Made by a program: the position numbers and the translations under genes
The notes under the pieces: generated by a model
Told to the model about the DNA's origin: nothing
Database searches by the model: none
What the model saw: only the letters and a program-made list of their open reading frames with translations
Part shown: in pieces, positions 1-64,000 of the stretch
Position numbering within the stretch: position 1 is the first letter of the stretch
Layout: each line of letters starts with the position of its first letter
Origin: Nitrospirales bacterium
GTDB taxonomy: Bacteria; Nitrospirota; Nitrospiria; Nitrospirales; UBA8639
Assembly (NCBI GenBank): GCA_029261355.1
Contig: JAJDBM010000071.1
Span: 1 to 64,000, forward strand
DNA length: 64,000 bases
Direction: 5' to 3'

Positions 1-1
1 G

Positions 2-121
2 GAAGCTCGGCAACGAATCAATACCTGGATGCGATGGTACAACGAGGAACGACCACATCAAGCCTTGCGCTATCAGAGTCCTCATCAATATCGCCAGCAA
101 CAAGGCTTACAGGTGGCTTGA
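2..121 (+). mobile_element. C-terminal end of an IS3/IS481-type transposase, cut by the window edge
   Basis: Reading in frame from base 2 gives about 39 residues ending in TGA at 119-121. They contain INTWMRWYNEERPHQAL, the typical end of the DDE integrase core (rve domain) of IS3/IS481-family transposases, where a Trp-Tyr-Asn motif precedes the RPHxAL signature. Only the C-terminus lies inside the window, so completeness cannot be judged. No terminal inverted repeat could be identified downstream because the other end is missing. The fragment marks an insertion-sequence copy at the left edge, next to other worn genes. Confidence 0.85.
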
Positions 122-645
122 TTTCGGGGGAGCACTACAAACCTTCCTGTCAAGTACCAGAACGCTCTACGTTTTACCTGTCCTCGATTAGGGGAAGCTT
201 ACAATTGAGCTCCCAGTTTCTGTCTCACCCATTTATTGACTAATAAGACAAACACTGTATGCTTTTCGGTCATGGTTAAGATCAGGCGATCTCATGGAAG
301 CCATTACACTCAGACAAATAAACGAATGATGATTGTTTGCTAGATGCATATTCGTAGTGTTTGTATTACGAAAACATCAAAGCACCAGTTTGTAGTCTCA
401 GCTCTATGAATTTCAATGAGTTGGCTAACAATTTCAGATATTTGTACTCAAAAACACAAGATCTGTGGCAAATTTTTCGACAAAATTTTAGACGAAAAAA
501 CATAATCAGTGTCATAGGTGCTTTCTATATGGATTACTGAGTGAGGTTATGACACTCGAAGTCAGGTTACATTTTGCAGATGCGATATTTATATCGAGTG
601 CGAAAATATCATGGGACGATTCGATGTGTGTCCTAGGTAACTTCT
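122..645. other. Intergenic stretch right of the IS fragment
   Basis: No convincing gene is visible. The first part should hold the right end of the insertion sequence and its target duplication, but the boundary cannot be fixed without the left end. The rest becomes AT-rich toward base 640, which fits the promoter region of the following AT-rich gene. Confidence 0.4.
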
Positions 646-1473
646 ATGCATCCTTCTAAAACATTGATTCGTTCATTGCAGCTCTTTGGGTATGGTCTAT
701 TGCCGATTGGAGACGGCACTTGGCTAAATCCGCAAATTAAGGAAAAAGATAAATTTGTTGTTGTTTATTTTCCGTGGATTGATTTTTGGGTACTTGAATT
801 TTATGTTGTCGATACTAGATTTGAAAAAGAGTTTTTCTATTATGTTCGCAAGATGCATTTGCCTAACCTGCTTATTAGAGGAATGTATTCTATGACTCCT
901 CTTCTTTTCATTATGCATCAAGTCATCCATACATCAGATGCAAGTGCTATGGGGACACTCTTCTTTTTTATTTTTACAATGCTCGGTATACGTGTGTCAT
1001 ATGAGATTTTTCGGTACCGCTTTAAAAGAGCCATAAAATCTCAAGGAATTGAGGTTAAGACTACCGATGATTGTTCCTTGGGTTCAGTAATTATTTGGCG
1101 TATTATCGTTTTTAACTTTTTTGTTGCTTGGGGAAAAGATATTATTGCTTACGGTGCTTCTTTTTTGTTTACCGAAAGGGAAATGAATTCTTTTGAGGTA
1201 TCCACAGATGTTGTCACGGATTCATTGACTGAATATATCAACCAATCATTGCGTCAGCCTATTATAGCTCTGGGGGCCTCTTTATTTAGCTCCTTTCTAG
1301 GTTTTGGTTCCCTCATAATAATCAGTGGTATCTTTTTAAAAATTGCTGATGTAATTATCAAATCTGACATTTTATCAAATATGATATGGATCCCTTTATG
1401 GATATTAGGTTCAGCCCTAGGCAGTTATTGGTATTTATTTCGTTACCGCCCATTAAAAACAAAAATTACTTAA
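646..1473 (+). CDS. Unknown multi-pass membrane protein, AT-rich
   Basis: This 275-residue protein is not recognised. It has several hydrophobic segments, at roughly residues 85-125, 150-180, 205-235 and 240-265, so a polytopic inner-membrane protein is likely. The aromatic-rich N-terminus (repeated Phe, Tyr and Trp around residues 35-70) is unusual. Base use is clearly more AT-rich than the flanking genes, and it sits between an IS fragment and a broken integrase, all of which points to horizontal acquisition. It runs toward the integrase remnant and overlaps its end by about 20 bases. No function is assigned. Confidence 0.6.
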   Translation: MHPSKTLIRSLQLFGYGLLPIGDGTWLNPQIKEKDKFVVVYFPWIDFWVLEFYVVDTRFEKEFFYYVRKMHLPNLLIRGMYSMTPLLFIMHQVIHTSDASAMGTLFFFIFTMLGIRVSYEIFRYRFKRAIKSQGIEVKTTDDCSLGSVIIWRIIVFNFFVAWGKDIIAYGASFLFTEREMNSFEVSTDVVTDSLTEYINQSLRQPIIALGASLFSSFLGFGSLIIISGIFLKIADVIIKSDILSNMIWIPLWILGSALGSYWYLFRYRPLKTKIT

Positions 1474-2511
1474 ATTAATTTGTGTAAGCTTCCGCGTCAA
1501 ACGAACAGTTCTAATGTAAAAGTTCGGAGGGATTAAAGAGTTAAGCTGAGGTCGAGAGAAGTTTTCTGAAGAACTCTGTTCCATTCTTTGAGGATTTCGA
1601 ACAGAGAGTTCGAACTTACTCCCCTTGGGCGCACCAGTTTTCTCACCCGAAAAAACAAAAACTTCTGAAGAATTCTGCAATTGGTTTGCATGTAGAAATT
1701 CTACTTTATTTTTCGCCAACTGAAGGTCTTCAAAATCGAGGTTGTTATATCGTTGAAACATGGCCGTGGATTTATGGCCCACGATCTTCATTGTGGTTGC
1801 GACATCGACCCCGGCTTTCCTGTAATTGGTCGTGGCACAGTGTCGTAAGTCATGAAAGCGTAGATCGGTTATTCCTGCCTTTGTCCGTGCTGAATCAAAC
1901 GCATGCTTGATGTCTCGGATGGGTTTTCTTCTGTACAAAAACACCTGACCTGTGAGTTGTCTTTTCTTTTTTAAGAGCCGTAGAAACAATCATCGTAGAT
2001 CGTCTGTGATCGGTATCATTCTCGGTTGTTTGGTTTTGGTCGCAGTTGCTTTGAGATAGATCATATTGTTGATGAGGTCGATATTTTCCCATTTCAAGCC
2101 TAAGACCTCACCACGACGCATGCCTGTGTGGTATGCGCAGAGTAGGATGTCTTGTAAGTGGGGGAGGGCGGCATTGTAGAGACGAGTCCATTCATCGTGG
2201 GTCAGTAATCTATCGCGTTCATTATCGGGTGTGACCATCTTGACCAGACGCGCAACGTTACGATTGACATATTCATCCTGCATGTCCATCCCGAGCATGT
2301 GTTTCAATGCCGTGTGGTGATGGTTGATGGTTTGTGTGGCGAGGTGTTGAACTGATTGACGATAAGCTTTCACTTGCCGTGGTTTGATCTCAGCCAGTGT
2401 GAAGGAGCCAAAGTAGGGGATAGTGTGGCTTTCAACGATTGAAACAATTTCGTCGGTTAGCGATCTGCTATGAACAACTGGTCCGCAATGATCAGATGCT
2501 TCTCTCTTCAT
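1453..2511 (-). pseudogene. Tyrosine recombinase (phage-type integrase) interrupted by an in-frame TGA
   Basis: Two abutting segments in the same frame together form a tyrosine recombinase. The upstream part (2511 to 1993) carries the core-binding region (residues YFGSFTLAEIKPRQVKAYR) and the first catalytic Arg in GMRRGEVLGL. The downstream part carries HDLRH and GHKSTAMFQRY, giving the remaining His, Arg, His and nucleophilic Tyr. A TGA at 1990-1992 separates them with no frame change, so one base substitution (CGA to TGA is the simplest) would explain it. The N-terminal arm-binding domain is also missing, since the ATG at 2511 overlaps the stop of the upstream gene and the sequence joins the core abruptly. 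The gene is probably dead unless the stop is read through. Confidence 0.85.
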
Positions 2512-3689
2512 TAAATATAACGCGCAATAAGATTATTTTTATTTGCGTTTTTCCACGGAATATACAGCTGCGCTAGTAACACTGTGAGCAACACAATAAC
2601 GGTTGCGAAAATATACGTGGAACTATAAGACAATCCAAACCCCTCAGGTAAACCAATAAGTGTTTTTCCATAAGTCATATCACTAAACTTAAAACCAAGT
2701 ACAGGAATTAAGAGCCAGCTAACGAGGTGTAGTAAGTACAAGTGTACGATATAGGAAAACATGCTAGTCTTTCCTAGGACCTGCAAAAAACTCTCTGAAA
2801 ACGTCGGGGTCAAACGTTTTAAAAAGAACAATAAGGTTAAACCGGTCCCGACGGTGAGCAGCATAAACTGTAAAGAAATCGGATACTTTGTGGGATTAAA
2901 AAATGACATCAATGTGAACACGGTCGACTCTTGAATAACAAATCGACCAGAATCTCCGTAGAGATTAAAGTTTCTAAGTACTGCGTAGCAAAGTAGGCAA
3001 GCGATGCCAGTTCCCAACGCTTGTTTTTCAATTTTTTTAGAAAACTCCTGTGAAATATAATAACGTCCAGCCATAAAAGCCAGACACATCAACCCGATAA
3101 TGGGCAGTATGGGATAGGTAGTTCTTACTTTGAAATCGAAAGGAAGTTCCAATATATTTTTTTGATGCAAGACTGACCATAGATTGTGCATCCAGATATT
3201 GTCCTGAAAATGAAGGCCATCGACAAGATTGTGCCCCAGGACGATGAGCGCACCAGCAATAAATACTAATCTGAGATCGAGTCGTCGCAATATACCCAAA
3301 AAAACAAATCCCCAACCGATCGCCCAAATGACCTGCGCGTAGAGCATGGGGAACAAAGGGTTAAAACTCCATGACCAAGAAATAACGGTGAATTCGAGCA
3401 ATATGAGAACGATGCCTCGCTGAATCAAGCTGGTTGAGAATTCACGGCTATTGTCAAAACGATTTTCAGTCAACGCTGCTGATAGTCCCGCAAGAAAAAT
3501 AAACAAGGGAGCACAAAAATGGGAAATGAAACGCGATAAAAAAATCATCGGTTCCGTACCGGGGACGTCCATTGGATCATTCACCAAGTAATCACGGCAA
3601 TACACCATCGCATGATCGAGGATCATGAAAATAATAATCAAGCCACGAAGTAGATCGATATGGTGCAGACGAACGGTATTTTTCGACAT
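2511..3689 (-). CDS. DUF1624 / heparan-alpha-glucosaminide N-acetyltransferase-like membrane protein
   Basis: The product is a polytopic membrane protein of about 392 residues. It opens with RLHHIDLLRGLIIIFMILDH, the signature of the acyltransferase_3/DUF1624 (COG3503) superfamily, whose members move acyl groups across the membrane onto sugars or other acceptors. About ten hydrophobic segments follow to the C-terminus. The chosen start (MSKNTVRL) has AGAAG about seven bases upstream; a longer frame to 3785 lacks such a site and reads as non-coding. The stop TAA shares its last base with the ATG of the integrase remnant (TAATG). The substrate cannot be told from sequence. Confidence 0.8.
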   Translation of the reverse strand: MSKNTVRLHHIDLLRGLIIIFMILDHAMVYCRDYLVNDPMDVPGTEPMIFLSRFISHFCAPLFIFLAGLSAALTENRFDNSREFSTSLIQRGIVLILLEFTVISWSWSFNPLFPMLYAQVIWAIGWGFVFLGILRRLDLRLVFIAGALIVLGHNLVDGLHFQDNIWMHNLWSVLHQKNILELPFDFKVRTTYPILPIIGLMCLAFMAGRYYISQEFSKKIEKQALGTGIACLLCYAVLRNFNLYGDSGRFVIQESTVFTLMSFFNPTKYPISLQFMLLTVGTGLTLLFFLKRLTPTFSESFLQVLGKTSMFSYIVHLYLLHLVSWLLIPVLGFKFSDMTYGKTLIGLPEGFGLSYSSTYIFATVIVLLTVLLAQLYIPWKNANKNNLIARYI

Positions 3690-3872
3690 GGTATTTCTTC
3701 TATGCTTTTGAAAACGTTGCGATGTGCTATCGCCTCGCCTAGGGAATATATTGCCTGCAGATTTCAGTATACGGCAAGGAGTCAAGCCTAAAGTTAGTTG
3801 AAATTCTTCACGGCTCCTGGACTTCTGTTACGTGACTTTCTTGGTCGTAGTGGTCTTAAGAGGGAAGCTGCC

Positions 3873-4262
3873 TCAAAGGCGACTGCTGCCAATTTCCACC
3901 GTATGGGGATTGATCCAGACCATCAGGGGGGCAACGGAGATGTCGGCGGTTTCTTTTAGTTTGTAATAGCGGGTAGTCATCATCCGCCCTTGACTGGATG
4001 GGACTTCTAGGCGCCAGGCATGATCGCGGGGAGGGTGCGCTGTTCGTAGTGCTTGAAACATGTCCTCATAGGATCGCCATGGTTCTTTGGTTGGCGAGAA
4101 AGTAAGTTCCGGGTTCAGCCATTCATCAATTTCAATATAAAAAACAAGGACACTCCCCGTGAGTCCCGTCAACACAAAAAGGAGGTCAAAAACAAGGCCG
4201 AAAGAAATGTGCACATTCCGCCATAAGGTTCGGGCCTTGTTTCGCCGATGTTCGGGCATCAC
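3873..4262 (-). pseudogene. Truncated PepSY-associated membrane protein (N-terminal third)
   Basis: These 129 residues match the start of PepSY-TM (PiuB-like) iron-regulated membrane proteins. There is a first transmembrane helix near residues 18-45 (FGLVFDLLFVLTGLTGSVLV), followed by the first periplasmic PepSY-like segment, ending in WINPHTVEIGSSRL. Family members usually run to about 370-500 residues with three or four membrane helices, so roughly two thirds are missing. Homology seems to stop right at the NPHT motif, as after a deletion or recombination. It begins three bases after the TonB receptor stop, the normal operon partner for this family, so it was probably once a working reductase or transport partner. 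Confidence 0.75.
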
Positions 4263-4265
4263 GTC

Positions 4266-6518
4266 CTAGAGTATGTTGTTGAACACATCAAATTCAACAG
4301 TTAAGGCTCCATAGAATCCTCGACCATCACCAGGTGAGTGAAGAGTGTTTCCTGCATTCCAAACATACTCATAATACTTGTCTGTCAGATTGATGACCTG
4401 AAAATCGAATCCGACATATTTGTTGATCTGATAAAACAATCCGAGGTTTAAGAGATAATAGTCCCCAAACTGGCGTGTGCTATTGGCTCTGTCCAAGAAG
4501 TAATCGCCTTGCGCAAAGACGGAGAAGGAGCCACGGAAGTCTGGCGTAATTTGATAATCAATTCCTCCGGAAACCACATAATCAGGAATATGATCAATCT
4601 CATTATTCTTGTTACCGCTTTCGGTTGGACCGGGTGTTGTAATGATCCCTTCTTGCCAGGAAAAGGCTGCCCAGATGGAAAGTGGATTGATGGGGTTTGC
4701 ACGGAGTTGCGCATCAAATCCTCGACGCTTGGTTTCACCGATGTTCTCACTGTCGCCGGAGCCAGTAAACAAGCGCCGCACTTCGTCGTCGGCCGTTTGC
4801 TCCCAATAGGCGATGCGTCCTTCCATCCATTTGAGGGGACTGAGCTTTACGCCCATCTCCCAGCCCTCATTAGTTGAGGGCTCGAGTTCTCGACCATTTT
4901 GATAGGCTCCAGCTCCAATGCCAACCTGAAAAGTGCGCCCCCAATTCCCATAGAGACTATACCCTTCAATGGGTGTAATGACGGCACTAAATTTTGGTTG
5001 CCAGATCGCATCATAGTCATTGAGATCTAACACGGTACTGTTGGTGGTTGAATCCGTTGGGCGATTGACTAAGTCACCATCTGCGGAATCGATTCGCACG
5101 GCAGGAACAAGCTTCAGCCAATGTACCGGCTTGATGACGGCTTGTAAAAATCCGCCATAAATCAGGAAATCGAATTCCTGATTGCGAGTGAGAGCCTGGC
5201 GTCGCCGTTGGTTTCCAGAATAACGAATACTTTCATTCTCTTGTTGTTGGAAATCAAATCCGCCTTCCAATACGAAATCATCAAACCAGGGGAATTGTGG
5301 ACGGTACGTCAGCGTCGCAATGGCACCGTATTGCAGCTCATCAGTAACGCGCTCTTGTTGAGACGAGGTGGAAAAAAATTGGACAAAACGGGTTCGATCG
5401 AACTTATTGACATAACTTTTCAGTGAAAAGAATAGATTTGACGTCATGTCCACATCGAAGTGGCCGCTGACGGTCTTCATTTTTCGTTCAGTGCCGTCAA
5501 AATTGCTAAACGACGGAGATTTTTTTGGTCGGCTCCGTGACTCATCAAACGTTAGATACCCAGGGGAATCAGCTTCGCTTTCATACAAACGGGCAATGAG
5601 GCCAATTTTGTAGTTCGAGTTTGGAGGAGAGTAAAACCATTTTCCTGCGAAGGTGTATCTGCTCAAATCTGAATGATCGCGATAGCCATCTGATTCGCGA
5701 TAGGCAGCAAAATAATTTTGAGAAAACCCATCAGCCTCGAAGCCTGAAGAGGCTTGCACATCAACCGTACCGAAACTTCCGTAACTGATGCGCGCTTTGG
5801 TGTAATTACCTCCAGTGCGGGTGAAGACATTTGCGTTTCCTGCGATATTGTGTAATCCGTACCGGGCGTCGTTGGTTCCTCGAATGATTTCGATCGACTG
5901 GATATCCAGCGGAAAGATCATGTCCAAATACTCCATGTCTCCGGAATTCGTATTGCTCGGAATGCCATCGATCAAGAGTTTAATCGCATTGATTTCTCCT
6001 TCCCCATTAAAGCCCCGAAAGGAAAACTCTCCGGAGGTTCCCCCTTGATTGAAATTCGTGGTCATGACTCCTGGTGCTTGCCGAAAGAGTTGCCATGTAT
6101 AGTCGACGTTTTGGGTTTCGACGACGTCGGCTCCTAAGATGTCGACGGATGTGAGGACGTCCTGACTCTTCAGCGGGCCGGTGGCAAATCCTGTGATGAC
6201 GACTTCGCCAAGCGTGAAGAATGAATTTTCGGAGGAGTTGGAAGAATCAGGCATTTCCTGGTTGTCATTCGAGGCCGAAGTTGATATTGACGTATTCGTC
6301 ACTATGTCAGTAGCCTGGCCAAACGCTTGAACATTACTGAAAGATATACAAGATACAATTGCGATGAATACCACATAAACCTGAGAGGTCGAGAATAAAG
6401 CCAATTTCGTCTTTTCTTTCTTTTCTCCTTTAATATGGCAATACGTACGGTAAATGGTCCATATGCTTACGTTTAATGCTTTAACGGCTTCACCAACTCG
6501 TAACAGTTCCTGATTCAT
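4266..6518 (-). CDS. TonB-dependent outer-membrane receptor
   Basis: The protein is about 750 residues. After a signal region there is a TonB-box-like stretch (FTLGEVVITG). A plug domain follows, with QAPGVMTTNFNQGG, SFRGFNGEG, IDGIPSN and IEIIRGTNDARYG, and then a long beta-barrel ending near FDVFNNIL. Such receptors import scarce ligands such as siderophores, haem, cobalamin or metals, using TonB-ExbBD energy. The start MNQELL is chosen for GAGGAG eight bases upstream; a frame extending to 6614 is possible. The truncated PepSY gene follows in the same operon, and zinc genes lie just upstream, so iron-chelate or zinc uptake is the best guess. The residues before the plug are unusual: the signal peptide is preceded by about 30 hydrophilic residues. 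Confidence 0.9.
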   Translation of the reverse strand: MNQELLRVGEAVKALNVSIWTIYRTYCHIKGEKKEKTKLALFSTSQVYVVFIAIVSCISFSNVQAFGQATDIVTNTSISTSASNDNQEMPDSSNSSENSFFTLGEVVITGFATGPLKSQDVLTSVDILGADVVETQNVDYTWQLFRQAPGVMTTNFNQGGTSGEFSFRGFNGEGEINAIKLLIDGIPSNTNSGDMEYLDMIFPLDIQSIEIIRGTNDARYGLHNIAGNANVFTRTGGNYTKARISYGSFGTVDVQASSGFEADGFSQNYFAAYRESDGYRDHSDLSRYTFAGKWFYSPPNSNYKIGLIARLYESEADSPGYLTFDESRSRPKKSPSFSNFDGTERKMKTVSGHFDVDMTSNLFFSLKSYVNKFDRTRFVQFFSTSSQQERVTDELQYGAIATLTYRPQFPWFDDFVLEGGFDFQQQENESIRYSGNQRRRQALTRNQEFDFLIYGGFLQAVIKPVHWLKLVPAVRIDSADGDLVNRPTDSTTNSTVLDLNDYDAIWQPKFSAVITPIEGYSLYGNWGRTFQVGIGAGAYQNGRELEPSTNEGWEMGVKLSPLKWMEGRIAYWEQTADDEVRRLFTGSGDSENIGETKRRGFDAQLRANPINPLSIWAAFSWQEGIITTPGPTESGNKNNEIDHIPDYVVSGGIDYQITPDFRGSFSVFAQGDYFLDRANSTRQFGDYYLLNLGLFYQINKYVGFDFQVINLTDKYYEYVWNAGNTLHSPGDGRGFYGALTVEFDVFNNIL

Positions 6519-6994
6519 TAAATGAACTCCTCGAATGAAAAATAATCTAGTCCACGAAAGAATGCTTTCAAAATTCGGAAAATTTCCATCATGGATGAAT
6601 TGACGTTGAGGCATCTCAGGAGGTCGTGGCTAGACACATCAAGGTTTACCCCAGACAAGATAAAAAAGTCTTTCCCGTGCATTTGCACATCGTTCTAGAC
6701 AGATGAAAGCTTGTAAAAGGCTCGGAATGATTTTCGATGGCCCATGATTGGAATCATCATCTACCTGCCTGTCTTAAATATGTTCAGAAATCCCATATTG
6801 GAGTTTTTCTCTTCTTCGTTGAACTGGTTAAATCAATTTTGATTGGAATATCGACCGCTAAGAGACCGGAAGCTCGCCTCAAATATAATTACTAGAAATT
6901 AGTTGTTAGCTAAACAAGACGAACGAGTGGGCCATCTGGGATGTTGTCGTCGCAGCTTTTATCTGAGGAAGGGCATGAATTCCATTTTATTTCC

Positions 6995-7024
6995 ATGAAC
7001 CGTCAATAGTTGATGATGAATGGA
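6995..7024 (-). promoter_or_regulatory. Candidate LytTR-type direct-repeat pair upstream of the TonB receptor
   Basis: On the minus strand TCCATTCAT (7024-7016) and ACGGTTCAT (7003-6995) start exactly 21 bases apart. This is the same spacing and orientation as the pairs near the pilin genes. The receptor start codon is about 480 bases away, so either the leader is long or the site serves something else. Confidence 0.45.
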
Positions 7025-7057
7025 TGATTTGGTGGTGATGATCAGATTAGGCAATCT

Positions 7058-7073
7058 TGTCTCATATGAGACA
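7058..7073. promoter_or_regulatory. Perfect 16-bp palindrome TGTCTCATATGAGACA
   Basis: The sequence equals its own reverse complement over all 16 bases, with no loop and no T-run, so it looks like an operator rather than a terminator. It lies between the end of the merC-like gene and the TonB receptor promoter region, 34 bases from the direct-repeat pair. Confidence 0.45.
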
Positions 7074-7138
7074 CCAATTCTAGTGAACTAATGTAGATAG
7101 AGGAGAGGATTCCAGAGTGAATGACTTGTGATGTGACT

Positions 7139-7558
7139 CTAAACGCCCTTGCAGCTGGAGCATTGGCATAAACGATGATTCCAGAATCCAGCTCCCGCGA
7201 TGAGGCTCGCACCTAGGACATCCATCGTGATTTCTCCCGTGCTTAAGTGATCCATCTTCAATTTCCCGACTAGCAACAAGAGTAACCCTAAGGCCGAAAG
7301 ATAGCCCGGTCGTTTGTCTTCATGGACAGAATAGGTGGCTAGCAGACCAAACCCTCCAAACAAAAGTATTATCCCGAGAAAAAACCATTCAGTGGCCTCA
7401 CCCAGGATCGAACTTAAAATGAAAAACCATTCTGTAGAGAACTGTGTCGTAAGGAACGGTAAGGCCAAGATCACTATTGGAGTCAGTGCACAATGAATGG
7501 CACATGCCAATGATGCATAGGATCCCACTTGCGATAAACGTGTGCCAAGCGAGTTCAT
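7139..7558 (-). CDS. MerC-domain membrane protein
   Basis: This is a 139-residue membrane protein of the MerC type. It has the hallmark GSYASLACAIHCALTPIVIL in the first helix, where two Cys in a CxxxC arrangement sit just before a Pro. About four transmembrane helices follow and the C-terminus is Cys-rich (CQCSSCKGV). Classical MerC carries mercuric ions inward; genomic relatives next to Fur/Zur regulators are often linked to zinc or other divalent metals. It starts four bases after the stop of the Fur-family gene, so the two form one transcript. A second copy of the family lies at 9874. The metal is inferred from context only. Confidence 0.85.
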   Translation of the reverse strand: MNSLGTRLSQVGSYASLACAIHCALTPIVILALPFLTTQFSTEWFFILSSILGEATEWFFLGIILLFGGFGLLATYSVHEDKRPGYLSALGLLLLLVGKLKMDHLSTGEITMDVLGASLIAGAGFWNHRLCQCSSCKGV

Positions 7559-7562
7559 AAAC

Positions 7563-8033
7563 TTACTGACAGTCTGGGCATAATCCGCTGAGTTCGAAAG
7601 ATTGCAGGTTAACCAGAAACCCTGTTTTGTTTCGTATAAATTGTTTTAGGCGTCTTAAGGAAGGCACTGGCAAAGAGACGATCTCACCACATTGCACACA
7701 TCCCACATATTGAGCATGACCGCGCCGTTCAGACCAGGCATATCGGAACTGGCTTTCATGAGCAAAACTCAACTGCATCACCAATCCTAGATCTAACAAC
7801 ATGTGTAAGTTTCGGTACACGGTGGCCAAGTCGATTCTCGTACAATCCTGCTGAATCCGGTCAAATACTTCAGAAGCGGTCATTGGACGATCAGTCTCTA
7901 AGAGCGTACATAGGACCGCTTCACGAGGCCGGGTGCAACGGTATCCTAAATCCCGCAACTGTTGTCTGTAATGAACTGTTGCCAGCTTAGGCTGATGACT
8001 CATATCAAGAGGGTCTGCTTGGTGTAACCGCAT
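7563..8033 (-). CDS. Fur-family metal-responsive repressor, probably Zur
   Basis: About 156 residues. The winged-helix part spans about residues 15-95 and includes RDLGYRCTRPREAVL and IDLATVYRNLHMLLDLGLV, the standard Fur recognition region. The dimerisation domain carries two structural zinc CxxC pairs (CVQCGEI and CPDC). The His-rich HHHDH-type loop of iron-sensing Fur is reduced to ERRGHAQYVGC. Fur-family proteins bind AT-rich dyads with metal as corepressor. The neighbours (ZIP transporter, MerC, COG0523 GTPase) favour a zinc sensor. The ATG at 8033 is chosen; TTG at 8039 and ATG at 8003 are alternatives and none has a clear ribosome site. Confidence 0.88.
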   Translation of the reverse strand: MRLHQADPLDMSHQPKLATVHYRQQLRDLGYRCTRPREAVLCTLLETDRPMTASEVFDRIQQDCTRIDLATVYRNLHMLLDLGLVMQLSFAHESQFRYAWSERRGHAQYVGCVQCGEIVSLPVPSLRRLKQFIRNKTGFLVNLQSFELSGLCPDCQ

Positions 8034-8232
8034 GAACAAATAATAGTAAAAGTTTTTCTCATCTGCACGGCAATATAAATGAACTGCTGTTTTCTTCCAT
8101 TCAGCAGTCGATTATCGCCGCTATGATGATCGAGATAGACTGTTCTTCTATCGGGTTTGATTAGATTTCGCAGGCTGACGACAAGGTGAGCCAAACGTAG
8201 GACGCCAGTCGAATACCTTACACTGCGAATCA

Positions 8233-8256
8233 GGATTGGGAGCAAACTCCCAATCC
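8233..8256 (-). terminator. Hairpin downstream of the ZIP gene
   Basis: GGATTGGGAG, a four-base loop and CTCCCAATCC form a perfect 10-bp stem about 60 bases beyond the ZIP stop codon. There is no proper T-run on the minus strand, so it may be a processed 3' end or a weak terminator. Confidence 0.5.
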
Positions 8257-8315
8257 CATCTTCTTCTCTTCGTATCAACAGAAAAAATATCGATAATACT
8301 AGACTTTTTATTCGA

Positions 8316-9050
8316 TCAATCCGCCAACAAATGAATGCCGTAAATAAACAGACTTCCGAGTAAGGTAATCAGAGGTAACCATTGAGGCTGATGGCCTTCG
8401 TGAGCTGCCGGCAGAAGACTGCAGGCACCAAGGTAGAGAAAACCTCCGGCAAACCAGGCCAACAACAGAGCTAGCAATGGTTTGGTTAACACGAAAAACT
8501 CTTGGGTGAGCACACCAAACAACGGGGCAACCGCGATGAGAATAAGAACCGCGCGCGTTGAGGACACCGAATGGTTTGTACTGACCATAATTCCCACCGT
8601 GCTGATGCCATCGACTAATCTATGAAGAAGGACGGCCATTGCGATGACCATTCCTGTTTTTTCTCCAGCATGAAACCCTTGCCCAAGGACAAACCCATCA
8701 AAATAACTATGCAGTCCAATTCCGACACTCCCCCAGATTCCAGTCTGATGTCGGTGGCGATAATGCGTGGGACCTTCATGTGGTTCGCTATGCGGTGTCG
8801 CATATTCCAGAAAATAAAAACCGAGAAACCCGACGATACACGAAAAGAAGAGATGATGGTGATGCCAGTGACCGGTGTCTGTTTCCAGCATCACCAACAC
8901 ATCAGGAAACACATTCAATAACGCACCAGCGATTAAGACGCCCGCACAAAATGCCAAGAGGAGGGACTTGTGGGCCTTTACTTGCAACGCCAGAAACCCT
9001 GCAATCAACGTGACGGTAGCCGCAAGACCAGCGAGCAAATACGACTGCAT
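8316..9050 (-). CDS. ZIP-family divalent metal transporter (zinc)
   Basis: The 244-residue protein has eight predicted membrane helices. It carries the ZIP binuclear metal-site helices: GLHSYFDGFVLGQGF in TM4 and LLHRLVDGISTVG in TM5. A His-rich loop (HWHHHHLF and further His residues around 90-105) lies between TM3 and TM4. ZIP proteins move zinc, and sometimes iron or manganese, into the cytosol. It lies next to the Fur-family regulator in the same direction but is separated from it by about 280 bases with a hairpin, so it probably has its own promoter. The variant HRxxDG in TM5, in place of HExP, is common in the subgroup related to eukaryotic ZIPs. Confidence 0.88.
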   Translation of the reverse strand: MQSYLLAGLAATVTLIAGFLALQVKAHKSLLLAFCAGVLIAGALLNVFPDVLVMLETDTGHWHHHHLFFSCIVGFLGFYFLEYATPHSEPHEGPTHYRHRHQTGIWGSVGIGLHSYFDGFVLGQGFHAGEKTGMVIAMAVLLHRLVDGISTVGIMVSTNHSVSSTRAVLILIAVAPLFGVLTQEFFVLTKPLLALLLAWFAGGFLYLGACSLLPAAHEGHQPQWLPLITLLGSLFIYGIHLLAD

Positions 9051-9715
9051 GGTTAATTCAGGCCCATGGGGGAAGTGGAGTTAAAGTTGTTGAAAATTTC
9101 ATACCATCACTCCATACGTTCTTCAGAACAGACACTCATTATTAGGAAGATTCATAAAGGGCGGAAAATTACTCATCCGGAAACAGTTCAATAAGGGGGT
9201 AGGTTCCAGCGGAGAGGAAGCGGATTAATTCTAAAATTCTTTGAATATGAACAATCGTCTCTTGAGTAAAACTGCTGCACCTCTTTTGTCTGCCCCTGTT
9301 GTTTTTCAAGTTTGCCTTAATGGCAAGTCACTCGCCATCTGGTTGCAACAGTCATTTCTACTTACTTCAGCTTCAGGCTGGCTTCGTCGAATTTGTTAAG
9401 AATGACCACAGTAGACATCTGCTTCAAATCAAATTGTTCCAGAAACACATCCAGTCCGATAAGCAAGAAGGCTGATTGCCGAATTGTTCACATTTTGCAG
9501 TATCGATCGAAAAATCTCATAGAGTGAGATTGCAACATAAGATGAGAGGAAAAGTACATTCAATAGGTTCTTTGGGAGTGGTTGTTTTATGTAGATGAAC
9601 AGACAATATACCCCAACGAATGGCTTTCAAATTCTTTCTCTTGTTGCGGCTTAAGACCTTCTCCTTTTCTTCCGAATTAATCATCACACGTTATTAATCC
9701 AGGTATTTTCGCAAG
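9051..9715. other. Intergenic region between divergent ZIP and MerC units
   Basis: I see no gene on either strand in these 665 bases. A short dyad TGAAAATTTCA lies about 40 bases upstream of the ZIP start and could be part of a Fur/Zur operator. The remainder shows no clear RNA gene or repeat. Confidence 0.45.
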
Positions 9716-9859
9716 ATGAACTCAACTTTTCTTATTTCCCTTCTCATATTTCTTTCGATTGTAAGGCCTGCATTTGGGTTGGCCTTCCTCGGTCTCATGC
9801 TCATCTATTTTGCACTTCAATTACGTCATGTTCGACTCAATCCTTCGCTAAATACGTGA
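9716..9859 (+). CDS. 47-residue membrane protein, first member of a duplicated small family
   Basis: An ATG at 9716 opens a short frame ending in TGA at 9857-9859. It begins MNSTFLISLLIFLSIVRPAF, stays hydrophobic to about residue 36, and ends with a basic QLRHVRL tail. It overlaps or abuts the next merC-like gene (a GTG at 9856 overlaps its stop), as coupled genes do. It resembles the protein at 35161-35319: both have a hydrophobic start, then R/K-P-A, then LG, then LQLR-x-x-RL. No function is known to me; one transmembrane helix, or two in a hairpin, is likely. No strong ribosome site is seen. Confidence 0.6.
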   Translation: MNSTFLISLLIFLSIVRPAFGLAFLGLMLIYFALQLRHVRLNPSLNT

Positions 9860-9873
9860 GAACCAGAGGCGAG

Positions 9874-10299
9874 ATGAAATCCTTGCGGGTCAAACTGGCA
9901 AATACTGGCATTATGGCCTCTTCCTTATGCGCCATCGAATGCGCCATCACACCGTTTATTCTCATGGCCCTCCCATTTGTCACAGGAGGTGCCCAATGGC
10001 ATACGGGAATGGAACCTTCGGAGCCAGTTCACTTCCTTGAATGGGTCATGATTGGGTTCGTTGGACTTTTTGCCTTTAGTGGAGTCGTGTTGACATTTCC
10101 TTCACATAAACAATGGAAGCCAGTGATAATCTTAGCCATCGGATTTAGTATCTTACTGTTTAGCCGATTAGGCCCACTTGAACATTCGATGATAGAAACA
10201 GTCATCACATTCCTAGGAACAGGGATAATGATTTGGGCTGGCATGCTGAATCGACGACTGATGCAACCTTGCCCCTGCCATTCTCATCACACCTCCTAA
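9874..10299 (+). CDS. Second MerC-domain membrane protein
   Basis: A 141-residue paralogue of the protein at 7139. It carries GIMASSLCAIECAITPFIL in helix one, with the same CxxxC-before-Pro signature, and has four membrane helices. The tail ends CPCHSHHTS, which can bind metal. Start ATG 9874 follows GAGGCGAG closely; GTG at 9856 is an alternative that overlaps the small upstream gene. It is likely cotranscribed with that gene and divergent from the ZIP gene. MerC proteins transport mercury or related soft divalent ions; here zinc is suggested only by the neighbours. Confidence 0.82.
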   Translation: MKSLRVKLANTGIMASSLCAIECAITPFILMALPFVTGGAQWHTGMEPSEPVHFLEWVMIGFVGLFAFSGVVLTFPSHKQWKPVIILAIGFSILLFSRLGPLEHSMIETVITFLGTGIMIWAGMLNRRLMQPCPCHSHHTS

Positions 10300-10653
10300 T
10301 CATATCGTCAAATTAACGACACAAGTCAGAAAGGAAGGACACTACTTCTCTAGCCGTGTGTTCTTTCTACCCACACTGCTTCCTGTCAAAATTAATAGGC
10401 CGTCGACCGAAATTTTCGATCATTCAAGGCCTGCATAAGGTGGAAGCCAAGCAGAAACAGAATATGTGTCAGTCTATGCAGCCAGAGAATCCGTTGCACC
10501 TATGCCGATGACACATAGCTTTCGATGTAAGACTCACAACTCCAGGTCGACAGATGCGACCCTTCGGGTCGTTTAGAAAGCACATGATTGAGGGGAGGGG
10601 TGCCTTGTCCGCACCAAAGATCACTGATAGGACGGAGATAGGGACTCATCATT
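10300..10653. other. Intergenic stretch with hairpins, no clear gene
   Basis: A 35-codon minus-strand frame (GTG near 10490) encodes a hydrophobic stretch containing LHRLTHILFLLGFHLMQAL and may be a gene remnant. A compact hairpin (CGACCC, TTC, GGGTCG) lies near 10555-10570, and a CGAAATTTTCG dyad near 10408. None is convincing alone. Confidence 0.35.
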
Positions 10654-10884
10654 TCATTTTCGATTTTTAGTCATTTCGTCGCCTGCACGACGGAACCAGG
10701 CGATCGTTCGCTGAAGATGATCGGCTCCATAGAGCCTTGCAAACTCTCTGGTCCTTGCCTGCTTGTCATCTTGCAATTCAGTCAAGCGTTCGCGGATATA
10801 CGTGGATGTCAACTGGATTTTGCAACGAACCTCGATACAGTGTCGCCATTGCTCGTACGAAAGAGGAATGACGTCATCGCTCAT
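10654..10884 (-). CDS. Small conserved-type protein of unknown function
   Basis: This 76-residue soluble protein is not recognised. It is charged and helical, beginning MSDDVIPLSYEQWRHCIEV and containing ERLTELQDDKQARTREFARL. Its start overlaps the stop of the 230-residue gene upstream by four bases, so the two are translationally coupled and probably form a functional pair. Both lie downstream of the COG0523 metallochaperone gene in the same direction. Confidence 0.65.
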   Translation of the reverse strand: MSDDVIPLSYEQWRHCIEVRCKIQLTSTYIRERLTELQDDKQARTREFARLYGADHLQRTIAWFRRAGDEMTKNRK

Positions 10885-11573
10885 GCTTGACTTGACCCTA
10901 GGAACGTATTGAAATTGGATGCCACTCGAAACGACAACTCGCGCCAGGCTGACGCAACATTCTCGGCTGGCACGACTGGTCGCGTGCCGTTATCCCAGTC
11001 AAGCAAGGTTGATCGTCGATACTCGATTCCCAATTGCTCGACGATGTTGACTTCGTAACGGTGTATCCAATCGATCAAATCCACGGTCAACGTTGCGCAC
11101 GCTTGTTGCTGGGATTCAGTCGGAGCGTTCAACGTCGGAAGATCGGTATCGGACCAGGGTGGGCGAGCCAGTGTCGCCTGTGTGGTATATCGAGGTTGAA
11201 ACGTGAAGCGGGGCAAGAAAATGCCACCCCGCTGATCATCTCCGTAGAATACACCAAACCCACGCGGCACAACACATCGTCCACGCGACAGCGCCAAGGT
11301 ATACACGCTCGAACAGTTTTCATAATCGGCCGGCGGCTCAATGCGGTCAAAGCCAATCTCAAGCAGCCAATTGCCTTCCGGTCGCAAAATATCGCGGCCC
11401 CAGCACCATACCTGTTGGCTGAACAAGCTCACCGCTTGTCGAAGGAGTTCGTCTTCCATGCGTTCGTGATCATTTGCTCGAAGTGCAGTTGACATTTCAG
11501 TTGGCCCTGGCTTGGCTACGACTGACTCATATTTTCTGGGTATTGGTTGAGGTAACAAGGTGCGACCTGCCAT
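10881..11573 (-). CDS. Unknown protein downstream of the COG0523 GTPase
   Basis: A soluble protein of up to 230 residues that I do not recognise. It has Trp- and Cys-containing motifs (QVWCWGRDIL), a central RGRCVVPRGFGVFYGDD segment and an all-helical tail. The start is uncertain: MAGRTLL at 11573 or MSTALRAN at 11495, neither with a clear ribosome site. It follows the COG0523 gene by about 70 bases and overlaps the next small gene. Position suggests a partner or client of the metallochaperone, but nothing in the sequence proves it. Confidence 0.65.
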   Translation of the reverse strand: MAGRTLLPQPIPRKYESVVAKPGPTEMSTALRANDHERMEDELLRQAVSLFSQQVWCWGRDILRPEGNWLLEIGFDRIEPPADYENCSSVYTLALSRGRCVVPRGFGVFYGDDQRGGIFLPRFTFQPRYTTQATLARPPWSDTDLPTLNAPTESQQQACATLTVDLIDWIHRYEVNIVEQLGIEYRRSTLLDWDNGTRPVVPAENVASAWRELSFRVASNFNTFLGSSQA

Positions 11574-11641
11574 GCATTTTGCTGGTTTTTTTCAGTGGGA
11601 TCAGAAAAAGTTCCATGGCACCTATTTTTTCGTTGAGGATG

Positions 11642-13219
11642 TTACGGCGAGATTGCCCTCTCGGTACCAATGTCAAGAATGACATCGCCCATAGTCGCCT
11701 TCCAGTAGTCAATGCCCTTTGCAAACTCATCATCCGAAAGCAGACACTCATCCAGCACGGTCTGAATGGATTGGTGATTAAGATTTTTCCCAATAAACAC
11801 CAGCTCCTGCCGGCGATCCCCCCAAGGGGCTACCCAATCCTTGCAAAGGCTAGATTGTTCTTCCTTCGTCCCACGGTAGGATTTCGATTCTAGCGCAGTC
11901 CACACACCACCAGGAGTCATCGTCACGAGATTCCCCGCATGGCTGAATGTCGTCATCAGGTCATGCGTATCAGCGAGCCACAAGAATCCCTTGGCACGGA
12001 TCAATTGCCCTAGTCCTTCGGTACGGGTTTTTTGTCGATCATACGCCATCTCTTGGAGCTCTTCGAGGGAACGTTTTGACTTGAGGCTTTCCCCTTCCAT
12101 TTGTTTTGCGTCATCATTATGCTCCATTTCGTCGCCGTTAGCGTTGCCAGAAGCCTGATCTTCTAGCTCCTCCGAGTCATCATCATAAGCATCATAGTAC
12201 ACGAAAAATTTGTGGAGGAATCCCCGGCCGAAGCGTTCGGGGTGAAAGGGGCGACGGGCGCGATACACAAAGGACGTGATCCCAAACCGAGCGGAATGCC
12301 GAGTTTCACTCGCCACGGGAAGCACCACTTTCGAAACGTCCGACTGGAATGTACGACGTAGTATGGTGATTGTCGCGCAACACGGATCTTGTCCTTTGGA
12401 TTCCTTTTCGGCACAACAGCTTTCAAGTGCGACTCCTTGCGGCTCCTCCTGATTATCCTCGTTGAAGATGCCTGCAAAACGTGTCAACTGCTCATCAAAA
12501 GCGCTCGGGGTATAGAGGCGAGTGTCAACAACCTCCATGACCGGGATTTGCGAGTTCCGACACGGTATCAGCTTGGCCTTCGAATTTAACAACAAGACGC
12601 GGTCTTGAATGCTTTGAAGCTGTACGTCATTAACCAAGTCGGTCTTATTGAGCACCACAACATTCGAGTATTCGATTTGCTCAGCCAAGAGTTGCGACAA
12701 GTTCTCCTGGGAGGGCCCAAGCCAGAGCGGTTTGTCCTCTACCATGCTGGAAGCATCGACGACAGTGACGCATGTGTCCAATCGAGCGACTTGCCCTAAC
12801 ATAGGCGTGTCGGCATGTGCGTTTTCATGGTCATGGTCGTCCTCACAATCTGTGAACAGCTTGGCAATTTGGGCTGGTTCCGAAACGCCGGAGCCTTCAA
12901 TAAGCATGTAGTCAAAATTTTTCGACGCTGCCAGCTTAGTGATTTGTTCTACGACATCGTTTTGAAGACTGCAACACACGCAGCCATTCTGCATGGCCAC
13001 GACTTCATCGGATTGAACGATAGAGCTTTGTTCGACTAACGATTGATCGATATTGAGTTCAGCCATGTCGTTCACAATGACCGCGCATCGAAAAGGTTGA
13101 GTTTCCGAGTGCTTGGTGTGCAGGATGTGTTTTAATAAGGTCGTTTTGCCCGCACCTAAGAATCCACTGAGTACGGTGACCGGCAGCTTTCCATCATCGT
13201 TTGTCGTATTCAGGACCAT
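11642..13219 (-). CDS. COG0523/CobW-family GTPase metallochaperone
   Basis: The protein is about 525 residues. The N-terminal G3E GTPase domain has Walker A GFLGAGKTTLLKHIL, the metal-binding GCVCCSL (CxCC) loop, EGSGVSEP and guanine motif NKTD. An acidic-His insert (DCEDDHDHENAHAD) and a CC-rich insert (ESCCAEKESKGQDPCCA) follow. The C-terminal CobW_C domain spans about residues 330-520 and is split by a long acidic linker. COG0523 proteins use GTP to deliver metal to client enzymes, and the zinc subgroup (ZagA/ZigA/ZNG1) is usually Zur-controlled. ATG at 13219 is chosen because AAGGAGG lies directly before it; the frame stays open to 13303. Total length exceeds the usual 320-400 because of the inserts. 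Confidence 0.88.
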   Translation of the reverse strand: MVLNTTNDDGKLPVTVLSGFLGAGKTTLLKHILHTKHSETQPFRCAVIVNDMAELNIDQSLVEQSSIVQSDEVVAMQNGCVCCSLQNDVVEQITKLAASKNFDYMLIEGSGVSEPAQIAKLFTDCEDDHDHENAHADTPMLGQVARLDTCVTVVDASSMVEDKPLWLGPSQENLSQLLAEQIEYSNVVVLNKTDLVNDVQLQSIQDRVLLLNSKAKLIPCRNSQIPVMEVVDTRLYTPSAFDEQLTRFAGIFNEDNQEEPQGVALESCCAEKESKGQDPCCATITILRRTFQSDVSKVVLPVASETRHSARFGITSFVYRARRPFHPERFGRGFLHKFFVYYDAYDDDSEELEDQASGNANGDEMEHNDDAKQMEGESLKSKRSLEELQEMAYDRQKTRTEGLGQLIRAKGFLWLADTHDLMTTFSHAGNLVTMTPGGVWTALESKSYRGTKEEQSSLCKDWVAPWGDRRQELVFIGKNLNHQSIQTVLDECLLSDDEFAKGIDYWKATMGDVILDIGTERAISP

Positions 13220-13379
13220 TCTCCTCCTTCTGCTATCAGGGGGATATCCCAACAGCCGTTCATTAACAGAACCGAACTCTAGATTTGATAAGTCATCCGA
13301 CATTCTGCTTATAAATAATTTTAGGAGTAACCATGTGCAACTCTGAATCCATCATGAAAAACAATGAACTCATTAAGCC

Positions 13380-13694
13380 TCAGCGCTCGCCATGTGAATG
13401 CCCTCCATGCGAATGGCAATCATGTCCACAACCCTGTATACCTAACCCGCCACCGTGAATGTTTTTGAGGGTGGGAGGAGGAGCCATCATGCCTGGTGGA
13501 GGATCTGATGCCGCTCGGCTATGGGCCATGACATCAGCCCCTGCCGAAAATACCGAAAGGATCTTTTCCAACGGTGCCCCACATTCGTGACAAGCTGACA
13601 CGGGGTCATCAGACATGTTTTGCCAAAAGGCAAATCGCTTATGACAAAACAACGACTTCAAACAGTAGGCGGCTTGGTATTCATAGATTGGCAT
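13380..13694 (-). CDS. FmdB-type zinc-ribbon protein with histidine-rich tail
   Basis: About 104 residues. The N-terminus MPIYEYQ and the CHECGAPLEKILSVF segment mark the FmdB regulatory-domain/zinc-ribbon family. The usual first CxxC knuckle is replaced by widely spaced Cys (YCLKSLFC), while the second CxxC is intact. The C-terminus is a Gly/His/Cys tail (GCGHDCHSHGGHSHGER) suited to binding zinc or copper. ATG at 13694 follows GGGGAAG by three bases. It lies between the COG0523 gene and the divergent His-rich gene, which supports a zinc-storage or zinc-handling role. A second FmdB-type gene, without the His tail, lies at 45298. Confidence 0.78.
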   Translation of the reverse strand: MPIYEYQAAYCLKSLFCHKRFAFWQNMSDDPVSACHECGAPLEKILSVFSAGADVMAHSRAASDPPPGMMAPPPTLKNIHGGGLGIQGCGHDCHSHGGHSHGER

Positions 13695-13742
13695 ATACTT
13701 CCCCTGGTTCGTAGGAATACCTTGCTTCAGCCAATTGAACAA

Positions 13743-13767
13743 GATTCATCCAACTACTGGATGAATC
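13743..13767. promoter_or_regulatory. Long inverted repeat between divergent zinc-type genes
   Basis: GATTCATCCA, a five-base centre and TGGATGAATC form a perfect 10-bp inverted repeat. It sits 49 bases upstream of the FmdB-type gene and about 130 upstream of the His-rich gene on the other strand. It has no T-run, so an operator serving both promoters is more likely than a terminator. Confidence 0.5.
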
Positions 13768-13899
13768 AAGTCAACCAACAGTCGAAATCGACAGATGAAA
13801 TGTTTTCTATACCTCATCGGTTACTTGACAAAGAGAGGGGAATTACTTAGAGTCAATTATTGTCGGTCCGTTAACTTATGTCAAAGAAAAGGACTACTT

Positions 13900-14247
13900 A
13901 TGAGTGAACACCGCATTCATGATGATCATCCGCACACTCACGGTCCGGCTTGCGGACACACCGCAATTAAACATGGGGACCATCAAGATTATTTACATGA
14001 TGGACATCTACATTTTCCGCACGACGAACATGTGGATGAACATGTGATTGCCGTGGGAGAAGCAAATCCTGCTGACTGTACACCCAATCATTCATGTGGT
14101 TCTCACGATACCGCGCACGTTCACGGTTCGTCATGTGGACATGAAGCGATACCTCATGGCGATCATGTCGATTATCTAGTTGACGGTCATTTACATCATC
14201 CTCATGAAACCCATTGTGACGACCATGGGTTGGTTCAAGTCGGCTAA
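13900..14247 (+). CDS. Histidine-rich protein with two copies of a CGHxAIxHGDHxDYL repeat
   Basis: A 115-residue soluble protein, about a quarter histidine. It contains two copies of one module, CGHTAIKHGDHQDYLHDGHL and CGHEAIPHGDHVDYLVDGHL, each followed by a PH-x-x-H run, joined by an acidic linker with a CTPNHSCGSH stretch. The module also occurs as a tail or stand-alone protein beside cation-diffusion facilitators and Zur targets in other bacteria, which suggests a zinc buffer or chaperone. ATG at 13900 has AAAAGGA six bases upstream. A strong terminator follows the stop. No signal peptide is seen, so it is probably cytosolic. Confidence 0.85.
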   Translation: MSEHRIHDDHPHTHGPACGHTAIKHGDHQDYLHDGHLHFPHDEHVDEHVIAVGEANPADCTPNHSCGSHDTAHVHGSSCGHEAIPHGDHVDYLVDGHLHHPHETHCDDHGLVQVG

Positions 14248-14272
14248 CATCCGATCAATAAGCGTGTCCCCT

Positions 14273-14303
14273 GTGCGCCCTTCAAGGCGCACGGGCCGTT
14301 TTC
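14273..14303 (+). terminator. Rho-independent terminator after the His-rich gene
   Basis: GTGCGCC, a six-base loop and GGCGCAC form a perfect GC-rich 7-bp stem, followed by a T-rich tract (GTTTTCTTCC). It lies about 25 bases after the stop codon at 14247. Confidence 0.85.
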
Positions 14304-14331
14304 TTCCTCGTATTCAATCAATCTTTGCTAA

Positions 14332-14670
14332 CTACATAGATGCCAGCAAAGCCCTAATCAAATGTGAAGCCTCCGACTGGCGAGCGATCCAATAGTCAAC
14401 AGCTTTGGGTTTATTAGCGCACAGCATGTGATGGAGAATGACATCAGCTAAGGTTTCCGCTCGAGACGCCCATCGCAAACGCTCTCCGACTGTTCGATGG
14501 TTTTGTGCAAATTCCCAAGCCTGCTGGTAATAGACGACAAAAGTCACCCAATCACTTCCTATATCACGTTCGAAACGCCACGCGTCATACTTTGTCGACG
14601 TGGAACCCTGTCCAACGTTCTTTCTTTTCACATACTCATCATCATAGCCCGCATTCTGAGGAAACCTCAC
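14332..14670 (-). CDS. Small soluble protein of unknown function
   Basis: GTG at 14670, preceded by AGGAGGAGG, starts a 112-residue protein that is not recognised. It begins VRFPQNAGYDDEYVKRKNVG and is rich in Trp, Arg and aromatic residues (WRFERDIGSDWVTFVVYYQQ), with a helical C-terminal half. The open frame continues upstream to 14832, but that part lacks a ribosome site and is not protein-like. It converges with the His-rich gene. The very strong Shine-Dalgarno suggests good expression. Confidence 0.65.
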   Translation of the reverse strand: MRFPQNAGYDDEYVKRKNVGQGSTSTKYDAWRFERDIGSDWVTFVVYYQQAWEFAQNHRTVGERLRWASRAETLADVILHHMLCANKPKAVDYWIARQSEASHLIRALLASM

Positions 14671-15490
14671 AATCCTCCTCCTTTCCAATAAAAAAAAGAC
14701 TCTGACTTCGCCCCTTATATCTGTAATAGGCAGACCGATTAAGAGAATCTCCTGTGACCGACTACTCGAAAGCATGGGAAGGTCCTTAGAAATTGTCTGG
14801 ATGCATCTCAAGCATAGGAGCAGGATGACCAATTTCCCTTCCCCCCGCCAAATTAGATAGTGGATTCTGGATGCTCAACCCCGACTGTTCAATCAGTTTC
14901 TGATGAATGGCCTAGTCGTTCCCATATTCGACTAAAATTTGGATTCCAACAGTCTCTCTTCCTAGAAAAATCGTGAGGCCTCTCAAGGCTTGTGATCGAA
15001 GTGCGAAAACACATTGCTGAAGTCACTTTGTGTATAAAATCAACTATTAGTGATCGCAAACAGACTGGTCATAAAAAAATTGTGAGGAAGAAACAAAAGG
15101 GAGGGTACAAGACTTGTAGAATTTTATAACCATGACACAGAAGGAGGAAGTCGTTTTAAAGAAAAACTTAGTTTCATAAACTCTGGGTTTAGTGAGGTCC
15201 GAACTCAGAGATTAGACTACGTTTTACCCAGGCTTAGTCATACTTCTATGAATACCGTCAACTTTTGCATCACAAGAACTTGGCCTTAGAATTCAGGTGA
15301 TTAAATATTGCTTGCTTAAACATGGTGAGTAAGTGGTGCTTGGCCTTGGCACTGTTATGGTCAAGGGCCATACAGAAAAATCGAGATGTCCTTTCTCCCA
15401 CTGACCAAGACAATCATCAGACTCCCAGAAAATATCCCTTGTCCTTTAACCGAATCAGTCTTCACCACTATCGACAAAGGAGGGTTAGCT
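14671..15490. other. Intergenic stretch without a recognised gene
   Basis: About 820 bases with only short frames. An inverted repeat with a 9-bp stem including one G-T pair (CTCTGGGTT ... AACTCAGAG, about 15180-15209) is the only clear structure. No RNA gene is evident to me. The last 150 bases carry an open frame upstream of MWYRKREW, but the ribosome site decides the start at 15491. Confidence 0.4.
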
Positions 15491-16126
15491 ATGTGGTACC
15501 GGAAACGCGAATGGTGTTTTGTCGTGGCAGTCATATTGCTGTGTTTGGTCACGTTGACGGGGCCAACCAACGCCACCGATTCTTGGGAAGTCTCCGGTCA
15601 GAAGTCTTTGGTTGACCCGCTCTCCTCTTCTGAGCATGAAGCATTCAAAAAACACAGAAAAAAAGTTCACTGTTTCGGAGGCAGATGCGCACATCGTAAG
15701 GCTGTAAAGTTTTTGGGTAATGTTTGTTGGGATATGTCAATTTCCGCCTTGGGAGATACGCCGATTTCGATGGAACTTGATGCGACCCATATGGGGGGAG
15801 GACACTTTATGTTGAACGGTGTGCTCGGGGCGATTGAAGAAGGTGAGGACAAAGTCGAGTTCAGTTTAGTTCGAGGAAACTCGGAGGTCGTTGAGGGCAA
15901 GCGTCGGTTGAGCCTCGACAACACGACGGGCGAAGTGTTCGACGACCCATTTTTAGGAAACAATCTCCAAGGAAACGGAGCCGTGCTCTACAACCTGGTG
16001 CTTGTCCCCAAAACCCTGGATGGCCGTGGCTTTGGTGGCGCATGGCAGACGGGGAATTTAGAGGATCTTAATGTATTATTTTTTTTGAGGAAGTGTCTGT
16101 CAACAAGATTCCCTGTAGAAATGTGA
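15491..16126 (+). CDS. Secreted protein of unknown function
   Basis: A 211-residue protein that begins MWYRKREWCFVVAVILLCLV, a classical signal peptide with probable cleavage after TNA-T near residue 30. AAGGAGG eight bases upstream decides the start. The mature part has three scattered Cys (HCFGGRCAH and NVCWD) and a predicted beta-rich core (GGGHFMLNGVLGAIEEG), as in small lipocalin-like or calycin folds. That fold assignment is only an impression. pyrC follows 33 bases later on the same strand, but no functional link is evident. Confidence 0.7.
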   Translation: MWYRKREWCFVVAVILLCLVTLTGPTNATDSWEVSGQKSLVDPLSSSEHEAFKKHRKKVHCFGGRCAHRKAVKFLGNVCWDMSISALGDTPISMELDATHMGGGHFMLNGVLGAIEEGEDKVEFSLVRGNSEVVEGKRRLSLDNTTGEVFDDPFLGNNLQGNGAVLYNLVLVPKTLDGRGFGGAWQTGNLEDLNVLFFLRKCLSTRFPVEM

Positions 16127-16159
16127 CTTGGCGATGAGAATAAAGTTGAGGATCGTCTC

Positions 16160-17491
16160 GTGAGTCATTTTGATCTTATTCTGAAAAAAGGTACTGCTAT
16201 CTTACCCGGCTATACAGGGCCGGCGGATATCGCTGTACACAATGGTAAAATTGCTTCCATTGGACATTTCGATCATGGTCAATCTTCGGAAATCATTGAT
16301 TGCACCGGCCTTCATATTCTCCCAGGAGTTATCGACACACAAGTCCATTTTCGTGACCCAGGCGCGGACCACAAAGAAACACTGGCAACAGGAACGAAAG
16401 CTGCCGCTGCAGGAGGGGTGACAGCGATCTTTGACATGCCAAACACCAACCCATTAACACTCACACCCGATACCCTGGCTGATAAAATGTCCCGCGCACA
16501 AAAATATGCGTTTGTCGATTACGCATTTTATTTAGGGGGCAGCGCTTCCAATGCCGAACAACTTGCCAATTGGGAAAATTCGCCAGGCGTCTGTGGCATT
16601 AAAATTTTTATGGGAGCGAGTACAGGTCAATTATTGTCTTCCTCAGATGAGGAAATCTTAGCCATTCTTCAGCATGGGAAACGAGTTGTTGCTGTCCATG
16701 CTGAAGATGAAATGATCATGAATCAAAATAAGATTGATATTCTTGGCAATCAAACAGATGTCAGACTTCATTCAACATGGCGCTCTTCTGAGTCTTGTCT
16801 ATCGGCAACCAATAGGCTGTTAAGGCTAGCACGCGCTGCGAAACGACGAGTCCATGTACTGCATATTACAACAAAAGAAGAAATGGAAATTCTCTCACAG
16901 CATAAAGATATTGCGAGCGTTGAAGTTTTGCCCAATCACCTGACACTGCATGCTCCAGACTGCTATGAACGACTTGGCAGTAAGGCACAACAAAACCCTC
17001 CTATTCGTGAAAAAGAGCACCAAGACGCTTTGTGGAAAGCTCTAAATGAAGGGGTCGTCGATATTGTTGGATCGGATCATGCGCCACACACTCTTGAAGA
17101 AAAAACCCTTCCGTATCCTCAATCACCAAGTGGCACACCTGGCGTGCAGACACTTGTCCCAGTCATGCTCAATCACGTGAATGAGGGGCGTATCACATTG
17201 GAACGTTTCGTTGATCTCGTCTGTTATGGACCACAGCGTATTCACCAAATTGCCAACAAAGGTCGCATTGCACGCGGATATGATGCTGATTTTACGATTG
17301 TGGATATGAAGGCCAAGCGCACCATTACGAATACCCAACAACACTCCAAATCAAAATGGACGCCGTATGATGGAATGGATGTCACAGGATGGCCTATCGT
17401 CACCGTCCTACGTGGGAATATCATTATGCGGGATGATGAACTGCATGGCGCTCCAAAAGGCCAAGCCGTACAATTTCGGGAAGCGCTCTAA
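16160..17491 (+). CDS. pyrC: Dihydroorotase, class I
   Basis: 443 residues, typical for class I dihydroorotase, which cyclises carbamoyl aspartate to dihydroorotate in pyrimidine synthesis. The metal-site order is DTQVHFRDPG near residue 60, KIFMGAS with the lysine that can be carbamylated, HAEDE, HVLHITT and GSDHAPHTLEEK near residue 305. The first His of the usual HxH is Gln (QVH), a variant known from several bacterial dihydroorotases. The start is GTG at 16160. It is not in a pyrimidine operon here. Allantoinase is less likely because of the DMPNTNP and DHAPH contexts. Confidence 0.92.
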   Translation: MSHFDLILKKGTAILPGYTGPADIAVHNGKIASIGHFDHGQSSEIIDCTGLHILPGVIDTQVHFRDPGADHKETLATGTKAAAAGGVTAIFDMPNTNPLTLTPDTLADKMSRAQKYAFVDYAFYLGGSASNAEQLANWENSPGVCGIKIFMGASTGQLLSSSDEEILAILQHGKRVVAVHAEDEMIMNQNKIDILGNQTDVRLHSTWRSSESCLSATNRLLRLARAAKRRVHVLHITTKEEMEILSQHKDIASVEVLPNHLTLHAPDCYERLGSKAQQNPPIREKEHQDALWKALNEGVVDIVGSDHAPHTLEEKTLPYPQSPSGTPGVQTLVPVMLNHVNEGRITLERFVDLVCYGPQRIHQIANKGRIARGYDADFTIVDMKAKRTITNTQQHSKSKWTPYDGMDVTGWPIVTVLRGNIIMRDDELHGAPKGQAVQFREAL

Positions 17492-17955
17492 CGCTCTATT
17501 CCGAAAGTGGGCGAGTGAAAACTCTTTCTTGTGGTCATACCATCAAGTTGTCCTTTGTTTTTGAAGCATATGGCAGATAACCGTTCTTTGGCCGATTGCG
17601 ACCATCGGCTCCTCACCCTACGCAGACTGACAGTTTCTTCCAGATGGTCTTTTTGAATTAGTTTTTTTCGTTTCTTATGAAATACAAAAACAGTGTGTTC
17701 TATAAATGCTATTAACCATACATTTTAGGTAGATTCCTATTTCTGGTTTTTCCGCAAAGCAAAAATTCAAATGAACCCAACTACCTTCGTGTGATGTTTG
17801 CTTACGTACGCTCGTTCGTTTTTTCTCAGTCACGTGATCTCGCTTCTAAGGCTAGAGTCTGCCTCCGTGAAGGAGTTGGGCGCTCTGGACTCATCCTCCC
17901 GCGGAACGCCCAACTTTCTAAGTGGCTCTTGCCTACAGTGATTCCTTCAGACATC
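17492..17955. other. Intergenic region between convergent pyrC and the PEP-CTERM gene
   Basis: No gene is visible in about 460 bases. A short hairpin (GCCGAT, seven-base loop, ATCGGC at 17591-17609) lies 100 bases after pyrC and may end its transcript, though a T-run is lacking. Confidence 0.4.
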
Positions 17956-18822
17956 TTAAGCTGTTTTATTCTTCCACTGTTTCCAACCGAGTAGCCCAAG
18001 AAGACCACTTCCCAGTAAGATCATCGTTGATGGTTCGGGTACCGGCTCGGCAACGAAATCAATATGGTAGGTGCCCGAAGTTGGTAGCGGCGAATAGCCT
18101 GGGTCATTCCCCAGGTCCAATAAACGAAATGAAGCAGAATAAGACGTGGGAGGTGCACCTGCATCAACAGCAAAGGTTGGCATAAAATCGAAGGTATTTC
18201 CATCCCCAAGGATATAGGGTTGACTGGGATTAGCAAAAATATTTTGCCCGACTTCATCATAGATACTCAATCCGGGAGTGACTTCAACTAACTCCAGTGC
18301 GATCATCGCTTCATCGAGGGTCGATGTATACCCTCCACCAGAGCTATTGAACAGAAATGATTCTACTGAGCCATCGGCAAAGCCATTCAGCGCTTGAATG
18401 GACGCGATCGCCTGATTGCTATATTCCAACCCTGGGATATGTTGACTGATAAGCTGACCGGCATAGCTTCCGGTTCCTGGTCGGAGGGGAAGAGGGGGCT
18501 GCCCGGTAAAGGTTTCGGGAAGGCGGTTATTGCTGTTCGTCATCTCCACGATGGGTGCAGTCACCGGCCCAGAATAACTATGCGCTCCTATTGGATGAAA
18601 GTGACTACGTGCGAGATCTTCATTAGGGTGCGCCAAAAGAAACGTCAGGCGTCCTTGGTTTGGATTATCTAGTCCTGAATATGAACCATGTGAAAGAGAA
18701 GGGCGATTATCCACTCCCACATAGAACTCCGTAGAAATTGCTGAGGCCTGACTGACAACAAGCATGTTTGTGACCAAGAGAACGAGCATGATTGGGAACC
18801 ATTTAAAAATACAAACCTTCAT
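17956..18822 (-). CDS. PEP-CTERM secreted protein resembling the All3515 Zur-repressed family
   Basis: About 288 residues. There is an N-terminal signal peptide, with probable cleavage after SQASA near residue 29, and a C-terminal sorting signal of VPEPSTMILLGSGLLGLLGW followed by basic residues, the target of exosortase. The mature start FYVGVDNRPSLSHGSYSGL and the HFHPIGAHSYSGP motif resemble what I recall of the cyanobacterial All3515 Zur-repressed PEP-CTERM proteins. That match is from memory, not from a search. The two His around HFH may bind metal. The start follows AAGGAGG by seven bases. The location beside the zinc cluster fits a zinc-starvation product at the cell surface. Confidence 0.75.
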   Translation of the reverse strand: MKVCIFKWFPIMLVLLVTNMLVVSQASAISTEFYVGVDNRPSLSHGSYSGLDNPNQGRLTFLLAHPNEDLARSHFHPIGAHSYSGPVTAPIVEMTNSNNRLPETFTGQPPLPLRPGTGSYAGQLISQHIPGLEYSNQAIASIQALNGFADGSVESFLFNSSGGGYTSTLDEAMIALELVEVTPGLSIYDEVGQNIFANPSQPYILGDGNTFDFMPTFAVDAGAPPTSYSASFRLLDLGNDPGYSPLPTSGTYHIDFVAEPVPEPSTMILLGSGLLGLLGWKQWKNKTA

Positions 18823-19444
18823 CACGATACCTCCTTGTTATTTATAAGAGAACAGAGTGAATATTTTTCCCTCAGCGTAGGGTCACTACCGCTTCAACAT
18901 TGTTCAATAGTGTGTAAATATGAGTGTCGCCAGAACGAAGGAAAGGAGGTTGCAATTCCTAAAATCTTCGCCCTGGGACTCCCATTGGGTAAGGGTGAGA
19001 CTTACCCGGATGATCAAGCAACTAGCAATCGATTCGGAACAGGAAGAAACAATTGGCGGTAACTTAACCTATGACACAAAAACGGCAACGAGAGTTTCAT
19101 GAATGGTATCTTTGTTCTCCTGAGAGACCTGAATGTAACCACGAAACAGCTTTTTCTACTTTTTCCTCTTGTCTGAAATCAGGGACTTAGGAATATGTGA
19201 TCGACAAGCGCTATCTCTGTCTGTATTCGAGGCACGATGAGCGAGAGTAACGATCTTTCAATATTTCGTAATGAGATTTTCACGACTGGTTGTCCTGATA
19301 GGATCAGGGTGCAAATCAATGTGTGAAAGGACGGGTGCTAAAGGACTTGAGGGTGTGACATGAATGATGGGGAGATGTGGCTATGGTAGTGAATAGAAAC
19401 GCTTAGTCAACTGAGTGCGAGCTGCCAGGCGTATTTGGGAAATC
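18823..19444. other. Intergenic region upstream of the PEP-CTERM gene
   Basis: No gene is apparent. A 7-bp hairpin (GGGTAAG, seven-base loop, CTTACCC) lies at 18987-19007. One good LytTR-type half-site (ACCATTCAT on the minus strand, 19107-19099) has a poor partner 21 bases away (GCCGTTTTT, 19086-19078), in the same orientation as the pilus sites. I rate that pair as weak. Confidence 0.4.
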
Positions 19445-20173
19445 TTATTTTATTTTCTTAGTTAGGGGTATGGCTAACAACCCTTTTATCCGAGCAAGCG
19501 GAACATTCCATCCTGGTCGTAGCTCCGCAGCTTCCTGATAAAGACCACGCGCATGCTTTTCCTGGCCTCTTCGTTCTTCAAAGAGTCCTAAGTGATAGGC
19601 GATTCGCCAGCGTGGCGCCCCTAAGTTCTCAGCTATCTTCAATTGTGTCTCTGCTCCATCTAGGTCACCTGACAGGAACATAGCCGCGGCGTAGGCCTCA
19701 CGGAGTGGTGCATGATCGGGTGATAGTTCGAGGTGTTGTTTCAGAAACGTAAGCGCGAAGGGTACATTGCCCTCTTCGAGCGCAATCCTCGCTCGCAGAG
19801 CCGCAGCCTCTGGGTGGACATTCACGAGTTCAAAAATCGTATTGAGTCGTTGCAGGGCTTTAACTCGTTCGCCTCTTTCATGGGACAAAACGGCTGAGGT
19901 CATTAACGAAGGGTTATGATTCGAACAGACGAAAGCAATCCGTTCAATTTCATCCTGCAAGACCTGACACGAATTCTGTCCTTCTGCATTCAGACTACAA
20001 CCACCTGGTGCAGAACGAGCCTCAACCAACAACTCCCAGGCTTCTGCCAACTGTAAATCAGGTACAGTGCACGCCGTTTCGTATAGTTGTCGATCATAAG
20101 GAGATGTTGCGCATGCTGAGCACAACAGGATGCTCAAAAATAATCCATAAACCAAACGAATCCTCACAGTCAT
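19445..20173 (-). CDS. TPR lipoprotein at the end of the Tad locus (TadD-like)
   Basis: 242 residues with lipobox LLCSAC near residue 21, so an outer-membrane lipoprotein is likely. TPR-like helical pairs fill about residues 90-235 (ALQRLNTIFELVNVHPEAAA, NVPFALTFLKQHLELSPDHA and ARGLYQEAAELRPGW). In Tad systems TadD is a TPR lipoprotein that helps the secretin mature or localise. The gene is the last of the Tad unit, 26 bases after tadC, which fits that role. Three extra Cys in the N-terminal half are unusual. Confidence 0.8.
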   Translation of the reverse strand: MTVRIRLVYGLFLSILLCSACATSPYDRQLYETACTVPDLQLAEAWELLVEARSAPGGCSLNAEGQNSCQVLQDEIERIAFVCSNHNPSLMTSAVLSHERGERVKALQRLNTIFELVNVHPEAAALRARIALEEGNVPFALTFLKQHLELSPDHAPLREAYAAAMFLSGDLDGAETQLKIAENLGAPRWRIAYHLGLFEERRGQEKHARGLYQEAAELRPGWNVPLARIKGLLAIPLTKKIK

Positions 20174-20199
20174 TCCTTTCTTAATATATCCTCAGCATC

Positions 20200-21171
20200 T
20201 TACCGCAAACCTCCGGTAATGCCACCCACGAGGGTTACCAGTTGATACAATGACGGTCCGAGGGTCGATAGAAAAATTCCCGGGAGAAAGCAAAGAATCA
20301 GCGGGAACACCATTTTGACGGGTAGGGCATGGGCAAGCATTAACGCGTGCTCACGACGTCGATTGCGAAGATCATCGGCCTGACGTCGTAGTGTGGCCGC
20401 CACACTCGATCCAATTTGTTCACTCTGAATCAATGCCGACATTAAAAAAGTAACAGATGTCACTTCAAGCCTAGAGGCAAGGCGTCGAAATGCTTGCAAT
20501 CGGGAAAGTCCTAATTGCAACTCACGATGGTAGGTCTGAAATTCTTGCGTCAACGGGCGGGAGCGGTTGTAGGCACCTAAGATCTGATCCAGAGCGGCAT
20601 CGAAGCTGAGTCCCCCCTCCGTCAAGGTTGCCAGGAGTTCCAAGAGAAGAGGAAGGTCCTGGTCAACCTTTTCCACGCGCTGACGACGGGCCGCACGAAC
20701 GATCATCCACGGAAGAGTGGCCAGCAAAGAGAGGCAGATCCAGGGACCGGCATATGCAACGGCTGTAAAGGCCTCTCCTATTCCACCTGGTATGTTTTGC
20801 AAAGGGACGACCATCATGTCGACTATTCTGAACTTATCAATCATGTATGCGCTTCCGATTCCTAGAGCTAATGCCCCGATGGTACAGGTCACAAACAGTG
20901 TTGGCGCTGATCGTCCGCGAAACCCCGAGAGAAACAACCACCGGCGTAGCCAGGACTCCGATCGGCTCCGTCCAATCTCTAACACAGAAGCGTCTGATCG
21001 TAAGTGTTCTCGTACTCGTTCTGCACTGCGATGTCGGATGAGCCAGGAGAGAAAGAAGAATGAAAGGACAAACACTCCAATCAAGAGGCCAATCCAATGC
21101 GTCGACCACAAGGCAATCAGTATTGCTACGACGAGGACTAACCCACTTTTCCAGAAACGGTCCATATTCAT
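20200..21171 (-). CDS. tadC: Tad pilus inner-membrane platform protein TadC
   Basis: About 323 residues with the GspF/TadC architecture. Two N-terminal membrane helices lead to a cytoplasmic helical domain (LPLLLELLATLTEGGLSFDA and VTFLMSALIQSEQIGSSVAA) and a C-terminal helix pair (MVFPLILCFLPGIFLSTLGP). TadB and TadC form the inner-membrane platform on which Flp pilin is assembled. The frame opens at TTG 21180, overlapping the tadB stop; ATG 21171 is chosen here. Order and overlap with tadB show one operon. Confidence 0.9.
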   Translation of the reverse strand: MNMDRFWKSGLVLVVAILIALWSTHWIGLLIGVFVLSFFFLSWLIRHRSAERVREHLRSDASVLEIGRSRSESWLRRWLFLSGFRGRSAPTLFVTCTIGALALGIGSAYMIDKFRIVDMMVVPLQNIPGGIGEAFTAVAYAGPWICLSLLATLPWMIVRAARRQRVEKVDQDLPLLLELLATLTEGGLSFDAALDQILGAYNRSRPLTQEFQTYHRELQLGLSRLQAFRRLASRLEVTSVTFLMSALIQSEQIGSSVAATLRRQADDLRNRRREHALMLAHALPVKMVFPLILCFLPGIFLSTLGPSLYQLVTLVGGITGGLR

Positions 21172-21176
21172 GTGTG

Positions 21177-22040
21177 TCAAAATTTGACTTGGCTCATGCG
21201 ATTAATCCAGAGAATGCCGATTGCTTGTAATGCAATCGCTGCTCCTGCCAATGTCGTCCCAAACTCACTAGCAAAAAAACTTTCGATCGGATGTGGATTG
21301 GCTCTCCACAGAATAATGGCCAACACATAAGAAATGGCCAGCACCCCGATGACCGAGACTTTGGCTTCCACACTTTGTGTCTGAACGCGTCGAGACAACT
21401 CGATTCGATCGCGAATGGTCCGGCCCACCCCTGCGAGCGTTGGGGCCAGACTCCCTCCTGTCCACCATTGTGCTGACAGCGTCAGTGAGAAGAGATGAAA
21501 CGTTTCCAACGGCACCAGTTCACCCAGCTCGCGCACGGCTGAGGCAGGGTTTTCTCCCAACCTGATCTTTCTAACCAATCCGCCCAGGTATCGCCGGAGT
21601 GGCTGTTTGGATTCCTTCCGCGCCGTATCCAATGCTTTCGAAAGGGACAAGCCTGCATGTAAAGCGCCAACCATCAGGTCAATGGCTTCTGCCAACTGTA
21701 TTTCAATCCGTCTGAGTCGTTTTTCGGCGACGATGGCTTCCAAGAGATACCCCAATATTCCAACCATCAAGCCCGAGCCGGCGACAAAGGGGAGGGCCAG
21801 TCCGAGTCCATACCACAGGCCCCCTCCTGTTAACGCACCCAGCGCTGCAGGAACGAGGCGATATCGGGGGGGATAGGTTCGACCTTTCAATTTATCCGGA
21901 CTTGAACGATCCTGGGTAGACTCATCCTGCATGACTCGGGCATGAGCGGCCGATCGAAGAGCCAAACGCCTCGACCACCACAGAACCAAAACCACACACG
22001 CAATGCCTATCCCGAGAATGAAGACTCCTCGAATATCCAT
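21177..22040 (-). CDS. tadB: Tad pilus inner-membrane platform protein TadB
   Basis: About 287 residues. Membrane helices lie near residues 5-20, 65-110 and 230-285. The T2SSF-type domain is marked by EAIDLMVGALHAGLSLSKAL and a Gly/Ala-rich C-terminus. ATG at 22040, with AGAGGACG eight bases upstream, is preferred to a longer frame reaching 22136 inside tadA. The start lies within a few bases of the tadA stop at 22042, so the genes are coupled. Its role is platform assembly together with TadC. Confidence 0.9.
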   Translation of the reverse strand: MDIRGVFILGIGIACVVLVLWWSRRLALRSAAHARVMQDESTQDRSSPDKLKGRTYPPRYRLVPAALGALTGGGLWYGLGLALPFVAGSGLMVGILGYLLEAIVAEKRLRRIEIQLAEAIDLMVGALHAGLSLSKALDTARKESKQPLRRYLGGLVRKIRLGENPASAVRELGELVPLETFHLFSLTLSAQWWTGGSLAPTLAGVGRTIRDRIELSRRVQTQSVEAKVSVIGVLAISYVLAIILWRANPHPIESFFASEFGTTLAGAAIALQAIGILWINRMSQVKF

Positions 22041-22041
22041 G

Positions 22042-23481
22042 TCACGTCCTCTGGTCGGTGAAGAGTGACAACGGAACTTCAAGATTCTGCTGCCGCAAAT
22101 CTTCGACCACCCGGGGAACAATGCCGGTTGAAACAAACTCGCCGAGTATCCGTCGCTTTTGTACGCCTCGTCGTCGAAACTGAAAGATGTCTTGCAGCAG
22201 CGGCGTCGTGCCTTCCAATCCGGTTATTTCTGCTATCGACTCAATTCGACGAACACCGTCTTCATATCTACGAATCTGAATCAGTATATTGAGAGCCGAG
22301 ACCATTTGTTCGCGGATGGCACGCGACGGCAATTCAGTTCCGGCATAGAGCACCATCGTTTCCAGGCGGGATAAGGCGTCCCGAGGAGAGTTGGCATGGA
22401 TCGTACCCATGCTGCCCTCGTGACCGGTATTCATGGCTTGCAGCATATCTAAGGCTTCAGGCCCCCGAACCTCCCCGACAATGATCCGATCCGGACGCAT
22501 TCGTAATGAGTTTACGACTAATTCCCTCGCTGTGATCCGGCCTTTCCCCTCGATATTGGATTGACGGGTTTCCATACGGACGATGTGCTCCTGGTCCAAC
22601 TGTAATTCGGCCGTGTCTTCGATCGTGATAATTCGTTCGTGAAAGGGAATCGCCTCGGACAGTGCGCCCAACAATGTTGATTTTCCGGCTCCAGTCCCAC
22701 CTGAAATCAGCAGGTTTCGTTTGCCTTGAACGATCAGATCTAAAAAAGTCGCCATGTCCGGTGACAACATGCCCAGACCCAGCAGATCCTTTCGCCTGAG
22801 CCGGCGAACCCCAAACCGCCGAATAGAAATCGTCGGGCCATCAATCGTGGCCGGGGGTAAGGTGGCGTTGACCCGTGTGCCATCGGATAGTCTCAGATCC
22901 ACCATAGGCGAAGACGTATCAATGTGCCGTCCCATTTGAGCCGCGATTCGTTCTATCACGCGAATGACATGATCGTTATCCAGAAATTGTACGTCCGTTT
23001 TTTCTAAGCGCCCGAATCGCTCCACATAGACGGACTGGTGGCCATTGACGAGAATGTCCGAGACCGCGGGGTCGGCTAAGAGGGAGGCCAATGGTCCCAG
23101 CCCGATCGCCTCTTCGGTTAATTCTTGGGCCAGCCGGTTTCGTTCTGCTTGATTGAGGGGGATGTGTTCCGCTTCGAGAATTCTCGTCGTAAACTCTTGG
23201 ACGATGGCGGAAATATCGTCTTGATCACGTCCACCGGCCAACTGCTCACCGATTTCATTCAACAAACGTTCTTGAAGTGCATTCTTGATCGAGAGATAAT
23301 CCGTATGTTTGACTTTGACCAGGGGATCGTCCACGACGGCATCATCGGACACGACATTCAGCGCCGGACGTTTCAGCGTGGCCTTGAGTCGCGATGCTGT
23401 ATCCTGACTCAAGGACTTGCGAAAAGGAGCCCTGGCCTCAGGTTCAGAAGAAGTTATATTAAAAGCGTCAGGGTCTGTCAT
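22042..23481 (-). CDS. tadA: Tad pilus assembly ATPase TadA/CpaF
   Basis: 479 residues. A variable N-terminal region of about 150 residues precedes the secretion ATPase core. Walker A is [15 protein letters not shown], the Asp box and Walker B region is [19 protein letters not shown], and the His box is [15 protein letters not shown]. This CpaF/TadA type powers Flp pilus extension and, in Caulobacter, also retraction. It lies between cpaE/tadZ and tadB, the usual order. All key nucleotide-binding residues appear intact. Confidence 0.95.
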
Positions 23482-23515
23482 GGAAGAGCATTCGTGAAGA
23501 TGATGGATAACGCGT

Positions 23516-24718
23516 CTAGTTTGTCAATGGATCACGCTCCGCATTGCGGGCGACTGGGAGTAACTGCTCGATTTCGTACACCAACCCATGGGCACTTCGC
23601 CCGAACCCAAAATGGCGATTGGCATGAAGGATATACGGTTCGCCGAGGTTAGCAGCGGTCAATAATTTTTTTTGATACGGAAAGGCATGATCAAACTCCC
23701 GTACGAGTCGTTCCTCAATCTCCCCTTGTGTCAAATTAGCCACAAAGTCACGGTAATTCTGATTGAGCACCAGACGTTGACGTTCAAGTGGGCAACCAAG
23801 CCCTTCTAGAATGGGAAGTAGTTTGGCTGTGCCAATAACATTAGGGGCCGTTCCTTGCATGATGATATAGGTGAGCTTCGACAAATCCAGAACGGCCATC
23901 ACGACACTGTCCAACATCGGAAAGGTATCCACGACCACGTATTTAAATGTCCGGCGAGCCAGGTTTAACACACGATAGATGGCTTCGTCGTCAACCTCTG
24001 AGGCTTCTGCGGCGTTGTTGGGGGCGGCCAAGAGGGAGAGGCCACAGTCGTGCGTGACGGTTAATTCCCGAAGCAATGTTTCATCAAGACGGTCCTTTTC
24101 ACGGATCGCATCAACAATCGTGGTTTGAGGAGTGAGGTTTAACATCACAGCACACACCCCGAGTTGTAAGGACCCATCGACCAGTAGTACTTGGCCTGGA
24201 TGACGTGACGCCAAAAGACAGGCGATATTGGTGCTAATCGTCGACTTCCCTACTCCACCTTTGTTGCTGGTAAACGAGATAATGTGTCCGAGCGACGGGA
24301 GAGTGGCTTGATGTTTGCTATCCAGACAGAGTCGATCAAAGACTTGTCGCATCTCTGTGCTGGAGAGAGGATGTCGAAGGAAGTCCTGAACGTGTGAGCG
24401 GACTCCTTGAAGAAGAAACGCACTTTCGGATTGATCGGCTTCAAATTGATCGGGATGATACAAGCCTGCAATAGCGGTCTGTGGCAATACCTGTACGACA
24501 TTAGCTGTAAACTCACGCAGGTCGGCAAGATCCCCGTTGAGCTCAACAAAAATGACGTTAGGCCGACGATTCCTAGCTAACTCCTCGGCATGCCGAAAAC
24601 TTTGGGCATATACTGTCTGAAACCGATACTGACTCACACCTTGCAACGCGGATTCAAATTCCTGCTTGAGTTCCGGGCTTTTTCCGACTACGAGTATATG
24701 CAAGGCCGTTTCCATCAT
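23516..24718 (-). CDS. cpaE: Tad pilus localisation ATPase TadZ/CpaE
   Basis: 400 residues. The N-terminal 120 residues form an atypical receiver-like domain (ILVVGKSPELKQEFESALQG). A MinD/ParA-type ATPase follows with the deviant Walker A FTSNKGGVGKSTISTNIACL and LLVDGSLQLGVCAVML. TadZ/CpaE marks the cell site where the Tad machine assembles. It lies 12 bases downstream of the tadG-like gene and 34 upstream of tadA. The signature lysine at the start of the P-loop (KGGVGKS) is present. Confidence 0.92.
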   Translation of the reverse strand: MMETALHILVVGKSPELKQEFESALQGVSQYRFQTVYAQSFRHAEELARNRRPNVIFVELNGDLADLREFTANVVQVLPQTAIAGLYHPDQFEADQSESAFLLQGVRSHVQDFLRHPLSSTEMRQVFDRLCLDSKHQATLPSLGHIISFTSNKGGVGKSTISTNIACLLASRHPGQVLLVDGSLQLGVCAVMLNLTPQTTIVDAIREKDRLDETLLRELTVTHDCGLSLLAAPNNAAEASEVDDEAIYRVLNLARRTFKYVVVDTFPMLDSVVMAVLDLSKLTYIIMQGTAPNVIGTAKLLPILEGLGCPLERQRLVLNQNYRDFVANLTQGEIEERLVREFDHAFPYQKKLLTAANLGEPYILHANRHFGFGRSAHGLVYEIEQLLPVARNAERDPLTN

Positions 24719-24729
24719 CCGTGCTCCCT

Positions 24730-25962
24730 TTATCGCACTAATACCGGGGCCAACAGGGCTCCCTCATCCTGGAGGGCCCGATTCGCTTCGAACAGCGCGG
24801 TCATTTCTTCCGATTGAAGATCGACTGGAAACGTAGGCTGTATGGTACTCGTTGCGTTTTCTACGGCAACCTGGCTCGATCGTTTCATGATTTGCACTGA
24901 GCCAGGAGTCGTTCCGGTCATTTCGATTCTCGCAAAGCCCACAATGCGTTCCGTACCGAACACCTCCTGATACAAAGGCGTGTAGCCGTCAATCGCAACA
25001 GAGCCTGCTAGTGGAGGATTGACTTGTACTGGCTGGCCAATACTCAGGACTTGAGTCACAAATTGACCGACGACCGTCCCTCCAATCGTGATTGCTCCGG
25101 ATCCATCCACATTACCCGAGACTGGAATCTCCTCCGATAGTGCGTCTCTCCACGCCATGCGATCCAGCGCGAACGAGGTCACCCCAAGACGAGGTGGTTC
25201 GAGCAAGGGGTCCGGCAAGCCGACTCCACGAGCAGGTCGAGCATCAGCAATGGCCGTGGCCCTCACGGTTATTCCCGTGAGGCGTACTCCTGGTGGGTCC
25301 GATTGGGGTTGAATGAGTGACCCGAGACCAAACAGTAATGGCAAGGTTGGCCCAGCTGAACTGACACCGGGAATACGGTCCAGGCTTTCAGTGTCCTGGA
25401 ATGGTTCCGGTTTGACGGAACGTCGTAGTCGAACAAGAAATGCATTGGCTGTTGGGATGGTGCTCGCGTCTGCCGAAACAAAGTCTTTCCGAGTATAGTC
25501 TGAACATTCAATTCCTGGCTTCTCGTTCTGACACCCAGGGTCGGGGTTCCCATATGTGCCGCTCACTAAGTCTCCATGCCTGAGATTGTCTTCTTCATTC
25601 CATTGTAGAGTAGGCTTGTACACGGGGCTGACGGGTACGGAAAGAGTTTGCATTGCGTTCAGGTCAGTCTGCCCTCCAGTCAGCCTCACATCTGGCCCTG
25701 CACCAAACTGCAATACATCACTGGATACGTCGAAATCATCATCATATATCCAGGACGCCAGTTGGCTGACGGCGACTCGCCGATTCAGATCGCTCACAGC
25801 AGGATCTTCAGGCACGACGTCACGCAGCCGCACCCCTTCAAGCGCTCCAGCATCGACCACCGACTGCATTTGCACTCTGGTGAGGTTGATATATCCCCAA
25901 TCAATGACTAACGAGGCCATTCCCAAAATTCCCCATACTAATAAGACAAAAAGCATCCACAT
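24730..25962 (-). CDS. TadG-like pseudopilin-type protein with a von Willebrand-less C-terminal domain
   Basis: 410 residues. The N-terminal helix MLFVLLVWGILGMASLVIDW leads into YINLTRVQMQSVVDAGALEG, the hallmark of TadG/DUF2134-like Tad proteins. A long extracytoplasmic part with repeated Pro and Gly follows. No von Willebrand MIDAS motif (DxSxS) is seen, unlike full-length TadG. The usual N-terminal processing region is very short, and the start at ATG 25962 is set by an in-frame TAA only a dozen codons upstream. It is likely an envelope-spanning minor component of the pilus. Confidence 0.8.
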   Translation of the reverse strand: MWMLFVLLVWGILGMASLVIDWGYINLTRVQMQSVVDAGALEGVRLRDVVPEDPAVSDLNRRVAVSQLASWIYDDDFDVSSDVLQFGAGPDVRLTGGQTDLNAMQTLSVPVSPVYKPTLQWNEEDNLRHGDLVSGTYGNPDPGCQNEKPGIECSDYTRKDFVSADASTIPTANAFLVRLRRSVKPEPFQDTESLDRIPGVSSAGPTLPLLFGLGSLIQPQSDPPGVRLTGITVRATAIADARPARGVGLPDPLLEPPRLGVTSFALDRMAWRDALSEEIPVSGNVDGSGAITIGGTVVGQFVTQVLSIGQPVQVNPPLAGSVAIDGYTPLYQEVFGTERIVGFARIEMTGTTPGSVQIMKRSSQVAVENATSTIQPTFPVDLQSEEMTALFEANRALQDEGALLAPVLVR

Positions 25963-26154
25963 TACATAAGTGTGAGTCGGTGTATTGTTGTAGGTTTAAC
26001 CCGTTCTATAGCCGATTCAATTCACTTTTGTACGCTTGGAGCGTTGACACTGCGTAGAAAATCCATAAGGCTCAACCGGTACTTATTTGGGTTTGCTATA
26101 GTACATGACAGACTTGCGTCTACCGCACACGCTTCCTACCTTGACGAGAGTCGA

Positions 26155-27174
26155 TTATTGTGGTGCAACCGGCACCGCAATCAATTCTCGTTCACCCGAG
26201 CCGTTGACTGTCTCGACAAAAGTCAGTGATGGACTTTGACCATGTCGCTTCTTGGTTTCTGACTGTGCCTCCTGGCCCAAAGCCATGGAAGCCCCGAATG
26301 GGCTCCATGGTTGCGATTCAGGGGTTTGACTATCCGTTGGATCGTCCGGATGCCCTGAACGGGGAACCGTGGTGATTTGTGCTTTCAGCACCATGGCCTC
26401 AGTCAGGGAAGCCACCTCACCGGGATCGACCGCAATCACGATTTCCTGAACGGGTTTTTTCTTGACAACGAGTCCTTGGGTCAGGGTGTTCATCGAGAGA
26501 GGTATTTCTCGGGTCATGAGTGGCTGTACCAGCACACCATTTTGTACCAGCACGCGTACGGTCGCTTGTTTTTCCCAATTGGTCAAATCGGCTTGGAGAG
26601 CCAATTGCTGTCCATAGGCGCCGCCAACACTCAATGGGTTTTCAGATCCCTTCAAGTCGATAGGCAAGGTCGCCAGAAGATCGAACCGATCGCCAGGGTT
26701 CAGACCGTACAGCCCATTCACCTTTCCCGCGACCACTCGCACAGCTCGCTTGCCTGGAGGAATGCCGCCTACCAAGCCTGGACGTGACCCCTTAGGGAGA
26801 AAATCAGCATCGGTAAACACATACCCAAGTGCTTTGTCACGAGCCAGCACACGACCAAGAATATCTTTCAAGTCTGTTTTCATCGATGCCGTAACCTGTT
26901 CAGAGGGAAGCCACACGACAGCTATTTGGCCTCGTTGCACATTCCAGGCATGCTCACGAGTTAATTTCGTGTAGGCTGGGATGGCTTTTGCACTCATGGG
27001 GATAGCGATGAGTCCCTCGGTGGAAGGCGGACAATCAATGCCAACCCAGCAGGGCTCTATGATTCCAGAGGCCCATAGTCCACCAGCCAATACCATAACG
27101 ATTCCCAGGAAAACTAAGGGAGAGGAGGCCAGTCGAGACCAGGTCCAACGATGCCGATAGTTTCTCGATTTCAT
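26155..27174 (-). CDS. cpaB: Tad pilus assembly protein CpaB/RcpC
   Basis: 339 residues. One N-terminal membrane anchor (residues 18-35) is followed by an SAF-type domain at about 55-125 (IPMSAKAIPAYTKLTREHAW and GIPPGKRAVRVVAGKVNGL). The RcpC/CpaB region (LNPGDRFDLLATLPID) and a disordered C-terminus come next. CpaB-like proteins are periplasmic and help stabilise or gate the Tad secretin. Its start overlaps the tadE stop by four bases. Unusually, a 190-base gap separates it from the next gene. Confidence 0.88.
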   Translation of the reverse strand: MKSRNYRHRWTWSRLASSPLVFLGIVMVLAGGLWASGIIEPCWVGIDCPPSTEGLIAIPMSAKAIPAYTKLTREHAWNVQRGQIAVVWLPSEQVTASMKTDLKDILGRVLARDKALGYVFTDADFLPKGSRPGLVGGIPPGKRAVRVVAGKVNGLYGLNPGDRFDLLATLPIDLKGSENPLSVGGAYGQQLALQADLTNWEKQATVRVLVQNGVLVQPLMTREIPLSMNTLTQGLVVKKKPVQEIVIAVDPGEVASLTEAMVLKAQITTVPRSGHPDDPTDSQTPESQPWSPFGASMALGQEAQSETKKRHGQSPSLTFVETVNGSGERELIAVPVAPQ

Positions 27175-28097
27175 AACAAGACCTCTCGTCTGGAAATCGC
27201 TTGAGCGGAGAGCAATTTACGGTATGGTCTCAGAGTTTCTCCAGCAAACGCCAATTGCCCACCCAACCCAAACCGGCCACCGTAGGGACCCACAGTCGGT
27301 AACTCTCCGTCAGCGAAGGGCGAACCACTGATAGGATTGTTGGCTGAGTCATCCACGTTCGCATCGTCTGCTTGAATGCGATTGGCCAGGTTTGGCTCGA
27401 ACATTCCGCCTGGACCCTGCTGAAATCCGCTTAACGTCGCTGCCTGAAACGGGTAATTCAGACGGACAGCTACCAGTCCTCGTTGAGGGGGAGGGTTCAG
27501 GGGATCAGGGGCGACAAGGCTGAAAGAACCATTCGGAATTTCTTCAAGGACAGGCACCCATCGAATAGTTTCGACACCATCCGCGCCGCGCGATTCCACA
27601 CGAGGAATGCCTACACTCAAACCGCTCGGGGTTGTTGGGTCATTTAACAACGCTCCAGGGAATCGCAACAACCGGCGTGTGCTACCTTTGATTTCCACCT
27701 GTTCAAAGATCATCAGAGACCTTAACATTTTGTTCACCAAGGGCAATTGATCCAGGAATGATTGAAAGGCTAGGTCATCACTAAACGTGTCAAGATCGAT
27801 CACGAGCAAGGCCGAGTCAAAGACTTGGGCCTTGACCGCTGGATCATCGAGGGCATCATCAAAAGACATCGCAGCCGGGAGGGGGGTTAGCGATAATTCC
27901 CGGGCCGCCACCCTAGCAGCATCTTGTAGCACCTGGGCGGAAAAGATCATGCGTCCCATGTCAAGGACTAGAGCTATTAGCAGGTAGAACACCAGGGATA
28001 GCAGCGCGAACTCAATGAGGACTCCTCCACGCTGAGACCTAGGCCATATTTTTTGTATTCGTGCTGCCATCGCAAAGCACTTTGGAGGGTGTGTCAC
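27171..28097 (-). CDS. TadE-like minor pilin / pseudopilin
   Basis: 308 residues. The N-terminal TadE signature is RGGVLIEFALLSLVFYLLI, with the conserved Glu five residues after the first post-Gly residue, followed by DMGRMIFSAQVLQDAARVAA. The remainder is a long extracytoplasmic domain. TadE-like proteins need cleavage by the prepilin peptidase and help initiate pilus growth. GTG 28097 overlaps the cpaC stop (GTGA); ATG 28070 is the alternative. It is longer than ordinary TadE (about 150-200 residues), so the extra part may have its own role. Confidence 0.85.
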   Translation of the reverse strand: MTHPPKCFAMAARIQKIWPRSQRGGVLIEFALLSLVFYLLIALVLDMGRMIFSAQVLQDAARVAARELSLTPLPAAMSFDDALDDPAVKAQVFDSALLVIDLDTFSDDLAFQSFLDQLPLVNKMLRSLMIFEQVEIKGSTRRLLRFPGALLNDPTTPSGLSVGIPRVESRGADGVETIRWVPVLEEIPNGSFSLVAPDPLNPPPQRGLVAVRLNYPFQAATLSGFQQGPGGMFEPNLANRIQADDANVDDSANNPISGSPFADGELPTVGPYGGRFGLGGQLAFAGETLRPYRKLLSAQAISRREVLL

Positions 28098-30181
28098 AGA
28101 CGATCCTTTACATGATTGGACCCTTGGGTCATGTTCCAGTCGGGTTGATAGTCCAAAAGTTCAGGGAACGCCCAGAGCCCAATATCGGGATTCGCATCTC
28201 GCATGATGACGGGATTGATCATCACGACGAGGTCAAGTTCCTCGTCGTTTTGCGAAAATTGTCGAAACATCCATCCGAGGACGGGTATGTCCCGTATGCC
28301 CGGAACAAAGTCCTGTTGATCAGATTTATCACGGGATATAAGTCCTCCGATCAAAAGCGATTGTCCATCGCGTAATCGAGCGCTCGTCTGGAGTGAGCGA
28401 CTTTGAAAGGCTGTCGTGGATTGATTCGTTCCGCTGGCGGATTCAATGGCTGCCGTCAATTGCAGGTCGGGTGTGACGACTCTGGGAATGACATCGATGG
28501 TTAACTCTCCATTTTCACCGACGAGCGGACGAACGCGGAGGGACACTCCAAATTCACGAAACTCCACCGTCTGAAAGACTCCTGCGACAACGGGGGCAGA
28601 CTGGTTTCCGACAAACGGTGAAAACACTTGTGAGATCGGTACTTCTCCGCCGACCAAAAACGCCGCCGTTTCTCCTGACAATACCGTCAGAGACGGTGAT
28701 GATAGACTGCGAGCCAGGTCGAGACTTTCCAGAAACGTGAACGCAGATTCCAGGATGAACTCACCGCTTTGAATAAAGGTCTCGGCAGCAAATGTGCCAC
28801 TCAAGAATCCTAACACTTGCTGGACTCCAGAGCTGGACGCTGGCTCCAACAGTTCACTTGCCCCTCCCTGTATTGAGCTGTTCCCGAAATTCGTGAAGGC
28901 TCCCGCGAAATCAGAGCTATAGGCCCGCAATTTTGTCCGGTTGACTTCATACAACTTGATGTTGACCCGAATTTGAGGCAGTTCTTTTACGTGAACGAAC
29001 GACACAATACGTCCGTTAGCCGCCTCGACCGCCTTGGCTCTTGCAAAGTTCGACCGTATATTATTCTTGATGCGGTTTTGATTGCTACTACCGCCTAATG
29101 CTCGACTACCTCCCCCTCCGCCCAAATTTGCTTGGACTCCTTGAGAGTTAGATCGCCGGGCTAAGGCTCCCGCTTCATCGCCAATCACGCGGATATTCTT
29201 TTGCGTGGCTCCCTTGCCGGTCAACATCCGGGAAGTGATCTCCAGAACACGCAACAGTGCGACTTGGTTTTTCACGAATCCCTCCAAGACGAACACATCC
29301 TGTTGGTCGTTCTGCGCTGTCCCTCGCATCACTCTTCGAACGGTGACCTCTTTCCCGCCAATATTGTCGATCGCATCCTGCATGCGTGCTTCAATGGTGG
29401 GAGGTAAGGTCTGTAAGCGAATCAAGTTGATAATAGTGCCTCTCGATGGCACCTCTTCGGTTAACCGGATAGGATCAGAAGACTTTACTGATGAGCCCAC
29501 TCCCTGGCCTGGATTGCCTGGCGTCGTGGTTTGCGTTGAGCCCTGGGAAGACTCTTCAGGACGAGATGAAGATGATGTATTCTGAGAACTCCTGACCAAT
29601 GGGCCGGTACCAGACCTTCGCGCTCCCCCTCTTGCTTGTACATATTTTTGTGCGATTCCTTCGGCCGCCTGAGAATAGGAGATATCGGGCACATTGCCCG
29701 TCAGAATGAGCGCATCACGATCCGGCGCGCTCCTGACATTGATACTTGGATGGACCGTATGAAGGGCAGCATGGAGTACTGAGAGGTCCCGTTGTACATT
29801 GCAACGGTACACACGAATTTTGCCATTTTGCAGCCAGACAATGATGGTGGTCCGCCCGGGGCGTTGACCAAGGACTAGCAGTTCTTGGTTATTGATCAGT
29901 TGGGCTGTCGCGATGGAGGCATCTCCCACCGCAATGCGTTGAACTGGGTGTTTGATGAGGATTCGACGATGTTGCGAAACGAGTACCCGCAAGGAGATAG
30001 GTTCCGGTTGACGGTGGGTGGCCACTGATTGATGAGAACGACCTTTCGTCGGGGAAACCTGCGCACTCACAGGTGTAGCAAGCAGAAACGCAATAACGTT
30101 GACGATCAGGCATAGGCAGAGACCATTAAAATACCCAAGTCTATTGTTGAGAAACTTTTTAGATTTTGGGAAAACAAACAT
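28094..30181 (-). CDS. cpaC: Tad secretin CpaC/RcpA
   Basis: 695 residues with a signal peptide (cleavage near residue 40, after VSA). The T2SS/T3SS pilus N-domain lies at about 60-165 (AVGDASIATAQLINNQELLVL). A Ser/Thr/Gln-rich linker follows at about 180-235, then a second N-domain, a Gly/Asn-rich stretch near 350-380, and the secretin core from about 470 to 680 ending in LLIGGLISRDKSDQQDFVPG. It forms the outer-membrane channel for the Flp pilus. The 150-residue insertion between the N-domains is larger than usual. A direct-repeat pair, a Fur-like dyad and a 16-bp palindrome lie upstream. Confidence 0.93.
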   Translation of the reverse strand: MFVFPKSKKFLNNRLGYFNGLCLCLIVNVIAFLLATPVSAQVSPTKGRSHQSVATHRQPEPISLRVLVSQHRRILIKHPVQRIAVGDASIATAQLINNQELLVLGQRPGRTTIIVWLQNGKIRVYRCNVQRDLSVLHAALHTVHPSINVRSAPDRDALILTGNVPDISYSQAAEGIAQKYVQARGGARRSGTGPLVRSSQNTSSSSRPEESSQGSTQTTTPGNPGQGVGSSVKSSDPIRLTEEVPSRGTIINLIRLQTLPPTIEARMQDAIDNIGGKEVTVRRVMRGTAQNDQQDVFVLEGFVKNQVALLRVLEITSRMLTGKGATQKNIRVIGDEAGALARRSNSQGVQANLGGGGGSRALGGSSNQNRIKNNIRSNFARAKAVEAANGRIVSFVHVKELPQIRVNIKLYEVNRTKLRAYSSDFAGAFTNFGNSSIQGGASELLEPASSSGVQQVLGFLSGTFAAETFIQSGEFILESAFTFLESLDLARSLSSPSLTVLSGETAAFLVGGEVPISQVFSPFVGNQSAPVVAGVFQTVEFREFGVSLRVRPLVGENGELTIDVIPRVVTPDLQLTAAIESASGTNQSTTAFQSRSLQTSARLRDGQSLLIGGLISRDKSDQQDFVPGIRDIPVLGWMFRQFSQNDEELDLVVMINPVIMRDANPDIGLWAFPELLDYQPDWNMTQGSNHVKDRL

Positions 30182-30204
30182 GTGTGCGTGTACTTTCTTT
30201 TATC

Positions 30205-30220
30205 CTTCATCATGATGAAG
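30205..30220. promoter_or_regulatory. Perfect 16-bp palindrome upstream of cpaC
   Basis: CTTCATCATGATGAAG is self-complementary over 16 bases and lies 24 bases before the cpaC start codon. No T-run follows on either strand. It could be an operator or an mRNA leader structure. Confidence 0.5.
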
Positions 30221-30302
30221 TCACTACATCTTATCGAGGAGCCCTTTTTCTCAGTCTATTCTGACAAGTAGCGCTATTGATTCCCGATGAAGATGTCTTA
30301 TA

Positions 30303-30317
30303 CGAGAATGATTCTCA
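30303..30317. promoter_or_regulatory. Fur-box-like dyad upstream of cpaC
   Basis: CGAGAATGATTCTCA fits the 7-1-7 Fur-family operator pattern TGATAATnATTATCA at 11 of 14 positions and is symmetric around one base. It lies about 125 bases before cpaC. Iron or zinc control of the pilus is possible but not shown. Confidence 0.4.
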
Positions 30318-30357
30318 GGTCGACCATATTATTCTGGCAGACTGCCTGTAACTACCA

Positions 30358-30387
30358 ATGAATGGTCTTTTTCATGAAGTGAATGGT
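30358..30387 (-). promoter_or_regulatory. LytTR-type direct-repeat pair A upstream of cpaC
   Basis: On the minus strand ACCATTCAC (30387-30379) and ACCATTCAT (30366-30358) start 21 bases apart, two helical turns. They lie 177 bases before the cpaC start and just beyond the terminator of the first pilin gene. Confidence 0.7.
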
Positions 30388-30393
30388 CTAATG

Positions 30394-30433
30394 AAAAAGC
30401 CTCCCCAGCCGAGTCAGGCCGGAAAGGCTTTTT
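30394..30433 (-). terminator. Terminator after pilin gene 1
   Basis: AAAAAGCCT ... AGGCTTTTT encloses a GC-rich inner stem with CCGGCC and GGCTGG arms. On the minus strand the hairpin is followed by TTTTT. It lies about 30 bases after the stop codon and separates abundant pilin mRNA from cpaC. Confidence 0.85.
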
Positions 30434-30462
30434 ATCCTCCGCATGCAACAACCCCTGGAAGC

Positions 30463-30825
30463 TTAAGGTGCTGCCGGGGCGTCCTCCACGGCTTCAACCA
30501 CCAATTGAGCAATACCATCATTGGTCCCGAGATTATTTCCCAACCGTGCGGTATCGGCGTTATTCACAATGGTGCCAATATCCAAGGCAATGGCATTGTT
30601 CCCGGGTCCCTGATTAGGAGCAGTTTCTATAAGCTGTCCTGCGACAATCGGACCATTGTCATCAGCATGCGCTCCCGGCATCACCGCGGCCATGGCCGCC
30701 ATCATATCCGAGGTTTTGTGGCCAAATACCGCCACGGCGGCCGCTCCGATTAAGGCAATGCCCGCGACGAGAAGACTATATTCTACTAGCGCCGCCCCTG
30801 CTTGACTCCGTAACCGTTTAAACAT
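30463..30825 (-). CDS. flp: Flp-type major pilin, copy 1
   Basis: 120 residues. A short basic leader (MFKRLRSQAG) ends at the prepilin cleavage Gly, followed by AALVEYSLLVAGIALIGAAA with the conserved Glu and Tyr of Flp pilins. A second hydrophobic part and an acidic, Asn-rich C-terminal domain of about 70 residues follow. Most Flp pilins are 50-75 residues, so this one is long. AAAGGGGG precedes ATG. It is nearly identical to copy 2 at 31339, differing at a handful of residues (VAGQLIETAP against VSGKIIETAP, and the last Ala/Thr). Confidence 0.93.
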   Translation of the reverse strand: MFKRLRSQAGAALVEYSLLVAGIALIGAAAVAVFGHKTSDMMAAMAAVMPGAHADDNGPIVAGQLIETAPNQGPGNNAIALDIGTIVNNADTARLGNNLGTNDGIAQLVVEAVEDAPAAP

Positions 30826-30980
30826 GAAAACCCCCTTTGAAAATGTTAAGCACCTGAGGCCCCTGAGTGGAAAAAAGAGAACGTCTCTCTAGTGAATGTT
30901 CGGACACTCGCCTGAGGTTGGTTATCCTGTAGATGATCAATTTTTTAAAGCATAGGGACTATATTTCCTATTCTTTTCCT

Positions 30981-31010
30981 ACGAGCGGTCGAAAAATTTC
31001 CATGAATTGT
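30981..31010 (-). promoter_or_regulatory. LytTR-type direct-repeat pair C upstream of pilin gene 1
   Basis: On the minus strand ACAATTCAT (31010-31002) and ACCGCTCGT (30989-30981) start 21 bases apart, 156 bases before the pilin start. The second half is degenerate at two positions. Confidence 0.5.
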
Positions 31011-31232
31011 TTATGGTCACCAACAACCAACATGAATGAGGGACGAGAGGAGACAGCCAGGTAGCAAAAGGGGAAAACCAATAAGCTAGAATTTGAAAAT
31101 ACTAGAAAAATTCAAGGAGTGATTGATTCTGGCTGGCATAATATACCTGTAGGTCAACGACGTAACGGGATCTGATCCTCCAAACACAGGACCTTGGGTT
31201 CCATGACCTTGATCTGTCCGCCTGAAATTCCA

Positions 31233-31262
31233 GTGAACGGTCTTTCTCATGATATGAATGGT
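31233..31262 (-). promoter_or_regulatory. LytTR-type direct-repeat pair B
   Basis: On the minus strand ACCATTCAT (31262-31254) and ACCGTTCAC (31241-31233) start 21 bases apart. The pair lies seven bases beyond the copy-2 terminator and about 410 bases before pilin gene 1. It corresponds in position to pair A after copy 1, so it was duplicated with the pilin unit. Confidence 0.65.
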
Positions 31263-31268
31263 CAAAGA

Positions 31269-31308
31269 AAAGAGCCTCCCCGGTCAAGTCTGGCCGGGAA
31301 GGCTCTTT
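31269..31308 (-). terminator. Terminator after pilin gene 2
   Basis: AAAGAGCC ... GGCTCTTT encloses an inner stem CCCGG/CCGGG. On the minus strand it reads out into a T-containing tract. It is homologous to the terminator after copy 1, but base changes in one arm are matched in the other, so pairing is kept. Confidence 0.85.
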
Positions 31309-31338
31309 ATCCTCGTGTATGCACCAATCCTTGGGAAC

Positions 31339-31701
31339 TTAAGGTGTTGCTGGGGCATCCTCCACGGCTTCAACCACCAATTGAGCAATACCATCATTGG
31401 TCCCGAGATTATTTCCCAACCGTGCGGTATCGGCGTTATTCACAATGGTCCCAATATCCAAGGCAATGGCATTGTTCCCGGGTCCCTGATTAGGAGCAGT
31501 TTCAATGATCTTTCCGCTGACAATCGGACCATTGTCATCAGCATGCGCTCCCGGCATCACCGCGGCCATGGCCGCCATCATATCCGAGGTTTTGTGCCCA
31601 AATACCGCCACGGCGGCCGCTCCAATTAAGGCAATGCCTGCGACGAGAAGGCTGTACTCCACTAACGCCGCTCCTGCTTGACTTCGTAACCGTTTAAACA
31701 T
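31339..31701 (-). CDS. flp: Flp-type major pilin, copy 2
   Basis: 120 residues, same length and layout as copy 1: leader MFKRLRSQAG, then AALVEYSLL with Glu and Tyr at the expected places, and an acidic Asn-rich tail. ATG at 31701 is set by comparison with copy 1 and by AAAGGAGGG upstream; an open frame extends to 31845 but is not coding. Its own promoter region carries pair D. The two copies may be expressed differently, since their upstream sequences diverge beyond about 120 bases. Confidence 0.93.
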   Translation of the reverse strand: MFKRLRSQAGAALVEYSLLVAGIALIGAAAVAVFGHKTSDMMAAMAAVMPGAHADDNGPIVSGKIIETAPNQGPGNNAIALDIGTIVNNADTARLGNNLGTNDGIAQLVVEAVEDAPATP

Positions 31702-32002
31702 AAGAACCCTCCTTTGAGAATGTTGAGCACCTGAGACCCCTGACAGGGTAAAAGAGAGGATCTCTCTTTTGAATGTCCGGACACTCGACTCAGATATAAT
31801 TTCCGGAGATAATTTAAGAATAGAAGAAGGCAGACGACCATTCACCTGTTCCGTCCACAGCTTTTATAAAGTGAAAGACGATTCATTCCCTACATTTTTT
31901 CAATGAACAGTAGAAATTATAGGTTGAATGGATAATTTGTAGGGGATAAACCGCTGAGCAGGAATGTGTAGGGGAACAATGGGGAAGAATAGACTGTATG
32001 CT
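31702..32002. other. Promoter region of pilin gene 2
   Basis: No gene is seen. It contains direct-repeat pair D and runs up to the end of the response-regulator gene. Confidence 0.5.
31903..31932 (-). promoter_or_regulatory. LytTR-type direct-repeat pair D upstream of pilin gene 2
   Basis: On the minus strand TCCATTCAA (31932-31924) and ACTGTTCAT (31911-31903) start 21 bases apart, about 200 bases before the pilin start. Confidence 0.6.
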
Positions 32003-32782
32003 TTAAAGCTTCAGGACATGATGTCGAAGGAATCGCGATTGGGTGCGACTGGCACGAAATTGCTGTGTGTTCGTCAGGGTGACGAGATACGATCCGCCCG
32101 GCATGTTGGTCATACGACTGATCGTATCCACATTGACGATTGTTCCCCTCCCCAAGCGGACAAACCGACGAGGATCGAGTTTGGCCTCTAAAGCCTTTAG
32201 TCTATGGCTGATCGTAAAACGTTCCTTTTTCAACGTCGTAATATACATCAACTCACCGTCTGAGACGAAAGAAGCAATTTGATTCACAGATAAGAAAATA
32301 ATGTCGTCCTTTTTTTTGATTGGTAGACGCTCGAGAAAGTTCTGTTGCAGGCAGGTCTCCTCCGGTTGAATTCCCAATTGAGCCTCAAGCTCTCCAGCAA
32401 CGACATCCTCCTGCTCCAGACGTTCTTGAGCTCGCTTAATCGTCTTTCGCAGTCGCGTTCGGTCTACCGGTTTCAATAAATAATCGATTGCCTCAATATC
32501 GAAAGCTTGAATAGCATATTGATCATGGGCTGTGACAAATGCAATTAAGGGGATGTGCCCTTTCTTGAGAGCTTGAACGATGGAGAAACCGTCCAGTCCA
32601 GGCATTTGTAAATCTAGCAGGGCTAGATCTGGTCGTTCGCGTTGAATTAGGTCGACCGCTTCTTCTCCATTTTCCGCCTCTCCTACGACGTCCACATCCG
32701 CTAAGGTTTTTAAGGTATTCGTCAAAAATGATCGGGCTGGTCGTTCATCATCAGCTACAATAACTCGAAGTTTACTGTTCAT
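32003..32782 (-). CDS. LytTR-family response regulator
   Basis: 259 residues. The receiver domain spans about 1-120, with acidic pair DDE at the start, phosphoacceptor Asp in LLDLQMPG, Thr in FVTAHD and Lys in LLKPVD. A helical linker leads to a LytTR DNA-binding domain at about 160-255 (FLSVNQIASFVSDGELMYI and DPRRFVRLGRGTIVNVD). LytTR domains bind pairs of 9-bp direct repeats about two turns apart, which is exactly the pattern found nearby. Its start overlaps the sensor gene stop by four bases. It is the obvious regulator of the adjacent pilin and tad genes. Confidence 0.93.
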   Translation of the reverse strand: MNSKLRVIVADDERPARSFLTNTLKTLADVDVVGEAENGEEAVDLIQRERPDLALLDLQMPGLDGFSIVQALKKGHIPLIAFVTAHDQYAIQAFDIEAIDYLLKPVDRTRLRKTIKRAQERLEQEDVVAGELEAQLGIQPEETCLQQNFLERLPIKKKDDIIFLSVNQIASFVSDGELMYITTLKKERFTISHRLKALEAKLDPRRFVRLGRGTIVNVDTISRMTNMPGGSYLVTLTNTQQFRASRTQSRFLRHHVLKL

Positions 32783-34896
32783 TTCTTTACATCCTGACTT
32801 GAAGGGATAGATATGGGTGACTCACTGGTAAAACGCTCAAGCTCCGAAATCGGAATTTGGATATAAACAGTAGTCCCATTCTCTATCGTTCGATGCATCT
32901 GCATCATGGCATCTTCTCCATAATGCAGATAAAGCCGCTTTCGTATGTTGGATAACCCGATGCCGCTCCCCCATGCCGCCGTCTCTTGATTTGAGCCTAG
33001 ACCAGTATCGTGAACGGTCAAGGATAAATGGTTGGTAGTGGGTTCCCCATTCCCGTTACTAGATTTCTGTGTTTGTATTCCGGCGACCAATTTGATGACT
33101 CCTCCTTTTGATGATTCTTGAATGCCGTGCTTAACAGCATTTTCGACCAACGGTTGTAGGAGTAAGGCAGGGACTAAATACCCTCTTAGCTCCGACGGGA
33201 CGTCGATGTGATAGACCAATCGTTGTTCAAACCGGGCCTGTTCGATCATCAAATAGGACTGCACCAGGTCTACCTCTTGGCCCAGCGTGGAAAATTCTCC
33301 TTCTAGGCGTTTTAATACCGCTCTCAACAATTCTGTCAACCTCATAAGTGTATCCAGTGCCTTCGCCGGTGTTGCCTGAATCAGGTATCCAATCGTGGTC
33401 AACGCATTGAATAAAAAATGAGGATTGAGTTGTGTCCGAAGGGCTCGAAGTTCAGCCTCTACCGTTAATTTTTTCATTTCCTGTTCCCGAATCGTGATAA
33501 CGCATCGCTCGTGAGCTGAACGCACAGCATCAATTCGTCGAGCGGCAAGATGTGCCACGGCCTCTAGCAGCATGATGTCGTCTGAGAGCAGTCGTCTTCC
33601 GTGGAGCAAACCTTGAATGATCATCGTATATTGTGGAGTCTCTGCGGTCAGAATGCTGACTACGCATTTTGAGTCAATTGGCTGAATTATTGCCGTTGCC
33701 AGTTCTTTGGTGCGTGCGGAAGGTCTCTTCGAAGGATCTGTCCTTCTTATATGAGCAAGCGCATCGTGTAGCCATGACGACTCTTTCTGTTCTTGTCCAC
33801 TTTCTGACTCTGGGTGCCGCTCTTGGGGGATTTCTCTCCAGCTTATGCGTGTTGCCAGAAGCGCAGATTGGAGAAGGGATGTTGTTGTAGTGAGAATAGC
33901 CTCGGGCTCTTCTTGATCATTGATCGAAGCAGCCAGAGCCTGTCTTAGCTTTTCGTAATCTGGACGTCGCAGTACCACCACGTCTACCAACCAGATTGCA
34001 CTCCGTCGTAGATAGGGATAGATCAAGGCAGTGGCGATCCAAAGAGCGAGAAATATCGTGAGCTGAGAAACCTGTGCCATGTCATCGCTCGGTTCTGGCT
34101 TCATCGTGGGTATCCCCACAGTAAGCAACACTCCTCCAATGAACAAGGCGAGTAGTAAAAATGACAAGGCACGTTTGAGGAAGAGATCCCCGAGTGCAAA
34201 ACGGTAATCCTGGTAGAGAATAGTGAGGGCTAAGAGGAGATTGGCATGATGTCCAATCAATTCCATTCCCCATGAATATTCCCCTGTCTGATGTTGACTG
34301 AACGGCAAAGCCGCGATAGCTATTCCAGCCAGCACGACGATTCGTCCCATCCGATCCCATCCCTTTGTCCAGATCCGAACCGCGAGAAGGCCGCCTAGGA
34401 GAATGAGGAATCCTCCAACCATCATTTGAAGTACGGACCCATCATTGTCGGTCGCTTGCGCAAACAAGATTCCCTTCACATGCCATACACTTGCCCATCC
34501 ACTTAAGAGAAACCCTGCACTTGTGATGGCTCGACGAGTCCAACTTGGTAGCTCCATGGCATGGGCATCTACCATGGCTAGAATGACGACGGCCGGTAAA
34601 AACCCTAAAGCAGTCAACGCTATGATGTTCAGCCATGGCAAGGGATCTGTGAGATGTAATTGCGGTAACACAAAAGCTAAGAGGCCTCCTACATTCCATA
34701 CCAGTCCAAGGGTTCCAGTCCATAATGAGAGCCACTTTGGTGAAGACTTTGAGAGATTGCTCTCAGTCCCTCGGTTCGGATCCTGCATGGACTGAAAGAT
34801 TAAACCCAAGAGCATGGTATACAGGATAATCCCGCTCACATACCCGCTGAGATGTGCAATGAAGACGGTCGAAATTTCTGGCAGATTAGTCATCAA
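32779..34896 (-). CDS. LytS-type membrane sensor histidine kinase
   Basis: 705 residues. About eight membrane helices fill roughly residues 8-300, followed by a GAF-like segment at about 320-460. The His_kinase domain has LNPHFLFNALTTIGYLIQ (phosphoacceptor His next to Pro), then LLLQPLVENAVKHGI (N box) and SGIGLSNIRKRL (G box). The layout matches LytS/YehU-type kinases that pair with LytTR regulators. The signal sensed by the membrane part is unknown. A repeat pair 81 bases upstream suggests autoregulation. Confidence 0.92.
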   Translation of the reverse strand: MMTNLPEISTVFIAHLSGYVSGIILYTMLLGLIFQSMQDPNRGTESNLSKSSPKWLSLWTGTLGLVWNVGGLLAFVLPQLHLTDPLPWLNIIALTALGFLPAVVILAMVDAHAMELPSWTRRAITSAGFLLSGWASVWHVKGILFAQATDNDGSVLQMMVGGFLILLGGLLAVRIWTKGWDRMGRIVVLAGIAIAALPFSQHQTGEYSWGMELIGHHANLLLALTILYQDYRFALGDLFLKRALSFLLLALFIGGVLLTVGIPTMKPEPSDDMAQVSQLTIFLALWIATALIYPYLRRSAIWLVDVVVLRRPDYEKLRQALAASINDQEEPEAILTTTTSLLQSALLATRISWREIPQERHPESESGQEQKESSWLHDALAHIRRTDPSKRPSARTKELATAIIQPIDSKCVVSILTAETPQYTMIIQGLLHGRRLLSDDIMLLEAVAHLAARRIDAVRSAHERCVITIREQEMKKLTVEAELRALRTQLNPHFLFNALTTIGYLIQATPAKALDTLMRLTELLRAVLKRLEGEFSTLGQEVDLVQSYLMIEQARFEQRLVYHIDVPSELRGYLVPALLLQPLVENAVKHGIQESSKGGVIKLVAGIQTQKSSNGNGEPTTNHLSLTVHDTGLGSNQETAAWGSGIGLSNIRKRLYLHYGEDAMMQMHRTIENGTTVYIQIPISELERFTSESPISIPSSQDVKK

Positions 34897-34976
34897 GTCG
34901 TACCATTAAGGTAGGTTCACTCTGCGAACCAGAACAAACCTTACCCTCAACTAGAATATTCCACGAAACTATCCTC

Positions 34977-35006
34977 ATGAACGGTCATTTTCGGTAGGCA
35001 AACTGT
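34977..35006 (-). promoter_or_regulatory. LytTR-type direct-repeat pair E upstream of the sensor kinase
   Basis: On the minus strand ACAGTTTGC (35006-34998) and ACCGTTCAT (34985-34977) start 21 bases apart. Both are embedded in a larger AAAATGAC repeat. The second matches the published LytTR consensus [TA][AC][CA]GTTN[AG][TG] at all nine positions. It lies 81 bases before the kinase start. Confidence 0.75.
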
Positions 35007-35160
35007 CATTTTGACCGATAGTTGAATCACCAAGGGCAGTTTTCACACCTAGTCATACCTCTCGGGTTCCTTTGGTATTCAAGAAAGAAGAGAAGGCGAC
35101 CGACTAAAAAGTAATTTCTATGGCATTGAATGCCCCAATCAACCTCTGAGACTCCACACG

Positions 35161-35319
35161 ATGATTGTTCTTCTATTTCTGACTTTGTTGTTGATTTTTT
35201 TCACGCTGAAGCCTGCTATTGCTTGCGGAATACTAGGAGGCCTGTGTATCCGCATCAGTCTCCAGCTACGTGCCCGTCGTCTTTCAGCCTCCTATGGTGA
35301 TCAACAACGTTCGTTCTAA
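35161..35319 (+). CDS. 52-residue membrane protein, second member of the small family
   Basis: ATG 35161 to TAA 35317-35319. The first 16 residues are strongly hydrophobic (MIVLLFLTLLLIFFTL). KPAIACGILGGL and a basic ISLQLRARRL follow, then a polar tail. The pattern hydrophobic helix, K/R-P-A, L-G, LQLR-x-x-RL matches the protein at 9716-9859. No convincing Shine-Dalgarno is seen. It is divergent from the LytTR sensor gene. Function is unknown. Confidence 0.55.
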   Translation: MIVLLFLTLLLIFFTLKPAIACGILGGLCIRISLQLRARRLSASYGDQQRSF

Positions 35320-35506
35320 CCACTTTATAAAAATTTCACCACTCCGCTTCTACTCATATTCTCGATCGGGTAAACGTACGGAATAAGTCGAAGAACTCAT
35401 TCCATCCCCGCTCCTTACAGACTGTCGAGCTATCTTTTCAGAGCATGACCTGAAGACAATAACTGTCGATTCCATATAAACAGGAAGGTGGTTGAGATAG
35501 TAAGAA

Positions 35507-35812
35507 CTAACAAGAAAGGGGAGGAGCGCGAGAGGGGCTGGAGGCAATGAGAAGACGGGTAGCGCGAAATGATCCCACTTGGACCACTTCATCACCGGGC
35601 TTAAAGAGCACGTGGTATATGAGGTCTATCGGAAGAGTAAGTGATCCAGTCGTTTGAATCTGTAGCCAGTCACAAAGATCAAATTCAGAGTGTGCCTGCC
35701 CATCAGGGTCTGCATGGGCTAATACATGTTGAACCCCTAACGCCGAAGTGAAGGGCAAACCCGTCAGAATCAGGGTGAATAGCAATGCAGTAATAGTTGG
35801 CTTGAATTTCAT
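35507..35812 (-). CDS. Small secreted protein of unknown function
   Basis: About 101 residues with a signal peptide (MKFKPTITALLFTLILTGLP, cleavage near residue 25). The mature part has HVLAHADPDGQAHSEFDLCD, a His/Asp/Cys cluster followed by WLQ. That is reminiscent of DUF2946-type proteins linked to copper or other metals, but the resemblance is short. The Arg/Ser/Pro C-terminus is unremarkable. No ribosome site is clear. Confidence 0.55.
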   Translation of the reverse strand: MKFKPTITALLFTLILTGLPFTSALGVQHVLAHADPDGQAHSEFDLCDWLQIQTTGSLTLPIDLIYHVLFKPGDEVVQVGSFRATRLLIASSPSRAPPLSC

Positions 35813-37172
35813 AATCCATATATTCGCTAGTATCTTTTACAACTGTAACGAACCTATGGCGGGTATTTCAAATCATGGGATAACTTCAAACAAGAAGAAC
35901 TCCTGGAGTGAGATTCTTCAGTGCGCTCTTCTGCTCACCTCACATTAATATGCCTTTAAGGCAAACCATCTAGGAGTGACCAGACATGAAGGCCTAGGAC
36001 GTACTTTTCCTTACTTCAATGTTACGTCTTCTTGAAATAATGAGAATCTCTTGGATAAGTCCCCCCTCAAAAGAACTGTTACATTTTTGACTATCTTCAA
36101 TGAGTACAGTGAGTTGCAATTGGTGGATAAGCGTTCGTTATGTTGTCCCTTCTATTAATTCATCCGCCTTGAAAATATTGAATATTTTCGTCTCCCTAGG
36201 CCGGGGGGTCCAAAAACTTGTCCGCCATAATGATGGTAATTCCATTAAGGGATTTTCCTATATTTCTGGTCCATAGTCAGGTTCGTTCTTATTTTTTTCT
36301 CAAGGTAACAGATTCTTGATCTTCTTCTGTGATTCCGATCCCATTTTCTGGAAGTGTGCCATGTCTTGTTTGAGCTGAAATTGTTGAACTCTATGTTCCT
36401 GCTTAAACGTCGTGAACTCCAGTTGTAACCCTTGTCTTACTGAGAGTTGCCGAGTGATGAGCTTCTGTTTCTCATCCTGGGCACGAAGGCGGGAGCTCTC
36501 CCTCGCACGTTCATTTTTGGTTTTAACCTTCTGATGTGTGTTAGTTTTTACTCAGAAACACATACGTTGAGCGATGCGACGCGAGAATACCAGTGTGGAT
36601 CGTACATGCTTCTCGTGACAGTGTGAAAGTCGTAATAGCTAAGTAGGGATTTCGTTATATTCTTCCTGCTTCCTGTATTGTCGAAGCATAACTTGGAATG
36701 AATACTGGAGGGCCACCACAAAGTCGTAGATCTACGAAAAGGCTCTTCGATTCATATGCAGAGGCTTACGGCCAACATCGATACCAGCCTGAATTGAGAG
36801 GGAAATGCCAAATAATTTGAACGCTATACCACGTACGTATTTGAAACCAAACTCGAACTGCAGTCTATCGAAATTATGTGATAATTTGGTTCGGTCGATG
36901 CGGGTAAAAGGCGTAAGGTCCTCGACTTTGCGCTTCGTGTGTTTCAAGTCGATGTGTTGGTCATGTCGCCAAAGTTCTACGTTGACTTGTTTATGACGTT
37001 GATATCTGAGCCGTTAGGAGTATCGACAGAGTTAAAAGATTTGCTCTCGAACGAACGTCTAGCATATCAGTTCATGTGTATTGTTGAGGATAGGTTCGAT
37101 AGGTCGAGTCGGGGCTTAGTGTCCCTTTGGTTCGCTGCGAAGTAAGACGTCGCGTGATAAACGAATGATGAT
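35813..37172. other. 1.3-kb gene-poor stretch with one coding remnant
   Basis: Apart from the coiled-coil remnant at 36300-36551 no gene is convincing. Several overlapping short frames on both strands at 36730-37145 have no ribosome sites and no recognisable content. The region has the look of decayed DNA. Confidence 0.45.
36300..36551 (-). pseudogene. Remnant of a coiled-coil protein without a start codon
   Basis: The minus-strand frame from 36551 to TGA at 36300-36302 gives about 83 residues that look genuinely coding. They are rich in Lys, Arg, Glu and Gln, with heptad-like spacing (RARESSRLRAQDEKQKLITR and FKQEHRVQQFQLKQDMAHF). The frame is closed upstream by TGA and has no usable ATG/GTG/TTG near its beginning, so it is likely the C-terminal piece of a longer coiled-coil protein. 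The family is not recognised. Confidence 0.45.
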
Positions 37173-38126
37173 ATGAATCGAAACACTCTGACGTGCAGAA
37201 TGGCGAGATTCGTGGTGGTGGGTATCCTCTCGCTTACTGTGCTGACAACTTCGCTGTCAAGTGCGCATGAGTTGCCGTCGTATTGCGACGGGCTGTTCGA
37301 GAAAGATCAGGTGCATTGTCTGAGACAGTTACAAAAAAATCTACTAAGAGTGATAGAACTGATAGTCAAGCGACACCCTAACGTTGCGATAAAGAATACA
37401 GTTTCCCTGTATAAACCTTTGAAATCGAAGCTTATAAGGGCCTTGATTTACGCCCAAAGACATTTCGGGATAAGAGTAGATGATTTTTTAGCCCATCCTA
37501 GCAATATAAATCCATTTGTTGACCTGGAATTACTTGAAAGTCAGAATGATTTTGCACCATTGCCGCAGGCAATGAACTTAGGGTCATTCTATGATCCGGA
37601 TTCTGGCCCGGATAAGGCTAAGGCCGTAGAACTCCTCGCGGCAGTTGGTGGAGTATCTCTTATAGACCTTGACGGGAAATTAGCTTATTCAGGTTCTACG
37701 AGTTCTATTGGTAAGCCTGGCGGAAACGCGGATAACATCAAAATAAAGCAAATGCATTATGAACAACGAATTGATAGGCTGTTGGCTAGTTTAAAAAGAC
37801 AAATGGAATTAAGGCGGGAATTGAAAGTAGCTGAGACGTCGCAAAATGCACAGCCAGTTCCTCAGTCCACCTTTTCGCAATTAGACAAGTTCAGGAATCG
37901 TGACATTGATGTTGCGAGTGTATTGTTGCTCGAACGAAACCTTCCAGGAGAGATTGGGGTAGCCAATCGTATTGACCAACAGGATGCAAGATTGGGTTCG
38001 GAGTCAGCCTTTAAATGCGCAGAAGATCACACGATTTGTAAGACCAAACGCCTGGAGACCATCGGATGCTCGATTGCCCTATTTTTCTGTTGGGGGAAAG
38101 ACGTGATCCCACTCGCGGGGGATTGA
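37173..38126 (+). CDS. Secreted protein of unknown function
   Basis: 317 residues. A signal peptide covers about residues 10-31 (RFVVVGILSLTVLTTSLSSA). A helical, charged middle (residues 40-110) contains Cys near SYCDGLFEKDQVHCL. A central Gly/Asp segment (GGVSLIDLDGKLAYSGSTSS) follows, and the C-terminus ends with four Cys (KCAEDHTICKTK and GCSIALFFCWGKD). I do not recognise the family. It lies alone in a gene-poor region. The Cys pattern suggests an exported, disulfide-bonded protein. Confidence 0.6.
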   Translation: MNRNTLTCRMARFVVVGILSLTVLTTSLSSAHELPSYCDGLFEKDQVHCLRQLQKNLLRVIELIVKRHPNVAIKNTVSLYKPLKSKLIRALIYAQRHFGIRVDDFLAHPSNINPFVDLELLESQNDFAPLPQAMNLGSFYDPDSGPDKAKAVELLAAVGGVSLIDLDGKLAYSGSTSSIGKPGGNADNIKIKQMHYEQRIDRLLASLKRQMELRRELKVAETSQNAQPVPQSTFSQLDKFRNRDIDVASVLLLERNLPGEIGVANRIDQQDARLGSESAFKCAEDHTICKTKRLETIGCSIALFFCWGKDVIPLAGD

Positions 38127-38609
38127 TTCGAGAGTCTCGCTACATTCAATCCGTATAGATATACTTACTCGACTATAACGATTTTACGTTATGACTAAGT
38201 CAGGAGCCTGTCTCTTCTATTAATTTATCTGTCTGGAAATACTTGAATTATTTCACCAACTCTTTCCATCAACATGACTCTTCGGTAGTGGGTTGGCAAT
38301 CCAGTTCTCTCCGTCTTTAAGCCTCCTCAGCAACGGTTTCACAAAATACGTTAACAGCGAAAATCACTGGCGATATTAAAGCGGTCTGCCAATTGGTCTA
38401 CACAGACTCGTATCGGTCTACGAACCCGATATACGCGACGAGCGACATGCGATTCCACTGTATATTATAGTTGAGGGATGAAGAAATAGAAGGGGTAGGT
38501 ATAAGTTTCTTTTTTAAAGAAAATCCTTTGAAATTTGAGCCGTTTATAATCAATATTGCGTATAGCAATTGTATGCTGTCGTGAGTATATTGTAGAAAAT
38601 GGAGACAGG
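38127..38609. other. Intergenic stretch, nothing recognised
   Basis: A 71-codon minus-strand frame reaches the next gene, but its composition and lack of a ribosome site argue against it. No RNA gene or repeat is evident. Confidence 0.4.
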
Positions 38610-39731
38610 TCAAACGTCATATAATTCAAACATTTCATTTCCTATCGACACCCCGTTCACCAAAATTTCTATCTTGTGCCCGCCGTTATGATAGGTGCGT
38701 GTTGTGATGTTTTTGATGGCGTGTTTTTTGGTGGCTGTCAGTGTTGTCCCAGATTTTAATGTTACCGTTTTCCATTTAAAGACTTTTGGTGATGTACGGC
38801 CATTGGCTTTGCGGTGGTGGATCGCATAATCGATAATGACATCCTGATCACTATCCGAGGTTGAGCTTATAGAAATATGAAAGACCAGTACTTCGCCGAA
38901 TTTTACACATGGTGTTAAAATATTGAGTATTTTAAGTTCAACGCTTGGGGCACCGTATCCAAGCGCTTCTAAGGTTTTTTGATGTCCCTGCTTAATGAGC
39001 GTTCGGCACGCATGTCTCACTAATCTGGTTCTATTTTTATCGGCATTTTCCAGCCATTTTTTGGCAATATTTGCGACAATATCTGGGTTATCTTTGGCGA
39101 TATCGTTTAAATTATTGGCTACCGAGCGCCGGACATATTCTTCATCATCGTCCTTTAGCGCATCAAGTAAGGGAAGAAGAGGAGTGGGGTCATCAATAAA
39201 GGATTGCAGCTTGATCCCCCACGGAAGGCGTGGACGCGTCCCTTCTGAAACCAGGCGACGAACATGCTGATTAGATTCCTTCAGCCATGTTGTAAGTACG
39301 GCCAATGTACGCTCTTCTTCCGCAATCAGGAAGAAACGTATATCGAATTCTGAGCTAAAGCGCGACGTCATTTCTTTGAGTAATGTCATGGATAGATCGA
39401 AATGCACCAACCCATGGACGCCGACATAATGGGTCATTGGCATAATGCCCCAACCTGTGATGCCGCGCTCATGCTTATCTTCATCTGGACAACCATCTGG
39501 CGTCAGACTCTCCAGCATTATTCTACTGGCCTGCGCAAAATCCTCAGGTAGAAATGCCGCTAGCGCCGTGGCAATTTGCCCGGAACGTTCTTTTAACTCA
39601 AGTGCTTCAAGACCGTCCATTGCCATGGCTACAAAATTCGCACGGTCAAATGTTGGCCATACGCGCCCAAAATGATCGCCCATACATGTGATCATTTTCT
39701 TGTTAAATGCATTCTTAAATGGTTCTGCCAT
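38610..39731 (-). CDS. AlkC/AlkD-like DNA alkylation repair HEAT-repeat protein
   Basis: 373 residues. The body is alpha-helical with HEAT-like repeats (DDDEEYVRRSVANNLNDIAK and NRTRLVRHACRTLIKQGH), as in the AlkC/AlkD alkylpurine glycosylases, which excise alkylated bases without flipping. Landmarks are FDIRFFLIAEEERTLAVL and NQHVRRLVSEGTRPRLPWG, and the latter motif is typical of the AlkC branch. About 110 C-terminal residues form an extra beta domain (FGEVLVFHISISSTSDSDQD), also known in some AlkC proteins. It is monocistronic. The repair activity is inferred from the family. Confidence 0.82.
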   Translation of the reverse strand: MAEPFKNAFNKKMITCMGDHFGRVWPTFDRANFVAMAMDGLEALELKERSGQIATALAAFLPEDFAQASRIMLESLTPDGCPDEDKHERGITGWGIMPMTHYVGVHGLVHFDLSMTLLKEMTSRFSSEFDIRFFLIAEEERTLAVLTTWLKESNQHVRRLVSEGTRPRLPWGIKLQSFIDDPTPLLPLLDALKDDDEEYVRRSVANNLNDIAKDNPDIVANIAKKWLENADKNRTRLVRHACRTLIKQGHQKTLEALGYGAPSVELKILNILTPCVKFGEVLVFHISISSTSDSDQDVIIDYAIHHRKANGRTSPKVFKWKTVTLKSGTTLTATKKHAIKNITTRTYHNGGHKIEILVNGVSIGNEMFELYDV

Positions 39732-40076
39732 TTCTATCCAAAACCAACCATTTTTTTGTCATGAAATATGCCCTCTGCATGATGTTCCATGTTACCCATA
39801 TCTTTCATGTTTTCGATTCACAAAAAATAACACCCCATACTACGATTTTCATTTCATGGTTGATTTTTCTCAAGCGTTCGTTTTGGAAACGCTTCGATGC
39901 TCGCATAGGGTCTACATCGCTCTCTTACCTTGAGTTACTTCAACTGGTCCTTATTCGAGAGCTAGACCATTTCCTTGCGCATGCGTTCCATGCGCAAGGA
40001 AAATAAAGAGGAGTAACGCTAACAATACATTTTCACTTATTCTTACATTAAATTGTTCTACACTTGATGGCCAACT
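39732..40076. other. Intergenic stretch with a strong inverted repeat
   Basis: No gene is seen. The only feature is the 14-bp inverted repeat at 39970-40002. Confidence 0.5.
39970..40002. terminator. Perfect 14-bp inverted repeat downstream of the VOC gene
   Basis: TTTCCTTGCGCATG, five bases, CATGCGCAAGGAAA: a long perfect stem about 75 bases after the VOC stop. A T-run is lacking on the minus strand, but the A/T ends of the stem partly supply it. A transcription end or an mRNA-stabilising hairpin is likely. Confidence 0.6.
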
Positions 40077-40520
40077 CTAAGCAGGTTTGGCCATTTCTTT
40101 CATGACTTCTTCCATTTCCTCTTTCGACACATTGCGCACTTTTTGTGCCAGTTTCCATATGTTGCCGTTCGGGTCCTGTATGGACCCAACGCGGTCACCC
40201 CAAAACATGTCTTCGGCATCGGAGGTCACCGTCCATCCTGAGTTTTTGGCCTTTGTCATGGCATCATCAGCATTTTCTACATACAGGTAAAAAGCCTGTT
40301 TCCCGGTTGCGGTGATATTCATTTCAGGCGTCTCATCGGAAATAAACAGCGTTGATTCTCCGAATGTTAAACATGCATGGCCAACTTTGTTGGTTTCTGG
40401 GCAAAGCATGATACATGTAATTTCTGCACCTAAGACTTTTTCGTACACGTCAATCGTTGCTTTGGCGTCTTTGGTAATGATGACAGAGGTTAACGTTGAA
40501 AATCCTTCGGGTGTGCTCAT
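40077..40520 (-). CDS. VOC-fold (PhnB/glyoxalase-like) protein
   Basis: 147 residues with the vicinal-oxygen-chelate fold of the PhnB type. It begins TSVIITKDAKATIDVYEKVL, followed by the paired beta-alpha-beta units GHACLTFGESTLFISDE and DRVGSIQDPNGNIWKLAQKV. The usual metal ligands can be read as His in GHACL and Glu/Asp near the C-terminus. VOC proteins include glyoxalases, dioxygenases and antibiotic-binding proteins, so the substrate is open. It is divergent from a WYL regulator 75 bases away, which probably controls it. Confidence 0.82.
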   Translation of the reverse strand: MSTPEGFSTLTSVIITKDAKATIDVYEKVLGAEITCIMLCPETNKVGHACLTFGESTLFISDETPEMNITATGKQAFYLYVENADDAMTKAKNSGWTVTSDAEDMFWGDRVGSIQDPNGNIWKLAQKVRNVSKEEMEEVMKEMAKPA

Positions 40521-40594
40521 AATGTACGCTCCTTTGGTTTAGGGTAAAAGGCATTGTATTTGGTAAATACGACAATCTATGGCATATTTGTTTT

Positions 40595-41329
40595 ATGAAG
40601 CGTACAAAAACATTATCGAGGTTAGAACGGCTGGATACGTTGGTGGGATTACTTAGGTCGGACGATGGGCACACTGCCGCATCATTGGCGGAGGAACTGA
40701 GTGTGAGCACGCGAACACTTATGCGAGATTTGGGTATCTTAAGGGACAAAGGCTATCCTATTGAATCGGATCAGGGACGCGGGGGCGGGGTGCGACTTCA
40801 TCGACATTGGGGGATTGGACGGCTACAGCTGAATTATCGAGAGGTCATTGATTTGCTCCTTTCGCTGGCTGTGATGGAAAAAATTGGCTCACCCTTGTTC
40901 TTGGGAAATGTTAAAGCTATTCGACATAAAATATCAGTGTCGTTTCCGCAGGAACAAAGAAGCCAGATTCAATCCTTACGGAACCGAATCGTGATTGGTG
41001 AAATGGCCTCTGAATGTATTCTCAATAGTCTTCAAGAAACATCGACGTCTTCCGCTTCATCCCTTTATGAAGCATTTTTTGAGAAGAAACTTTTAGATAT
41101 TGTTTATAAGGATGGTGAGGGACGAAAAACATATCGTGTGATTGAAGCACAATATTTGTTTCTCCATTGGCCGGCTTGGTATGTGCTGGCTTGGGATCAT
41201 TTGCGCGATGATGTGCGGTGTTTTCGCTTGGACAGGATTAGTGGGTCCAAGAGCGGTGAGGGTGTGTTTACACTCAAAAACAAAGCCTTGTTCACCGAAG
41301 GCATGGAAGATTACATTTCGAATCTTTGA
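40595..41329 (+). CDS. HTH/WYL-domain transcriptional regulator (YafY-like)
   Basis: 244 residues. An N-terminal DeoR-like HTH (residues 5-60; HTAASLAEELSVSTRTLMRD) is followed by a WYL domain at about 140-210 (VYKDGEGRKTYRVIEAQYLF and LHWPAWYVLAWDHLRDDVRC). The C-terminal WCX extension is short. WYL regulators sense ligands, often nucleotides or DNA damage products, and usually repress a divergent neighbour. The VOC gene is divergent here. The next small frameshifted gene begins four bases after its stop. Confidence 0.87.
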   Translation: MKRTKTLSRLERLDTLVGLLRSDDGHTAASLAEELSVSTRTLMRDLGILRDKGYPIESDQGRGGGVRLHRHWGIGRLQLNYREVIDLLLSLAVMEKIGSPLFLGNVKAIRHKISVSFPQEQRSQIQSLRNRIVIGEMASECILNSLQETSTSSASSLYEAFFEKKLLDIVYKDGEGRKTYRVIEAQYLFLHWPAWYVLAWDHLRDDVRCFRLDRISGSKSGEGVFTLKNKALFTEGMEDYISNL

Positions 41330-41332
41330 TAA

Positions 41333-41552
41333 ATGGACGTAGTAACACGTGATGAGCAACTCGTTCATGATTTTATGACCATGTATGAACAGGGGCAGGT
41401 GGTCATCATGTGTGAAGGGAAAACCTCATGTGTCTGAGCGTATCTTTGATTATCCAATCGCAACACCTGACTCCGAACTGCATGAGTTTACCGAGTGGCA
41501 TGCTCAAACAGGGGGCGGACAGAAAAAGCATCAAAGAAGACCCCACGCATGA
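41333..41552 (+). pseudogene. Small gene with a one-base frameshift in an A run
   Basis: ATG 41333 opens a frame that reads MDVVTRDEQLVHDFMTMYEQ and stops at 41435-41437. From GTG 41430 another frame reads on (SERIFDYPIATPDSELHEF) to TGA 41550-41552, which overlaps the next start codon (ATGA). Removing one A from the GGGAAAACC run near 41417-41424 joins both into a single 72-residue soluble protein. This is either a real frameshift mutation or a sequencing indel. The overlaps at both ends with the WYL and DUF6653 genes show it was an operon member. The family is not recognised. Confidence 0.6.
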
Positions 41553-42055
41553 AATTTGAAAACACGCTTATGAATCTGTTTAAAATGTCGGATGATGTTT
41601 GGGCGGTCCATGCCAATCCGTGGAGTGTTTGGACGCGCTATCCGTGTTTGCCGCTGTTGTTTTTGGGCATTTGGTCGCGTGTCTGGATTGGGTGGTGGTG
41701 TCTGTTGCCTGTCGTCGGTGTGTGTGGTTGGATATGGTTTAATCCACGCGCCTTTGGCAAACCAAAAACAATGAATCACTGGGCCTCTCAAGCCGTTCTT
41801 GGTGAACGGGTTATGCTTTCACCCCCTCCTACAGGTATTCCTGCGCATCACAAGAGAGCAATTTGTGGTTTGAAAGTTTTAATGTTTGCTGGATGTATTC
41901 CAGCGATTATTGGGCTGATTATTTTCAATCCACTGTTAACAATTTCAGGACTTGTTATCGTGATGTTGGGGAAGACTTGGTTTTTAGACCGAATGGTTTG
42001 GTTGTACCAAGATTTGAAAGATTCAAACCCTGAATATACGCGTTGGACATATTGA
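41549..42055 (+). CDS. DUF6653-like membrane protein
   Basis: 168 residues, starting MKFENTLMNLFKMSDDVWAV. HANPWSVWTRYPCLPLLFL, a Trp/Pro-rich motif, precedes two N-terminal membrane helices. GKPKTMNHWASQAVLGERV lies in the loop, followed by two more helices and a YTRWTY end. The NPWSVWTR and NHWASxAVLGE pattern fits the small integral-membrane family DUF6653, whose function is unknown. It overlaps the stop of the frameshifted gene by four bases and so belongs to the WYL operon. Confidence 0.75.
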   Translation: MKFENTLMNLFKMSDDVWAVHANPWSVWTRYPCLPLLFLGIWSRVWIGWWCLLPVVGVCGWIWFNPRAFGKPKTMNHWASQAVLGERVMLSPPPTGIPAHHKRAICGLKVLMFAGCIPAIIGLIIFNPLLTISGLVIVMLGKTWFLDRMVWLYQDLKDSNPEYTRWTY

Positions 42056-42391
42056 AAAATTCCATAAGGTGATCATTATAAGGTGAAGACAGATGGTTGG
42101 GGACGTATGCGTATTCAATGAAGCGTCTTTGTGTTTATCCTAAAACCCTGGATATCTTATATTTTGGGCAATGGATATAATAAAATCTGTTCAATCCTGA
42201 TCCGTTTTAATAATTCTGAATTTAAAATTTGACTCATTCGGTCTGCGGTTTGAATTCGTGGTGCGGCCCCTTTTTTTACAGAGAGTATTTTCTTACTTCA
42301 TTTTTCGTTTCTTCAATTGGGCCTTTTTCTTATCTTGGCATCACCAACCAGTCCATATACAATTTCACGATGATTGTCATATTGTAGGACT
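42056..42391. other. Intergenic stretch, AT-rich, nothing recognised
   Basis: About 335 AT-rich bases with no gene, hairpin or repeat that I can support. Confidence 0.4.
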
Positions 42392-43309
42392 ATGCCGAAT
42401 ACGCTTGCACATTTTGGAATTCAAGGGCTTCTCACTCGATTTGCCATTCCCACCGCTGACCCTAAAATTGTGTTTCTAGGATGTATCCTGCCTGATGTTC
42501 CATGGATTACTCAGCGCATTGTGCTTGGGCTCGTCCCAAGCCTTGATCCCTATTCCGTCCGTTTATATGTCATCATCCAAGCGTCATTATTCATGACTCT
42601 GATTTTATGTGGAGCGTTGGCCGCTCTTTCGAAGACCCCAGCAATGGTCTTTGGCATTCTTGCCATGGGTTCGACCATGCACCTCCTCTTAGATTCGCTT
42701 CAGATTAAACTGGGAAATGGTGTTCATTTCTTTGCTCCCATTTCTTGGGAGCTTCTTAACTTTGGGCTCTTTTGGCCTGAAAATCTGCTCACTTACATTT
42801 TGACAGGGGTGGGAGCTGGATTCTTTTTCTGGTCCTGGAATTCTGCTATTTCAACGAGGCTGAATCTTTCAATTTCTTTGAAGACTGTCAGCCTTTCCTT
42901 GACTCTGTTGTGTGTGTATATGATGTTGCCGGTTGTTTTTTGGAATGGTCCCTATGCAAGCGATAATCATTATGTCAAAACGCTACAAGTCCGAGAAGAC
43001 CGTGCGGGTCGTCCTATCGCGTTCGATCGAACATATTATGAGACGCATCAGGATGGAGATGTCGTTCATGCGTATGGAGAGCGCTTACATGTCCATGGTC
43101 TGACACTCGATCACCCGGCAACAGTTTCTATTGAAGGTCGGTTTTTGACGATTGATGACATTGAAATATTAAACATGCACGAGCATGCCCGATGGTTTAG
43201 AGATGGGAGCAGTTATGTTGGGTTATCATTGCTGTGTGTCATGTGGATTATCGCGCTCTACCGATATTCTCGTTCATCAATTTCAGAGAAACTAGAGAGC
43301 AAGAGATAG
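42392..43309 (+). CDS. YdjM-like membrane-bound hydrolase-family protein
   Basis: 305 residues, start MPNTLAHFGIQGLL with GTAGGAC just upstream. The N-terminal half has membrane helices with His and Asp at the ends (LAHFGIQ, GCILPDVPW and GSTMHLLLDSLQ), the pattern of the YdjM/LexA-induced DUF457 'membrane-bound metal-dependent hydrolase' family. The C-terminal half is a periplasmic domain with HVHGLTLDHPATVSIEGRF before a last membrane helix. The enzymatic role of this family is unproven. The rhodanese gene follows closely. Confidence 0.7.
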   Translation: MPNTLAHFGIQGLLTRFAIPTADPKIVFLGCILPDVPWITQRIVLGLVPSLDPYSVRLYVIIQASLFMTLILCGALAALSKTPAMVFGILAMGSTMHLLLDSLQIKLGNGVHFFAPISWELLNFGLFWPENLLTYILTGVGAGFFFWSWNSAISTRLNLSISLKTVSLSLTLLCVYMMLPVVFWNGPYASDNHYVKTLQVREDRAGRPIAFDRTYYETHQDGDVVHAYGERLHVHGLTLDHPATVSIEGRFLTIDDIEILNMHEHARWFRDGSSYVGLSLLCVMWIIALYRYSRSSISEKLESKR

Positions 43310-43343
43310 TTGTTTGGTCGTACGAGAAAAACTGGAGGAGATG

Positions 43344-43724
43344 ATGGCTCATAATTCTGAGTTTGAACGACTTGTGCATCGAGCCAAAGAGACGATTCAG
43401 GAAACAGTCGTCAGCGAAGTGAAAGAGAAGGTTGATCGTAGAGATATTTTATACTTTATTGATGTACGCGAAGATCATGAATGGCAGAAAGGCCATGCTG
43501 AGGGCGCTATTCACTTAGGTCGCGGTATTATTGAGCGAGATATTGAAGATCAAATTCCTGATAAAGATGCCGTGATTGTATTGTATTGTGGGGGAGGGTA
43601 CCGCTCCGCATTGGCGGCCATCAATCTCCTGGAAATGGGTTACACCAGAGTAAGATCGATGGCCGGAGGGTATAAGGCTTGGGTAAACGCAGGGTATCCT
43701 GTCATGCACGGAAAGAACCCTTAG
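43344..43724 (+). CDS. Rhodanese-like sulfurtransferase
   Basis: About 126 residues. A single rhodanese domain spans about 30-120: DVREDHEWQKGHAEGAIHL, then the active loop YCGGGYRSALAA with the catalytic Cys, then MAGGYKAWVNAGYPV. Single-domain rhodaneses transfer sulfane sulfur to thiophilic acceptors. The N-terminal helix (HRAKETIQETVVSEVKEKV) is longer than usual. The start is chosen at the second ATG after GGAGGAG; ATG 43341 and TTG 43314 are alternatives. Confidence 0.9.
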   Translation: MAHNSEFERLVHRAKETIQETVVSEVKEKVDRRDILYFIDVREDHEWQKGHAEGAIHLGRGIIERDIEDQIPDKDAVIVLYCGGGYRSALAAINLLEMGYTRVRSMAGGYKAWVNAGYPVMHGKNP

Positions 43725-43795
43725 CCCCTTACTTCCAGACAGGACACCTCGACAGGCCATGAGTGGCTACAACATATAGCATGTCTCAGCGGTTC

Positions 43796-44350
43796 TTATT
43801 TATAGCGTTTGTCAAATTCTTTCACGACCTCACCAGTGATATCTAACCCACGTTTACTATAGAGCACAATTTTCAACGTGCTTTGACTGCCTTTATCAAT
43901 AACTAGTGCAAATCCATGGCGCTTCGCCACGGTACTGGTCGCCGTTTCAATTTTCTTCATATATTCTTGAACGAGTTCTTTTTGCTTGCCGCCAAGTTCT
44001 CGTTGATATTCCTGTCCACGTTTTTGAAACTCTTGAAATTTCCGAGTGAAGATTTCTTGCTTTTTCTTAAGACTTTTATCAGAAGACGCTTCTAATTTTT
44101 TCAATTCTTCTTGAAGTTTACCTAATTCTTTTTGGTCAGCTTTTAGGACGTTTTCTCGTGCTTGGGCATGTTCTTTTAATGTGGCCAGTGCACGGCTACC
44201 AGCTTTTGATTTCTCAATGACCGACTGAGGGTCAATAATGGCAATTTTAAACGTATCTTTTCCGAAGGCAAGGGTGCTTGACCCAATGAGCATGATGCCC
44301 AGACTCAAGACTAGGCAGATGTAAGATGTGGTCCAACGGATGACATGCAT
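43796..44350 (-). CDS. OmpH/Skp-family periplasmic chaperone
   Basis: About 184 residues. A signal peptide (TSYICLVLSLGIMLIGSSTL, cleavage near LAFG) is followed by KIAIIDPQSVIEKSKAGSRA. A long coiled-coil arm runs from about 65 to 140 (ENVLKADQKELGKLQEELKK), and the end is the typical TGEVVKEFDKRYK. OmpH/Skp holds unfolded outer-membrane proteins in the periplasm. ATG 44350 has GGGGAAG seven bases upstream; ATG 44371 is possible. It is not next to bamA here. Confidence 0.88.
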   Translation of the reverse strand: MHVIRWTTSYICLVLSLGIMLIGSSTLAFGKDTFKIAIIDPQSVIEKSKAGSRALATLKEHAQARENVLKADQKELGKLQEELKKLEASSDKSLKKKQEIFTRKFQEFQKRGQEYQRELGGKQKELVQEYMKKIETATSTVAKRHGFALVIDKGSQSTLKIVLYSKRGLDITGEVVKEFDKRYK

Positions 44351-44615
44351 TGACGGTCTTCCCCTTCTCATGTGTGTGTTCTCCAAAGCTATGGGTGGAT
44401 TGGGATATTGTGAACGGTATGTGAGAGACGTGAAAATCGTTGTATCTAGGCGTATACTCTCAACTGCGCGTGAAATTGCGAAAATTGCTAGGCATTAGAC
44501 GGATCGCCTGAGGTTAACGATGAGCATCCTTTGTGTCAAGAGTAATTAATGGCTTCACCGTTGGAGAAGCGTAAAACTTATCTGTTTCAGATATGTTTGA
44601 TATTTTAATCGTATC

Positions 44616-45278
44616 ATGAATAGGGCCATGTTCAAAATTATTGTCTGTTTTGGTGATAGTTTGACTGTGGGATATCAGTCACCCACTCGAGCTGTGCCCT
44701 CATATCATGTGGCACCTTATGGGGCAGTGCTACAGAAATGGTTTGGAGCAAGGGGGTCGGTCATGATTCGCGGTGTTAATGGGGAGACAACCAGTGAAAT
44801 GGTGAATCGGTTTTCTCGTGATGTCGTTCAGGACGCCCCTCACTCAGTGGTCATTCTTGGTGGGACGAATGACATTGGGCTCCATCTACCCTCCACGGCA
44901 ATTTTCAACAACCTGATACACCTCTACGAACTAGCAAGAGGAGCTTCAATAGAACCGATTGCGGTTACCATCCCTTCATTACGTATGACGGGTGAAGGGG
45001 CTTCCCATGATTTGTTAGAACGTGAGATTGAACAACGTGTCGAGATAAATCAGAATATGAAGGCCTATTGCGGGAAAGCAGGGATATCTTGTCTTGACCT
45101 CTTTTCACATACTGTGGAAGAGGGGAGCGTGCAATTAGCGGAAGTCTATTCAAATGATGGCATTCATTTGTCTACGGATGGATACGAATTGTTGGCAACA
45201 TTGTTGTGGGAAGAAGTTTGGGCTCCAGAATTTGGGGCACCTGAAAAAGACTCCACTAACAAGAGTAGAGATATATAA
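44616..45278 (+). CDS. SGNH/GDSL-family esterase or lipase
   Basis: 220 residues. The SGNH blocks are in order: block I VCFGDSLTVGY with the nucleophile Ser, block II Gly in RGVNGETTSEM, block III GGTNDIG with Asn, and block V SNDGIHLSTDGYELL with the Asp-x-x-His pair. Such enzymes hydrolyse esters of lipids, sugars or thioesters. There is no signal peptide, so it acts in the cytosol. ATG 44628 (MFKIIV) is an alternative start. Confidence 0.88.
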   Translation: MNRAMFKIIVCFGDSLTVGYQSPTRAVPSYHVAPYGAVLQKWFGARGSVMIRGVNGETTSEMVNRFSRDVVQDAPHSVVILGGTNDIGLHLPSTAIFNNLIHLYELARGASIEPIAVTIPSLRMTGEGASHDLLEREIEQRVEINQNMKAYCGKAGISCLDLFSHTVEEGSVQLAEVYSNDGIHLSTDGYELLATLLWEEVWAPEFGAPEKDSTNKSRDI

Positions 45279-45297
45279 CTGTCATTCAACATTGAGC

Positions 45298-45753
45298 TTA
45301 GGCCTTTTTGTCGCCGCTCGATGGACTTGACCCAGAAGAAGGAGTCGAAGGTGTCGAGGACGTTCCTCCGCTGGATGATCCTGAGGATGATGACTCTGAA
45401 CCCGACGAACTTGAGCTGCTTGAGCTACTGTCAGTTGATTTAGCCGGTGTGGCCGAATCGGTGCTGCCCTCTGATTTTCCTTCTGCTTTTGCTTCAGTCT
45501 TACCTTCAGTCGTTTGGGCTTGGGGTTTCCCATCCTCACCAGGACGATTTGGTTCCTTCAACTTATCCGAATAGTCTGTGACATACCAGCCAGACCCCTT
45601 AAACATGATTGCTGGAGCGGAAATAATTTTTTGAACAGGTTCACCTTTAGGACATGAGAACTCAGCGCAGGTGGTAATGGGGGGGTCAGAGAACTTTCGT
45701 TGAATTTCAAATTTTTGATTACAAGCTGTACAGACGTATTCGTATATAGGCAC
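45298..45753 (-). CDS. FmdB-type zinc-ribbon protein with a serine-rich tail
   Basis: 151 residues. The first 60 form an FmdB zinc ribbon (MPIYEYVCTACNQKFEIQRK, with second Cys pair in TTCAEFSC and QKIISAPAIMFKGSGWYVTD). The remaining 90 are low complexity: Glu/Lys/Ala, then long Ser/Gly/Pro runs ending in DKKA. FmdB-like proteins are small and widespread with poorly known function. The long tail is likely disordered. Compare the His-tailed paralogue at 13380. Confidence 0.85.
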   Translation of the reverse strand: MPIYEYVCTACNQKFEIQRKFSDPPITTCAEFSCPKGEPVQKIISAPAIMFKGSGWYVTDYSDKLKEPNRPGEDGKPQAQTTEGKTEAKAEGKSEGSTDSATPAKSTDSSSSSSSSSGSESSSSGSSSGGTSSTPSTPSSGSSPSSGDKKA

Positions 45754-45837
45754 GGGGTTTCCTCCTCGTTAACTAAAAAAATCGCATGTATATGAGGTAA
45801 TACTCAAGTGAGGAAAAGTCAAGACATTTGAGTATTG

Positions 45838-47037
45838 CTACTGTAATTTGTGAATGGCAGCAGCCAGTCTCTCCATTCCTTCTTTGATGACTGACATAGG
45901 TGGGGTATAGGAAAAGCGAATATGTTCCAGGCTTCCAAATGGCTCGCCAGCCACACCGGCCACATTCCCTTCCCTGAGGAGATACTGAGCCAAATCTGAT
46001 GGGGTGCGAATAATCCCCTTGGAATGTTGTCTGCCCATTAAAGATGAAATGTTAGGGAAGGCATAAAAGGCCCCTCGTGGAGTCGGGCAGGTGATTCCTG
46101 GAATCGCATTCAGCCCTTTGACCATGGTGGTTCGTTGAATATCTAGGTCCTGGACCATACTGTCGATAAATGTCTGGCCTTCTCGTATCGCGACCACAGC
46201 AGCTTTTTGAGAAATTGAAGCTGGGTTTGATGTGCTCTGACTTTGAATGTGTCCCATGGCAGCGATGAGATCTTTCGGCCCTCCTGCATACCCAATTCTC
46301 CAGCCAGTCATAGAGTATGACTTTGAGACTCCATTTACGACTAATGTTCGTGAGGCTATTTCAGGACTTAAGGAAGCGATGCTCGTATGTTGATGACCGT
46401 CGTAAACAAGGTGTTCATAGATTTCATCAGAGACCACAAGCAAATCATGTCGAATGGCAAGCTCCGCAACTCGTTCGAGCGTCGCGCGATCGTACAGACT
46501 TCCAGTTGGGTTGCAAGGACTATTTAAGATAATGGCCTTGGTCTTTTTGGTGATTAAGGCTTCTAAGCTTGCTGCATCAATCGCATAAGCAGAGGATTCC
46601 TCGGTCTTGAGAAACACAGGCGTTGCATCGGCAAGTAGAATCTGCTCGGGATAGGAAACCCAATAGGGGCTAGGAACAATCACTTCATCACCAGCCTCAA
46701 GGAAGGCTTGGGTAAAATTATAGAGTGTATGTTTCGCGCCACAGGATACCAGGATTTGGGACTTCTCATAGTCGAGCCCATGCGTTGAGCGAAACGTATC
46801 AATAATGGCTTCCTTTAATTCATCAATGCCTGTGACAGGTGTATATTTAGTGAAATTAGCTTGAATGGCTGCTTGGGCAGCTTGTTTGACGATATCTGGC
46901 GTTTCTTGCGCCGGTTCTCCAGCCGCAAAGTCAAATACAGGAATCCCTTTGGCTTTCATTGCCTTCACGGTTGCGGCCATTTGCAAGGTTGGTGAAGCAA
47001 CGATTCTTGTCGTACGTGTCGCGAGAGTTAGAGCCAT
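45838..47037 (-). CDS. Class I aspartate (prephenate-type) aminotransferase
   Basis: 399 residues of fold-type I PLP enzyme, the Thermus/Bacillus-type aspartate aminotransferase subgroup. Motifs are FAAGEPAQETPDIVKQAA, SPYWVSYPEQI, NSPCNPTGSLYD, DEIYEHLVYDG, PLP lysine in SKSYSMTGWRIGY, and RFSYTPP with the substrate Arg. It transfers amino groups between aspartate or glutamate and oxaloacetate or 2-oxoglutarate, and some members also use prephenate. The start is one base after the coaD stop, so rsmD-coaD-aminotransferase form one operon. Confidence 0.92.
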   Translation of the reverse strand: MALTLATRTTRIVASPTLQMAATVKAMKAKGIPVFDFAAGEPAQETPDIVKQAAQAAIQANFTKYTPVTGIDELKEAIIDTFRSTHGLDYEKSQILVSCGAKHTLYNFTQAFLEAGDEVIVPSPYWVSYPEQILLADATPVFLKTEESSAYAIDAASLEALITKKTKAIILNSPCNPTGSLYDRATLERVAELAIRHDLLVVSDEIYEHLVYDGHQHTSIASLSPEIASRTLVVNGVSKSYSMTGWRIGYAGGPKDLIAAMGHIQSQSTSNPASISQKAAVVAIREGQTFIDSMVQDLDIQRTTMVKGLNAIPGITCPTPRGAFYAFPNISSLMGRQHSKGIIRTPSDLAQYLLREGNVAGVAGEPFGSLEHIRFSYTPPMSVIKEGMERLAAAIHKLQ

Positions 47038-47038
47038 A

Positions 47039-47521
47039 TCATGCCTGACGATAATGAGCTTTCAATCGTATGGCGACATCAGGATGTAAAAAATCCTGAA
47101 GCGGCCCCCCGAGAGAAGCCACTTCCTTCACCATACTTGATGTTAAATATGAATATTCTTCACTGGCCATTAAAAAGACAGTTTCCACACCTTCGTCAAG
47201 TTTTCGGTTTAAGAGAGCCATCTGAAATTCGTGTTCGAAATCTGACACCGCACGCATGCCACGAATGATGGCATGGGCTCCACGACTTCGCACATAGGTG
47301 ACCAGCAATCCGTCAAATGGTTCGACCTCAACATGGGGCAAGTGTTTGGTGGCCAGTTTGGCTAGTTCGATCCGTTGCGGAAGGTCAAAGAGTGGACTCT
47401 TTTGAGGATTGAGCGCGACGGCCACAATCACACGGTCAACCATCCGAAGGCTTCGGGCGATGACATTAGCGTGACCTAAGGTGATGGGATCAAACGTTCC
47501 TGGGTAAATGCCGATTCGCAT
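47039..47521 (-). CDS. coaD: Phosphopantetheine adenylyltransferase
   Basis: About 160 residues, normal length. The nucleotidyltransferase motif is GIYPGTFDPITLGH (the T-x-G-H form). RGMRAVSDFEHEFQMALLNR and the C-terminal YLTSSMVKEVASLGG are both typical of CoaD. It makes dephospho-CoA from phosphopantetheine and ATP. ATG 47521 lies inside the 3' end of rsmD and the frames overlap by about 30 bases, so translation is coupled. Confidence 0.95.
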   Translation of the reverse strand: MRIGIYPGTFDPITLGHANVIARSLRMVDRVIVAVALNPQKSPLFDLPQRIELAKLATKHLPHVEVEPFDGLLVTYVRSRGAHAIIRGMRAVSDFEHEFQMALLNRKLDEGVETVFLMASEEYSYLTSSMVKEVASLGGPLQDFLHPDVAIRLKAHYRQA

Positions 47522-48083
47522 GAGAATCAAGGGGTTGTTGGAAAAATGTCAGAATGGTATCGCCGTATCGAGCTTGCCGTACTTGCTGAAGACATCCCAC
47601 CTCTGCGGGCAGGGTTGTCTTCCAAAAATGCTCAACAATCATCATGCCGTCTTGGGTCATGATCTGCTTCGTGCCTACTGCTTTTAAGAGCTGTTCAATG
47701 CGACGATGCTCATAAGGTGGATCAACGAAAATGATGTCAAATGGTGCATGGTGTAGGAATTGTACCTCACGCGCAACCTTCCAGGCATCAGACTCGAGAA
47801 CCGTTGTCCCAAGGGGATTCCCACATCGTTTCAAATTTTCTCTGAGAACCAGTAACGAGTCTTGGTGGTGATCGACAAACACCACCTCAGCTGCTCCTCG
47901 ACTGATGGCTTCCAAGCCGACGGTTCCCGTCCCACAACATAAGTCTAGGACCTTTGAATCAGGGACACGGGCTGTCAGTATGGAGAAGAGGGCTTCACGA
48001 ACGCGATCAGATGTCGGGCGTAGCCGATTTCCTGTTGGGGCTTTGAGCCGACGTCCCTTTTGTGTTCCTGCAATCACTCTCAT
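47490..48083 (-). CDS. rsmD: 16S rRNA (guanine-966 N2) methyltransferase
   Basis: 197 residues, starting MRVIAGTQKGRRLKAPTGN, characteristic of RsmD. The SAM-binding motif is VLDLCCGTGTVGLEAISRGA, and the catalytic motif is FVDPPYEHRR. It methylates G966 of 16S rRNA. It is the first gene of an operon with coaD and an aminotransferase, a common pairing. Confidence 0.95.
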   Translation of the reverse strand: MRVIAGTQKGRRLKAPTGNRLRPTSDRVREALFSILTARVPDSKVLDLCCGTGTVGLEAISRGAAEVVFVDHHQDSLLVLRENLKRCGNPLGTTVLESDAWKVAREVQFLHHAPFDIIFVDPPYEHRRIEQLLKAVGTKQIMTQDGMMIVEHFWKTTLPAEVGCLQQVRQARYGDTILTFFQQPLDSHANRHLPRNV

Positions 48084-48232
48084 TACTTACCGGTTCGTAA
48101 CCTAGCACACCGTTTTCTTTCTTCACAACTCACCCATTTCCTTCACTCTTTGACGTGTTTCTTTTGACCTGCGTATAGTGAATGAAGGTTAGGGAGCGGA
48201 CGTGGTTGATTCATGCCATAAAGGTGGGAAAG

Positions 48233-48919
48233 ATGAAAATGGGCATTCAATATTGGCCAAAATCAGAGCGTCCGCGAGAACGCTTGCTGGAGTCTGGGCC
48301 TATGGCCTTATCGGATGCCCAGTTACTCGCGATACTTTTAAGAGTTGGGCGACAGGATTCTTCGGCAGTTCAGGTTGCGTTAGAACTATTGCAAGAGCTC
48401 GATGGGCTCCAGGGTCTTTCGAATAGAAGTCTGGAGGAACTATGTGTGATTCCAGGAATTGGTCCCGCAAAGGCTGCTCAAATTATGGCGGCGGTGGAGT
48501 TAGGGAAGCGAACCCTGGCGGCCCCATTAACGACGGGAGTGAAAGTTGGAGGTAGTCAGGATTTATTCAGACATTATTATCCGCTCATGCGAGATCTTCG
48601 ACATGAGATTTTTAAAGTAGTTCTCTTAGATGCCAAGCATCGGGTCATGCGAGATTTGACAATTTCAGAGGGTAGCTTAACGGTGAATATTGTTCATCCC
48701 CGGGAGGTATTTAATTTGGCCGTTCGGGAGTCCGCTGCAGCCGTGATTGTTCTTCATAATCATCCAAGTGGAAACCCGGAGCCAAGCCCTGAAGATCGAG
48801 TATTGACGGAACGATTGGTGGCAGCCGGGGACATTTTGGGTATTCGTGTGTTAGACCATGTGGTCATTGGTGACGGAACCTATGTGAGTTTTGCTGATCA
48901 AGGTCTTCTTTCTTCTTAA
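48233..48919 (+). CDS. radC: RadC/JAB-domain protein
   Basis: About 228 residues. An N-terminal helix-hairpin-helix region (LCVIPGIGPAKAAQIMAAVE) precedes the RadC JAMM domain with HNHPSGNPEPSPED, the metal-binding His-x-His...Asp set. Despite the name, a repair role for RadC is unproven. Start uncertain: ATG 48233 after GGTGGGAAAG is used; 48182 and 48239 are in frame. Confidence 0.9.
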   Translation: MKMGIQYWPKSERPRERLLESGPMALSDAQLLAILLRVGRQDSSAVQVALELLQELDGLQGLSNRSLEELCVIPGIGPAKAAQIMAAVELGKRTLAAPLTTGVKVGGSQDLFRHYYPLMRDLRHEIFKVVLLDAKHRVMRDLTISEGSLTVNIVHPREVFNLAVRESAAAVIVLHNHPSGNPEPSPEDRVLTERLVAAGDILGIRVLDHVVIGDGTYVSFADQGLLSS

Positions 48920-49048
48920 CCCTCCGACGTTCATTCCATTTCTCAGGCTCATAGACCAGTCCTCATTGCATGTTGCATAGTGGATTTTCCTCGAAAATCA
49001 TGCTAGAAATACTTGTGAATAAAGGAGTTTTTCAGGAGTTATGGTGTC

Positions 49049-49345
49049 ATGAATATTGACAAAGAAGAAGTTGAACATATTGCGATGTTAGCGCGCTTGA
49101 CGATTCCAGAAGGTGAAAAGGAGCAATTCAGTGAGCATCTGAGCCAGATTCTTACCTTTGTCGATCAATTACGAGAAGTCGACACAGAGGGGGTCCCACA
49201 GACATCTACTATCGTCACTGAAACCAATGTTTTGAGAGAGGATATTCCACGAGATAGCTTCACCGTGGAGCAAGCCACGGCGAATGCCCCACAAAGTCTC
49301 GATGGATTTTTTTTAGTACCAAAAATTATTGCAGATCGAGATTAA
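49049..49345 (+). CDS. gatC: Asp/Glu-tRNA amidotransferase subunit C
   Basis: 98 residues, a standard GatC: MNIDKEEVEHIAMLARLTIP at the start and the conserved REDIPRDS motif near residue 70. GatC stabilises the GatA-GatB complex that converts Glu-tRNAGln and Asp-tRNAAsn to Gln- and Asn-tRNA. It is the first gene of a cluster in which panD is inserted before gatA. Confidence 0.95.
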   Translation: MNIDKEEVEHIAMLARLTIPEGEKEQFSEHLSQILTFVDQLREVDTEGVPQTSTIVTETNVLREDIPRDSFTVEQATANAPQSLDGFFLVPKIIADRD

Positions 49346-49387
49346 CCTTACTCTTGCATTTAAATTGATTAAAAAAGGGTTCTAAGG

Positions 49388-49750
49388 ATGTATAGGCAAT
49401 TGTTACGATCAAAGATTCATCGAGTGACGGTGACTGACTCCAATCTTGAGTACGAGGGAAGTTTAACTATTGATGCCGATCTCATGGACAGTGCTGGCAT
49501 TTTGCCGTATGAACTCGTGATGGTCTCCAACCTTAATAATGGTGAGCGTTTCTCAACCTACGCGTTAGCCGGACCGCGAGGGAAAGGTGATATCGTCCTG
49601 AATGGTCCTACTGCTCGAAAAGGGGTCTTGGGCGATAAGGTGATCATTTTTTGTTATGAGTATTTCAATGAGGATGAAGCTCAGGGCCATACACCAAAGG
49701 TCATACAAGTTGATGCCCATAACCGCCTGTTGTCTACCACATCCCTCTAG
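49388..49750 (+). CDS. panD: Aspartate 1-decarboxylase
   Basis: 120 residues, usual length. The self-cleavage site is Gly-Ser in LEYEGSLTID, where the Ser becomes the pyruvoyl cofactor. NGERFSTYAL and NGPTARKGVLGDKVIIFCYE are conserved PanD signatures. It makes beta-alanine for pantothenate and CoA. It lies between gatC and gatA on the same strand, away from panBC. Confidence 0.95.
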   Translation: MYRQLLRSKIHRVTVTDSNLEYEGSLTIDADLMDSAGILPYELVMVSNLNNGERFSTYALAGPRGKGDIVLNGPTARKGVLGDKVIIFCYEYFNEDEAQGHTPKVIQVDAHNRLLSTTSL

Positions 49751-49816
49751 AATCTGCCAGAATCACTACTCATGTGTTTGCAGTGAAAGTCAGGAGATTT
49801 TTTTTCAAGAGGCACA

Positions 49817-51301
49817 TTGAATTCTATGGCACCTGCGCTTTTCAAATTGAGTCTCAAGGAATTGCAAGATCTCTTTACGCAAGGGGATATTGGAGCGTTT
49901 GATATTGCTCGCTCCTATCTTCTGAGAATTGGACAGGTTGAATCAAAGGTCAACGCCTATATTAGTTTAGCCAATAAAGAAACGGTATTAGCCGAGGCGA
50001 ATGCCATTGATACGGATTTGAGGCAATGGCGAAAGACGTTTCCCTTAATGGCCATGCCCTTGGCTGTGAAAGATAATATTTGCACACAGGACTTACGAAC
50101 AACTTGTGGGTCCACGATGCTTGAACACTTTGTTCCCCCTTATGATGCGACTATTGTTTCACGATTCAAGGAACAGCGATATTTACTGATGGGGAAAACA
50201 AATTTAGACGAATTTGGCATGGGATCGTCAACGGAGCATTCTGTGTTTGCGCCAACAAGAAATCCTTGGAACCTTGACTGTATCCCAGGTGGTTCAAGCG
50301 GAGGATCAGCTGCCGCCGTAGCCGCTGACGAATGTGTGGCTGCTCTCGGGACGGATACCGGTGGCTCAATTCGACAACCTGCAGCTTGCTGTGGAGTGAT
50401 TGGACTTAAGCCTACCTATGGACGAGTCTCACGCTATGGGTTAGTCGCCTTTGCCTCCTCGCTTGATCAGATCGGGCCTATCACCAAGACGGTGACGGAT
50501 GCGGCGATGTTGCTGAACGTGTTATCGCCACATGACCCAAGAGATTCGACGTCTACCAAGCAGGCCCCTCCTGACTACACGAAAGCCGTGAAAAAAAAGG
50601 ACGTCAAAAAACTCAAATTTGGTGTGCCCAAAGAATTCTTTTCTGATGGACTCGATCCCGAAGTTGAGCGGCATGTTCGGGCAGCCATTCAAGAATTGAA
50701 GAATCTCGGAGGTGATATTCGCGAGGTGTCGCTGCCTTCCACAGATTGGGCTATTGCAGCCTATTATATCATTGCCACGGCGGAAGCGAGTTCAAATCTT
50801 GCGAGGTATGACGGTGTCAAATTTGGGCATCGAGCCAAAGCGCGTAAAGATCTGCTTGATATGTATCAAGAGACTAGAGCTGAAGGTTTTGGGTCTGAAG
50901 TCAAGCGGAGAATTATGCTTGGGACCTATGCCTTAAGTTCCGGGTATTATGATGCCTATTATGGAAAGGCTCAATCTGTCAGGACGCTCATTGCTCGCGA
51001 CTTTCAATCGGTATTTGAAGAAGTTGATTGCTTGGTCACGCCAGTCATGCCAACTGCCGCTTTTCCACTCGGCGAGAAACTGCAAGATCCACTACAGATG
51101 TATTTGTCTGATATGTATACAATATCTGCAAGCTTAGCTGGAATCCCGGCCATGTCCCTACCTTGTGGATTTACTCAGACTGGCTTGCCAATTGGCTTGC
51201 AGTTAATGGGACGCCCGTTTGAAGAATCAACTATTCTTCGTGCGGCTTACGCCTATGAGCAATCAACTCAATGGCGAAAAAAACGTCCTCCCATTCGTTA
51301 A
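49817..51301 (+). CDS. gatA: Asp/Glu-tRNA amidotransferase subunit A
   Basis: 494 residues, an amidase-signature enzyme. The catalytic Lys is in MPLAVKDNI, the cis-Ser in GGSSGGSAAAVA and the nucleophile Ser in DTGGSIRQPA. It releases ammonia from glutamine for GatB. TTG 49817 has AGAGG at good spacing; ATG 49826 is the alternative. It is followed by two small membrane-associated genes and gatB. Confidence 0.95.
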   Translation: MNSMAPALFKLSLKELQDLFTQGDIGAFDIARSYLLRIGQVESKVNAYISLANKETVLAEANAIDTDLRQWRKTFPLMAMPLAVKDNICTQDLRTTCGSTMLEHFVPPYDATIVSRFKEQRYLLMGKTNLDEFGMGSSTEHSVFAPTRNPWNLDCIPGGSSGGSAAAVAADECVAALGTDTGGSIRQPAACCGVIGLKPTYGRVSRYGLVAFASSLDQIGPITKTVTDAAMLLNVLSPHDPRDSTSTKQAPPDYTKAVKKKDVKKLKFGVPKEFFSDGLDPEVERHVRAAIQELKNLGGDIREVSLPSTDWAIAAYYIIATAEASSNLARYDGVKFGHRAKARKDLLDMYQETRAEGFGSEVKRRIMLGTYALSSGYYDAYYGKAQSVRTLIARDFQSVFEEVDCLVTPVMPTAAFPLGEKLQDPLQMYLSDMYTISASLAGIPAMSLPCGFTQTGLPIGLQLMGRPFEESTILRAAYAYEQSTQWRKKRPPIR

Positions 51302-51325
51302 GTAGGCAGAAAGGAAAGGTTTTCT

Positions 51326-51700
51326 ATGATTGATTTGGCCGTTGTCGCCATCGCCATTGCTATCGTGGTTCTCGTGGCATACCTTATTCCTACCATTCTA
51401 CAAATTAAACGCACGGTCGCACAGTCTGAGCGTGTGTTGCTACGAGTGAATAATGAATTACCTGGCTTGCTCAAAGATATTCGGGGAACAAGCGAAAATG
51501 TTCGAACTCTTACCGATCAAGCTAAGATGGGTGTTGATAAGGCATCGGTCCTGTTCACGGCTATGGGGGACATGGGACAGACCGTCCAGCAAGTTCATGG
51601 CACTGTGAAGGGAAAAGGCGGCTCATTCTTTTTGGGATTAACGAGTGTGTTGGCAGGTATTAAAGCAGCATCAAGTAAGATGAGAAATCGTGGCTCTTAA
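51326..51700 (+). CDS. DUF948-type small membrane protein
   Basis: 124 residues. One N-terminal membrane helix (VVAIAIAIVVLVAYLIPTIL) is followed by a helical domain with ERVLLRVNNELPGLLKDIRG and spaced Thr and Val, as in DUF948 proteins. These are often found beside YtxH-domain genes, as here. Function is unknown, perhaps in envelope stress. It is 25 bases after gatA. Confidence 0.8.
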   Translation: MIDLAVVAIAIAIVVLVAYLIPTILQIKRTVAQSERVLLRVNNELPGLLKDIRGTSENVRTLTDQAKMGVDKASVLFTAMGDMGQTVQQVHGTVKGKGGSFFLGLTSVLAGIKAASSKMRNRGS

Positions 51701-51717
51701 AGAAGGAGGAACTGATT

Positions 51718-52047
51718 ATGGGAAGTAATCAATCATCAGCATCTGCGGGATCCGTGGCTTTAGCATTTTTAAGTGGGGCCCTTGTTGGTGCGGTTGGGGC
51801 ATTTTTACTCGCTCCTCAGAGAGGACAAGATTCACGCGAACGTATTGTTGGATATGCGAGACGAACCGGTTCGGATATTCGTGATTTACAAGACAAAGCC
51901 ACTGATGCCTTGGATGATGTGGTTATTAAAAGTCGAGACTTTGTCGATGAAGCGTCCTCAGCCGTCAAAGAGGCCATTGAGGCGGGTCGTGATGCGATGC
52001 GTCGCGAACGTGACCCGAATAGCCACGACTATACCCCTAAGATATAA
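51718..52047 (+). CDS. YtxH-domain small protein
   Basis: 109 residues. A Gly/Ala-rich N-terminal helix (VALAFLSGALVGAVGAFLLA) is followed by APQRGQDSRERI, the YtxH signature, and an amphipathic helical tail. YtxH proteins are general-stress associated in Bacillus. AAGGAGGAA precedes the start. It forms a pair with the DUF948 gene. Confidence 0.85.
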   Translation: MGSNQSSASAGSVALAFLSGALVGAVGAFLLAPQRGQDSRERIVGYARRTGSDIRDLQDKATDALDDVVIKSRDFVDEASSAVKEAIEAGRDAMRRERDPNSHDYTPKI

Positions 52048-52061
52048 TTTTCCAACCGAAT

Positions 52062-54798
<2,737 letters not shown>

Positions 54799-54804
54799 TA
54801 GTGA

Positions 54805-55167
54805 ATGAGAATGAGTCGCAACCGGAAACGTAAAGAAAAGACCCCAGGTTTCCTGGGGGAGATCATGAATAAGTTTCCGGTGGTTGCGGGCATGATCTTA
54901 AGTGGGCTTTTTCTCGGGTATATATTTTTTACAGAAAATGGATTGCCATTATATTTGCAAACACTTGCTCATGCGAAGCAGTTAGAATATCGTCTACTGG
55001 AAATGAAGAATGATACGAGGTTATTAGAGAAGGAAATATCCAGAGTTCAGTCTGATCCCCTGAAGCTTGAAGAATTAGCAAGGAATCGATTAGGGATGGT
55101 ACGAAAAGGAGAAACGGTTTATCAATTCCTTGAACCTCGCCTTGAGGATTCCCCAGCAACACCTTAG
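54805..55167 (+). CDS. FtsB/DivIC-like septum formation initiator
   Basis: 120 residues. One membrane helix (residues 32-48, VVAGMILSGLFLGYIFFTEN) is followed by a periplasmic coiled coil (EYRLLEMKNDTRLLEKEISR) and LARNRLGMVRKGETVYQF, the hallmark of FtsB/DivIC. It acts in cell division with FtsL and FtsQ. It follows eno, as ftsB often does. The basic cytoplasmic N-terminus is longer than in E. coli. Confidence 0.9.
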   Translation: MRMSRNRKRKEKTPGFLGEIMNKFPVVAGMILSGLFLGYIFFTENGLPLYLQTLAHAKQLEYRLLEMKNDTRLLEKEISRVQSDPLKLEELARNRLGMVRKGETVYQFLEPRLEDSPATP

Positions 55168-55269
55168 TCCCTCTTCTTGTTTCCCTCCGGATTTACCGAA
55201 ATTACTTTTCCTATTTGTTCACGAATCACGCGAAATATTTACTTTCATAGTTGGATCTAATTATTGGTT

Positions 55270-56160
55270 ATGAAATTTGGCAACTTAGTTATTGTTGGAA
55301 GACCGAATGTGGGGAAGTCTACGTTACTTAACGCGCTTGTGAAGCAAAAAGTGGCGATCATGTCAGATAAACCCCAGACCACGCGAACGCGAGTGTTGGG
55401 TGTTGGCCATTTCCCCACAGCGCAACTTGCAATTCTTGATACGCCGGGACTGCACAAACCCAAGCATCAACTCAATCGTAAAATGGTGAGAACGGCATTA
55501 GACTCTCTCCCGGATGCTGATATTGTTTACGTGGTTATGGACGCCAATACACCTCCAGGCGCAGGCGACCGTTTTGTCATGGAACAAGTCGTGACAGCTG
55601 CACAGTCGCGCACTTATGCAGGCATTTTCCTTTTACTCAATAAAGTTGATGAAGTCGGGAAGGCACGTTTGCTCCCACTGATTGATCAGTATCGACAGGT
55701 GTATGACTGGACAGAGATTGTTCCAATTTCAGCTAAAAGCGGAGTGAATATTGACCGCCTTGTTGATCTCACGATTGCCTGTTTATCAGAAGAAGTGCAG
55801 CCCTGTTATGACGAAGACTTTCTGACTGATCAGTCAATGCGGCAAATGGCGGCAGAAATGGTTCGCGAAAAAGTTTTACATCATACCCATGCGGAGCTTC
55901 CATATTCCGTTGCTGTTTTACTTGAAGAGTTTATTGAAGAACCGTCTCGAGCCCACATTCGAGCGACAATTTTTGTTGAAAAAGCATCTCAAAAACCCAT
56001 TATCATTGGAAAAAAAGGGCAACGTTTGAAAACAATTGGAACGGAAGCCAGGCTAGATATGGAGAAAACATTTGGGATGAAAGTATTTTTAGAGCTGTGG
56101 GTTAAAGTACGTGAAGATTGGAGAGATAACGAAAGTCTCCTTGTTGATCTTGGCTACTAA
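55270..56160 (+). CDS. era: GTPase Era
   Basis: About 296 residues. G motifs are GRPNVGKSTLLNAL, TTRTR (switch I), DTPGLH, NKVDE and ISAKSG. The C-terminal KH domain has the IIIGKKGQRLKTIGTEAR loop. Era helps 30S maturation by binding the 3' end of 16S rRNA. ATG 55270 (MKFGN) is preferred; the first in-frame start is two codons upstream. Confidence 0.96.
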   Translation: MKFGNLVIVGRPNVGKSTLLNALVKQKVAIMSDKPQTTRTRVLGVGHFPTAQLAILDTPGLHKPKHQLNRKMVRTALDSLPDADIVYVVMDANTPPGAGDRFVMEQVVTAAQSRTYAGIFLLLNKVDEVGKARLLPLIDQYRQVYDWTEIVPISAKSGVNIDRLVDLTIACLSEEVQPCYDEDFLTDQSMRQMAAEMVREKVLHHTHAELPYSVAVLLEEFIEEPSRAHIRATIFVEKASQKPIIIGKKGQRLKTIGTEARLDMEKTFGMKVFLELWVKVREDWRDNESLLVDLGY

Positions 56161-56260
56161 TGCAGAAGACCAAAGGAACAAGGTATAGTGTCTCAGAACG
56201 GCAAGTAGGGGTGTTTTGTTTTTCAAGGATGGTGTTGTCGTGTAGTATCCATGATTGCAT

Positions 56261-57022
56261 ATGCCACTGTATAAGACCAAGGCCATTGTTCTAAAGAGTC
56301 AGCGTTGGGGCGAGGCTGATCGCATCGTCACCCTGTATTCAGAGAATGTTGGAAAAGTCAGAGGCATTGCGCGTGGTGCGCGACGTATGAAAAGCCGATT
56401 TGGAAGTGCCCTTGAACCATTTCGACTCATTGACGTCACGCTATTTGAAAAAAATGCTGAATCGCTTGCAAGCGTAAGCCAGGCTGATATCACAGAATCC
56501 TTTGGAATTCTTCGTGAAAATTTAGCCTTAATGACGGCCGCGGCACGCATGGTCAATGTCATACAAGCCCTGACCCCTGATCGTGATCCCAACCCAGACA
56601 TATTTCAAGCGCTGATTGATGGGTTGTCATCATTAGAATCTGAAAGCGATTCAGAGCTTTGTGCCTTATTATTTCAAATTCATATTCTAGGGCATACGGG
56701 GTTTCGTCCACAAATTGATCATTGTGCAGAATGTGGAACCTACACGGGAATGGTGAAGGTGACATTTTCTCCGCAATCAGGAGGTATCATTTGTGGATCA
56801 TGTCGAGACCGGACATTTGATCGTGGGTTCTCTATTTCCCCGGGTAGTTTAGCATTTATTCAGCAGGCGCGCCGCCTTCCTTTTCACAAGGTCACCCGCC
56901 TTCGAGCTGCCGGACAGGTTAGGCAGGAGGTTGAACAAACCATCGATGCGTATGTTCGGGTCGTGGCAGGAAAAGCTCTTCCTGCTGTGAATTTTACGAT
57001 TACTGAGAAGCTATCATCATAG
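56261..57022 (+). CDS. recO: DNA repair protein RecO
   Basis: About 253 residues. The N-terminal OB fold has YKTKAIVLKSQRWGEADRIV. The C-terminal part carries a zinc ribbon with Cys pairs (CAECGTYTG and GGIICGSCRD). RecO loads RecA with RecR and anneals single strands. The first ATG used follows a TTG at 56255. Era-RecO adjacency is common. Confidence 0.95.
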   Translation: MPLYKTKAIVLKSQRWGEADRIVTLYSENVGKVRGIARGARRMKSRFGSALEPFRLIDVTLFEKNAESLASVSQADITESFGILRENLALMTAAARMVNVIQALTPDRDPNPDIFQALIDGLSSLESESDSELCALLFQIHILGHTGFRPQIDHCAECGTYTGMVKVTFSPQSGGIICGSCRDRTFDRGFSISPGSLAFIQQARRLPFHKVTRLRAAGQVRQEVEQTIDAYVRVVAGKALPAVNFTITEKLSS

Positions 57023-57047
57023 AGACGAGAACGTATGTGGAGGACGA

Positions 57048-57404
57048 ATGACGACTGATTTACTCAAACCCAACGATATGAATTGGCTTGAGAACGGTGT
57101 GCTGGGAATTGATTGGAGTGATGGACACCAGGGTCTGTATCCCGTTCGTTCTCTTCGTCAACATTGTCCCTGTGCAGCATGTATTGATGAATGGACCGGT
57201 GAGGTACGTCTCAATCCAGACTCCATCCCGTTATTGATCATGTTGCAAGACATTGAGGCCGTTGGCAATTATGCATTTCGTTTTAAGTGGAGCGATGGGC
57301 ATGATACGGGACTATATTCCTATACGCTTTTGCGTCGACTTTGCCAATGTGACGTGTGTCAACCTGAAAAACCTCAAAAGCCTCGTGGTAAAGTCCTGTT
57401 GTAA
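57048..57404 (+). CDS. DUF971-family protein
   Basis: 118 residues with WLENGVLGIDWSDGHQGLYP, LRQHCPCAACIDEW and FRFKWSDGHDTGLYSY. The DUF971/GBBH-like N-terminal fold has Cys in CPCAAC and CQCDVCQ that probably bind zinc or an iron-sulfur cluster. Relatives are found fused to gamma-butyrobetaine hydroxylases or beside iron-sulfur carrier genes. It ends with CQPEKPQKPRGKVLL. Confidence 0.88.
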   Translation: MTTDLLKPNDMNWLENGVLGIDWSDGHQGLYPVRSLRQHCPCAACIDEWTGEVRLNPDSIPLLIMLQDIEAVGNYAFRFKWSDGHDTGLYSYTLLRRLCQCDVCQPEKPQKPRGKVLL

Positions 57405-57533
57405 TAGACCAGACCTTTCACTTTTCTCCTGACATCATGAGAGCCTCATCTTAGGCTTCCCGTCTTCTTGTGCATGGTTAGGAGTCTGATCAAGATTTTT
57501 TTATAAGCAGACTGAAGGGGCTGCAGAAAGGAA

Positions 57534-58040
57534 TTATTCAGGAAGTGAAACGCGACGGAGAGATGGGATTTGAGAAATGACTGCTCGAGCTTCAGAAACA
57601 TAGTACGAATATTCGGATTCTGGATACTGATCGATGATTGAATGCAGAATATCGTGAGCCAGAATGTGGTTACCAGTTTCCCAAGCTGTTTGCCCAGACT
57701 GTAAAGCACAGGACACTGTCATAGCTCTTGGGTCAACTGCGAGTCTTGAGCTTCGTTTTGATGTTAAATTCACAAGGAATTTCGGTAGTGGGATTGGCGA
57801 GTGGTGAATAGAAACCGGTCGAGGTGCTTCGCTTAATTGCGCAACATATTCTTGCATTTGTGTAAGGTTCTGGCCGGTCATACATTGCTGGTACGTGTTC
57901 CACAGCCCCATAAATTCAGAGTCTTGAAGACTAAGCTCGCCTTTCTGGGTAGGTTGAAGGCTTTGACAGCCTGACAACATCAGAAGCGAAAGTACGCAAA
58001 TAACACTAGACGATTTGATTGTTCTCATTCTTGACATCAT
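57534..58040 (-). CDS. Lipoprotein of unknown function
   Basis: About 168 residues. Lipobox LLMLSGC near residue 23 gives a lipid-anchored protein. The mature part has helical repeats (TAWETGNHILAHDILHSIID) followed by YPESEYSYYVSEARAVISQ, which is TPR-like. A start at 58040 follows GGAACGAAG; nearby ATGs at 58037 and 58028 are possible. It converges with the DUF971 gene. Confidence 0.75.
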   Translation of the reverse strand: MMSRMRTIKSSSVICVLSLLMLSGCQSLQPTQKGELSLQDSEFMGLWNTYQQCMTGQNLTQMQEYVAQLSEAPRPVSIHHSPIPLPKFLVNLTSKRSSRLAVDPRAMTVSCALQSGQTAWETGNHILAHDILHSIIDQYPESEYSYYVSEARAVISQIPSLRRVSLPE

Positions 58041-58242
58041 AAACTTCGTTCCAAAACCCTTAAGCTTACCTACAAGCAAACTAATACTAAAGTGGATAAT
58101 ACGACTATACGCAATGTTTATGCTTGATGGGTATTTAAGTATAACATATTGAAAATAAAGATGAAGTATTTTTTGGTGTTGGATGTTTTTCAGTAAGGTG
58201 TGTCGAATATACCACGGAGGTGTGACATTTGATCTACGGTAT

Positions 58243-59295
58243 TTATCGACGATTCCGATGGCCTAATGTCTCACCTTCATATTGTGCCAATAATCGTTTG
58301 GTTTCCGGGTGAAAGGTGAAGCCGCGTCCCTTTGTAATGTCACGTGTCCGAAAGAAGGGGACCATTACCCCATCTGGGTGAAGATATCCTGCTCTCAGGG
58401 GAACAGAGCGGTTTTGATGATGGATCAGATGACAGGGCACCGCTCGTATACTCGTGAGCCATGAAGAAAGGTCTTGAGGATTTCCAATTGATGCTGAAAG
58501 GAGAAGTAATCGTGCTTGGGACGGACAAAAAATTATGGTTTCCTCCCAGACCACACCACGTTCTGGGTCGGCTAAATATTGTGATTCGTCAAGAATGACC
58601 AGCCCTAAGGTGTTTAATCGCACATCAATTTGACCACTGGCTGCATCATAGAGAAGGTTTCTCAATATCTCTGTGGTCATAATAAGGAGTGGTGCCTGCG
58701 CATTATCTTTACGGTCTCCAGTGAGAATGCCTACGCGATCAGCTCCGAACAACTGCGAAAATTCCATGTATTTGGTATTCGAGAGTGCTTTGAGTGGAGA
58801 GGTATAGATAACCGTCTGGTCTTGCTCTAGTGCTCGTCTCGTGGCTTCAATGGCCACATACGTTTTCCCGCTTCCGGTTGGGACGCTGGCAATGACATCA
58901 TTTGTGGCCAGCTTCGAAATCGCTTCTATCTGCCATGGGTCTGCATGGAACGGCTGTGCAGTCGGAACTCCCAGACCGTCAAGAAGTTCCGATACTGTAA
59001 TGGGAGGTTCTAATGAGGCCGAAAGCTTTGCCTTGCCTCTTCCCTTTTTCTGCGTCGGTTTTGCCACGAATGGTTGAGGCGAATTCTCGAGCGATGGTTG
59101 ATGTGGACTCTGCCTTTTGGGTTTGAGCACATCGACTTCTAACAGGCTGCGAGACTCAGGCGGAAGTGAAAGAATCACTTCGATCAATCGACGTTTGCCA
59201 AGTCGAAAATGTCGGTGCACTCGTCCACGAGTCAGGTCATGGAGCTGCCGCAGGGGAAGGGCTTGAAGGAGTCCAGTGAGTTCCTCATTCGTCAT
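58243..59295 (-). CDS. HelY/Ski2-like helicase, N-terminal half (first RecA domain only)
   Basis: About 350 residues. An N-terminal helical region (about 1-120, with a Lys/Ser linker) is followed by a DEAD-type RecA1 domain: the Q-like motif around FHADPWQIEAI, Walker A VPTGSGKTYVAI, TSPLKALSNTKY (Ia), ILTGDRKDN, MTTEILRN, Walker B LVILDESQYL and motif III LLLSASIG. It stops after TLGHRNRR, before any RecA2 motif. The second half (59308-61167) is encoded immediately upstream, so gene order is opposite to domain order. It cannot work alone as a helicase because the ATP site needs RecA2. Confidence 0.88.
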   Translation of the reverse strand: MTNEELTGLLQALPLRQLHDLTRGRVHRHFRLGKRRLIEVILSLPPESRSLLEVDVLKPKRQSPHQPSLENSPQPFVAKPTQKKGRGKAKLSASLEPPITVSELLDGLGVPTAQPFHADPWQIEAISKLATNDVIASVPTGSGKTYVAIEATRRALEQDQTVIYTSPLKALSNTKYMEFSQLFGADRVGILTGDRKDNAQAPLLIMTTEILRNLLYDAASGQIDVRLNTLGLVILDESQYLADPERGVVWEETIIFCPSQARLLLLSASIGNPQDLSSWLTSIRAVPCHLIHHQNRSVPLRAGYLHPDGVMVPFFRTRDITKGRGFTFHPETKRLLAQYEGETLGHRNRR

Positions 59296-59307
59296 AGGCA
59301 ATAATCA

Positions 59308-61167
59308 TTAGGGCAGTTCTTCAAGAACTTCCCTCCTCATCGTGGTAATCGCTGAAATCGCTGTTTCTGCAAGACTTGGGTGTGAAATTTTTAATGTTTG
59401 GATCTGTGAGAGGAATTCAATGGTTCGAGCAAAAAGACGATAAACGTCGCCTTCAGCCATGGCCGTTTTGCGAACAAGGTTGGCCCAAGATAATGTCGGT
59501 TGGCTAATCCATTGTTCCGTCAACGCCGCAACATCTGTTCGAAGAAGAGGAGGATCCTCATAGGAAGCCAGAGAGTCAGCGACGGCACGGACTTGATGGA
59601 GCATCGTACTGAGACCGGGGCTCATTCGCTGATAGGATCCAGGCCGATCATCATCATGGGCAATCCCTGCCATGACAGCGGCGAGAAGAGCTGGCTCAAT
59701 CGCGGCAAAGGCCTCCATTCGTATCAGTTCGGTAATCAATAGGGAATGGTCGATGCGAATGAGGCGTGCCCAATCACCTTCGGAGGTTAATTCAGATGTG
59801 GCCGTTAAATATCCAAACTTGTGTAAGACATGACTCTTTTTTTGAAACCGAAGCCAAAGGCCGGTTCGAAGAGCATGAATCGTTTTAATAATACCTTTTT
59901 CTTTTTGCCGTAAACGCAAGGCGACTGCGTGGTCCTTCCGACATGCTGGTTGAGAAGGGCAGGTAGGGCAAGCGAATTCATCAGTTAGGACTGGAGTGAG
60001 TGATTCCTCATTCTGCTGTTCTTCGTCCGCTAACACAGGTAAGACGGGAAGATTACTGGGCAATTGGGTCAGCTCATGGGTTAAATGAGAAAGTGTCGTG
60101 GGTGAACACCAAGGAAAGGCTCGAAGAGTCGTGAATTCCAACACATGATCATAGATATGATTAACCATCATCGCTGGAGATTCAGTCATCGTTCCCTTGG
60201 CACGTAAGATCGAAAGCATGGGGTACCGCTGACCGCGACTTCGGTATTGTCGGAGAATGACGGCAAACCCTTTTGAGACACGAATAACTCGACCTGGTGT
60301 GAGAAATGGAAGTTTCGCGGCTGTCCCAGGGGGGTCGGGCTGAGAAGCGGGGCGACGTTGAGAATGTCGACGCCTTGCTTGATCATATACTTGCCATTGT
60401 GAAATCCAATCGGTACAAACTCGTGGCCCAAAAGGACGCATATCCTGATGAATCGTATCCAGAGAGTTTTGATGGACGTCGACTCTTCGGTTTAATTGGA
60501 ATTGAGCAAAACTTTTTGCCAAGATTCCCTCAATATGATCAAGTGGATGAGCCTTTAATAAATTGAGAACCATTGGATAGGAAATGACAAATTGGCTTTC
60601 AATCGCTTCAGGAAAACCGGTGAGGCCTTTGCTGAGGACCTGTAAATCAATATAGGGAGAAGGTGTAATCATCACGAACCCAACAAAGTCTTTCCCTCTC
60701 CTCCCTCCTCTGCCTGCGAGTTGCTGAATTTCTCCAACAGTGAGATCAGAAAAGTCCCTGGCTTTCCGCACACTTGATTGAGTAATCACGACGGTTCTGG
60801 CAGGAAAATCTACTCCTGCCGCTAAGGTCGTCGTGGCAAATACCGCATCAAGTTGACCTTGTCGCATGAGTTCTTCAATCGCAATTTTCCAGGAGGGGAG
60901 GTGACCGGCATGATGTGCCGCAACCCCGAATTGTGCCACGGTTTCCATGAGTGGGTGTCCGGTTATACTGGGGTAGTCGACCGCAAGTTGTTCTAAAACG
61001 GTGGCAATGGCTTGAGTTCGTTCAGGAGGAAGGCTGCCTTCCTGACGTTGAAAGGCGCTAATGGCTTCATCACAGGCTCGACGTGATGTCAAAAATACAA
61101 TCGCAGGTGTCAACTGTTTTCTGCGAAGAACTTCTACTAATTGTACTGGATGAATAGCAGGTGGCAT
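59308..61167 (-). CDS. HelY/Ski2-like helicase, C-terminal half (second RecA domain and DSHCT region)
   Basis: 619 residues. It begins in the RecA2 domain (LTPAIVFLTSRRACDEAISA), then motif V TTLAAGVDFPARTVVITQ and motif VI QQLAGRGGRRGKDFVG. A winged-helix/ratchet region follows, then a Cys/His cluster (CPTCPSQPACRKDH). A DSHCT-like C-terminal domain (VLHKFGYLTATSELTSEGDW, LLITELIRMEAFAAIEPALL) completes the HelY type. No Walker A is present. Its stop is 12 bases before the N-half start. Ski2-like helicases act on RNA or DNA substrates; the target here is unknown. Confidence 0.88.
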   Translation of the reverse strand: MPPAIHPVQLVEVLRRKQLTPAIVFLTSRRACDEAISAFQRQEGSLPPERTQAIATVLEQLAVDYPSITGHPLMETVAQFGVAAHHAGHLPSWKIAIEELMRQGQLDAVFATTTLAAGVDFPARTVVITQSSVRKARDFSDLTVGEIQQLAGRGGRRGKDFVGFVMITPSPYIDLQVLSKGLTGFPEAIESQFVISYPMVLNLLKAHPLDHIEGILAKSFAQFQLNRRVDVHQNSLDTIHQDMRPFGPRVCTDWISQWQVYDQARRRHSQRRPASQPDPPGTAAKLPFLTPGRVIRVSKGFAVILRQYRSRGQRYPMLSILRAKGTMTESPAMMVNHIYDHVLEFTTLRAFPWCSPTTLSHLTHELTQLPSNLPVLPVLADEEQQNEESLTPVLTDEFACPTCPSQPACRKDHAVALRLRQKEKGIIKTIHALRTGLWLRFQKKSHVLHKFGYLTATSELTSEGDWARLIRIDHSLLITELIRMEAFAAIEPALLAAVMAGIAHDDDRPGSYQRMSPGLSTMLHQVRAVADSLASYEDPPLLRTDVAALTEQWISQPTLSWANLVRKTAMAEGDVYRLFARTIEFLSQIQTLKISHPSLAETAISAITTMRREVLEELP

Positions 61168-61383
61168 GAAAGAAGTCTGATTGTAGCAAGATTCGATGCA
61201 AAGGTGAAAGAGAAGAGGTGAGATGACCTGGTGGAAGTGATTGGGGCAAATTGACTCGACGAATTAAAGAAATTTTTCTCGTCATGCATAACGAGAAAGA
61301 AGGAACAGCAGATTATGAGAGATGAAAAGAATCAGCCTTTAAGGCTCTGCGGAGGGCTGCCGATATCTTTAACTAGAGGTATT

Positions 61384-61716
61384 ATGGTTGATGTCATTGT
61401 ACGAGGGGTTAAAGGGGCAACGGTTGTAGACCTTCACGGTCGTCTAGACTTTAATGCCCGTTGGCATGTTAAAGCGATCATGAATCAATGTTGTTTAAAC
61501 GAGTCCGAGCATTTGATCCTTAACTTATCTGAACTGACGTATATTGACAGTGCTGGTCTTGGCTTTCTGGTGACGGCCTATCTCCAGTTTACCGGATTGA
61601 AACGACGGATGACATGGGTTCAGCCGAAAGGCGTGGTCGCCACACTCCTGAATGAATTAAAGCTTCAAGAACTCGTGCCGATTTGCAATAACGAACACGA
61701 AGCGATCGCAGACTAG
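61384..61716 (+). CDS. STAS-domain anti-sigma-factor antagonist-like protein
   Basis: 110 residues, one STAS domain: VKGATVVDLHGRLDFNARWH, NLSELTYIDSAGLGFLVTAY with the phosphorylatable Ser (DSAGL) and a final helix. Such proteins relieve anti-sigma or kinase partners. AGAGG six bases upstream of ATG 61384 sets the start; an open frame to 61315 is less likely. No partner kinase or phosphatase lies in the window. Confidence 0.88.
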   Translation: MVDVIVRGVKGATVVDLHGRLDFNARWHVKAIMNQCCLNESEHLILNLSELTYIDSAGLGFLVTAYLQFTGLKRRMTWVQPKGVVATLLNELKLQELVPICNNEHEAIAD

Positions 61717-61815
61717 TCAAAATTCCATCCTCTACTTTTCTCTATATGTGAATAGTTTCAGGAGCACGTTGTCCACCTACATTTCTCATTGTGGCCCTAA
61801 AGGTTCGATGATGAT

Positions 61816-63180
61816 TTAGGGTTTGCCTTTGGGTCGTTTGGTAATGACCACCAGACGATTTTTGATTTTTTCTCTGATAATCTTCACACGAACATCCCAG
61901 GCATCGACAAAAAATTGCGTTTCACTGACTTCCTGATTCAGATCTGATCGTATTCCTGGTGCTTTGTGGAGTTGCAGCAGTTGAGTAGGAATGGCACTAC
62001 GGTGACCAGACATCAGAAAGCTGATTGCGCATGTCACCATGGCACAGACCCCAATCTCAGCACCAAATAACTCAAGAGACAAAAACACGGCCGTGATTGG
62101 GGTATTAATTGCTCCCGCCAATAGCCCCGCAATGCCAAGTGCGGCAAATACACTGGTATCAAGATGAAAGACTTGGCCGAATGCAGAACCGATGGTCGCC
62201 CCCACAAAACATATAGGCAAGATGATGCCCCCACTTCCCCCAAAGTTTAAGGTGATACTCGTCAAGACAACCTTAAGAAAAAATGCATACCAAAATATTT
62301 CTTCTCCAGCAATCATGGCCCGAATGACATCATCACCGAGTCCTAACACCTTAGAAGACGTGAGTAATGCAATACCGATGATTGTCAGGCCTGCAAGGAA
62401 TCCTAAAAGTGGAGCGGGAAGTTTGGCTTGAAAGGCCACATGTCTTCCTAGATGAATGCCTTCAATCAAAAGCCAGGCACACAAGCCAAACACGACTCCT
62501 GCAAGGATAGACCAGCCAATAAACGAACTATTCAACGTTGTGGTCAATTCAAGTGAAGTTGTCCAGACTGATACGTCCCAGAAGACGGTCACTTGATGAG
62601 CGACCACCGCAGCAATGACCGAAGGTAGTAGCACCTGATAAGCGAGGGCTCCGACAAACAAGGCTTCCATGCCAAAAAATGCCCCGGCAATTGGTGCTCC
62701 AAGAACGGAGGAAAATCCCGCACTAATGCCGCAAATAACTAGTGTTTTTCTGTCGTCACTCGAAAAATGAAATATCTCTGCCATCCACGAGCAAAAGGCC
62801 CCACCAATTTGGGCACATGGGCCAACATTTCCGGCTGATCCCCCGGTTCCCACGGTGAGCAATGTGGCGAGTAATTTTGCTGGAATGACTTGAGCTTTGA
62901 TGCGGCCGGATCGAAGGTGGACAGCTTGAATGACGCGTTCAACACCTTGCCCTCCAGCTTCGGGTGCGAGTGACGTAGTAATCCATGCCGATGCTGCCAA
63001 TCCAAGCGGTAATAGCAGCAGACTATAGGGAAACATATCCGCCCCAGCCATAATACCTTGCAAGACCGATAAAAAAATCGTCGTCGAGTGGCCAACGAGT
63101 AGGCCAACCCCTGTGGCAAGGCCTAACCACTTTGCGACATTGAGGAGCAAGACGAGTTCTTCAGTAATACGTGTATTCAT
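61816..63180 (-). CDS. CLC-family chloride channel
   Basis: About 454 residues, a full CLC fold with a dozen or more helices. The selectivity-filter segments are APEAGGQGVERV, GSAGNVGPCAQIGG, GGSGGIILPICFVGA and the C-terminal LLAGAINTPITAVFLSLEL. The usual gating Glu in GREGP is Val here (GNVGP), and the inner proton Glu (IIEE in E. coli) is Ala (FGMEAL). These changes predict a passive channel rather than an H+/Cl- antiporter. The start is uncertain: ATG 63180 or GTG 63192, neither with a ribosome site. Confidence 0.88.
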   Translation of the reverse strand: MNTRITEELVLLLNVAKWLGLATGVGLLVGHSTTIFLSVLQGIMAGADMFPYSLLLLPLGLAASAWITTSLAPEAGGQGVERVIQAVHLRSGRIKAQVIPAKLLATLLTVGTGGSAGNVGPCAQIGGAFCSWMAEIFHFSSDDRKTLVICGISAGFSSVLGAPIAGAFFGMEALFVGALAYQVLLPSVIAAVVAHQVTVFWDVSVWTTSLELTTTLNSSFIGWSILAGVVFGLCAWLLIEGIHLGRHVAFQAKLPAPLLGFLAGLTIIGIALLTSSKVLGLGDDVIRAMIAGEEIFWYAFFLKVVLTSITLNFGGSGGIILPICFVGATIGSAFGQVFHLDTSVFAALGIAGLLAGAINTPITAVFLSLELFGAEIGVCAMVTCAISFLMSGHRSAIPTQLLQLHKAPGIRSDLNQEVSETQFFVDAWDVRVKIIREKIKNRLVVITKRPKGKP

Positions 63181-63192
63181 CGTTGCGAGCAC

Positions 63193-63597
63193 GGTCGATG
63201 AGTGAAGTTGAAGAAAAAAGTGTCACAATGTTCATGAAGTCAACGCCTCTCATTGGATCGGCTGTTTGAGCTAAAGTCAACAGGGGAAAGTTGAAAAATT
63301 CCCCCAGCAACGCCCTCACCCTCTCGCCATCTGAACGTCATCTTGTGTTCTGAGCTGGAGCCTTCGCAGTGTAAGCTCAGTGATTCGGCGCATGCATGGA
63401 GGTTTCGCGAGAATGTCGTGCTCACGTCATACTGGTACGCTCCGCGTGTGACTTGGGTGCCTTTGATCGCACAAACTTTCGGAGTTCCACCTCAAAGTTG
63501 AATTTCATTGACAGAATCAAAAATTGAATGATAGGTTTACTGGCATCCACGTATCGGCATCGTACATCTCATCCTCTTTAAGCTGTATTCCCATCCT
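63193..63597. other. Intergenic region between divergent CLC and MFS genes
   Basis: About 400 bases with only short frames that lack start signals. No hairpin, repeat or RNA gene is evident. It should hold the two divergent promoters. Confidence 0.4.
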
Positions 63598-64000
63598 ATG
63601 AGTCCTCCTCGGACATTCGCGCTACTCTGTTCAGTCGCATTTTTTGGATTTGTCTCCTATGATCTGGTTCGACGACCAGCGTTAGCGCTCTTTGCTGGAT
63701 CGCTTGGGGCAGAGCCGTTCATGGTGGGCATCATTGTCGCGGTCTCAACGCTCACTGGGGTATTCCTCAAGTTGCCAGTCGGTGTGATGTCGGATTTCTT
63801 GAATCGACGAAAGTTGATGCTTGGTGGTCTCCTCGCATTTGCTGTACCGCCATTTTTCTATCCCTTGATTGACGACATTCCAACCTTAGGAATTCTTCGC
63901 CTTGCACATGGTCTCGCGACAGCCATGTTTACTCCTTTGGCCTTAGCGATGGTGGCCCAAATGTATGCCGCACGGCGTGGAGAAGCCATGGGCTGGTATA
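63598..64000 (+). CDS. MFS-family transporter, N-terminal part (cut by window end)
   Basis: ATG 63598 opens a frame that runs off the window end (134 codons seen). It shows several membrane helices (FALLCSVAFFGFVSYDLV, GIIVAVSTLTGVFLKLPVGV) and the MFS signature between TM2 and TM3 (GVMSDFLNRRKLMLGG). The substrate cannot be told from this portion. No ribosome site is obvious. Confidence 0.8.
   Translation, partial: MSPPRTFALLCSVAFFGFVSYDLVRRPALALFAGSLGAEPFMVGIIVAVSTLTGVFLKLPVGVMSDFLNRRKLMLGGLLAFAVPPFFYPLIDDIPTLGILRLAHGLATAMFTPLALAMVAQMYAARRGEAMGWY

Follow-up and report, generated by a model that had tools for sequence, protein, structure and literature searches.

Genes of the lytSR and Tad region

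The window analysed here was a 64,000-nt stretch (positions 1 to 64,000) of contig JAJDBM010000071.1 from an uncultured Nitrospirota (Nitrospirales bacterium, GCA_029261355.1), and genome searches covered the 4.63 Mb of this assembly, designated G000. All genes and sites of the window given with coordinates below lie on the minus strand unless a plus sign is shown. A lytS-like sensor kinase gene (32779..34896) overlapped a lytR-like response regulator gene (32003..32782). The product of lytR carried a receiver domain (residues 7-116; PF00072, 3e-25) and a LytTR domain (residues 160-254; PF04397, 3e-15), both above the Pfam cut-off. Its best NCBIfam model was BtsR (NF008677) at 160 bits, under the cut-off of 246 for a BtsR equivalog. 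The LytS protein was a PF06580-type partner kinase with His_kinase (2e-22) and HATPase_c domains, and the Pfam search of it showed no 5TMR_LYT domain (PF07694) and nothing beyond these two. Hydropathy indicated 7-8 transmembrane-like segments and the middle of the protein is probably GAF-like, while the AF2 model was poor (pLDDT 60.8, pTM 0.37).

Two small pilin genes followed lytSR. Pilin 2 (31339..31701) encodes 120 aa and was judged Flp-like by eye from its GAALVEYSLL motif, and pilin 1 (30463..30825) was 97% identical to it. Neither pilin had a Pfam or NCBIfam match, the Flp_Fap family included. An ortholog of pilin 2 was found only at loci where the pilin follows lytSR. Next came the secretin gene cpaC (28094..30181; PF00263, 3e-35; PF13629, 8e-16) and the rest of the Tad operon (19445..28097), in which TadE, Tad and AAA_31 were supported by Pfam and the other members were assigned from sequence: TadE (27171-28097), CpaB-like (26155-27174), TadG (24730-25962), CpaE/TadZ (23516-24718), CpaF (22042-23481), TadB (21177-22136), TadC (20200-21180) and a TPR protein (19445-20173). 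The locus thus held a secretin, TadE/G, TadZ/CpaE, CpaF, TadB/C and a small pilin, some of them by sequence reading alone, and the gene order from cpaC to tadB was orthologous in the relative G012. A tblastn search (1e-5) around 76 LytTR loci of other phyla, some with short flanks, showed no adjacent Tad genes.

Repeat pairs, their spacing and their conservation

An earlier sequence-only reading had described five pairs of 9-mers with the consensus ACCRTTCAY before lytS, both pilins and cpaC, the members of each pair starting exactly 21 bp apart. All five were found at those positions as 30-bp stretches of the minus strand (9+12+9). The consensus was matched in both halves by two pairs. One (ACCATTCAT/ACCGTTCAC, 31233-31262) is located directly behind the terminator of pilin 2 and about 400 nt ahead of pilin 1, and the other (ACCATTCAC/ACCATTCAT, 30358-30387) behind the terminator of pilin 1 and 177 nt ahead of cpaC. 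The pairs before lytS (ACAGTTTGC/ACCGTTCAT, 34977-35006; a candidate autoregulatory site), before pilin 2 (TCCATTCAA/ACTGTTCAT, 31903-31932) and before pilin 1 (ACAATTCAT/ACCGCTCGT, 30981-31010) had three mismatches each. In the 4.63-Mb genome, the 31233 and 30358 pairs were the only ones with at most one mismatch. Since 79 pairs with up to three mismatches were present genome-wide, the three weak pairs are singly uninformative, and a consensus scan at that stringency was dropped as sole evidence. The perfect two-block pattern occurred twice in the window versus 0 times in 100 shuffles. The pilin genes, however, are a tandem duplication whose 3' flanks can be aligned, and both perfect pairs lie in these flanks. 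They therefore have one origin, and the five pairs were no longer counted as independent evidence. The 31233 pair probably derives from the cpaC-side site, copied together with the pilin gene when this was duplicated.

The 21-bp spacing itself was special, as equal numbers of pairs at other spacings were not seen in three spacing tests. The 1,705 nt of intergenic sequence surrounding the genes held five pairs with up to three mismatches at spacing 21, each of them on the coding strand, against at most one pair per strand at every other spacing from 9 to 60. An out-of-sample half-site matrix was trained only on nine lytS promoters of genus g4, a genus other than that of the window. In these g4 sites the spacer was also conserved, which would bias a covariance model. 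The g4-only matrix recovered four of the five pairs (35006, 31932, 31262 and 30387) at 16-21 bits, while the 30981 pair was not recovered at ≥14 bits. At the same threshold, the window held eight pairs at spacing 21 compared with a mean of 0.86 (maximum 4) at 50 other spacings. One match at +9951 (20.1 bits) scored as well as the others; it lies inside coding sequence, was set aside as a site and is probably due to chance. On the coding strand of seven intergenic regions, three of which were chosen for already holding matches, spacing 21 ranked first (six regions) or second (one region) among 51 spacings, and it had no such top rank on the opposite strand. In a wider locus set, 35 pairs at ≥11 bits were found at spacing 21 versus 3-19 at other spacings.

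A further model, R1, placed all seven genome-wide matches with E<1 in G000 within 28 kb of the window's contig, the 30981 pair reaching 12.8 bits (E 0.88), and gave a best match of E 0.028 in 16 relatives without LytTR. The R1 scans are partly circular because the training set included most of the sites then found, so they were not taken as proof and the g4-only matrix was used instead. As the scans scored, for each genome, the 150 candidates that ranked best at first look, weak distant sites may escape them.

The pair before lytS was present at all 14 orthologous loci examined, with LytS identity down to 44-46% and a spacing of 20 in L143. The pilin and cpaC pairs were conserved in the two Tad-bearing loci with these genes assembled (G012 and G023), the cpaC-side equivalents at 21 bp, and a pair also stood in the pilin-type promoter of contig L003. 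Pilin 2-type pairs were spaced 21 bp in L141, L152 and the second pilin of L143 and 20 bp in L142, L143 and L003. The exact 21-bp rule is hence true of the window pairs but not of the pilin promoters of G012, G023A and L003, which had a spacing of 20. Overall, conservation rescues the weak lytS and pilin 2 pairs as predicted sites, while the 30981 pair stays unproven. The proposed link of one repeat code to lytS, both pilins and the secretin was supported for lytS, pilin 2 and cpaC. "Both pilins" was an overstatement because the 30981 pair is unsupported and the 31233 pair is probably a copy.

LytSR was also found without adjacent Tad genes in G003, L002, G016 and nine genus-g4 genomes, so it is not a dedicated Tad regulator. 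In L141 the pilin-type promoter was kept and the pilin was absent. In G016 the pilin-type promoter with its pair stood before an ortholog of a TonB-dependent receptor, directly behind lytR. In the g4 genomes the lytS promoter was the only convincing site.

Further sites, promoter layout and alternative readings

The set of sites described at the Tad locus proved to be wider, as the g4-only matrix added three places in the window that were absent from the earlier description. Before a zupT-like ZIP metal transporter gene (8316..9050; NCBIfam ZupT, 2e-13, below cut-off) there were three 9-mers in 21-bp steps (9624, 9603 and 9582; 9574..9624), the third of them weak. This triple was conserved before the G003 ortholog (L238) and degenerate in G029 (L239). 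A pair (TCCATTCAT/ACGGTTCAT, 6995..7024) preceded the TonB-dependent receptor gene (4266..6614; PF00593, 2e-30; PF07715, 1e-19), the leader of this site resembled the pilin 2 leader, and the G016 ortholog was 81% identical; by comparison with G016 the receptor start may lie near 6519. The third, tentative pair (ACCATTCAT/GCCGTTTTT, 19078..19107) preceded a PEP-CTERM protein gene (17956..18825) of the all3515 family, named Zur-repressed in NCBIfam (NF040463, 271 bits, cut-off 75). A pair was present at the same position before the G003 ortholog (L141 8513) and a similar one in L002 (10928). In addition, L002 had a site (12969) before a dihydroorotase-like gene that was not seen at the window ortholog. 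An Rfam search of the pilin and PEP-CTERM leaders gave no match.

These sites bring in a real possibility that the regulon is primarily one of metal or envelope stress, with LytSR sensing such a cue and the Tad pilus being a late-added, lineage-dependent cargo. The genes behind the three added sites, the occurrence of LytSR without Tad and the L141 promoter without its pilin all point this way, as do the G003 zupT gene and its site, which lie apart from lytSR on another contig, and the Fur-family, MerC-like and CobW genes nearby. However, the zinc link is by gene names, the Fur-family protein is known by family and not as Zur, the PEP-CTERM pair is weak and the g4 genomes have only the lytS promoter as a convincing site.

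A -10-like hexamer started 33-34 nt past the proximal 9-mer at the lytS and pilin-type promoters: TAAGGT at 34943-34938 (33 nt) for lytS, TATAAA at 31868-31863 (34 nt) for pilin 2 and TAAAAG at 33 nt for the TonB receptor pair. At this distance the best hexamers scored 4.7 on average, whereas the mean for distances 5-74 was -3.15 (sd 1.8); several promoters in this comparison are related to one another. For the cpaC (30358) and distal pilin 1 (31233) pairs, a -10-like hexamer was sought at 33 nt and none was found. At these two sites, both past pilin terminators in duplicated flanks, LytR might repress or act differently, as LytTR repressors such as CoxC are known (PMC11347149), or the pairs might act at a distance or be functionless relics of the duplication. 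We consider this rather unlikely, and G012 and G023 have both retained the cpaC-side pair with its 21-bp spacing, which is not what an idle relic would show.

It is improbable that another regulator binds the repeats. The binding protein cannot be named from sequence alone, but the pair and its spacing match LytTR sites specifically, a genome-wide LytTR search gave a single match, the LytR protein encoded among the sites as had been proposed, and relatives without LytTR gave no comparable matches. Finally, the reading of the pairs as chance matches plus a pilin-duplication copy with no regulator behind them, which the many three-mismatch pairs and the shared origin of the perfect ones would allow, is very hard to reconcile with the conservation of the lytS pair across 14 loci and with the outcome of the out-of-sample test of spacings.

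Comparison with known systems and proposed regulation

The pairs of the window and its relatives follow the site layout of LytTR systems, two direct repeats of about 9 bp with a 10-13 bp spacer; the spacer is 12 bp in the window and 11 bp at some sites of the relatives. BtsS/BtsR (YehU/YehT) of E. coli and other gamma-proteobacteria likewise combines a receiver-LytTR regulator with a His_kinase partner, and the experimentally used BtsR site at yjiY (ACCGCTTAC-N12-ACCACTCAG, an oligo) shares the 21-bp period and differs little in its half-site (PMC4847170). However, LytR falls below the BtsR family cut-off, LytS has no 5TMR-LYT match and BtsR controls a pyruvate transporter instead of pili. In Pseudomonas aeruginosa, the LytTR system AlgZ(FimS)/AlgR activates the pilus genes fimU-pilVWXY1Y2E via CCGTTCGTC-type sites (PMC4064291). 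Those genes encode type IVa minor pilins and the AlgR sites in that study are single boxes at various positions, whereas the window has a Tad pilus and repeats paired in tandem with a constant 21-bp step. AgrA, ComE, VirR and YpdB use pairs of ~9-bp repeats with 10-13 bp spacing, usually upstream of the -35 (PMC11347149, PMC4847170), but with other repeat sequences and other targets. Tad regulators have been described in PprB (P. aeruginosa) and DVU2114 (Desulfovibrio vulgaris), two-component response regulators over tad/pilin genes (PMC3333781). DVU2114 differs in being sigma54-dependent. To our knowledge, PprB is not a LytTR protein. The view that LytTR control of a Tad pilus is not standard agrees with a search of 5.39 million open-access papers, in which no pairing of LytTR with a Tad pilus or Flp pili was found.

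In our preferred reading, which is likely on sequence grounds, the repeats are predicted binding sites of the single LytTR regulator, in a BtsR/AlgR-like system that activates itself, the Tad pilus and nearby metal-related genes. The sequences show the pairs with their spacing, orientation and conservation, a -10-like hexamer at a constant distance from the pair in lytS and pilin-type promoters, a single LytTR protein in the genome and sites that cluster in one region. We infer that LytR is phosphorylated, that it binds the repeats and that it activates and does not repress, and the signal is likewise inferred. LytS, a membrane kinase, would phosphorylate LytR, which would bind the two 9-bp repeats on one DNA face, two turns apart. 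The bound repeats would cover the stretch from about 46 to 75 bp ahead of the predicted start of transcription, where LytR may recruit sigma-70 RNA polymerase. LytR would activate its own lytSR operon and the operon behind lytR, which is the Tad pilus here and in G012/G023 and the TonB receptor in G016. From the further sites it would activate zupT and the secretin operon, and it may do the same for the PEP-CTERM gene.

More tentatively, this may be a LytTR system with a portable promoter module, consisting of its own promoter and the one behind lytR, in which the cargo (Tad pilus, TonB receptor or small ORF) is swapped between lineages and metal acquisition is coupled to surface attachment in Nitrospirota. 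The analysis provides a testable regulatory map, with the promoters of one two-component system, base-level sites and predicted starts, for a group without genetics. If true, a LytTR system would govern a Tad pilus, and attachment would be tied to genes of metal uptake. Cargo that is present in some lineages, absent from others or exchanged, while the promoter before it is conserved, would show how such circuits are rewired.

Repeat pairs in the lytSR-Tad locus

The genome carrying the window (4.63 Mb, Nitrospirota) encodes on the minus strand the sensor kinase gene lytS, followed by the LytTR response regulator gene lytR, pilin 2, pilin 1, cpaC, the remaining Tad operon and a PEP-CTERM gene. 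All five pairs of 9-mers described in the sequence-only reading were found on the minus strand with a start-to-start spacing of 21 bp, before lytS (34977-35006), pilin 2 (31903-31932), pilin 1 (distal, 31233-31262; proximal, 30981-31010) and cpaC (30358-30387). The intergenic sequence around these genes (1,705 nt) contained five pairs at spacing 21 on the coding strand and at most one per strand at any other spacing. The proposed common code, ACCRTTCAY, held in both halves of two pairs but the other three had three mismatches each. Genome-wide, only the two perfect pairs had fewer than two mismatches while 79 pairs reached the three-mismatch level, and the three weaker pairs therefore require other support. 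Both perfect pairs were placed behind pilin-gene terminators and, because the two pilins are 97% identical with alignable flanks, they are copies and not independent events.

Site models and conservation across relatives

A site model (R1) was built from 20 sites, and most of the sites it recovers were in its training set. These sites ranked top in LytTR-bearing genomes, no comparable match was found in 16 relatives without LytTR, and all seven matches with E<1 in the window genome were inside one 28-kb region of the window. A half-site matrix trained solely on nine lytS promoters of another genus (g4) avoids this overlap. With this matrix, 8 pairs in the window scored 14 bits or more at spacing 21 compared to a mean of 0.86 over 50 other spacings, and a wider locus set showed 35 of 11 bits or more compared to 3-19. 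At 14 bits, four of the five pairs were recovered in the window (lytS, pilin 2, cpaC and the distal pair of pilin 1), the exception being the pair at 30981; 6995-7024, 9595-9624 and 19078-19107 were added, together with +9951 within a coding sequence. Overall, the repeat pairs are real and their LytTR reading is well supported, with fewer independent pairs than the five proposed, the pair at 30981 unproven and sites extending beyond the pilus.

The comparison of orthologous lytSR loci drew on the genomes of 13 relatives plus two named contigs. The pair was present before lytS in 14/14 loci where that region is present, among which LytS identity drops to 44-46%, with spacing 21 in 13 and 20 in L143. 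Typical g4 repeats were ACCGTTTAT-N12-CCCGTTCAT. Pairs were also observed in the pilin-type promoters of G012, G023 (two) and L003, and in those of G003 and G016, which have no pilin behind them; three of these relatives' pairs had spacing 20. Both G012 and G023 keep the cpaC-side pair with its 21-bp spacing.

Promoters of lytS and of the pilin type have a -10-like hexamer (TATACT, TAAGAT, TATGAT, TATAAA) that begins 33/34 nt past the proximal 9-mer, with a score of 4.7 at 33-34 nt compared to a mean of -3.15 (sd 1.8; distances 5-74 scored), and a less dependent promoter subset gave the same result. The repeats are therefore upstream of -35, the position where most LytTR proteins activate (PMC11347149). 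No such hexamer was seen at 33-34 nt for the cpaC pair or for the distal pair of pilin 1.

A partly conserved leader element (TCTGAGGCGAGTGTCCGGACATTC...) was seen before the pilins at 31695-31830 and 30820-30940 (-), and recurs decayed before the TonB receptor at 6770-6905 (-) and in pilin-less relatives (compared across the window, L142, L143, L141 and L152). It had no match in Rfam and is possibly an RNA element or start-site region.

Sites beyond the pilus

The pair at 6995-7024 (-) is upstream of a TonB-dependent receptor gene, in a leader like that of pilin 2. In G016, lytR and a pair-bearing pilin-type promoter are immediately followed by an 81% identical receptor gene; the ortholog was absent from all other genomes of the 31 examined. 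Three 9-mers in 21-bp steps (9574-9624, -) are upstream of zupT, and this triple repeat was kept before the zupT ortholog of G003, where zupT and lytSR are located on separate contigs, and degenerate in G029. The pair at 19078-19107 (-), upstream of a PEP-CTERM gene of a family termed Zur-repressed by NCBIfam, was retained in G003, and contig L002 has a similar pair behind lytR.

Downstream of the 19107 pair, an apparently structured conserved leader (GGGTAAG...CTTACCC...GGGAGTCCCAGGG) was seen at 18930-19015 (-), with counterparts in G003 (L141 8605-8680) and L002 (11020-11090); Rfam gave no match at gathering score in the window and none at E<1 in L141. Genes lytS and zupT each have a divergent small hydrophobic ORF, MxxLLxxLLIFxxVKPAxA at 35161-35319 (+) beside lytS and a similar one at ~9720-9860 (+) beside zupT (compared across the window, L142 and L238). 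This likeness suggests that lytS and zupT may have a shared or duplicated promoter region.

Metal-related genes were grouped at 2500-18800 (TonB receptor, MerC-like, Fur family, ZIP transporter, CobW GTPase and all3515 PEP-CTERM), with a dihydroorotase-like amidohydrolase at 16160-17491 among them. Two neighbouring ORFs at 1453-2511 (-) look like fragments of a phage-type integrase.

The LytTR regulator and its cargo

As proposed, a LytTR regulator is encoded among the sites, and it is the only LytTR protein of the genome. The closest NCBIfam model was BtsR, with a score below cut-off. The BtsR site oligo at yjiY includes ACCGCTTAC-N12-ACCACTCAG, with a period identical to that of the window pairs and a nearly identical half-site (PMC4847170). 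AlgR, an activator of type IVa pilus genes, recognises CCGTTCGTC (PMC4064291). We infer that LytR binds the repeat pairs. In G016, a further LytTR regulator (30% identity) is paired with a kinase of its own (L155, G016:C51).

A pairing of LytTR with a Tad pilus or Flp pili was not found in the literature searched, which consisted mainly of open papers. In all nine g4 loci (L144-L151, L153), lytR is followed by a conserved protein of ~165 aa that has a signal-like N-terminus and matches no Pfam family. G003, a same-genus relative with a regulator 81% identical to that of the window, keeps a pilin-type promoter behind lytR (L141 7700-8000), and the Tad genes are missing between this promoter and the PEP-CTERM gene.

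The window-type pilin was found in 3/37 genomes, always directly behind lytSR, and was absent from the more distant Tad loci (TadE 42-46%) of G002, G003 and G004. No Tad genes adjoin lytSR in G003, L002, G016 and the nine g4 genomes. The LytTR system is therefore older than its Tad cargo, which is specific to particular lineages.
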